Virus record (IMG/VR): IMGVR_UViG_3300046001_009870 | Span: 1-26,800 of that record | Origin: a virus | Direction: 5' to 3' (one strand) | DNA: 26,800 nucleotides | Shown here: positions 1 to 26,800 of the stretch, one piece after another | Numbering within the stretch: position 1 is the stretch's first letter | How the letters are laid out: every line of letters starts with the position of its first letter | Position numbers and translations under genes: made by a program | Notes under the pieces: generated by a model | What the model saw: the letters and a program-made list of their open reading frames with translations, nothing else | What the model was told of the DNA's origin: nothing | Databases searched by the model: none

Positions 1-44
1 ACACTGTTTCTTTTAGGTTTACCTTCTTTTTTAGATTTAGACAT
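1..44 (-). CDS. N-terminal fragment of a gene cut by the window edge
   Basis: An ATG at 44 (minus strand) opens a frame running off the left edge; the visible residues are M-S-K-S-K-K-E-G-K-P-K-R-N-S, a basic lysine-rich start. It lies directly behind an ATATTTATG motif (56-64) of the kind found before several other genes here. Too little is visible to assign a family; it could be another phage protein continuing the same transcription direction. Confidence 0.45.
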   Translation of the reverse strand, partial: MSKSKKEGKPKRNS

Positions 45-55
45 AATATTTTGAT

Positions 56-64
56 CATAAATAT
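56..64 (-). promoter_or_regulatory. ATATTTATG motif, candidate late-type promoter
   Basis: The minus strand reads ATATTTATG ending 11 bases before the ATG at 44. It differs in the last base from the ATATTTATA motif found upstream of four leader-type genes in this window. A promoter role is inferred only from recurrence and position. Confidence 0.3.
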
Positions 65-717
65 TACTTTTTCCTTGAAACTAAAGCATATGGGTCACTT
101 TCAACTCTACTTTCATTGCCCCCTAACTCCTCCAGTTTTCTCATATGGTAATCATCTAATTTAAAATCAATCATTTCCGTGGTTTTATAAACGGTCTGAT
201 GGCCTTCCATGGACTCCATGTCTCGCTCAGTAAAAACGTTGCCTAAACGTATAAAATAGCAGTTATAACACGATAATTGTGGGTTACCATCTCTAAAATT
301 GTGTTTATTTCCATCTTTAAAAAACATAATTACAGGAATCTTACCATCAACCTCTCTTTTTTCATTGAACCCACACCAATAACATTCCTCTATCATATAT
401 CCGGCCTCCACCATCCTAAACTTTAGTTTATCTGGTGAAAAGGACGAAGCGTCTGCTGTTCCATTTACAATATCCTCAATAGCAGGTTGTTTTCTCCCAA
501 AAGGATGATTGCTCATAAATTTTGGAATACCTTTTCCACATTGGTTTTTATGTAAATCAAATAAAGACAATCCTGTTTCCTCATCTTTATATGCCTTCAT
601 AAACGGCTTTAGATGCTGATATGAACAATTTAAATAACGAGCCGCTGATAAAACTGAACGGGTTTGTTTCATTGCCCGCAGTACATCCTCTTTTGATATA
701 GGTTTTGCGTGAGCCAT
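64..717 (-). CDS. HNH-like zinc-binding phage protein with N-terminal HTH, catalytic site possibly degenerate
   Basis: 217 aa. Residues about 8-40 (EDVLRAMKQTRSVLSAARYL and what follows) look like a helix-turn-helix of the sort found in phage HNH homing-type proteins. A central part has CYWC (about 112-115) and a second pair CYNC (about 150-153), with a segment between them (MFFKDGNKHNF) that lines up with the HNH pattern xxHHIdGxxxxN before a CxxC knuckle. Where a nuclease normally has the first histidines there are phenylalanines, so catalysis may be lost. It precedes the leftmost partial gene and follows the zinc-finger gene by 2 bases. It could be a DNA-binding or nicking protein, or a structural relic. 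The family-level call is moderate; the function is inference. Confidence 0.6.
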   Translation of the reverse strand: MAHAKPISKEDVLRAMKQTRSVLSAARYLNCSYQHLKPFMKAYKDEETGLSLFDLHKNQCGKGIPKFMSNHPFGRKQPAIEDIVNGTADASSFSPDKLKFRMVEAGYMIEECYWCGFNEKREVDGKIPVIMFFKDGNKHNFRDGNPQLSCYNCYFIRLGNVFTERDMESMEGHQTVYKTTEMIDFKLDDYHMRKLEELGGNESRVESDPYALVSRKK

Positions 718-719
718 TT

Positions 720-1019
720 TTACATTATATTGTCAAAGTCAATATCCTCTTCATTTTTAGCATCTTCTTTTTCAAAATCAAGCATCTCAACTTTAGAGTC
801 CTTAAAGTAATTTTGTTGATGCTTTTCATACACATCATATTGTTCAGGTTCCATTAAAACAATATCTGTCCACGTGTGATCTTTTTCACCAAACATCATT
901 GGTACTCCTCGTTTTGCTCCAGTAGTTGAACATTCAACACATGTTTTTGCTGTTGGCAATGCTTTTATTCTTAAGGGATTTATTGTCTCTCGACATTTAA
1001 TGCATATTCTATTTTCCAT
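720..1019 (-). CDS. Small DksA/TraR-like zinc-finger protein with acidic tail
   Basis: 99 aa. Residues 6-9 (CIKC) and about 27-30 (CVEC) flank a segment with N-P-L-R-x-K-A-L-P, matching the layout of the DksA/TraR C4 zinc finger (CxxCG..I...RL.A.P...CxxC). The long coiled-coil of true DksA is absent, so this is only the finger plus about 65 residues ending in a strongly acidic tail (EKEDAKNEEDIDFDNIM). Such miniature fingers are common in large phages; binding to host RNA polymerase is possible but not shown. It overlaps the upstream gene by 11 bases. Confidence 0.6.
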   Translation of the reverse strand: MENRICIKCRETINPLRIKALPTAKTCVECSTTGAKRGVPMMFGEKDHTWTDIVLMEPEQYDVYEKHQQNYFKDSKVEMLDFEKEDAKNEEDIDFDNIM

Positions 1020-1392
1020 CGTATCTTTTTAAAAATTTGTATAATTGTAATGGTGTGTTAATTATGTGTCTGACTCCATCTTCTGAAACTAAAGGGTAAA
1101 CTTCACCATTTTCTTTTAAGCTTTCAAATACCCACCATATAATTATGTTTTTTTCTAATTCTCCATATTGTTTTTCAAGCAATCCTTCAATTATTTGAAA
1201 ATGTAAATCCTCATATTTAACAAGGCTTATTCCTACACTTTCAGATATTTTTTGGTATGCCTCAATTTCACATAAAATTGAAATTATATCTAAAAAGAAT
1301 TTTTCCTTTTTACGTTTAATTGATTTTTCACTCTCTTCTATTCTACCGCCTTTTCCAATTAATTCACTTAGTTTTTTGAACGTCTCTTCCAT
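1009..1392 (-). CDS. Unknown phage protein, 127 aa
   Basis: No family recognised. The N-terminal 35 residues are rich in K and E (predicted helical). The middle is helical with a hydrophobic stretch and a paired tryptophan (IIIWWVFESLKE), and the end (VRHIINTPLQLYKFLKRYDGK) is basic. It overlaps both neighbours (11 bases with the zinc-finger gene, 25 bases with the 58-aa gene upstream), which supports translation as part of the same transcript. No signal peptide or membrane segment is evident. Confidence 0.6.
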   Translation of the reverse strand: MEETFKKLSELIGKGGRIEESEKSIKRKKEKFFLDIISILCEIEAYQKISESVGISLVKYEDLHFQIIEGLLEKQYGELEKNIIIWWVFESLKENGEVYPLVSEDGVRHIINTPLQLYKFLKRYDGK

Positions 1393-1544
1393 TCTTCTAC
1401 TTTAAATACTGTTAAAAAATCTTGTATATTCATATCTTTGATATGTGATGCTATTAAAATGGCATCTTCTAAATTGATAGCCTCTAATTTACCTTGGGGT
1501 TCCTTAGTTTTATCGTGTTTGTTATAGTATATATATAGGCTCAT
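1368..1544 (-). CDS. Small unknown protein, 58 aa
   Basis: I chose the ATG at 1544, giving M-S-L-Y-I-Y-Y-N-K-H as the start. A longer frame to 1670 would run deep into the dehydrogenase gene and has an unlikely leader. The protein is hydrophilic with a central helix-like stretch (EAINLEDAILIASHIKDMNI) and a basic end. Upstream is a short repetitive CA-rich stretch (minus strand AACACACCACACACA) between the sugar island and this gene. Function unknown. Confidence 0.5.
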   Translation of the reverse strand: MSLYIYYNKHDKTKEPQGKLEAINLEDAILIASHIKDMNIQDFLTVFKVEEWKRRSKN

Positions 1545-1566
1545 TGTGTGTGGTGTGTTAGTAAGC

Positions 1567-2415
1567 TTAGTTATTTGAGACAGCACGTCCGATTTGTTTT
1601 TCCCAATCTTTGTCTGTTCGTACCATTTCGTTTTTTGTAATAGTTGAATCCAACATTGTTGAATCAACATTTAGTGTTTTCATTACATATTGCAAAGCAG
1701 CAATATCTTTAGGGAAACAATGACCTCCAAATCCTAAATCACCATCGGGTCCGGGAACAGACCAATGTGAATTGCCTAATCTATCATCATATCGAGCATA
1801 TTCAATTACTTTATCATAATCAATTTCTAAAGTATTACATAATTGATATATCTCATTTGCATATGAAACTTTCATTGATAAAAATGTATTTGTAACATAT
1901 TTAATTGTTTCAGCTATAGTTGATGATGTTTTAATAATTGGCACCTTTGGGAATGCTTTTGCAAATATTTGTTTTACACGGGATGAATATGGTCTATCTG
2001 CTCCTATAATTATTCTATTTTGGTTTTTATAATCCTCAACAGCATTTGCCTCAGTTAAAAATTCCGGGTTAAAAGCAATTTGAATATTTTTAAATTCTTG
2101 ATTTAATTTTTCTGTAGTTCCCGGTGGAATAGTTGACTTGAGTATTACTATAAAATTTTCTTTTTGATAATACTCAACTATGTTTAAAATATCTTGTAAA
2201 CATTCTTTTACAATTGATAAATCACATTCTCCACTTTTGCGCATTGGAGTAGGTACACATAGAAATGTTTCATTCACTTGACTAATTAATTCATTAAGGG
2301 ATGGTTCATTACAATTGCCATTAGTATCAAATGTTCTAACATCATAATAATTTTTCATTCCTTCACGGACTGCGGATCCAACAAATCCTTGTCCTATAAC
2401 TCCTATTTTTTCCAT
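1567..2415 (-). CDS. UDP-glucose/GDP-mannose dehydrogenase family protein lacking the C-terminal domain
   Basis: 282 aa. The family oxidises the C6 hydroxyl of a nucleotide sugar to a uronic acid with NAD. Visible hallmarks: the Rossmann glycine motif GQGFVG (8-13), the CVPTP region (53-57), KSTIPPGT (93-100), the NPEFL motif with the catalytic-type glutamate (116-120), and the active-site cysteine in GFGGHCFPKD (C233). Usual members are about 390-450 aa; this one ends soon after the central helical domain, so the C-terminal nucleotide-sugar-binding domain is missing. The start at 2415 is preferred because its ATG overlaps the previous gene's TAA by one base; a longer frame to 2469 would overlap the glycosyltransferase heavily. 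It is the last gene of the sugar island. Activity on an unusual or shorter substrate, or a changed role, is possible. Confidence 0.82.
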   Translation of the reverse strand: MEKIGVIGQGFVGSAVREGMKNYYDVRTFDTNGNCNEPSLNELISQVNETFLCVPTPMRKSGECDLSIVKECLQDILNIVEYYQKENFIVILKSTIPPGTTEKLNQEFKNIQIAFNPEFLTEANAVEDYKNQNRIIIGADRPYSSRVKQIFAKAFPKVPIIKTSSTIAETIKYVTNTFLSMKVSYANEIYQLCNTLEIDYDKVIEYARYDDRLGNSHWSVPGPDGDLGFGGHCFPKDIAALQYVMKTLNVDSTMLDSTITKNEMVRTDKDWEKQIGRAVSNN

Positions 2416-3188
2416 TATAATATAAATTTTTGGTTTGTTTCGGGGTGTGAGTGAATATAACTTCCCCATTTGTATTTAGCATATTCCGAACAATGAAGTT
2501 CAATTTGTTTTTTTTCTAATTGTTTTTCTTTGGTGGGGGATGTTCCTAGAGATACAAAATGATAAAAATGACAATTCCATGTTCTAATCATTTTTAGTCC
2601 TGCAAGAGAGCATTTCATAAAGAATTCCCAATCTACTACCCAAGGACCAGGATATGTTTCATCAAAACCTCCTATTTTTAAATAATCATATTTTGAAATT
2701 AAAAATGGGAATGTTGACCCACATTCTTCTTTTTTATCCCCCGAGATATAATGGTAATCATATTGCCAAAATTGTTCTAAATCAAAAGTTTTTGGGTCAC
2801 GTCCTAAATCCTTGATATGGAATTGTTTAAATATTGAAGGTGTTGGTTCAATTTGATTAGGAGTGATTACTGATCCTTCTTCCCATTCTTCTTCTAATGT
2901 TGTATCCCAAAATCGTGGAAATACATTATCGTCTTGAACATGGAAAACTAAATCGTGGGAAGCATTGTAATGACCTAAATTCATAGCTTTAATCATCCCT
3001 ACATTTTCTTCTAAATTTAGAATTTCTATATGTTCAGAATATTTTTTAAGTATCTCTTTATTTATATCATAAAAACCATCAACCACAACTATTATTTGGT
3101 TTTTATTTCTTTGCCCTTCAATAGCAGAACGTAAACATAAATCTAATGCTTCGGGTTCTTTATATGTAGTAATAATTACACTTATCAT
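2415..3188 (-). CDS. Family 2-type glycosyltransferase (GT-A fold)
   Basis: 257 aa. Starts with the classical GT2 strand MISVIITTYKEPEALDLCL, followed by IIVVVDGFYD, a central V-Q-D-D-N motif (about 93-97, the metal/nucleotide-binding DxD-like site), and a later GGFDETYPGPW-VVDWEF segment (about 183-201) typical of acceptor-side GT2 residues. No membrane helices are seen, so it is probably soluble. The start at 3188 forms a 4-base ATGA overlap with the upstream gene's stop; a longer frame to 3221 is less likely. It sits in a chain of overlapping sugar genes. The transferred sugar cannot be read from the sequence. Confidence 0.85.
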   Translation of the reverse strand: MISVIITTYKEPEALDLCLRSAIEGQRNKNQIIVVVDGFYDINKEILKKYSEHIEILNLEENVGMIKAMNLGHYNASHDLVFHVQDDNVFPRFWDTTLEEEWEEGSVITPNQIEPTPSIFKQFHIKDLGRDPKTFDLEQFWQYDYHYISGDKKEECGSTFPFLISKYDYLKIGGFDETYPGPWVVDWEFFMKCSLAGLKMIRTWNCHFYHFVSLGTSPTKEKQLEKKQIELHCSEYAKYKWGSYIHSHPETNQKFIL

Positions 3189-3883
3189 ACTTGACTCCAA
3201 TCTGTTAAAGGTGATAACCAAGCTGTTTCTCCGTGAGTTGAATATCCTGGTATGGGGGTAATTAACAATTCATTATTGGTTTGGAATTCTATAAACATTT
3301 GGAAATCTTGGGGGTAATGACCCATGTTAGTCCATTTTCTAAGATTTGATTCTATTCTTTTTAAAGTATTTACTTTAGAAGCAAAAGTCATTGTTGTTGA
3401 ATTAGTAATTTTCCAATGACAAGAATCAGTTAAATATACTCGAGTGTCTTCTGCTCCACCTTCACAATATGGATTACCTCCATCTATTGGATCCATATAT
3501 TTGTCAGGATGGTCATATAGTGCTACAAAAGATGCTCCTAAATTAAATCCTTCTTCTAAAATAGCAGGAGAATTTTGTTTGTGTATATAATCATTTTCTA
3601 CAAAATAAACAATTTCATCATCTTCCCATTTTAATGCTTTATCTAATGCTAAATTAAATGTTCCAGCACCGTGTCCTATAGATACTTTCTCAATATTTAC
3701 AGAATCAATATATTTATTGATCATATCCATTGTGGATTTACTACAATTATCTGCGATAATATGGATATCATAGATATGGTCATAGAACACATTACAAAAA
3801 TTTTGTAGACATTTTTCATTGTCTATATAATCAGGTTTTATTTTGTTATAACCTGCATCTGAGATTCGGTAGATGATTTTCAT
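3185..3883 (-). CDS. Putative glycosyltransferase-like protein
   Basis: 232 aa. The opening MKIIYRISDAGYNKIKPDYI is followed by IHIIADNCS (about 60-68) and a segment YFVENDYIHKQ (about 93-103) that resembles the nucleotide-sugar/metal site of GT-A enzymes (E-N-D-Y in place of DxD). Near the end is GHYPQDFQMFIEF and a final G-Y-S-T-H-G-E-T. I read it as a glycosyltransferase-like protein on the fold pattern and on its position between two other sugar genes, with 4-base overlaps on both sides. No exact family assigned. Confidence 0.65.
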   Translation of the reverse strand: MKIIYRISDAGYNKIKPDYIDNEKCLQNFCNVFYDHIYDIHIIADNCSKSTMDMINKYIDSVNIEKVSIGHGAGTFNLALDKALKWEDDEIVYFVENDYIHKQNSPAILEEGFNLGASFVALYDHPDKYMDPIDGGNPYCEGGAEDTRVYLTDSCHWKITNSTTMTFASKVNTLKRIESNLRKWTNMGHYPQDFQMFIEFQTNNELLITPIPGYSTHGETAWLSPLTDWSQV

Positions 3884-4671
3884 ATTTCTATTATTGGTTG
3901 TTCATTATATGGGAAATGGCATATTCCTTCTATCATTATATTTTTATGGCTACAGTCATGTATATTATTATCTTTTATTACTTGTAATAAATATAAGTAC
4001 TTTTCTTCAGGGAGCAAATGATATTTTGTAAGATTATTTCTTTCTATGCAATTTTTTAAAAAGTCTTCACAGCTCCATCCCTGGAGATATTCCCAAATTC
4101 TTCCGTTGTAATTTGGTAGTGATTGAATAAATTGATATGTTTCATCTAAAAATGTTTTATCATTGAGGAAATCGGTTTTTGAAATATTAATAAAGTAAAA
4201 GTTGGTTTGTGGATAAAAATCTTCATTGATGATTCGATTAAAGTCAAAATCATATTTAATCATTCCACCATATCCAATTCCATTCATGTAATAGAAATCA
4301 GCATCATCAATTTCTTTTTTTAGAATAGAATTATTAAAAATAACATCATTTGCTCCTTTACAAAGCCATTCTTCATTATTTTCTTTACACCAATCAAATA
4401 CTAAATTATCTAAATCAGTATAACCATGATTATGACCTCTATTTACTCTAGAATCAATTAAGACACATTCAGGAAAATATTTTTTCCATAGTTGTGAATT
4501 TTGGATTTGGAATGGTGAACCATAGTTTGTAGCTATAACTATTTGTTTAAATTCTTTTAAAACTAAAAGGTTATAAAGAATATAGGATTCTAGTGTGTTT
4601 ATATCATCTTGAGATTTGATATAACCAATAGTCCCGTAAACTGATTTATTTATTAATTCCTTTAAGAGCAT
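3880..4671 (-). CDS. Putative glycosyltransferase-like protein, unknown specificity
   Basis: 263 aa. Features are a start with internal hydrophobic strands (FKQIVIATNYGSP, about 41-53), an Asn/Asp-rich middle (WLCKGANDVIFNN, about 102-114) where a GT-A metal site would be, and an aromatic-rich C-terminal half with WSCEDFLKNC (about 199-208). The aspartate-containing K-G-A-N-D-V-I segment resembles the DxD-equivalent region of distant glycosyltransferases, but the match is weak. It overlaps the reductase gene upstream by 26 bases and the downstream gene by 4, so it is clearly part of the same operon. Confidence 0.55.
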   Translation of the reverse strand: MLLKELINKSVYGTIGYIKSQDDINTLESYILYNLLVLKEFKQIVIATNYGSPFQIQNSQLWKKYFPECVLIDSRVNRGHNHGYTDLDNLVFDWCKENNEEWLCKGANDVIFNNSILKKEIDDADFYYMNGIGYGGMIKYDFDFNRIINEDFYPQTNFYFINISKTDFLNDKTFLDETYQFIQSLPNYNGRIWEYLQGWSCEDFLKNCIERNNLTKYHLLPEEKYLYLLQVIKDNNIHDCSHKNIMIEGICHFPYNEQPIIEI

Positions 4672-5383
4672 TGTTTAATTTATTTAAATCCATTGTTGTG
4701 TTTCCGGGTACCTCAGGGGTACGAAATGCTACTTTTACAGGAGTTGTTTGAGAAGCTAATTCAAACATAGATTTTACATGAGTACCTATATTAAACACCC
4801 CTGTAGAGCCTAATTGGATTAGTTGGATAATTAGTTTGGAAATAGTATCTACATAATCAAAGTTACCTGTCTGGTCTATCCAAGCTTTATCATATGGGAA
4901 GGGTTTTAATTTATGAGTCCCTCTACATATCAAGTAATTGTTAGATTTTAATTCAATGTAAGCATCTCCTAATAATTTAGTATATGAATACCAATTATTA
5001 CCATGAATTGGAATATCATTTTCAGAGGCTTCATTTATTGAATTAGTATAAACATAATCTGTTGAAATATGAACTAATTTTATATCCCATTTATTGCAAA
5101 AATCAACTAAATTAGCTACACCTTTATAATTTACATTCCAATGTTCTTCTTTGTTAGTAGCATAAGTATTTGTATTAGCTACACAATTTACAATAACATC
5201 ATATTTTTTAGCAGCGATTACCCCCTCAAATATATCTATAAAATGAGAAAAAAACGTATCAGGTTGGGTTATATCAAAACTATTTTCTTTTCTTGATACA
5301 ATATCCCAACCTGTTTGTTTGTGGATTTCTGATCCTAATAATCCATCTCCTAAGATTACGATTCTGGGAATACTTCTATGCAT
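4646..5383 (-). CDS. RmlD-like NAD(P)-dependent sugar reductase/epimerase (extended SDR)
   Basis: 245 aa. Rossmann nucleotide-binding motif GDGLLGSEI (12-20), conserved NCVANTNT region (66-73), the strand-end motif HISTDYVY (105-112) and the catalytic Y132-x3-K136 pair (W-Y-S-Y-T-K). These match extended short-chain dehydrogenases, closest in layout to dTDP-4-dehydrorhamnose reductase (RmlD), which reduces a 4-keto sugar. Length is somewhat below the usual 280-300 aa. In context it could reduce the 4-keto product of the B6-dependent dehydrase encoded two genes upstream; that pairing is inference. It overlaps the small upstream gene by 28 bases. Confidence 0.8.
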   Translation of the reverse strand: MHRSIPRIVILGDGLLGSEIHKQTGWDIVSRKENSFDITQPDTFFSHFIDIFEGVIAAKKYDVIVNCVANTNTYATNKEEHWNVNYKGVANLVDFCNKWDIKLVHISTDYVYTNSINEASENDIPIHGNNWYSYTKLLGDAYIELKSNNYLICRGTHKLKPFPYDKAWIDQTGNFDYVDTISKLIIQLIQLGSTGVFNIGTHVKSMFELASQTTPVKVAFRTPEVPGNTTMDLNKLNNALKGINK

Positions 5384-5565
5384 AATACATTTTTATCATT
5401 GATGAGAATCATTCTACCATCTTGGGTAATTAATTTAGTAAATTGACCTTGTTTAATATATTCTGATTTGATGTTTTCGAATGTTCGTTTTTCTCCTCCA
5501 ACAAAATGGATTATTTGGGTTACTATTTTACCCTGTTTTTTAATACTAGATTGTAAATCAGTCAT
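5356..5565 (-). CDS. Small beta-rich phage protein, 69 aa, inside the sugar island
   Basis: I chose the ATG at 5565 (M-T-D-L-Q-S-S-I), which overlaps the end of the dehydrase gene by 8 bases; a longer in-frame start would lie deep inside that gene. The pattern IIHFVGGEKRTFENI then GQFTKLITQDGRMILIN then NVLCIEV suggests a small all-beta fold with alternating strands. I know similar small proteins from T4-like phages without an assigned role. It has no catalytic motif. It could modulate a neighbouring enzyme or be an unrelated phage gene trapped in the island. Confidence 0.55.
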   Translation of the reverse strand: MTDLQSSIKKQGKIVTQIIHFVGGEKRTFENIKSEYIKQGQFTKLITQDGRMILINDKNVLCIEVFPES

Positions 5566-6850
5566 TCTTAAACTTTTTAATAACAGACTCAATATAATCA
5601 AATACTTCTTGTGTATAGTGAGGTGCTGCTCCAATAAAGAATACTTTATCTAATACTTTATTTGCTTCAGGATATTTTGATGAATCATCTAAGAAACTAT
5701 ATCCTGGGTGGAGTAATATATTACCTGCGAAATAATTTCGTGTTTGGATTTTATTATCTTCTAAATATTGAACAAGTTTATGTTTTAATCCTTCTTTTTC
5801 ACAAATGAATGGTGTTCCAAACCAACACGGATCAGCTTTATCTAATGTTTTAGGTGCTCTAAGGCCAGAGATATTATCTGTAAATATTTTTTCTAAAGTT
5901 TCTTTAGATGTTCTACGATTAGCTTCGATTTCATCTAATTTTTTTAATTGTTCTACTCCAATAGCACCTTGTAGATCTAGTGGTTTTAAATTATAACCCA
6001 TTTCAGAGAAAACATATTTGTGGTCGATAATGCCATCATATGAATCTAACCATTTATCAAATCGTTTACCACAAGTACCACAAGACATTAAATTAGCGGC
6101 TCCTACACAATAACAATCTCTACCCCACCATGAAATACTAACCATTAATTTTTTTAATGCTTCATCGTTGGTACAAATCATTCCACCTTCACCTGTTGAA
6201 ATATGGTGAGCAGGATAAAATGAATTTGAGAATGCTACGTAATATTCATTTAAATATTTTCCATCCCATTTAGAACCTAAACTATCACAATTATCACCTA
6301 CTAATAAAATGTTATATTTTTCAGCAATAGCTAATAAACGATCAAAATCTGGTGGATTTCCTAATACTGGAGAGACAAATATTGCTTTTGTTTTAGGTGT
6401 GATTTTTAGTTCAAGTAAATCTAAATCAAAATTTAATGTTTCCCATTCAATATCAACAAACACAGGTTTAAGTCTATGTTGATGTATTACAGAAATTGTA
6501 GTTGCAAATCCTACAGGGGATACGATGATTTCATCGTCATCTGCCCAATTAAATCGTCGTTTTAAGGCGGCTATCAACACTAGATTTGCTGATGAACCGG
6601 AATTTACCATGTGGGAATATTTGGTGTTGAATCGTTTTCCGAATTGTCTTTCGAACTTAAATACACTTTCTCCTGTTGTAACCCATCTACCATTTAAAAA
6701 AGCATCCATTGCTGCTTCAGTTTCTTTATTGTCCCAATAAGGACCGGAGTAGTAAATAGGTGTTTCACCTGGTTTAAATGTTTTGGCATTATAAATGTAT
6801 GGGGATACATGATTGCCTACTAATGATTGGATGTTTTCTTTTGAAATCAT
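5558..6850 (-). CDS. RfbH/E1-type CDP-4-keto-6-deoxyglucose 3-dehydrase (PMP and [2Fe-2S] enzyme)
   Basis: 430 aa, close to the usual length of about 437 for RfbH/E1. The fold is that of DegT/DnrJ aminotransferases, but in the segment SFYPAHHISTGEGG (210-223) the PLP-binding lysine is replaced by histidine (H215), as in the 3-dehydrase branch (RfbH, ascarylose E1, ColD), which uses free PMP to remove the C3 hydroxyl of a 4-keto-6-deoxy sugar. Cysteines C188, C246, C248 and C257 (or C260) give C-x57-C-x1-C-x8-C, nearly identical to the C-x57-C-x1-C-x7-C cluster of E1; ColD lacks these. D-x-D-H-K-Y and GYNL follow as in RfbH. It would supply the key step of 3,6-dideoxyhexose synthesis. The electron-donating reductase (E3/RfbI type) and the cytidylyltransferase are not in this window. 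Confidence 0.85.
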   Translation of the reverse strand: MISKENIQSLVGNHVSPYIYNAKTFKPGETPIYYSGPYWDNKETEAAMDAFLNGRWVTTGESVFKFERQFGKRFNTKYSHMVNSGSSANLVLIAALKRRFNWADDDEIIVSPVGFATTISVIHQHRLKPVFVDIEWETLNFDLDLLELKITPKTKAIFVSPVLGNPPDFDRLLAIAEKYNILLVGDNCDSLGSKWDGKYLNEYYVAFSNSFYPAHHISTGEGGMICTNDEALKKLMVSISWWGRDCYCVGAANLMSCGTCGKRFDKWLDSYDGIIDHKYVFSEMGYNLKPLDLQGAIGVEQLKKLDEIEANRRTSKETLEKIFTDNISGLRAPKTLDKADPCWFGTPFICEKEGLKHKLVQYLEDNKIQTRNYFAGNILLHPGYSFLDDSSKYPEANKVLDKVFFIGAAPHYTQEVFDYIESVIKKFKND

Positions 6851-7716
6851 ATTTTAGATAATATATAGTTTGCTAAATTTTTAGTTGTTAGATTATTTTT
6901 AGTATAATCAAATAACTCATTTAATATACTAAAGTATTTTTGTTCATCAAAGTTTTCTGTTAAATTTTTAGCTTCTAAGAGTAATTCCTTAGGTAAATTA
7001 GCTAAGGTATTTTTAGGACAATCTTCTAGACCAACAAAATAAGGGATACAATAGTTTCCTAAAATTTCATAGTGTCTCATACAGTCCCACCCTGCTTTTT
7101 TTGTAGTAACTCCATAATAGGATTTTTGATAATCTTCAAAATATGATTGTTCCGATTTAAAAACATAAGTTTCAGGTTGTCCGGGAATGCATGTAGCGTA
7201 GTCTTGGGTTTTGTTTAAATTAGGGATAGCTACTTTATCAGTTGGAATACCAAATGTGATAGGTAATAAATTTTTATGATCTTCTACTAACTCACGTTTA
7301 AAATATAGGTGTTTTTCATAGAGGGGGTCTAAATCAGATTCATCATTACCATCAATCAATATAACTTTATTAGGTGGATAGTGTTTGGAAACTAGATCAT
7401 AATAATTTTTACAACGTTTAATAGCACCATAGATGATTAAATCATAGTATTGATCCTTAATTTTTTCTTCAATATTAGTTCTATCGATATTATTATCTCC
7501 AATTAGCCAGAATGCAGTCATTCCACCCCATAAATTTTGGGTAGGAATTTTACCTTCATATTCTTTATAAAGTGACACTATTGGAGTACTGTCTACTACA
7601 TCATCACCAAATAATTCTCTTAATCCATAAAATATAAGATCGTTTTGGTAATCATTAATAAATCCTCCACTAGCATTAGCTATGTCAAGGTGATTAGTTA
7701 TGTATAATATTTTCAT
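6847..7716 (-). CDS. Putative glycosyltransferase (CgeB/exostosin-like pattern)
   Basis: 289 aa. Starts with MKILYITNHLD, a GT-B-like first strand, then has YDLIIYGAIKRCKN (about 91-104), VILIDGNDESDLDP (about 118-131) and YFKREL. The last third contains W-D-C-M-R-H-Y-E-I-L-G-N-Y-C-I-P-Y-F, the conserved pattern around the nucleotide-sugar-binding part of CgeB-like and exostosin-like transferases (R-x-x-E-x-x-x-x-G-x-x-P). It overlaps the dehydrase by 4 bases and the FkbM gene by 23. The sugar donor is unknown. Confidence 0.65.
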   Translation of the reverse strand: MKILYITNHLDIANASGGFINDYQNDLIFYGLRELFGDDVVDSTPIVSLYKEYEGKIPTQNLWGGMTAFWLIGDNNIDRTNIEEKIKDQYYDLIIYGAIKRCKNYYDLVSKHYPPNKVILIDGNDESDLDPLYEKHLYFKRELVEDHKNLLPITFGIPTDKVAIPNLNKTQDYATCIPGQPETYVFKSEQSYFEDYQKSYYGVTTKKAGWDCMRHYEILGNYCIPYFVGLEDCPKNTLANLPKELLLEAKNLTENFDEQKYFSILNELFDYTKNNLTTKNLANYILSKI

Positions 7717-8308
7717 TTATAAAAAGGATATCTTGGTGGTAAATTTCTCCATTATATGGTAAATCACTTAAAATTTCATATTTAGTAAAATTTATAGATT
7801 TCATATAATCAACTACCTCATCATAAAGAGGGGAGTTTTGATTATATTCTTTTAAAGCTACTTCAAGAAGAATACCTTTAGCTTTTTTACAAAGTTTAAT
7901 TCCTCCGCGTATGATATCTAATTCAGCTCCCTGGACATCCATTTTTATAAGATCAAATTTTTCGTTTTCATCAAAAACTTCATCTAATGGGTATCCTTGT
8001 TTTTGTAATACTTTAGTATTTTGTTCATTGAAATATGGAGTTAATTCTTTGTAAATAGAATTTCCTGTTCCTGAGATTACGTTACTAGTATAAAAAGGGT
8101 ATATTTTATTTTCTCTAGTTAATAATTTAATAAAATAATTTGGATTAACATTTTTTAAAGTAGTTTCACACTCTTCGTTAGCTTCAATAGAAAATATATA
8201 ACTTTCTGGGAAAATTTGTTTACATTGAGCATACCATCCTCCAACATTAGCTCCTATATCTAAAATTCTACTAGGAATAAAATAATTTTTAACTATATCT
8301 AAATTCAT
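7694..8308 (-). CDS. FkbM-family SAM-dependent methyltransferase
   Basis: 204 aa. The SAM-binding glycine motif is LDIGANVGGW (16-25), the acidic end of strand 2 is SIEANEE (40-46), and the FkbM signature KMDVQGAELDII (122-133) is intact. FkbM enzymes methylate hydroxyls of sugars or polyketides, and in glycan clusters they typically O-methylate a sugar. The protein starts just upstream of the first motif, so it is a compact catalytic domain. It overlaps glycosyltransferase genes on both sides (23 and 4 bases), so co-translation with them is likely. Confidence 0.85.
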   Translation of the reverse strand: MNLDIVKNYFIPSRILDIGANVGGWYAQCKQIFPESYIFSIEANEECETTLKNVNPNYFIKLLTRENKIYPFYTSNVISGTGNSIYKELTPYFNEQNTKVLQKQGYPLDEVFDENEKFDLIKMDVQGAELDIIRGGIKLCKKAKGILLEVALKEYNQNSPLYDEVVDYMKSINFTKYEILSDLPYNGEIYHQDILFINENIIHN

Positions 8309-9222
8309 AAAAATACTTGATTAAATTGATTTATAACTATTTCTGGGGTAAATTTTTGATAGCAATTCCATTCTTTATTTTTAATATCAGAATGTTGAAT
8401 GTTAAATAATATATTTGATAATTCATTAAAATTAGAATAATATATTCCTTTATCTTGAAGGATTTCAATATGATTTCTTTCTGGGGATAATGAGTATGTG
8501 ATAATAGGTTTGTTTTTAGAAGAAAATTCAGCTATAGCTAATCCAAATGTTTCTCCTCTTTCCCGAGCATGAATCATAATGTCACAAGTGTTTATAAAAG
8601 ATACTTTTTGATATTGATCAGTTGTACCAGCAATAAAAATAACATTTTCTAAATCGCAAAATGAATCTTGATTCATAAATAAAAACACAATATCTTTACG
8701 TTTAGATGCAACATCAATAACAGCTTGTTTAGCAAATGGGATTTCAAAATTATTTCCACCATACCAACCTATAACTAATTGATTCTTTATATTAAAAAAC
8801 TCTTTAAAATTTGATTTAACTTCAGGTAAGTTTACCATATGAGGTACATATGGAGATTTATTTCCATGATTTTCAGCTAACCATTTAGATACATATGCAT
8901 ATATATCACCATGAGGTTCGTATGAAGGAAAAACAACATGAACTAAATTTTTAGCATCAGGATGTGATTGTCCATCATTGAATCCATATTTTAATGAATA
9001 AAAATAGTCACACGGAAATTTTTGGATTTGAGAAAATAAATCAAAAATATGGGTATCAAATCTTGAATTAAATTTATCAAAACTTTTTAATTCTGATGTA
9101 TTAAGGGATGCTATAACTGATTTATTTCCTAAAATAGTTTCGTTAAAATGAGCATAGTCATATGTTGCTATACTAGTTCCTCTTTCATTTAAGTTAGGAT
9201 CAAAAAATAAAATTGTTTTCAT
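8305..9222 (-). CDS. GT4-like (GT-B fold) glycosyltransferase
   Basis: 305 aa. Starts MKTILFFDPNLNERGTSIAT, a glycine-containing N-terminal loop typical of GT4 enzymes. It has a central VIGWYGGNNFEIPFAKQAV stretch where the second Rossmann domain begins (about 150-170), and a donor-site region HARERGETFGLAIAEFSSKN (about 217-236) with the family E-x7-E pattern (E-T-F-G-L-A-I-A-E). Membrane segments are absent. It lies between the two FkbM genes with 4-base overlaps, implying a unit in which one sugar is added and methylated. Confidence 0.8.
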   Translation of the reverse strand: MKTILFFDPNLNERGTSIATYDYAHFNETILGNKSVIASLNTSELKSFDKFNSRFDTHIFDLFSQIQKFPCDYFYSLKYGFNDGQSHPDAKNLVHVVFPSYEPHGDIYAYVSKWLAENHGNKSPYVPHMVNLPEVKSNFKEFFNIKNQLVIGWYGGNNFEIPFAKQAVIDVASKRKDIVFLFMNQDSFCDLENVIFIAGTTDQYQKVSFINTCDIMIHARERGETFGLAIAEFSSKNKPIITYSLSPERNHIEILQDKGIYYSNFNELSNILFNIQHSDIKNKEWNCYQKFTPEIVINQFNQVFL

Positions 9223-9953
9223 ATTTCAACTAATGGTAAAATGTCTTTTAAGGCTTCTATTTTATCTATATCATTAACGGTGCAAATATGATCACAAGGA
9301 TATTCATTATTTATTTTAAACATCCTATAACCAAATGATTTAATATAATCAATTAATTGGTTTTCTGTTATATCAAATTTGATTAATTGGTGTGGTTCTA
9401 TTTCAATAAATAATGTTGGTTTTTGTGTAGTAAGTAAATTTTTAGCACCTTCTAAAGTAAAAAGTTCATATCCTTGTACATCTATCTTAATAAAACTTAC
9501 TTGAGGGAAATCAAAATCATCTAGCTTATAGATATCTACTTCTTCCCCACCTTCTCCAATAGAAGTATCTCCAATATTTACCCAAGATAATTCATAATCT
9601 ACGGGTCTCATTGTTGTTGATTTTTGGGTACCGTCTCCTAAAGCTACTTGATATGTGATAGAATTAAAAATATTGTTTAAAATTAAATTTCCATTTAATT
9701 GTTGATGGATAATTCTTTGGGGTTCAAATGCTACCAATAACCCATTATTATTAAGTCTTTTACCCATCAATACCGCATTATAACCAAAATTAGCTCCACA
9801 ATCTAAAACAGTATCTCCAGGAGATATAAATTGTTCAATTACTGGGGAGAAATGGGATTCCCAAGGTTTACCTGATTTTATATGTTGGGCTATAGCATCA
9901 TTTGGGAAAATGATAAAATCACCATCTTCATTTTTAAAAATTTCTGAGGTCAT
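9219..9953 (-). CDS. Second FkbM-family SAM-dependent methyltransferase
   Basis: 244 aa. SAM-binding motif VLDCGANFGYNAVL (about 49-62), acidic VAFEPQ (about 74-79), and the signature FIKIDVQGYELFTLEG (about 155-170). It differs clearly from the other FkbM protein in this window: it is longer, with an extra N-terminal 45 residues (M-T-S-E-I-F-K-N) and a C-terminal helical part ending LKDILPLVEI. So these are not a recent duplication. Likely O-methylation of a sugar or of a glycosylated acceptor; it overlaps neighbours by 4 bases each. Confidence 0.85.
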   Translation of the reverse strand: MTSEIFKNEDGDFIIFPNDAIAQHIKSGKPWESHFSPVIEQFISPGDTVLDCGANFGYNAVLMGKRLNNNGLLVAFEPQRIIHQQLNGNLILNNIFNSITYQVALGDGTQKSTTMRPVDYELSWVNIGDTSIGEGGEEVDIYKLDDFDFPQVSFIKIDVQGYELFTLEGAKNLLTTQKPTLFIEIEPHQLIKFDITENQLIDYIKSFGYRMFKINNEYPCDHICTVNDIDKIEALKDILPLVEI

Positions 9954-10573
9954 AATGTATTGTAATAATTGTTTTGTTTTTCTTGTTTATCTATTGTTTT
10001 TGGGTGATATAAGCAATACTCCTCTTCTGAAGGTAAAGTAGACATTATTTTATAACCCTCTAGCACCTCATGTACTTTATTTTTCCATTTGATTTCTGGC
10101 TTATTTTGCCAAATGCGCCATTGATAATCGGGAAAATTTACCCATCCATTTGGATTGACATTCCATCCCCATTGTTGAATATGTTTATCTGTTAATCCCT
10201 CTACTGTGTTAATTCGAGGTACTAGTAGCACATCTACTGTTGGGTTACCCTCAATAATATCAGGTAAATATTCTATTAATGTTTTAGTTGGAATTTCATC
10301 TGCATCTATCTGAAATATATAATCTCCAGTACAGTAGCTAGTTAATTTGTTTTTCCAATCTGCAAAATGTCTTTCAAATTTTCCTGTATACCAACTAAAT
10401 TCTCCATTAACTGAATGGGATCTTAGGTATGCTTCAATTTCTTTGCCTCCATTTGCTTCATCAAATAATACTACAATGTCATCTTGAGCTCGTTTATGTT
10501 TAAGTAAAAAGTTTATCAATCGTTGGATCTCTAAAAACTCAGTACAAACAGTAATTGCATAACTTATTCTCAT
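9950..10573 (-). CDS. Family 2 glycosyltransferase
   Basis: 207 aa, short for a GT2. Begins MRISYAITVCTEFLEIQRLI, then DDIVVLFDEANGG (about 31-43), the metal-binding motif I-D-A-D-E-I-P (about 89-95) and a GWVNFPDYQWRIW / KVHEVLEG block (about 142-172) that is common in GT2 enzymes of lipopolysaccharide core type. FADWKN (about 70-75) matches the usual A/S-x-W-R-N at the sugar-binding loop. It is followed by a 5-base gap to the next upstream gene and overlaps the FkbM gene downstream by 4. Confidence 0.82.
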   Translation of the reverse strand: MRISYAITVCTEFLEIQRLINFLLKHKRAQDDIVVLFDEANGGKEIEAYLRSHSVNGEFSWYTGKFERHFADWKNKLTSYCTGDYIFQIDADEIPTKTLIEYLPDIIEGNPTVDVLLVPRINTVEGLTDKHIQQWGWNVNPNGWVNFPDYQWRIWQNKPEIKWKNKVHEVLEGYKIMSTLPSEEEYCLYHPKTIDKQEKQNNYYNTL

Positions 10574-10578
10574 ATATT

Positions 10579-11043
10579 TTATTCAGGTAATATTCCAATA
10601 TACGAAAGGGCATCCATATAGTCACGCTCTTCAAACTTTTTCATGTTTATCATATCCATTCTATATTCCATAAATTCTCCAGGTTTACCAGGGATTGGAT
10701 ATTTCTTTTTATCTTTTTTAGGTACTTTTATAGCTTTAACAGCTGCCCATCCCCAATTTTGGGAATTTGTGCCATTGGCAAATACCATTCCTTTGTCAGC
10801 AATATTTAGTGTTTGTGGCAACCAAATTAAACCAGTTTCAGGATCAGTCCAAGCTAAATCTTTATACAATTCAGGTAGTGTTTCTATTTGAGTTTGATAA
10901 AATTCATGTCCCTCTTTCATAAATGAATTAGTCCAAAATCCACATGATAAACTTTGAAAATTTTGTATTTCTGGTGTTACTTGAATTTTGTAACATAAAT
11001 TTCCTCCTGATTTAGGGCAGTCAACTATTTCTTCTTTTTGCAT
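10579..11043 (-). CDS. Conserved T4-like phage protein of unknown function, 154 aa
   Basis: N-terminal DCPKSGGNLCYKI (8-20) holds two cysteines spaced C-x7-C, followed by a third in CGFWTNS (about 34-40). The centre is WTDPETGLIWLPQTLNI (about 65-81), then NWGWAAVKAIKVPKKDKKKY. I recall similar proteins in marine T4-like phages, always unassigned. Its position between glycosyltransferases is odd: it has no glycosyltransferase or methyltransferase motif. It may be a structural or accessory protein that is itself the acceptor, but that is speculation. Confidence 0.6.
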   Translation of the reverse strand: MQKEEIVDCPKSGGNLCYKIQVTPEIQNFQSLSCGFWTNSFMKEGHEFYQTQIETLPELYKDLAWTDPETGLIWLPQTLNIADKGMVFANGTNSQNWGWAAVKAIKVPKKDKKKYPIPGKPGEFMEYRMDMINMKKFEERDYMDALSYIGILPE

Positions 11044-12353
11044 TATTCTACGGGTTTTAATTTTGGTAATTCTATTTTATTTAGTTTTGGCAATTCAATC
11101 TTTTTTAATTGAGGCAATTTTAATTGTATTTGTTTTGGAAATTCCGGGATTTTTTCTTCAAATAGTTTACCTAGTTTTTCTTTCATTGCTTCATATGAAA
11201 ATTTAGAGCGAGATTGGAAACCTTGGCGCTTTGCATTTTCAGCATATCCTTTATAGTTTTCAAATACATCTTTTAAATAGTGCCCTACGTGTCCTGTATC
11301 TACCGAAAACCATTCTGCATCCGCTAGCAACATATGATTTGCTGCTGATGGATGGATTTTAGTCATTGTGCCTTGAAGCAATGTTGTAAATTCAGGGTTT
11401 AAATAATCTACAGGGCCGCTCCAATTTGATGCAATTATTGGTTTGTTTACAAGTGAAAATTCAAGTAACGGGCGACCAAATCCTTCTCCTTTAGTTAGAT
11501 TAACCATTGCTTTAACTTTTGAATGGTTGTAGATTTCATTTATTTCTTCATCCGAAAATTCACCATGTAGTAAATATACATTAGGTAAATTATTTGATTT
11601 ACAAGAATCTTTAATTTGTTTAACTCTTTTTAATATTCTATCTCTATCTAAATAAGAAGAACCTACAGTTGATGTTTTTAGTATAAGTGCAGGTTTTTTA
11701 GATTTGTTTTTAAATGTTTCATAGAATGCTTTAATAAGCAATCCTACATTTTTTCTATCTTCTCCCATTTGACCTTCCATCCAATGACCTACAAATAAAT
11801 AAGCAAAGTCCTCTTTAATATTAGATAAATCAAATGTTGATTTTACTGGCTTATATATATCTGTGTTTGCGCCCTCAAATATAATTTCATTCTCTCCATT
11901 CCACTCAAGCATTCCTTGAGATTGGTTTGTTTGTTTATCTCGTTTTTCCCATTTACTATTTTTTAACACATCAATTGTGTGTTTTGATGATCCTAAAATC
12001 AAGTTCATACGATTGCAACCTTCAATCCAATCACCAGGAGCAATAGTTGATTCAATTCCTGCGGTACATCCAATGTTATATTTTCCAACAGGTTGAAATT
12101 CATTTGGAACTGTAATTTGCATCCAAATTTCAGGTTGGTTAGGTGGTTGAACTGTTATCATGTGTTTAGATAAAAAATTCCATTCTGGATGATTTTGAAT
12201 GAATCCTTTTGGGGTTTGTCCCCATCTTTGAGGCATTATTTTTACTTCATATTTATCTAATTCAATAATTGCTTTAACGATATCTCGTGAACGTGCTCCA
12301 TATCCACTGTAAGTATCAATTGGGCACGAAATTAAAAATGTTGGTTTACTCAT
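11043..12353 (-). CDS. GT4-family glycosyltransferase with C-terminal Leu-Pro-Lys-Leu repeats
   Basis: 436 aa. The N-terminal FLISCPIDTYSGYGARSRDI (5-24) has the glycine-rich acceptor loop of GT4. The second domain has YLFVGHWMEGQMGEDRKNVG (about 188-207) and the donor site LTKGEGFGRPLLEFSLVNKP (about 285-304) with the E-x7-E pattern (E-G-F-G-R-P-L-L-E). The final 27 residues are a run of repeats of the type K-I-E-L-P-K-L, unusual for the family and perhaps a flexible arm or docking tail. It is preceded by another GT4 gene 9 bases upstream, and its stop overlaps the next gene's start by one base. Confidence 0.85.
   Translation of the reverse strand: MSKPTFLISCPIDTYSGYGARSRDIVKAIIELDKYEVKIMPQRWGQTPKGFIQNHPEWNFLSKHMITVQPPNQPEIWMQITVPNEFQPVGKYNIGCTAGIESTIAPGDWIEGCNRMNLILGSSKHTIDVLKNSKWEKRDKQTNQSQGMLEWNGENEIIFEGANTDIYKPVKSTFDLSNIKEDFAYLFVGHWMEGQMGEDRKNVGLLIKAFYETFKNKSKKPALILKTSTVGSSYLDRDRILKRVKQIKDSCKSNNLPNVYLLHGEFSDEEINEIYNHSKVKAMVNLTKGEGFGRPLLEFSLVNKPIIASNWSGPVDYLNPEFTTLLQGTMTKIHPSAANHMLLADAEWFSVDTGHVGHYLKDVFENYKGYAENAKRQGFQSRSKFSYEAMKEKLGKLFEEKIPEFPKQIQLKLPQLKKIELPKLNKIELPKLKPVE
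11046..11126 (-). repeat. Tandem heptad-like repeat coding the C-terminal tail
   Basis: The last 27 codons of the glycosyltransferase encode three to four copies of a seven-residue unit (LPxLxKIE), visible in DNA as near-repeats of a TTTGGCAATTCAAT-like unit. It could arise by slippage and vary in copy number between relatives. Confidence 0.6.
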
Positions 12354-12362
12354 AACTTTATT

Positions 12363-13802
12363 TTAATATACAAATTTGTGATTAATTGTGTTTTCTTTTA
12401 CTTCATTGCAATTGATTAACTCATACTTTTCTCGCGGAGTCCACGTGTTAAATAATTGATCTATCGCGTTTATTGCTTTAATTCCCATATCCTCTGCTGT
12501 AAATCCTACATCATTTACCGCCCAATGTCTGCCTGTAGCTCCAAGTTCTTTTCTCATTGGTCTACCTAAAGCATATACTTCAGATATTCGAGCGGCTGCA
12601 TCCTCTGCTGTGCATCTATCATCCCAAATATATGGTGTTGTAGGTGAACCTTGAATTGAGCGACTTGTTGGATACACTGGGAATGCCCAGCAACCATGGT
12701 TTTTGTATCTTCCAGTATGGTTTGAAGGTATTTCAGGAGAAGGTGTATACCATTTTCCAAATTCATCTTCAAATCCCATTTGATCTTGCATTCCACCTGT
12801 TACATTAGCTATGATTACAGTTCCTGCTAAAATTGCTTCCGTTAGTGATAAACCCCATCCTTCATTTGAAGTTAATAGAATTTGTGCATCCGCAATATTA
12901 TACATCATGTTTAATTGTTGTGGTGAAAGTGGATTAGTTGAAAAATATATTGCATCTGGATAATCATTAAATAGTATTTCACGCACTGCGTTTAAATCGG
13001 TTCCATGCTCACTTACTATTTCTGTATGCATTAATAGAGCACATTTAGCTGCTTTTTCTTTAGGTAAAGTATCTAAAAATATTTTAAAAGCAAGCATTGT
13101 GTCCGGAATTTGTTTTCTTCTAATGTTTCTTGAATTAAAAAATACAACAAAATCTTTTTCTTTACCACCAAATATAGTAGACTTTAATGTCTCTAATTCT
13201 TTTAGCTCATCCTCTTTTACAATTGGATAGTACATATCGTGATTTAAACCGTGAGGAACATACTCAATTATTTTTTTACCTCTTTTTTCATCTAAAACAA
13301 GCTCATTAATTAATTTAGTTTGCTTTGAAATAGCTAACAATGCATCACATGATTCATAAAATGCTTTATTGTATAGCGGTGCTGGGTAGTCATCCCAAAT
13401 ATTTAAATAAATGATTGGCATGTGTTTTCTAATCTCATTTTCAATTGCAAACAGCCATTCAAAATATCTTGGATCAGTAATTAACATAATTGCATCTGGT
13501 TTTTCAACCTCAATCATGTGTCTGATCAAATCAGCATCTCCATAGTTATCTACAGGATACAAGAAAACAGAAGCATCTGTTAATTTTGTGTTTGTGTTTG
13601 TGTCTTGAGATAAGTCAAAACGTTTTCCTTTTTCAGGATGGTTAATTGCACCTGCAATATTTACCCAATTAAAATGTTGAGCTGTATTTAATACTAGCTC
13701 TTTTGCTATAGTTGCTACTCCAGAGTGTACTCTAATGTCGTCACAAATTAGCATGATTTTTTTCCTCTCGTTTTGAGGGAGATAATTAAAACTTGAATTC
13801 AT
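12363..13802 (-). CDS. GT4-family glycosyltransferase
   Basis: 479 aa. N-terminal IMLICDDIRVHSGVATIAKE (16-35) is the GT4 first strand and glycine loop; ALLAISKQTK (about 153-162) and YVPHGLNHDMYYP (about 181-193) are the usual interdomain motifs. FFNSRNIRRKQIPD (about 216-229) starts the donor domain, and LLTSNEGWGLSLTEAILAGT (about 304-323) is the donor-sugar site with E-x7-E. A long insert follows (to about residue 410) rich in W, P and H, beyond the usual layout. It is the most upstream sugar gene and so probably the first in the glycan operon. Confidence 0.85.
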   Translation of the reverse strand: MNSSFNYLPQNERKKIMLICDDIRVHSGVATIAKELVLNTAQHFNWVNIAGAINHPEKGKRFDLSQDTNTNTKLTDASVFLYPVDNYGDADLIRHMIEVEKPDAIMLITDPRYFEWLFAIENEIRKHMPIIYLNIWDDYPAPLYNKAFYESCDALLAISKQTKLINELVLDEKRGKKIIEYVPHGLNHDMYYPIVKEDELKELETLKSTIFGGKEKDFVVFFNSRNIRRKQIPDTMLAFKIFLDTLPKEKAAKCALLMHTEIVSEHGTDLNAVREILFNDYPDAIYFSTNPLSPQQLNMMYNIADAQILLTSNEGWGLSLTEAILAGTVIIANVTGGMQDQMGFEDEFGKWYTPSPEIPSNHTGRYKNHGCWAFPVYPTSRSIQGSPTTPYIWDDRCTAEDAAARISEVYALGRPMRKELGATGRHWAVNDVGFTAEDMGIKAINAIDQLFNTWTPREKYELINCNEVKENTINHKFVY

Positions 13803-13837
13803 ATAACTTTATTTTGTTTTTATTTAAATGTAATAAC

Positions 13838-14035
13838 TTAATTTTGTTCTTCCAAACTTAAATCGTTATGATTGTGAATTTGTCTTTTAAATTCATCATC
13901 TGTTAAGTAAAGGTGAATTGCTCGTTCCGATAGTTTTTGAAAAGAGAATTTACGTTTAATGCATTCTACTCTAAATTGCTCAAATAGATCTTTATCTAAT
14001 TTGACACTTGTTAATTGTTGGTTTTTTTCACTCAT
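13838..14035 (-). CDS. Small ribbon-helix-helix-type DNA-binding protein
   Basis: 65 aa. The segment LTSVKLDKDLFEQFRVECIK (8-27) followed by RKFSFQKLSERAIHLYLTDD (28-47) has the strand-helix-helix layout of Arc/MetJ/CopG repressors, with the S-x-x-x-L turn typical of helix B. The tail is polar. It directly precedes the sugar operon (36 bases), so autoregulation or control of the operon is plausible, though unproven. Small RHH proteins of this form are frequent in T4-like phages. Confidence 0.65.
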   Translation of the reverse strand: MSEKNQQLTSVKLDKDLFEQFRVECIKRKFSFQKLSERAIHLYLTDDEFKRQIHNHNDLSLEEQN

Positions 14036-14091
14036 GGTGTATATGTTTATATTTTTATATCATATATACGTATGTAATAATGGGGGTAAAG

Positions 14092-14544
14092 TTATAAAAG
14101 GGTAAAGAATGATTTTAAATCTTCATTTGTTTTTTCTCCACTAGAATATCCTTTAAATTTAAATTGTATAATTTCCTCGGGAGGAGATATTCTTAATTTT
14201 AAATCTTTGAATTTAACATAGTAGTAAGTTGCTTTTGGATTAACAAAAATATCTAATCCTACTCCTTGAGTAAATGGTTTATTACATGCTAATCTATATT
14301 CACTTATATTGAATGTTTCTTCTTCTATTTCATATAAAGGGTAACCAAATATCTCGTGTTTGATTTCTGCTTTACTTATAAATTGAGTTGAAATAATGTC
14401 TATATCTTTTATTGGTCTAAATGGGATTTGCTTATTTAGAATTAAAGGAATACTTCCACCTAATGAAATAAATGGATATTTAAATTGAATTGGAATATAA
14501 TATCTATCTAAAATATTATAAATTTCGTCATAACTATTTATCAT
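14092..14544 (-). CDS. Nucleotidyltransferase-fold protein (putative)
   Basis: 150 aa. FISLGGSIPLIL (25-36) gives the Gly-Gly-Ser motif, KDIDII (46-51) the paired D-x-D, and G-L-D-I-F-V (94-99) a third acidic strand, a set matching Pol-beta-type nucleotidyltransferases (minimal or AbiEii-like). The rest (ISPPEEIIQFKFKGYSSGEK) resembles the helical lysine-rich end of such proteins. Length fits minimal nucleotidyltransferases. A partner HEPN protein is not adjacent. It might modify a small RNA, a protein or an antibiotic-like substrate; the function is inference. Confidence 0.55.
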   Translation of the reverse strand: MINSYDEIYNILDRYYIPIQFKYPFISLGGSIPLILNKQIPFRPIKDIDIISTQFISKAEIKHEIFGYPLYEIEEETFNISEYRLACNKPFTQGVGLDIFVNPKATYYYVKFKDLKLRISPPEEIIQFKFKGYSSGEKTNEDLKSFFTLL

Positions 14545-14553
14545 AAAACTTTT

Positions 14554-15090
14554 TTAAAATACATCTAAATCCTCATCATATGCCTCTTTTGGAATTAACA
14601 TATTTCCATTTTTATCAACACTAACAAAATATTCAAACTCCTCATCTGCTGGGAGTCCTAAATAAATTATTTTGGAATCGTTGTCTGTTATAACTAAAAT
14701 ATGTTCTGCATCATCTTGAGATGTTACAAAATATGAATTAGGAACTGATAGTTTTTGGAAGGCTTCTGAGGTAACTGCTCCTGCTAATTCAGATTCATTG
14801 GGAGGATTATATCCATATTTTTTAGCTATGGCAGTAATAGCATTATGGATGGCTACAATTTTTTCTGGGTTAGTAATCTTACCTGCAGGAATTGAATACA
14901 TGTCTAATGGGTCTTCTCCATTTTTATATGTTTTATATAATTCTTGAAATGTTCCTCCATATGCCTCTGATGTTCCCTCTCCAAAAGAATTAAAATAAAA
15001 GTTATTAATTGATTCATTTTCTTCAGGAGTAAGGTCTCCCCCATATTTTTTTCCTTTTAAACGTACATAAGGTACTTTTATATATTCCAT
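14554..15090 (-). CDS. Unknown protein, 178 aa
   Basis: Not recognised. Basic start (MEYIKVPYVRLKGKKYGGD), then Gly/Ser-rich middle (NSFGEGTSEAYGGTFQELYK), helical part around PEKIVAIHNAITAIAKKYG, and an acidic C-terminus (EAYDEDLDVF). There is a DDAEHILVITDNDSKIIYLG segment (about 126-145) that could be a beta hairpin. The gene is followed by the nucleotidyltransferase-like gene after 9 bases, hinting at a shared transcript. Confidence 0.5.
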   Translation of the reverse strand: MEYIKVPYVRLKGKKYGGDLTPEENESINNFYFNSFGEGTSEAYGGTFQELYKTYKNGEDPLDMYSIPAGKITNPEKIVAIHNAITAIAKKYGYNPPNESELAGAVTSEAFQKLSVPNSYFVTSQDDAEHILVITDNDSKIIYLGLPADEEFEYFVSVDKNGNMLIPKEAYDEDLDVF

Positions 15091-15102
15091 AATCTTAAAA
15101 AA

Positions 15103-15795
15103 TTAATATGCATTATACATTGGGGCATCATATCTGTCCATAAATTGTTCTTCTTCAAAGCTAACTTGATATTTGTTTTTTGGGTCTGAATTGTCTATAA
15201 AGATAAATAAAGGGCCTGATTTAATGTAGCTTTCAAAATAGCTAGAGGTATTACCTGTAGCTGTACACCATTCTGTTCCGGATCCTAATTCACATGAGGT
15301 TGGGTATAAATCTTTTCTTCCTTTTGGGATCATGTAAACGGAAAATCCATTATAATCTCCAATTTTAAGATCTTTAAATTTTTCTGTTTTAGAAACACCT
15401 TTTTGAGCTGATGGGTTTTCTTCTTCTTGAGATGCCAAATCAGTAGATGTTTTAATAAAATTTTGGATCTGTTGAGAGGTTTTTATTTGATTGATATCTG
15501 AGGTAGGGTATTCTTTTTTTCTACGTTTAAAAACATTAAAATATTGTTCATATTTGTAAATGTCTTCTGGTTTAATAATTGCAGGGTCTTTTTTAGTTCC
15601 TGCAACTCTAGCAGTTAACCATGTAGCTAAAGCACTATCGTTTTGAGTTGCTTTTAAAATATCACCAAATGTTTCTTTTGTTATTCTTCCAGTGTCAACA
15701 AAATCAGTTTGGAGTTGTTGGATAGAAACTTCATTAACCATTCTAGAGGTTGAAGTAAGTTGGTTTTCAGTTAAAAATTTTCTTAAATCAAACAT
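15103..15795 (-). CDS. Leader-tagged phage protein with GTEWCTA domain
   Basis: 230 aa. The N-terminus M-F-D-L-R-K-F-L-T-E-N-Q is a short leader with an (L/I)-x-E site (L-T-E, 8-10) like the T4 prohead protease consensus, and a second candidate V-N-E lies near residue 22. The C-terminal part has YPTSCELGSGTEWCTATG (about 164-181) followed by GPLFIFIDNSD (about 193-203), a motif set (W-C-T-A, Y, F-I-D) I recall in many phage proteins without an assigned activity. Helical linker between. It might be packaged in the capsid. The function of the domain is unknown to me. Confidence 0.55.
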   Translation of the reverse strand: MFDLRKFLTENQLTSTSRMVNEVSIQQLQTDFVDTGRITKETFGDILKATQNDSALATWLTARVAGTKKDPAIIKPEDIYKYEQYFNVFKRRKKEYPTSDINQIKTSQQIQNFIKTSTDLASQEEENPSAQKGVSKTEKFKDLKIGDYNGFSVYMIPKGRKDLYPTSCELGSGTEWCTATGNTSSYFESYIKSGPLFIFIDNSDPKNKYQVSFEEEQFMDRYDAPMYNAY

Positions 15796-15812
15796 ATTTA
15801 AATATTATTTTA

Positions 15813-16751
15813 TTATACATATGTTGCAGAGCATAAATGAGTTTTGTTAAACAAACACCAATTACAATTTTTATGTGGGGTTGGTTGATGTTCAACATCT
15901 TTGTATCCATTTTTATCAAATGCTTGTTCTATAAATTCTTCAATTGATTTGGATACTTTATTTAATTTTACTTTACCTGATGCAGGTTTAAATAATTGTA
16001 CACGTTTGATTACGAATTTATCACTTTCAAAGGGTTTACGTTTTACTATCATAAATTCTATTTCTATATTCTCTAATGGTAAATTGTAGGTTTCAGAGAA
16101 ATATTTTTTATAGAGTATAAGTTGAAATTGTTTATTTTCGTCTGATTTTTCTTTTTTGCTCCAACCTTGTTTACTGGTTTTAATATCTATGATCTTGATT
16201 GTGTTTGTTGGCTCGTGGTACATTACAATGTCCAAGTAACCTTGGAACATTACATTGTATAATTTTGGAGAGGGGTGGAGTATAAGAGGTAACTCACATC
16301 CTACTAAATGCCAACCGCGTTTAGAAAAATATTTGTTTCTGTTTTTAGCAAATTCTCTTATGATTTCTACCCCGTCTTCAAAAAATTCCCTAAGTTCTTC
16401 AGGGGAGGTAAAGTGTTGATTATTGTTTGATTTATATTGCTTTTTATATTCTTCACGTAATGCATCTTCGAGCATTTCGTATGTGTTTAGTTTATCTGCT
16501 TCTGCTCCACTTTTTCCATACATTGTAGTTAAATATGATTGAAGTACTTCATGTAATGCTGTTCCAAAAACAGTATGGATGGAGGAAGTAAATTGTTTAT
16601 ATCCTTCTTTGTATTGGAGTGACCATTTTTTAGGACACTCATTGAACATGGATAATTGAGAATATGAAATAGATTTTTGAGTTGCATAATCTATTGTTGG
16701 TAATTGTTTACTCTTAATTTCTTTTAATAGTAAAGGTAACTTCTTTTTCAT
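15813..16751 (-). CDS. Cas4/RecB-like PD-(D/E)XK nuclease with iron-sulfur cysteines
   Basis: 312 aa from ATG 16751 (a TTG five codons upstream is in frame but falls in the promoter-like element). Motifs: YSQLSMFNECPKKWSLQY (30-47), GTALHEVLQSYL with H67, C-E-L-P-L (E153), GYLDIV (D174), IIDIKTSK (D189 and K191, the D-x-K catalytic pair) and a following Q-x-x-x-Y (Q210, Y214). C39 with C296, C299 and C307 form a likely 4Fe-4S set, as in Cas4 and AddB. It should be a ssDNA or dsDNA exonuclease used in recombination, repair or host-DNA breakdown. It sits behind an early-type promoter and hairpin. This family is recurrent in T4-like marine phages. Confidence 0.85.
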   Translation of the reverse strand: MKKKLPLLLKEIKSKQLPTIDYATQKSISYSQLSMFNECPKKWSLQYKEGYKQFTSSIHTVFGTALHEVLQSYLTTMYGKSGAEADKLNTYEMLEDALREEYKKQYKSNNNQHFTSPEELREFFEDGVEIIREFAKNRNKYFSKRGWHLVGCELPLILHPSPKLYNVMFQGYLDIVMYHEPTNTIKIIDIKTSKQGWSKKEKSDENKQFQLILYKKYFSETYNLPLENIEIEFMIVKRKPFESDKFVIKRVQLFKPASGKVKLNKVSKSIEEFIEQAFDKNGYKDVEHQPTPHKNCNWCLFNKTHLCSATYV

Positions 16752-16755
16752 TACA

Positions 16756-16786
16756 CAAAGATACAAAAAAAGCCTGCCATAGGCAA
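16756..16786 (-). promoter_or_regulatory. TTG-N20-TATCTTTG promoter-like element, 4 bases before ATG
   Basis: Minus strand TTG (16784-16786), 20-base spacer, then TATCTTTG (16756-16763), matching the Bacteroidetes TTG/TAnnTTTG promoter. The spacer includes part of the hairpin and the T-tract. The box ends 4 bases before the ATG of the nuclease gene, which would give a leaderless or near-leaderless transcript. Confidence 0.6.
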
Positions 16787-16790
16787 GCTT
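16765..16790 (-). terminator. Hairpin and T-tract between leader gene and nuclease gene
   Basis: Minus strand AAGCTTGCC-TAT-GGCAGGCTT then T7. It is the same hairpin family as at 19961 and 25737, with the right arm and T-tract inside the promoter spacer. Confidence 0.65.
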
Positions 16791-16802
16791 TCTTTTAGTT
16801 TT

Positions 16803-16834
16803 TAAAAATATCCCTGTAGCGATACTAGGATAAT
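16803..16834 (-). terminator. Upstream hairpin with T-run, likely terminator of the 85-aa leader gene
   Basis: Minus strand TATCC...TAG...CTA...GGGATA is followed by TTTTT. It lies after the 85-aa leader gene and before the nuclease promoter. The bases further upstream (16841-16867, plus strand) carry AGCCGT twice around an ACGGT, allowing two mutually exclusive hairpins. Confidence 0.5.
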
Positions 16835-16898
16835 TTTTATAGCCGTAGCTATACGGTCCTAAGCCGTGGGTTTAATTTTATTTAATTATTTACGTTCA

Positions 16899-17156
16899 TT
16901 ACCATACTTCGCTATCGTCCATTTCCGAGGTGAATTTTTCGAGCGCGTTGTTTAATATAGTAAACATGTCATCGTCTATACTTTTAGCTAATTTGTTAAA
17001 GTCAATAGGGTTATTATCTTTACCCATGTTCCAAACATTACGTAAAGCATCTTCTAAATATTTTATTTTATCAGAATTTTCTTCTAATTTTTCTTTGTAT
17101 TGGCCTTCGGTGATTACACCAGCCAACATTTGCATACGTAATTGTTCTTTGTTCAT
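16899..17156 (-). CDS. Leader-tagged small protein (putative internal/capsid-packaged), 85 aa
   Basis: Starts with the full shared leader M-N-K-E-Q-L-R-M-Q-M-L-A-G-V-I-T-E-G-Q-Y. I-T-E-G (15-18) and L-E-E (24-26) both fit (I/L)-x-E cleavage by a T4 gp21-like prohead protease. The remaining 60 or so residues are helical and acidic (NALEKFTSEMDDSEVW). It has no enzymatic motif. The leader is known to me from T4-like phages of this type, but a packaging role is inference from the T4 internal proteins. Confidence 0.6.
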   Translation of the reverse strand: MNKEQLRMQMLAGVITEGQYKEKLEENSDKIKYLEDALRNVWNMGKDNNPIDFNKLAKSIDDDMFTILNNALEKFTSEMDDSEVW

Positions 17157-17162
17157 TTTGTC

Positions 17163-17396
17163 TTATCTAATGATTCCTGCTCTTACTTGAAGCATTCTAC
17201 GTTCATTAATATCTTCTTGAGATCCAATTATTGTACTGTAATCTTCCATAGATAGTGTTTTACCGGAAGCAGCCAATGATATAATGTTTTCTGCTACATC
17301 ATGTAAATCCATGTCTGTTTGAGCATCTTCTCTAGCATATTCGAGTAAACGAATAAATAAAGGAACATCTACTGTAATTATATCTCTTGGGTTCAT
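17163..17396 (-). CDS. Conserved small T4-like phage protein, 77 aa
   Basis: Start chosen at 17396 (M-N-P-R-D-I-I-T), one base after the stop of the upstream gene. Its core TVDVPLFIRLLEYAREDAQT (about 8-27) followed by DMDLHDVAENIISLA is a well-defined pattern I remember from T4-like phages, usually unassigned. The leading extension to 17447 is not credible. It may be structural. It lies between two leader-tagged genes, so it could be part of the same late cassette. Confidence 0.65.
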   Translation of the reverse strand: MNPRDIITVDVPLFIRLLEYAREDAQTDMDLHDVAENIISLAASGKTLSMEDYSTIIGSQEDINERRMLQVRAGIIR

Positions 17397-17397
17397 A

Positions 17398-18102
17398 TTA
17401 TTTTTTTCTGTATTCATCAGATATGTAAAATTTCCAATACTCCTCAAGTTGATACAAATCAGTTTTGCCTATATTATCTTCCATATAGAGTTTAATATCA
17501 TTATCGTAGTTTTTAGCTTGTTGTTGGTAAGTACCTGGGGTTGGGATATAATGGTGTTTTCCCATAATTTGTCTAACTGATTCTTTAGGCATAGCATCAA
17601 TTTCTTTTAAGAAATCTTCAAAATTTTCAGTGCTTTTAAATTCCCCTTGTGGAAAATAAGTTTTTTCTTCTACTTCTTCAACTTCATTTAAACCATATTT
17701 TCCACCTAAGAAATGTTCAAACGCTGTTTCATAATCTGCTTTAGCACGTGGTGGGATTTGGTTAATTGCTCCAATTCCTACAATTCCTCCAATCATGGAT
17801 TCGTTTAAAGATTTATTTAATGCTTCAGCTAATACAAGTTTAAATTCATCACCTTGGGATTCTATTTTATATTCTTGCCCTCCAATATCATATGTACTGC
17901 CCGGGGTAAAATCTTGTCCATCCATTGATCCTTGACCTAAAGACTCTAAATCATCAGTAATATCACTATCATCATAATTAATGATTTGATTCATCTCAGC
18001 ACCATTGTGAAAATATTGAAGTTCGTTAAGTAATTTGATTTTATATTCACTTTCTGTGATTACACCTGAAAGGAATTGCATGCGTAATGTGTCTTTTTCC
18101 AT
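17398..18102 (-). CDS. Leader-tagged protein, 234 aa, putative internal/capsid-packaged
   Basis: Leader M-E-K-D-T-L-R-M-Q-F-L-S-G-V-I-T-E-S-E-Y, with I-T-E-S (15-18) and L-N-E (25-27) as candidate cleavage sites. The body is acidic with many D/E (INYDDSDITDDLESLGQG), then a glycine-rich short segment (MIGGIVGIGAINQI, about 104-117) and a C-terminal aromatic part (YQLEEYWKFYISDEYRKK). No catalytic motif. It is preceded by an ATATTTATA motif (18117-18125). Confidence 0.6.
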   Translation of the reverse strand: MEKDTLRMQFLSGVITESEYKIKLLNELQYFHNGAEMNQIINYDDSDITDDLESLGQGSMDGQDFTPGSTYDIGGQEYKIESQGDEFKLVLAEALNKSLNESMIGGIVGIGAINQIPPRAKADYETAFEHFLGGKYGLNEVEEVEEKTYFPQGEFKSTENFEDFLKEIDAMPKESVRQIMGKHHYIPTPGTYQQQAKNYDNDIKLYMEDNIGKTDLYQLEEYWKFYISDEYRKK

Positions 18103-18116
18103 TTTATATATTTTAT

Positions 18117-18125
18117 TATAAATAT
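18117..18125 (-). promoter_or_regulatory. ATATTTATA motif before leader gene at 18102
   Basis: Minus strand TAATATTTATAATAAAA, 14 bases between the motif and the ATG. The same nine bases occur before the genes starting at 20360, 22340 and 26132. Candidate late promoter; direction and function unproven. Confidence 0.4.
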
Positions 18126-18343
18126 TATGTATTTTTTGCTTCGCGCAATACTATTAAAGCTTTCTGGATATATAATATGTCATCCATTTTTTCTTGGATA
18201 CTATGTTCTAGCCATTCTTCTAGTTCTAGGTCGTTGCGGTCTAAATCTGTTCCATACTTTTGTTTCCCAATGGTGGCTCTAGCAACAAATTTGTCTATAA
18301 TGGAGTCTACAATTGAATCTGTAACCTTAATTTCTCTATTCAT
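18125..18343 (-). CDS. Small phage protein, possibly MazG/dATP-pyrophosphatase-like, 72 aa
   Basis: KFVARATIGKQKYGTDLDR (18-36) followed by EWLEHSIQEKMDDILYIQKA (43-62) resembles the pattern of small all-alpha NTP pyrophosphatase-like phage proteins (acidic residues E, E, D on one helix face; H before E). It is too short for a full MazG domain, so either a partial fold or a different family. It overlaps gp62-like by 4 bases, in the replication operon, which would fit a nucleotide-pool role. Confidence 0.5.
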   Translation of the reverse strand: MNREIKVTDSIVDSIIDKFVARATIGKQKYGTDLDRNDLELEEWLEHSIQEKMDDILYIQKALIVLREAKNT

Positions 18344-18771
18344 TTTTTCAATAATTTTTCTACTTCTTTTTCATCCATTCCCATATCGTAAAGTACCTTT
18401 CTGGTGCCATGGTCACGTAATATGTCAATATATTCTTCTGCTTCCCCTAAACTACATTCAAAATATTTTGCTACATATTCTATCAATGTAGCAGGTTTTT
18501 TCTTTGTTTTTGACTTGAGATATTTCAAAAACACTTTGGATTTAGGGATCATTTCTCGATAAATTTGGTATAGTTGGTGTTTGTTATCGTATGGTATTGT
18601 TTGAATATAGTTTGCTAATTCAACATAGCGTATATCCATCGATACGTATCGATTAACCACGTAAGAGTTCCATTTATCCCACGATTCTTCCGAAATGTTT
18701 TCAATTGGGGTTTTATAGAGGGTGATTTCATTTAACCACCCCCATAAATCCTTAATTTGTTTTTTAGACAC
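18340..18771 (-). CDS. 62: Likely sliding-clamp loader small subunit (gp62-like)
   Basis: 143 aa. The C-terminal segment ATLIEYVAKYFECSLGEAEE (about 94-113) with YIDILRDHGTRKVLYDMGM matches the region of T4 gp62 that reads L-L-A-K-R-Y-Q-V and onward. The middle IPKSKVFLKYLKSK (about 75-88) is basic. Context supports it: it lies with gp44, as in the T4 45-44-62 order, with one small gene between. The protein is shorter than T4 gp62 (187 aa), as I recall for other marine T4-like phages. It would assemble with gp44 to load gp45 on DNA. Confidence 0.7.
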   Translation of the reverse strand: MSKKQIKDLWGWLNEITLYKTPIENISEESWDKWNSYVVNRYVSMDIRYVELANYIQTIPYDNKHQLYQIYREMIPKSKVFLKYLKSKTKKKPATLIEYVAKYFECSLGEAEEYIDILRDHGTRKVLYDMGMDEKEVEKLLKK

Positions 18772-19021
18772 TTAATGTAATATCTTTATATTCTTCTTTC
18801 AATTCTGAAGGTAACGAATCTGGGAGTATTTTCTTTGATTCTAAATCGTAAAATACAGTAATTGGGATTAGTTGATCTTCATCTGTTCCTGCAATAAATT
18901 TAGATACTCTACGGATTACAAATGCTTGTCCGAATAATTTTTCCCCATTAAATCCATCAACTGATGTTGTATTGTTAAAGTCAATGTTCATTTGTGGGGG
19001 TGTTTTTGATTGTGTTTTCAT
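18764..19021 (-). CDS. Unknown small protein between gp44 and gp62, 85 aa
   Basis: Polar N-terminus (MKTQSKTPPQMNIDFNNTT), then beta-like GQAFVIRRVSKFIAG and LIPITVFYDLESKKILPDSL (about 51-70). No family recognised. It overlaps gp62-like by 8 bases and follows gp44 by 17, so it is translated with the clamp loader and may bind it or DNA. It has no counterpart at that position in T4, where gp44 and gp62 are adjacent. Confidence 0.6.
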   Translation of the reverse strand: MKTQSKTPPQMNIDFNNTTSVDGFNGEKLFGQAFVIRRVSKFIAGTDEDQLIPITVFYDLESKKILPDSLPSELKEEYKDITLSV

Positions 19022-19038
19022 TTGATTTTTATTTTGGT

Positions 19039-19947
19039 TTATATTGTTTCTATGATTTTAGCTAAAGCCGACATTACATTTATTTCTTTATCTATTCTAA
19101 AATTTGCTTGATATAAATGTTCGTTTAATATAATTGCAACGGAACCTTCCTTTCCAGGAGCATATTTTGAACTGTATTCAAATAAATTACGATACAATTC
19201 TTCAAAGTCCTTTGTATTTGAATCCGCTATAATTTGTCTAACGGTAAGCCATTTTTTACTTCCCATTAGTTCCTTCAATACCTCTTTAATATAGTTGTTT
19301 GAGGTTAAAACTGTTTTATCTAGTTCAATACAGCCATCTTTTACAGACATTTGAAGTACATTCAACATTTTTCTCATGTCAGGATAGTACTGTACTATAA
19401 GTGATTTTAAATCTTCAGGTTTATATGAAATAGATAATTGATCCTTTAATATCCAATCTAAATGGTTGTATACATCTGTTTTAGATGGAGGTACAATTTT
19501 AAGTACCTGGCAACGTGATTGAAGTGGATCAATGATTCGCTCAATAAAGTTACAGGTTAATATAAATCGTGTTGAACGGGAGAATGTTTCAATTACATTA
19601 CGTAACGCGGCTTGTCCCTGAATTGTGATGAAATCTGCTTCATCTAGAATTACTACTTTAATACTTTTCCAAGAGGCAGAACTAGCAAATCCCTTTACTT
19701 TTTCTCTAATAGTGTCAATTCCATTTTCATCGGATGCGTTTATATAAAGATAATCGCAATCTAGATTTTTAACGATAATTTTTGCTAGTGTAGTTTTTCC
19801 AGTTCCAGGTGGACCATAAAAGATAAAGTTTTGAATATCACCTTGATTAAGGTATTTTTGTATTGTGTCTTTTACATTTTCGTTACCAACATAGTATTTC
19901 AGTTCGGTAGGGCGAAAACGTTCTACATATAACGTATTTTCTTTCAT
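19039..19947 (-). CDS. 44: Sliding-clamp loader ATPase large subunit (gp44)
   Basis: 302 aa. Starts at 19947 (M-K-E-N-T-L-Y-V-E-R-F-R-P), the pattern that opens gp44. AAA+ motifs: Walker A GPPGTGKT (45-52), Walker B VVILDEAD (98-105), sensor 1 FILTCNF (128-134) and the SRC arginine finger (144-146). It loads the gp45 clamp onto primed DNA as part of gp44/62. A TTG start 5 codons earlier would lie in the promoter box and is rejected. It sits behind a promoter-like element and hairpin. Confidence 0.92.
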   Translation of the reverse strand: MKENTLYVERFRPTELKYYVGNENVKDTIQKYLNQGDIQNFIFYGPPGTGKTTLAKIIVKNLDCDYLYINASDENGIDTIREKVKGFASSASWKSIKVVILDEADFITIQGQAALRNVIETFSRSTRFILTCNFIERIIDPLQSRCQVLKIVPPSKTDVYNHLDWILKDQLSISYKPEDLKSLIVQYYPDMRKMLNVLQMSVKDGCIELDKTVLTSNNYIKEVLKELMGSKKWLTVRQIIADSNTKDFEELYRNLFEYSSKYAPGKEGSVAIILNEHLYQANFRIDKEINVMSALAKIIETI

Positions 19948-19951
19948 AACC

Positions 19952-19982
19952 TTAATATACAAAAAAAGCTTGCGATAAGCAA
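19952..19982 (-). promoter_or_regulatory. TTG-N20-TATATTAA promoter-like element, 4 bases before gp44 ATG
   Basis: TTG at 19980-19982, 20-base spacer, TATATTAA at 19952-19959, then 4 bases to the ATG at 19947. Same geometry as the elements before the nuclease and gp45 genes. Confidence 0.55.
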
Positions 19983-19988
19983 GCCTTT
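19961..19988 (-). terminator. Hairpin and T-tract downstream of the 116-aa leader gene
   Basis: Minus strand AGGCTTGC-TTAT-CGCAAGCTTTTTTT, an 8-pair stem (one G-U) and T7, placed after the leader gene ending at 20010 and before gp44. Confidence 0.65.
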
Positions 19989-20009
19989 TAAATTAAATTA
20001 TTTGAATTT

Positions 20010-20360
20010 TTATTTGAATTCATATTGAAAAGAATGTGGGCGAAATGCATTCCCACCGGCATTTTTATAAGGTATTTCCTTTTTATCTGTTATAGTAACT
20101 ATTTTAATTTTACGACCATCTTTAACTCTAACTTCATCACCTATTTCATATTGGGGAGTATTTGGATAAACTAATTTATAAAATCCATATTTGTAAGTTT
20201 TTTTAGTTATATCTTCATCATATTTTCGTTCTTCTTCTACTTCATTCATTTCTGAATCAAATGAACCGTAATTAGCATTAAACTCTTCTAATTTTTCTTT
20301 ATATTGGCCTTCGGTAATAATACCAGCCAACATTTGCATTCTAAGTTGTTCTTTTTTCAT
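20010..20360 (-). CDS. Leader-tagged small protein, 116 aa, putative internal/capsid-packaged
   Basis: Leader M-K-K-E-Q-L-R-M-Q-M-L-A-G-I-I-T-E-G-Q-Y, nearly identical to those of the genes starting at 17156 and 21369. I-T-E-G (15-18) and L-E-E (24-26) are candidate prohead-protease sites. The body is polar with DEVRVKDGRKIKIVTITD (about 78-95), a small beta-rich segment suggesting a barrel-like fold. It is preceded by an ATATTTATA motif (20371-20379). Function inferred only from the leader. Confidence 0.6.
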   Translation of the reverse strand: MKKEQLRMQMLAGIITEGQYKEKLEEFNANYGSFDSEMNEVEEERKYDEDITKKTYKYGFYKLVYPNTPQYEIGDEVRVKDGRKIKIVTITDKKEIPYKNAGGNAFRPHSFQYEFK

Positions 20361-20370
20361 TTTATTTTAT

Positions 20371-20379
20371 TATAAATAT
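20371..20379 (-). promoter_or_regulatory. ATATTTATA motif before the 116-aa leader gene
   Basis: Minus strand ATTATAATATTTATAATAAA, with 10 bases between the motif and the ATG at 20360. Confidence 0.4.
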
Positions 20380-20384
20380 TATAA

Positions 20385-20404
20385 TCCTGCACTAGGCAAG
20401 CTTC
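20385..20404 (-). other. Degenerate copy of the AAGCTTGC hairpin without T-tract
   Basis: Minus strand AAGCTTGCCTAGTGCAGGATT: the stem CTTGC...GCAGG resembles the hairpins at 16765, 19961 and 25737, but it is followed by ATTATAATATTTATA instead of a T-tract. It may be a decayed terminator now joined to the late-type motif. Confidence 0.4.
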
Positions 20405-20409
20405 TTTGT

Positions 20410-20757
20410 TTAAATATTTTTTGATTTTTTAGAAATTTCTAAATCTTTTTGGTTTTTTCTATATTGGTCAATAGCATCTAAAATCTCATTTTCATTTTTA
20501 ATATCCATTCCCCAATTATCTTGACCATATATTGCACCTTCTGAGTCAATTCTTAGCATTCCTGCATCTTCACCTGTTTTTTCATCATATGTTCCAAAAT
20601 CGATAGATTTGATTCCTGTAATTCTATTACCATCAATGATTCTTGGGTTAAATTTATAGGTTTTTAAAATGAAATATACATCATTCATGTTTATAGATTC
20701 TTGGAGGATATTTTTAATTTCCTCTTTAATCAGTTGTCTAAGTTGTGAGTGTTTCAT
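20410..20757 (-). CDS. Small phage protein with N-terminal basic leader, 115 aa
   Basis: Starts M-K-H-S-Q-L-R-Q-L-I-K-E-E-I-K-N-I-L-Q-E. I-K-E (10-12) and L-Q-E (18-20) fit the (I/L)-x-E protease pattern, and the start resembles the L-R-M-Q leader in part (Q-L-R-Q). The body contains FGTYDEKTGEDAGMLRIDS (about 54-72). No enzymatic motif. It starts inside one copy of the 53-base direct repeat. Probably a packaged or structural protein, low certainty. Confidence 0.55.
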   Translation of the reverse strand: MKHSQLRQLIKEEIKNILQESINMNDVYFILKTYKFNPRIIDGNRITGIKSIDFGTYDEKTGEDAGMLRIDSEGAIYGQDNWGMDIKNENEILDAIDQYRKNQKDLEISKKSKNI

Positions 20758-20809
20758 TATAATCCTGCTAATTTTTTCATTCTATATAAATCGAAATCAA
20801 ATTCCATTT
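20757..20809. repeat. 53-base direct repeat, copy 1
   Basis: Identical to 21381-21433. It covers the first base of the 115-aa gene, the short gap and the last bases of the 190-aa gene. On the minus strand it could code M-E-F-D-F-D-L-Y-R-M-K-K-L-A-G-L in a frame different from that of the 190-aa gene. Confidence 0.9.
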
Positions 20810-21369
20810 TCCCCAGGAATAATTACTGCATATTTACCTCCCCATTCAGATGCTCTTGGAATATTTGGATCTCCTGGAAATGCTGATAGTACTATATATT
20901 CATTTGGAATAACTGCTCCTGCTTCATCTTTTTTAGGGCGAACAATTACTGTTAATTCATCTGATTTAAATTGGGTTAATGGAGCAGTAGTAGTAATAGC
21001 GGGTACTTTTACTTTATTAGGTCCTTCAATTTTTTCTACTTCACTTTCTTTAGCTCCAGGAAGTTTTTTAGCTTGTTCTATAGGTAAAACTAAGTTATAT
21101 CCAATACCAGAGGATTTAACTGTTAATGTGCCTGTGCTATTAGCTATTTTATCTATGTTTGATTCTTTATCTAAAGCATCTTGGGCTAACTTTAATACAG
21201 CATCAATAGGTTTTGAAAAAATTGATCCTTGACCTGGTTTAATGTGAACATCTTCTAGTTTACCTTTTAGCCAAGTTGGTACTTCTACAACTTCATTTAA
21301 TTTAGCTTTATATTGTCCTTCAGTAATTATACCAGCCAACATTTGCATTCTAAATATTTCGTTTGTCAT
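20797..21369 (-). CDS. Leader-tagged protein, 190 aa, with frameshifted C-terminus
   Basis: Leader M-T-N-E-I-F-R-M-Q-M-L-A-G-I-I-T-E-G-Q-Y; I-T-E-G (15-18) and L-N-E (24-26) are candidate cleavage sites. The body is beta-rich, e.g. TGTLTVKSSGIGYNLVLP and LTVIVRPKKDEAGAVIP, with no enzymatic motif. It ends with I-I-P-G-E-N-G-I, directly at a GGGGAAAA run. Removing one base there would extend it into the tail M-E-F-D-F-D-L-Y-R-M-K-K-L-A-G-L shared with the next gene. So either a real frameshift, a programmed +1 shift or an assembly error has altered the end. Confidence 0.6.
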   Translation of the reverse strand: MTNEIFRMQMLAGIITEGQYKAKLNEVVEVPTWLKGKLEDVHIKPGQGSIFSKPIDAVLKLAQDALDKESNIDKIANSTGTLTVKSSGIGYNLVLPIEQAKKLPGAKESEVEKIEGPNKVKVPAITTTAPLTQFKSDELTVIVRPKKDEAGAVIPNEYIVLSAFPGDPNIPRASEWGGKYAVIIPGENGI

Positions 21370-21380
21370 TTTATTTTATT

Positions 21381-21433
21381 TTATAATCCTGCTAATTTTT
21401 TCATTCTATATAAATCGAAATCAAATTCCATTT
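21381..21433. repeat. 53-base direct repeat, copy 2
   Basis: Identical to 20757-20809. It encodes the last 16 residues of the 319-aa protein (M-E-F-D-F-D-L-Y-R-M-K-K-L-A-G-L) and its stop. The two copies bracket the 190-aa gene, so recombination between them would delete that gene. Confidence 0.9.
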
Positions 21434-22340
21434 CCTCTTTCAACGTAGATTTTTTAACTAGAAGTTTTTTACGTTGATCAGCTGAAATACCAGTTACAAC
21501 TAGTTTGTATTGGGTTCCTTCTTCTGTTTTAGTTGTTTCTGTTTCGTATTTTGCTGTTGGAACCTCTCCAATTTCTTTTTGAAATTCTTTACGAATTTTA
21601 TCTATTTTATCTAAACTATCTGCTGTTACAGATAATGGAGGAACAGTTTCAGCTTTTGGTTTTTCTACTGTTTTTGGTGCTTCACCACCATCTTGTTCAA
21701 CATCCACTAATTGAAATTCAACTCCTGCATTGTCCATAATTGTTTTCAATACTTTAGACAAATATGGTTTTGTTTTGTATGGATTTTCAAGTGTATAAGG
21801 GAAAACAATTTTTCCATCTTTTACTATATAATGAATATCTTTTTCCAATTTACCACCATATTTTTTCAAATTGTCTGGTGTTTTCATTGGGAAATAATTA
21901 GCACCATATCGTCCAATAATATCTTTTGGAAGTTCTTTTCCGGATAATGTAAACAAGTAGTCATTTATACTACCATCGTTTCCTTCTGCTTGCCATCTTT
22001 CATACCCTGATTCTGCTTCTTTTTCAGCTGTAGCAAATGCTTCAGGTACTCTATTTTTCAAATCAATTAACTTGAATGCTTTTTCATCTTCTGAACGAGA
22101 ATCCCAATCTTTCCAAGCAGCTCCTGCTTTTTGAGCAGGGATTGAAGGACCAAATGCTTTTACAATAGCTTGTGGATCACGCATATTTTGGGCATAAATG
22201 CCATAATTTGAAATATTATCCATAGCTTCAAGAGCTGCGTCTATATTTTTTGGTTGAACAGCAAGATCGTAATTTACCTTCAATTGGCTCATTCCATCTT
22301 CTTCACCTTCAATTTCGCGTAATATATCAGTTAATTTCAT
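21381..22340 (-). CDS. Phage protein, 319 aa, with N-terminal L-R-E leader and C-terminal L-A-G-L tail
   Basis: Starts M-K-L-T-D-I-L-R-E-I-E-G-E-E-D-G, where L-R-E (7-9) fits the prohead-protease consensus. The middle is helical and charged (WKDWDSRSEDEKAFKLIDLK), and the second half is beta-rich (VDVEQDGGEAPK, then TAKYETETTKTEEGTQYKLV). The C-terminal tail (LYRMKKLAGL) echoes the leader core (L-R-M-Q-M-L-A-G) of its neighbours and is coded by a 53-base repeat. A structural or packaged role is my inference; no enzymatic family recognised. Confidence 0.55.
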   Translation of the reverse strand: MKLTDILREIEGEEDGMSQLKVNYDLAVQPKNIDAALEAMDNISNYGIYAQNMRDPQAIVKAFGPSIPAQKAGAAWKDWDSRSEDEKAFKLIDLKNRVPEAFATAEKEAESGYERWQAEGNDGSINDYLFTLSGKELPKDIIGRYGANYFPMKTPDNLKKYGGKLEKDIHYIVKDGKIVFPYTLENPYKTKPYLSKVLKTIMDNAGVEFQLVDVEQDGGEAPKTVEKPKAETVPPLSVTADSLDKIDKIRKEFQKEIGEVPTAKYETETTKTEEGTQYKLVVTGISADQRKKLLVKKSTLKEEMEFDFDLYRMKKLAGL

Positions 22341-22343
22341 AGT

Positions 22344-22352
22344 TATAAATAT
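22344..22352 (-). promoter_or_regulatory. ATATTTATA motif just before the 319-aa gene
   Basis: Minus strand ACATATTTATAACT, ending 3 bases before the ATG at 22340 and right after the terminator T-tract. Confidence 0.4.
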
Positions 22353-22354
22353 GT

Positions 22355-22383
22355 AAAAAAAGAGACCCGTTATTGAGGGTCTC
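22355..22383 (-). terminator. Strong intrinsic terminator after the chaperonin unit
   Basis: Minus strand GAGACCC-TCAATAAC-GGGTCTC then T7; a perfect 7-pair stem. It overlaps the end and stop of the 87-aa gene (22370). It ends the groES-groEL transcript and is followed at once by the late-type motif. Confidence 0.85.
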
Positions 22384-22633
22384 CATATATGTTAAATCGT
22401 TTAATTGGTTCAGGTTGGATTTCTTTTTCTTCACTTCGGGTAACATAAATTTTGCTATCTAAAGGAGCTAAAAGAAATTCTACTTTCTCTTGATTTTTGT
22501 CAAACCATGCCTCTAAAACATCTGTTAGTGATTTATGGATGACTTTATTTTTATCATCCACGAGCAACCAGGAATCTCCTGGTGGTACTCGTGTAGCGAT
22601 AAGTTCGTGGTATTCTATTTTTTCTGTTTTCAT
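22370..22633 (-). CDS. Small protein following groEL, 87 aa
   Basis: Not recognised. It begins MKTEKIEYHELIATRVPPGD and has WLLVDDKNKVIHKSLTDVLE (about 22-41), ending in P/E-rich IQPEPIKRFNIYGDPQ. The start lies 1 base after the groEL stop, so it is translationally coupled, and its end is inside the terminator. It may be an accessory of the chaperonin, but nothing in the sequence shows it. Confidence 0.55.
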   Translation of the reverse strand: MKTEKIEYHELIATRVPPGDSWLLVDDKNKVIHKSLTDVLEAWFDKNQEKVEFLLAPLDSKIYVTRSEEKEIQPEPIKRFNIYGDPQ

Positions 22634-22634
22634 A

Positions 22635-24563
<1,929 letters not shown>

Positions 24564-24567
<4 letters not shown>

Positions 24568-24920
24568 AATTTTACTTTGTTTAACATTGTTTCTATTCCT
24601 TCTTTGACTGTGTTCCAAGTTTCAATATAATCTTGGATTGAATTGTACGAATTCTCGTTTTGATAAAATTTTTCTTTAGCTACACGATTTAGTGCATTTG
24701 AAAAATTGCTGTAATGTCCAATTATTTTTTCTACCTCTTTTCCAGTTGCTTTTTTACCAGCAAATCCTCTCATAGAAGTAGACAATTCCATTACTGTAAA
24801 GTTTGTTGCATCTTTAACAATATAAAAGGGCTCCATGTTTGGATCCTTAATTGTACATAAATTGGATTGTGTGTCATTCTCGTCTCTAGCGGGACGACCG
24901 CGTCGTTTTGTTTCTTGCAT
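24564..24920 (-). CDS. Small phage protein with AT-hook-like N-terminus, 118 aa
   Basis: Basic start M-Q-E-T-K-R-R-G-R-P-A-R-D-E-N-D, with GRP as in AT-hooks, then PFYIVKDATNFTVMELSTSM (about 31-50), then basic FAGKKATGKEVEKIIGHYSN and a helical end (TVKEGIETMLNKVKL). It would bind DNA if the hook is genuine. The stop overlaps the groES start by 4 bases, so it heads the chaperonin unit and could regulate it. I recall similar unassigned phage proteins. Confidence 0.55.
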
Positions 24921-24988
24921 AACTAAATTTAAATTTATAACTGTAATATACGAAAACTTATTTGAATTTCCTAATTCTATTATACATA

Positions 24989-25723
24989 CTAAAAGGCACT
25001 TTCCTCTTTACGAACCATATAATATTTGCTTGTAGTGTTCTCTGATTTAAATTCAAGTTTCATTAAACCCTGGTAGCTCAAATATAAAGTACCGCTTTCT
25101 AAATCTTTATTTACGTGGAGTATATTTTTGAATATATCTGAATTAAATGGTATTTCAATTTTTTGTTGTTTAATTTTACCATACATTTGGTAAGTGATCT
25201 TGTTGTTATGGCCTTGTTCATCTCCAAAAGTGAACACACACATATCATCTCCGTTCAAGTCTTTGTCAACAGATACTGTTAATAAACCAATACCTGCTAA
25301 AGCAGATTTTGCTTTAACTAAATTGTCGACATATTCTTTTTCAAATGGCAATACAGCATCCCATTCAGGTTCTGTTACAGCACCTACTCTACCAATAAGT
25401 AAAGGATCAGCTAAAGCATATGTTAAATTAAAGTCACTATCTGCAAAATGCATTTTAGTACATAAGTTTCTATTTTTTTCTAAGGTAAATAGCAAATCAC
25501 CTGAGGTAATTCCTATTAAGTTAAGTAGTTTTTTAGTGTCAAATATGGCTAGCTCACTGTCTTCAATGTCTATATTGTTGTGGGTAATGTTTCCTATTAC
25601 CTCTTTGGAAATTGACATAAAGTCAATAGTTAAGGTTTTGTCTTTAATTTTCCACTTGACGGACTCGTTTTCGCCCAAGTAGTATTTGTTTATAACCGAT
25701 TGTAGAATTAACTTATTTACCAT
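24989..25723 (-). CDS. 45: Sliding clamp (DNA polymerase processivity factor, gp45)
   Basis: 244 aa (T4 gp45: 228). The sequence keeps the DNA-clamp layout of two repeated beta-rich halves: DIEDSELAIFDTKKLLNLIG (about 51-70) corresponds to the T4 segment D-V-A-I-Y-D-L-N-G-F-L-G, ALADPLLIGRV (about 103-113) to T4 P-A-A-D-P-S, and the end K-Y-Y-M-V-R-K-E-E-S-A-F to the T4 terminus. It forms a trimeric ring behind the polymerase and, in T4, also activates late transcription. It has the early-type promoter element 4 bases before its ATG. Confidence 0.85.
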   Translation of the reverse strand: MVNKLILQSVINKYYLGENESVKWKIKDKTLTIDFMSISKEVIGNITHNNIDIEDSELAIFDTKKLLNLIGITSGDLLFTLEKNRNLCTKMHFADSDFNLTYALADPLLIGRVGAVTEPEWDAVLPFEKEYVDNLVKAKSALAGIGLLTVSVDKDLNGDDMCVFTFGDEQGHNNKITYQMYGKIKQQKIEIPFNSDIFKNILHVNKDLESGTLYLSYQGLMKLEFKSENTTSKYYMVRKEESAF

Positions 25724-25727
25724 ATGT

Positions 25728-25758
25728 TAAAGATACAAAAAAGCCTGCTGGTAGGCAA
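25728..25758 (-). promoter_or_regulatory. TTG-N20-TATCTTTA promoter-like element before gp45
   Basis: TTG at 25756-25758, 20-base spacer, TATCTTTA at 25728-25735, then 4 bases to the ATG at 25723. Confidence 0.58.
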
Positions 25759-25764
25759 GCTTTT
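25737..25764 (-). terminator. Hairpin and T-tract between leader gene and gp45
   Basis: Minus strand AAGCTTGC-CTACCA-GCAGGCTTTTTT: 8-pair stem and T6. It lies after the leader gene ending at 25785 and before gp45. Confidence 0.65.
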
Positions 25765-25784
25765 CTTTAAAGATTATTAAGGTT

Positions 25785-26132
25785 TTATTGTTTAATAAGC
25801 CCCGCTTTTATCAATGCCGTAGCAATATCAGCAGTTCTAATAGAGTCTACACCTAATTCAGATCTAATTTTTTCACCATATTTACGATTTAACTCATTAG
25901 GTGACATTTGGGAACCGTTATCTCCTTTTGAATCTGCATATTTTACAAGATAAGCATTATACAAATCGTTTAGTTGGTCAAATTGTTTTCTTTGGAAATC
26001 TACGATAGGTAAATCGCGTATTGATTTGAATAGGGGTTGGAATTCATTTTCATTTAAAATATCCATCATTCTTTTAGCTTGACTTTCTGTGATAGTACCA
26101 GCTAATTTGTTCATTTTAATAATATCTTTCAT
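25785..26132 (-). CDS. Leader-tagged protein, 115 aa, putative internal/capsid-packaged
   Basis: Leader M-K-D-I-I-K-M-N-K-L-A-G-T-I-T-E-S-Q-A-K, a divergent version of the LAGxITE leader; I-T-E-S (14-17) is the candidate cleavage site. After it, helical FQRKQFDQLNDLYNAYLVKY (about 46-65), S/D-rich loop, and ELGVDSIRTADIATALIKAG. No catalytic motif. It sits between gp43 and gp45 and carries an ATATTTATA motif upstream (26155-26163). Confidence 0.6.
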   Translation of the reverse strand: MKDIIKMNKLAGTITESQAKRMMDILNENEFQPLFKSIRDLPIVDFQRKQFDQLNDLYNAYLVKYADSKGDNGSQMSPNELNRKYGEKIRSELGVDSIRTADIATALIKAGLIKQ

Positions 26133-26154
26133 TTGTTTAAATTTTGTTTCTGGG

Positions 26155-26163
26155 TATAAATAT
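26155..26163 (-). promoter_or_regulatory. ATATTTATA motif before the 115-aa leader gene
   Basis: Minus strand TTTATATATTTATACCC, 22 bases before the ATG at 26132. It is placed at the 3' end of gp43. Confidence 0.35.
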
Positions 26164-26165
26164 AT

Positions 26166-26187
26166 AAAAAAAGTAAGGTTGCCAAGT
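26166..26187 (-). terminator. Weak hairpin plus T7 after gp43
   Basis: Minus strand has a short imperfect stem around AGG...CCTT and then TTTTTTT. The stem is poor, so this is a low-confidence terminator. Confidence 0.3.
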
Positions 26188-26190
26188 TTC

Positions 26191-26800
26191 CTAGTTGAAT
26201 GTAAAGAATTTCGCTTTAAATGGATTCAAATTAAAATCCCAACCAATATCATTGTACACGGTTTCTAATTTGTTTCGCATTACACTATCAAATAAACCAT
26301 CTCTATCAATATATTTGTTAATTAATTCTGTAATGTCATCTGGATCGTTGTAGCCGTTGTATCCTATAGTGTCAATTTGGTATGGGTTTGGTTTTAGGTT
26401 AGCTATATACATTTTATCTCCAATGGTAAATTCAGGATACTTTACATTGAGTTTTTTATATTTTAAAAAATCGTTGTATCTAATCGCTGCTTTTGTGTTT
26501 ACAGGACATTTTAATTTTAATTTGGAAAATAAATCACCAGCCATAGGTTTACGTTCAATATATTCACCCATTTTCTTCAATCCTGTTGGTTTTAGTAAGT
26601 TGATCCACTCAATTTCACCAACCATTTTCTTGAATTCCATTACGTCTTTATCTATTTCGATTTTTGGTTTACCAAATAAAATATTTTTGATTAAATTTTC
26701 TCCAAAATTTCTAAATAGGGGTGGAAAATTAGATTTCATAATGTCCATTCCTTTCATCTCTAATTCCTCAATTGATATGCCTTCTTTGTTTACAATGTAC
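26191..26800 (-). CDS. 43: DNA polymerase (gp43), C-terminal part, cut by window edge
   Basis: The frame stays open to 26800, adding Y-I-V-N-K-E-G-I-S-I-E-E-L-E before the first internal Met, so this is a fragment of about 202 residues. MKGMDIMKSNFPPLFRNF (K-G-M-D-x-x-K-S) matches the conserved K-x-x-G-x-x-x-x-x-S-x-x-P in family B polymerases. FSKLKLKCPVNTKAAIRYND corresponds to the K-C-P-x-H-I-R-G region, and the last segment D-I-G-W-D-F matches the C-terminal D-A-I-G-W in T4 gp43. The polymerase active site (DTD) lies outside the window. The true terminal clamp-binding peptide may be AKFFTFN. Confidence 0.85.
   Translation of the reverse strand, partial: YIVNKEGISIEELEMKGMDIMKSNFPPLFRNFGENLIKNILFGKPKIEIDKDVMEFKKMVGEIEWINLLKPTGLKKMGEYIERKPMAGDLFSKLKLKCPVNTKAAIRYNDFLKYKKLNVKYPEFTIGDKMYIANLKPNPYQIDTIGYNGYNDPDDITELINKYIDRDGLFDSVMRNKLETVYNDIGWDFNLNPFKAKFFTFN

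Follow-up and report, generated by a model that had tools for sequence, protein, structure and literature searches.

The window, as we call the whole 26,800-nucleotide stretch of DNA analysed, carries the sugar-gene operon of a T4-like phage at 1567-13802. Every gene of the operon lies on the minus strand, and neighbouring genes mostly overlap by 1-26 bases or are separated by gaps of less than 10 bases, as expected from the original prediction, which had described a tightly packed, one-strand operon in a T4-like genome. The T4-like context also held: gp43, gp44 and gp62 of the T4-type replication set were identified by PHROGs, and gp45 (24989-25723), which had no PHROG match, was assigned from position alone. 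No tRNA was found in the window. The sugar locus consists of two layers, a conserved core (9950-13802) adjoining the replication block and an exchanged cassette downstream of it; the earlier reading had missed that this is a core with an exchange cassette and not a one-off gain. From the core side to the far flank, the genes are:

15813-16766, minus strand: PD-(D/E)XK exonuclease, fixed core-side flank (PF12705), in 28 of 28 gp44-anchored relatives
12363-13802, minus strand: gt4a, GT4-type glycosyltransferase, first core gene (PF00534)
11043-12353, minus strand: gt4b, second core GT4-type glycosyltransferase (PF00534)
10579-11043, minus strand: u154, small core protein, fold and function unassigned (alignment of 25)
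9950-10573, minus strand: gt2b, GT2 glycosyltransferase, last core gene (PF00535)
9219-9953, minus strand: FkbM-family methyltransferase 2 (PF05050, TIGR01444)
8305-9222, minus strand: gt4c, GT4-like transferase (PF00534 below cut-off; EX7E motif; PHROG glycosyltransferase)
7694-8308, minus strand: FkbM-family methyltransferase 1 (PF05050, TIGR01444)
6847-7716, minus strand: protein without assigned family, a "transferase" in the original prediction; common to four fetched relatives
5558-6850, minus strand: RfbH/E1-type 3-dehydrase, sugar 3-deoxygenation (PDB 3bcx, E=2e-77)
5356-5634, minus strand: small open reading frame lying between the dehydrase and reductase genes, its start probably internal; four complete cassettes, that of the window among them, have related versions (cluster 22)
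4646-5383, minus strand: RmlD-like SDR reductase (PF04321)
3880-4671, minus strand: putative GT-A glycosyltransferase (predicted model, pLDDT 77)
3185-3883, minus strand: putative GT-A glycosyltransferase (weak profile match to the solved glycosyltransferase 5tze, E=0.004)
2415-3188, minus strand: GT2 glycosyltransferase (PF00535; ATG start near 3188)
1567-2469, minus strand: short UDP-sugar 6-dehydrogenase, cassette end (PF03721 and PF00984 only)
1368-1544, minus strand: u58, small conserved gene at the cassette border, resembling cluster 0 proteins, which occur in 18 of 29 complete cassettes
64-1392, minus strand: u127, DksA-like zinc-finger and HNH genes, fixed flank past the cassette (PHROGs for DksA-like and HNH); the same border recurs

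The core genes stand in the order gt4a-gt4b-u154-gt2b. By profile, the best solved relative of gt4a was chlorovirus B736L (3oy2, E=4e-13), to which gt4b gave a weak match; the glutamates of the gt4a EX7E motif (E314 and E322) were invariant across 25 relatives, as were the aspartates of the gt2b DAD motif (D90 and D92) in their alignment. GT2 enzymes that are related to gt2b and act on LPS core exist. Within the set of solved structures, which is biased, gt2b matched a GmaR domain best (1e-9), followed by 6p61 and the peptide transferase SunS (5e-6). GmaR transfers GlcNAc to flagellin (PMC9638930), a hint, within the same biased set, of a protein acceptor, and gt2b is by its profile a candidate protein-linked first-sugar transferase. 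The predicted model of u154 was confident (pLDDT 93) and matched no fold in the PDB, its single viral match being itself without assigned function; distant members carry zinc-ribbon-like cysteines (alignment of 25). Neither u154 nor the small gene at 5356-5634 appeared in the original prediction.

In the cassette, the two FkbM methyltransferases, the 3-dehydrase, the RmlD-like reductase and the short sugar dehydrogenase were all confirmed as first named. The 3-dehydrase has a histidine in place of the PLP lysine (FYPAHH at 216, in the 3bcx alignment), as do 92 of 93 close homologs. RfbH/E1 enzymes carry the iron-sulfur cysteine motif C-X57-C-X1-C-X7-C; the cysteines here are C188-X57-C246-X1-C248-X8-C257, the first three conserved and the last spacing different. 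The protein is probably RfbH-like in its working, though formal family membership was not reached (365.5 bits against the NCBIfam RfbH-type equivalog, under the 423-bit cut-off). The reductase gene comes after the dehydrase in several cassettes and in the archaeal MAG contig L225. The UDP-sugar dehydrogenase, of which L166 holds a 282-aa relative, is missing its C-terminal domain and keeps the NAD and central domains and the catalytic GFGGHC motif with its cysteine. Genes for CDP-glucose formation and other upstream steps are not in the window, and these steps must be supplied by the host or from elsewhere in the genome.

The count of "about eight" glycosyltransferases fared less evenly: seven have some support, and the product of 6847-7716 gave no significant match in Pfam, NCBIfam, PHROGs or PDB sequences. 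The genes at 2415, 9950, 11043 and 12363 scored above Pfam cut-offs, and 8305-9222 scored below. Of the three transferases that had been regarded as uncertain, 6847-7716 thus remains without a sequence match, 3185-3883 has the weak glycosyltransferase profile match listed above, and 3880-4671 has a GT-A-like predicted fold, its model matching GT-A enzymes in Foldseek with E down to 2.5e-5, yet with a TM of about 0.4.

A widespread group of T4-related aquatic phages carries the core at one fixed genome site. Among relatives sampled via the clamp-loader gene gp44, gt4a was present in 28 of 28, and the full ordered core in all 15 with enough sequence. Distances of gt4a and gt4b followed those of the replication gene gp62 (rho 0.94 and 0.92, respectively), and for the cassette dehydrase and reductase rho was only 0.17 and 0.36. 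The core is also present, in the same order, in Flavobacterium phage vB_FspM_immuto (NC_055915), a cultured isolate on Flavobacterium LMO8, and in diverged form in a Microcystis phage, and is therefore not tied to a single host envelope chemistry. At E 1e-20, only 1 of 295 Bacteroidia genomes passed for gt4a; with gt4a essentially absent from the sampled Bacteroidia, bacterial loci are no guide to the function of the core.

The 29 complete cassettes, of 3.5-14.7 kb, encode 383 proteins in 189 families, and are exchanged between phages at the fixed site. Three relatives (L084, L085 and L086) were 95.7-97% identical to the window through the end of gt2b, past which L086 carried a different cassette. 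Another (L004) had only 3876-7717 of the window's cassette in common, and a further one (L089) had a dehydrase 92.6% identical to that of the window on a backbone of 72-85%. Exchange of genes between constant flanks, a trait of O-antigen and capsule loci, is thus found here. That the core is as constant as the replication genes and the remainder is swapped in the manner of a serotype locus speaks for a genuine function, one that generates diversity.

Large polytopic membrane proteins of the size of a flippase or polymerase were absent from the 383 proteins of the 29 complete cassettes, and 371 of the 383 had no predicted transmembrane segment. The test was a simple hydropathy count; on the E. 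coli K-12 locus, used as a control, it detected both Wzy and Wzx. Likewise, the Wzx-type O-antigen flippase family (PF01943) was absent from 16 long relatives, its control being positive in 13 of 14. A phage could borrow the lipid carrier and flippase of its host, and therefore the missing membrane genes are not proof.

We propose, with a probability of roughly 0.55, that the locus serves cytoplasmic glycosylation of a phage protein, likeliest a virion protein, with a fixed base glycan and swappable outer sugars. Provided that they are catalytically active, gt2b, gt4a and gt4b would attach a first sugar straight to a phage protein in the cytoplasm of the host and lengthen it into a short glycan, and u154 may be an accessory or acceptor-recognition factor to them. 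The acceptor of the base glycan would most likely be a virion protein, and cassette enzymes would then add outer sugars onto the core-built glycan. The window's cassette may contribute methyl groups and a 3-deoxygenated (3,6-dideoxyhexose-like) sugar, and perhaps a uronic acid as well. The outer part would be swapped by recombination at the fixed site, so that phages come to have different surface glycan types, a diversity presumably under selection. The original prediction had a methylated oligosaccharide on the phage surface, its fibres or the host envelope; the enzyme content fits such a pathway, and for the target the evidence leans, short of proof, towards a cytoplasmically made protein, with a virion protein as the simplest case, rather than towards a lipid-carried envelope glycan. 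Sugars of the 3,6-dideoxy type are classical O-antigen sugars, an observation that counts against the virion-protein reading. At about even odds, these phages would form an aquatic T4-like lineage with a "viral serotype locus", in which a universal protein-glycosylation core builds the base glycan on virions and exchanged cassettes supply the outer sugars, so that near-identical phages display different glycans.

A contig chimera, or bacterial genes without a phage role, had been put forward with the original prediction as a possible refutation, to be recognized by a coverage step near 13.8 kb or 1.5 kb or by genes found only in bacteria at this identity. We rejected a chimera because the junctions are common to many independent contigs: that at 13.8 kb is repeated in dozens of them and in the isolate genome, and the u58/DksA/HNH border of the cassette in complete relatives. 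Dehydrases on phage contigs were 97-99% identical, against 63% for the best bacterial copy found, and we regard this explanation as having a negligible chance. Retention of a large locus as a genome "stuffer" with little function has been raised for cyanophage LPS clusters (PMC3037559) and would agree with the wide variation in cassette content. Uninterrupted frames, conserved catalytic motifs and the universal core make it highly improbable. Only slightly better placed, and still unlikely, is glycosylation of phage DNA, for which glycosyltransferases are used in T4 and T4-like phages. According to Pyle 2024, as cited in PMC12619734, phage glycosyltransferases can attach a variety of glycans to DNA. 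The core is constant, however, while no more than 6 of the 16 long relatives, several of them fragmentary records, had a member of the thymidylate synthase/dCMP-hydroxymethylase family (PF00303), a result that tends to disfavour DNA glucosylation; the family also includes thymidylate synthase, and two of the six copies had internal stops. Phage immuto carries a 7-deazaguanine pathway instead, and seven or eight glycosyltransferases with swapped sugar genes exceed, in our judgement, the known need. A Tet/JBP search gave no match and was uninformative, its positive control being equally silent.

The main rival, possible but distinctly less probable than virion-protein glycosylation, is that the enzymes alter the LPS core, O-antigen or capsule of the host envelope while infection proceeds and so shut out superinfecting phages. 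LPS core is synthesized by soluble cytoplasmic enzymes, and missing membrane genes therefore do not exclude it. RfbH, to which the 3-dehydrase is similar, belongs to O-antigen pathways, and envelope remodelling is the published reading for similar gene sets of cyanophages and pelagimyophages (PMC7029224, PMC9602691). Against this stand the lack of a flippase and of polymerase-size membrane proteins described above, the retention of the same core across phages of Bacteroidota and cyanobacteria, and the constancy of that core, which is like that of replication genes and unlike that of an accessory exclusion gene.

What lytic T4-like phages use their large sugar gene sets for has been a question since the cyanophage genomes, whose LPS clusters were of unknown functionality (PMC3037559). 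Sugar clusters had been described before in cyanophages and pelagiphages, and the arrangement of a universal core with an exchange cassette is a new form of them. The closest counterpart is immuto, which shares with the window, in the same order, the PD-(D/E)XK gene, a small gene, gt4a, gt4b, u154, gt2b, a cassette, DksA-like and HNH, and differs in the cassette itself and in having a family A DNA polymerase. We found no published analysis or function of its glycan genes; since this cultured relative carries the same core, the function is directly testable. The T4-like cyanophages P-SSM2, S-SSM7 and S-SM2 also have large LPS-type sugar gene sets, but these lie near hli03, phoH and tRNAs in a minority of genomes (PMC3037559), whereas the locus described here has a fixed site and a universal core beside PD-(D/E)XK and gp44/gp62. 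Pelagimyophages, likewise aquatic and T4-like, have variable glycosyltransferase genes and a UDP-glucose dehydrogenase, but many of the glycosyltransferase genes are in a tail-fibre hypervariable region, and the authors concluded that the host O-chain is changed (PMC7029224). Bacterial O-antigen loci similarly swap sugar-nucleotide enzymes and glycosyltransferases between fixed flanks, and differ in the membrane proteins that are missing here. Mycobacteriophage glycosyltransferases are described as decorating capsid and tail tube (Freeman 2023, as cited in PMC12619734 and PMC10877033), a possible parallel to the enzymes proposed here. Chlorovirus capsid glycans, made in the cytoplasm, have a conserved core, variable outer sugars and a methylated capping sugar (PMC7019647). 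The likeness extends to virus-encoded cytoplasmic glycosyltransferases, with B736L the best solved relative of gt4a; chloroviruses are eukaryotic viruses with a proven acceptor, whereas here we infer a protein acceptor.

The window is a linear viral contig of 26.8 kb in which every assigned gene lies on the minus strand, as follows:

15.8-26.8 kb, minus strand, T4-like replication block: PD-(D/E)XK exonuclease, gp62, gp44, GroEL, GroES, a sliding-clamp candidate and the gp43 C-terminus
13802 down to 1567, minus strand, glycan genes

The glycan genes of the original prediction are confirmed, with two corrections: 6847-7716, taken for a transferase, has no support as one, and u154 (10579-11043) matched no known enzyme family. 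The phage-encoded GroEL and GroES genes (22635-24266 and 24268-24618) adjoin the clamp genes and are retained throughout the lineage. Three genes between the exonuclease and u65 (u150, u178 and u230; 14092-15795) are absent from most relatives and present in L110.

We mapped the window genes onto 80 loci from a scan with the 3-dehydrase and 80 from a scan with the glycosyltransferase-type gene gt4a. A single order recurred: gp45, GroES/GroEL, gp44, gp62, exonuclease, u65, gt4a, gt4b, u154, gt2b. This recurrence across both sets rejects a chimera or one-off gain. In a second set of relatives, gathered through gp44 so that sampling was independent of glycan genes, gt4a was present in all 28 that had 6.5 kb or more downstream, and the complete ordered core (gt4a to gt2b) in 15 of 15 with enough sequence. 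Pairwise distances in the replication and exonuclease genes were tracked by those in gt4a, gt4b and u154 (rho 0.85-0.94), less well by gt2b (0.65-0.67) and weakly by the dehydrase and reductase (0.07-0.51); these values are descriptive rather than tests, given the non-independence of the pairs.

Downstream of gt2b the sugar genes form an exchanged cassette. We compared 40 sequences of 8-20 kb lying downstream of gt4a; the core was recognisable in almost all, with u154 unrecognised in three. Complete cassettes, bounded by gt2b and the u127/DksA/HNH border, numbered 29 including the window and were 3.5-14.7 kb long. Their 383 proteins fall into 189 families, 120 of which occur once; Pfam content of 150 representatives comprised epimerases/SDRs, GT2, FkbM and other methyltransferases, DegT enzymes, NeuB and similar. 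Cassette exchange is seen directly. Core DNA is ~96-97% identical to the window in L084, L085 and L086. The matches of L085 and L086 extend to the gt2b end, beyond which the L085 stretch continues without further match and L086 carries ~7.6 kb of other genes, the first of them a different aminotransferase-like gene. Contig L084 stops within gt2b. L004 retains 3876-7717 (91.7%) and gt2b (94.4%) without 7717-9950, and in L089 the dehydrase region is 92.6% identical to the window within a backbone of 72-85%.

The dehydrase scored below the curated RfbH cut-off; it retains the His that replaces the PLP lysine of 3-dehydrases and most E1 iron-sulfur cysteines. Together with the adjacent SDR, its predicted product is most simply a 3,6-dideoxyhexose, and the NDP-sugar that the pathway starts from has to be supplied by the host or by genes elsewhere in the phage genome. 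Other cassettes also contain the pair. So does an archaeal MAG contig, from Woesearchaeota (L225:8001-9354), where the two genes are neighbours, 56% (dehydrase) and 47% (RmlD-like reductase) identical to their window counterparts; this contig suggests a mobile two-gene sugar module. In the putative UDP-sugar dehydrogenase the third domain is missing; since L166 has a similar short form, this is no random truncation.

By hydropathy count none of the 383 cassette proteins has at least four TM segments, whereas the control E. coli K-12 locus gave Wzy (6 TM) and Wzx (9 TM). PF01943 was not found in 16 long relatives, and the control worked. Therefore a lipid-linked envelope glycan, if that is the product, would need carrier loading and export by the host.

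Clues to the acceptor come from the core. The gt2b profile aligns, over its first part, with SunS, a peptide S-glycosyltransferase. Nearly the full length of the profile also aligns with GmaR (E=1e-9), in the glycosyltransferase domain; GmaR adds GlcNAc to flagellin (PMC9638930). The best solved relative of the gt4a profile is chlorovirus B736L; chlorovirus capsid glycans have a conserved core and virus-specific outer sugars and are synthesized in the cytoplasm (PMC7019647). Since, in addition, phages of both Flavobacterium and Microcystis retain the core, the evidence, which includes solved structures that are a biased sample, favours a phage-encoded protein as the putative acceptor. The annotation of Microcystis phage Mel-JY01 divides gt4a (L165:11998-13489) into two neighbouring genes, as though it were split.

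Window proteins that are otherwise dissimilar have an N-terminal leader in common, M..E.LRMQMLAG(I/V)ITEGQYK.KL:

16899-17156, 17398-18102, 20010-20360 and 20797-21369, leader present
25785-26132 and 15103-15795, leader weaker

The leader includes an (I/L)xE site resembling the T4 prohead protease cut and recurs in relatives L114, L119, L125 and L127; such leaders may target internal proteins of the head to the capsid.

A Shine-Dalgarno-like motif precedes 1 of 30 window genes, a scarcity usual for Bacteroidota, and the host is likely a member of that phylum. A gt4a-like match occurred in 1 of 295 Bacteroidia genomes (L227, in G280 contig C162), possibly a phage contig within the bacterial assembly.

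The original reading, of a set that could build a methylated oligosaccharide on the phage surface, tail fibres or host envelope, is partly supported, and we infer most of its functional steps. Phage sugar clusters are already known; in the literature searched we found no description of the new part, in which an exchange cassette follows a universal core at one fixed site on the replication side and lipid-carrier machinery is absent. Among isolates, the closest to share the whole layout is Flavobacterium phage vB_FspM_immuto (GroEL 59% and gt4a 53% identical to the window), whose glycan locus is laid out in the same way even though this phage carries a 7-deazaguanine DNA modification pathway (FolE, QueD, QueE, QueF, DpdA) and a family A polymerase (L164:9-10232).
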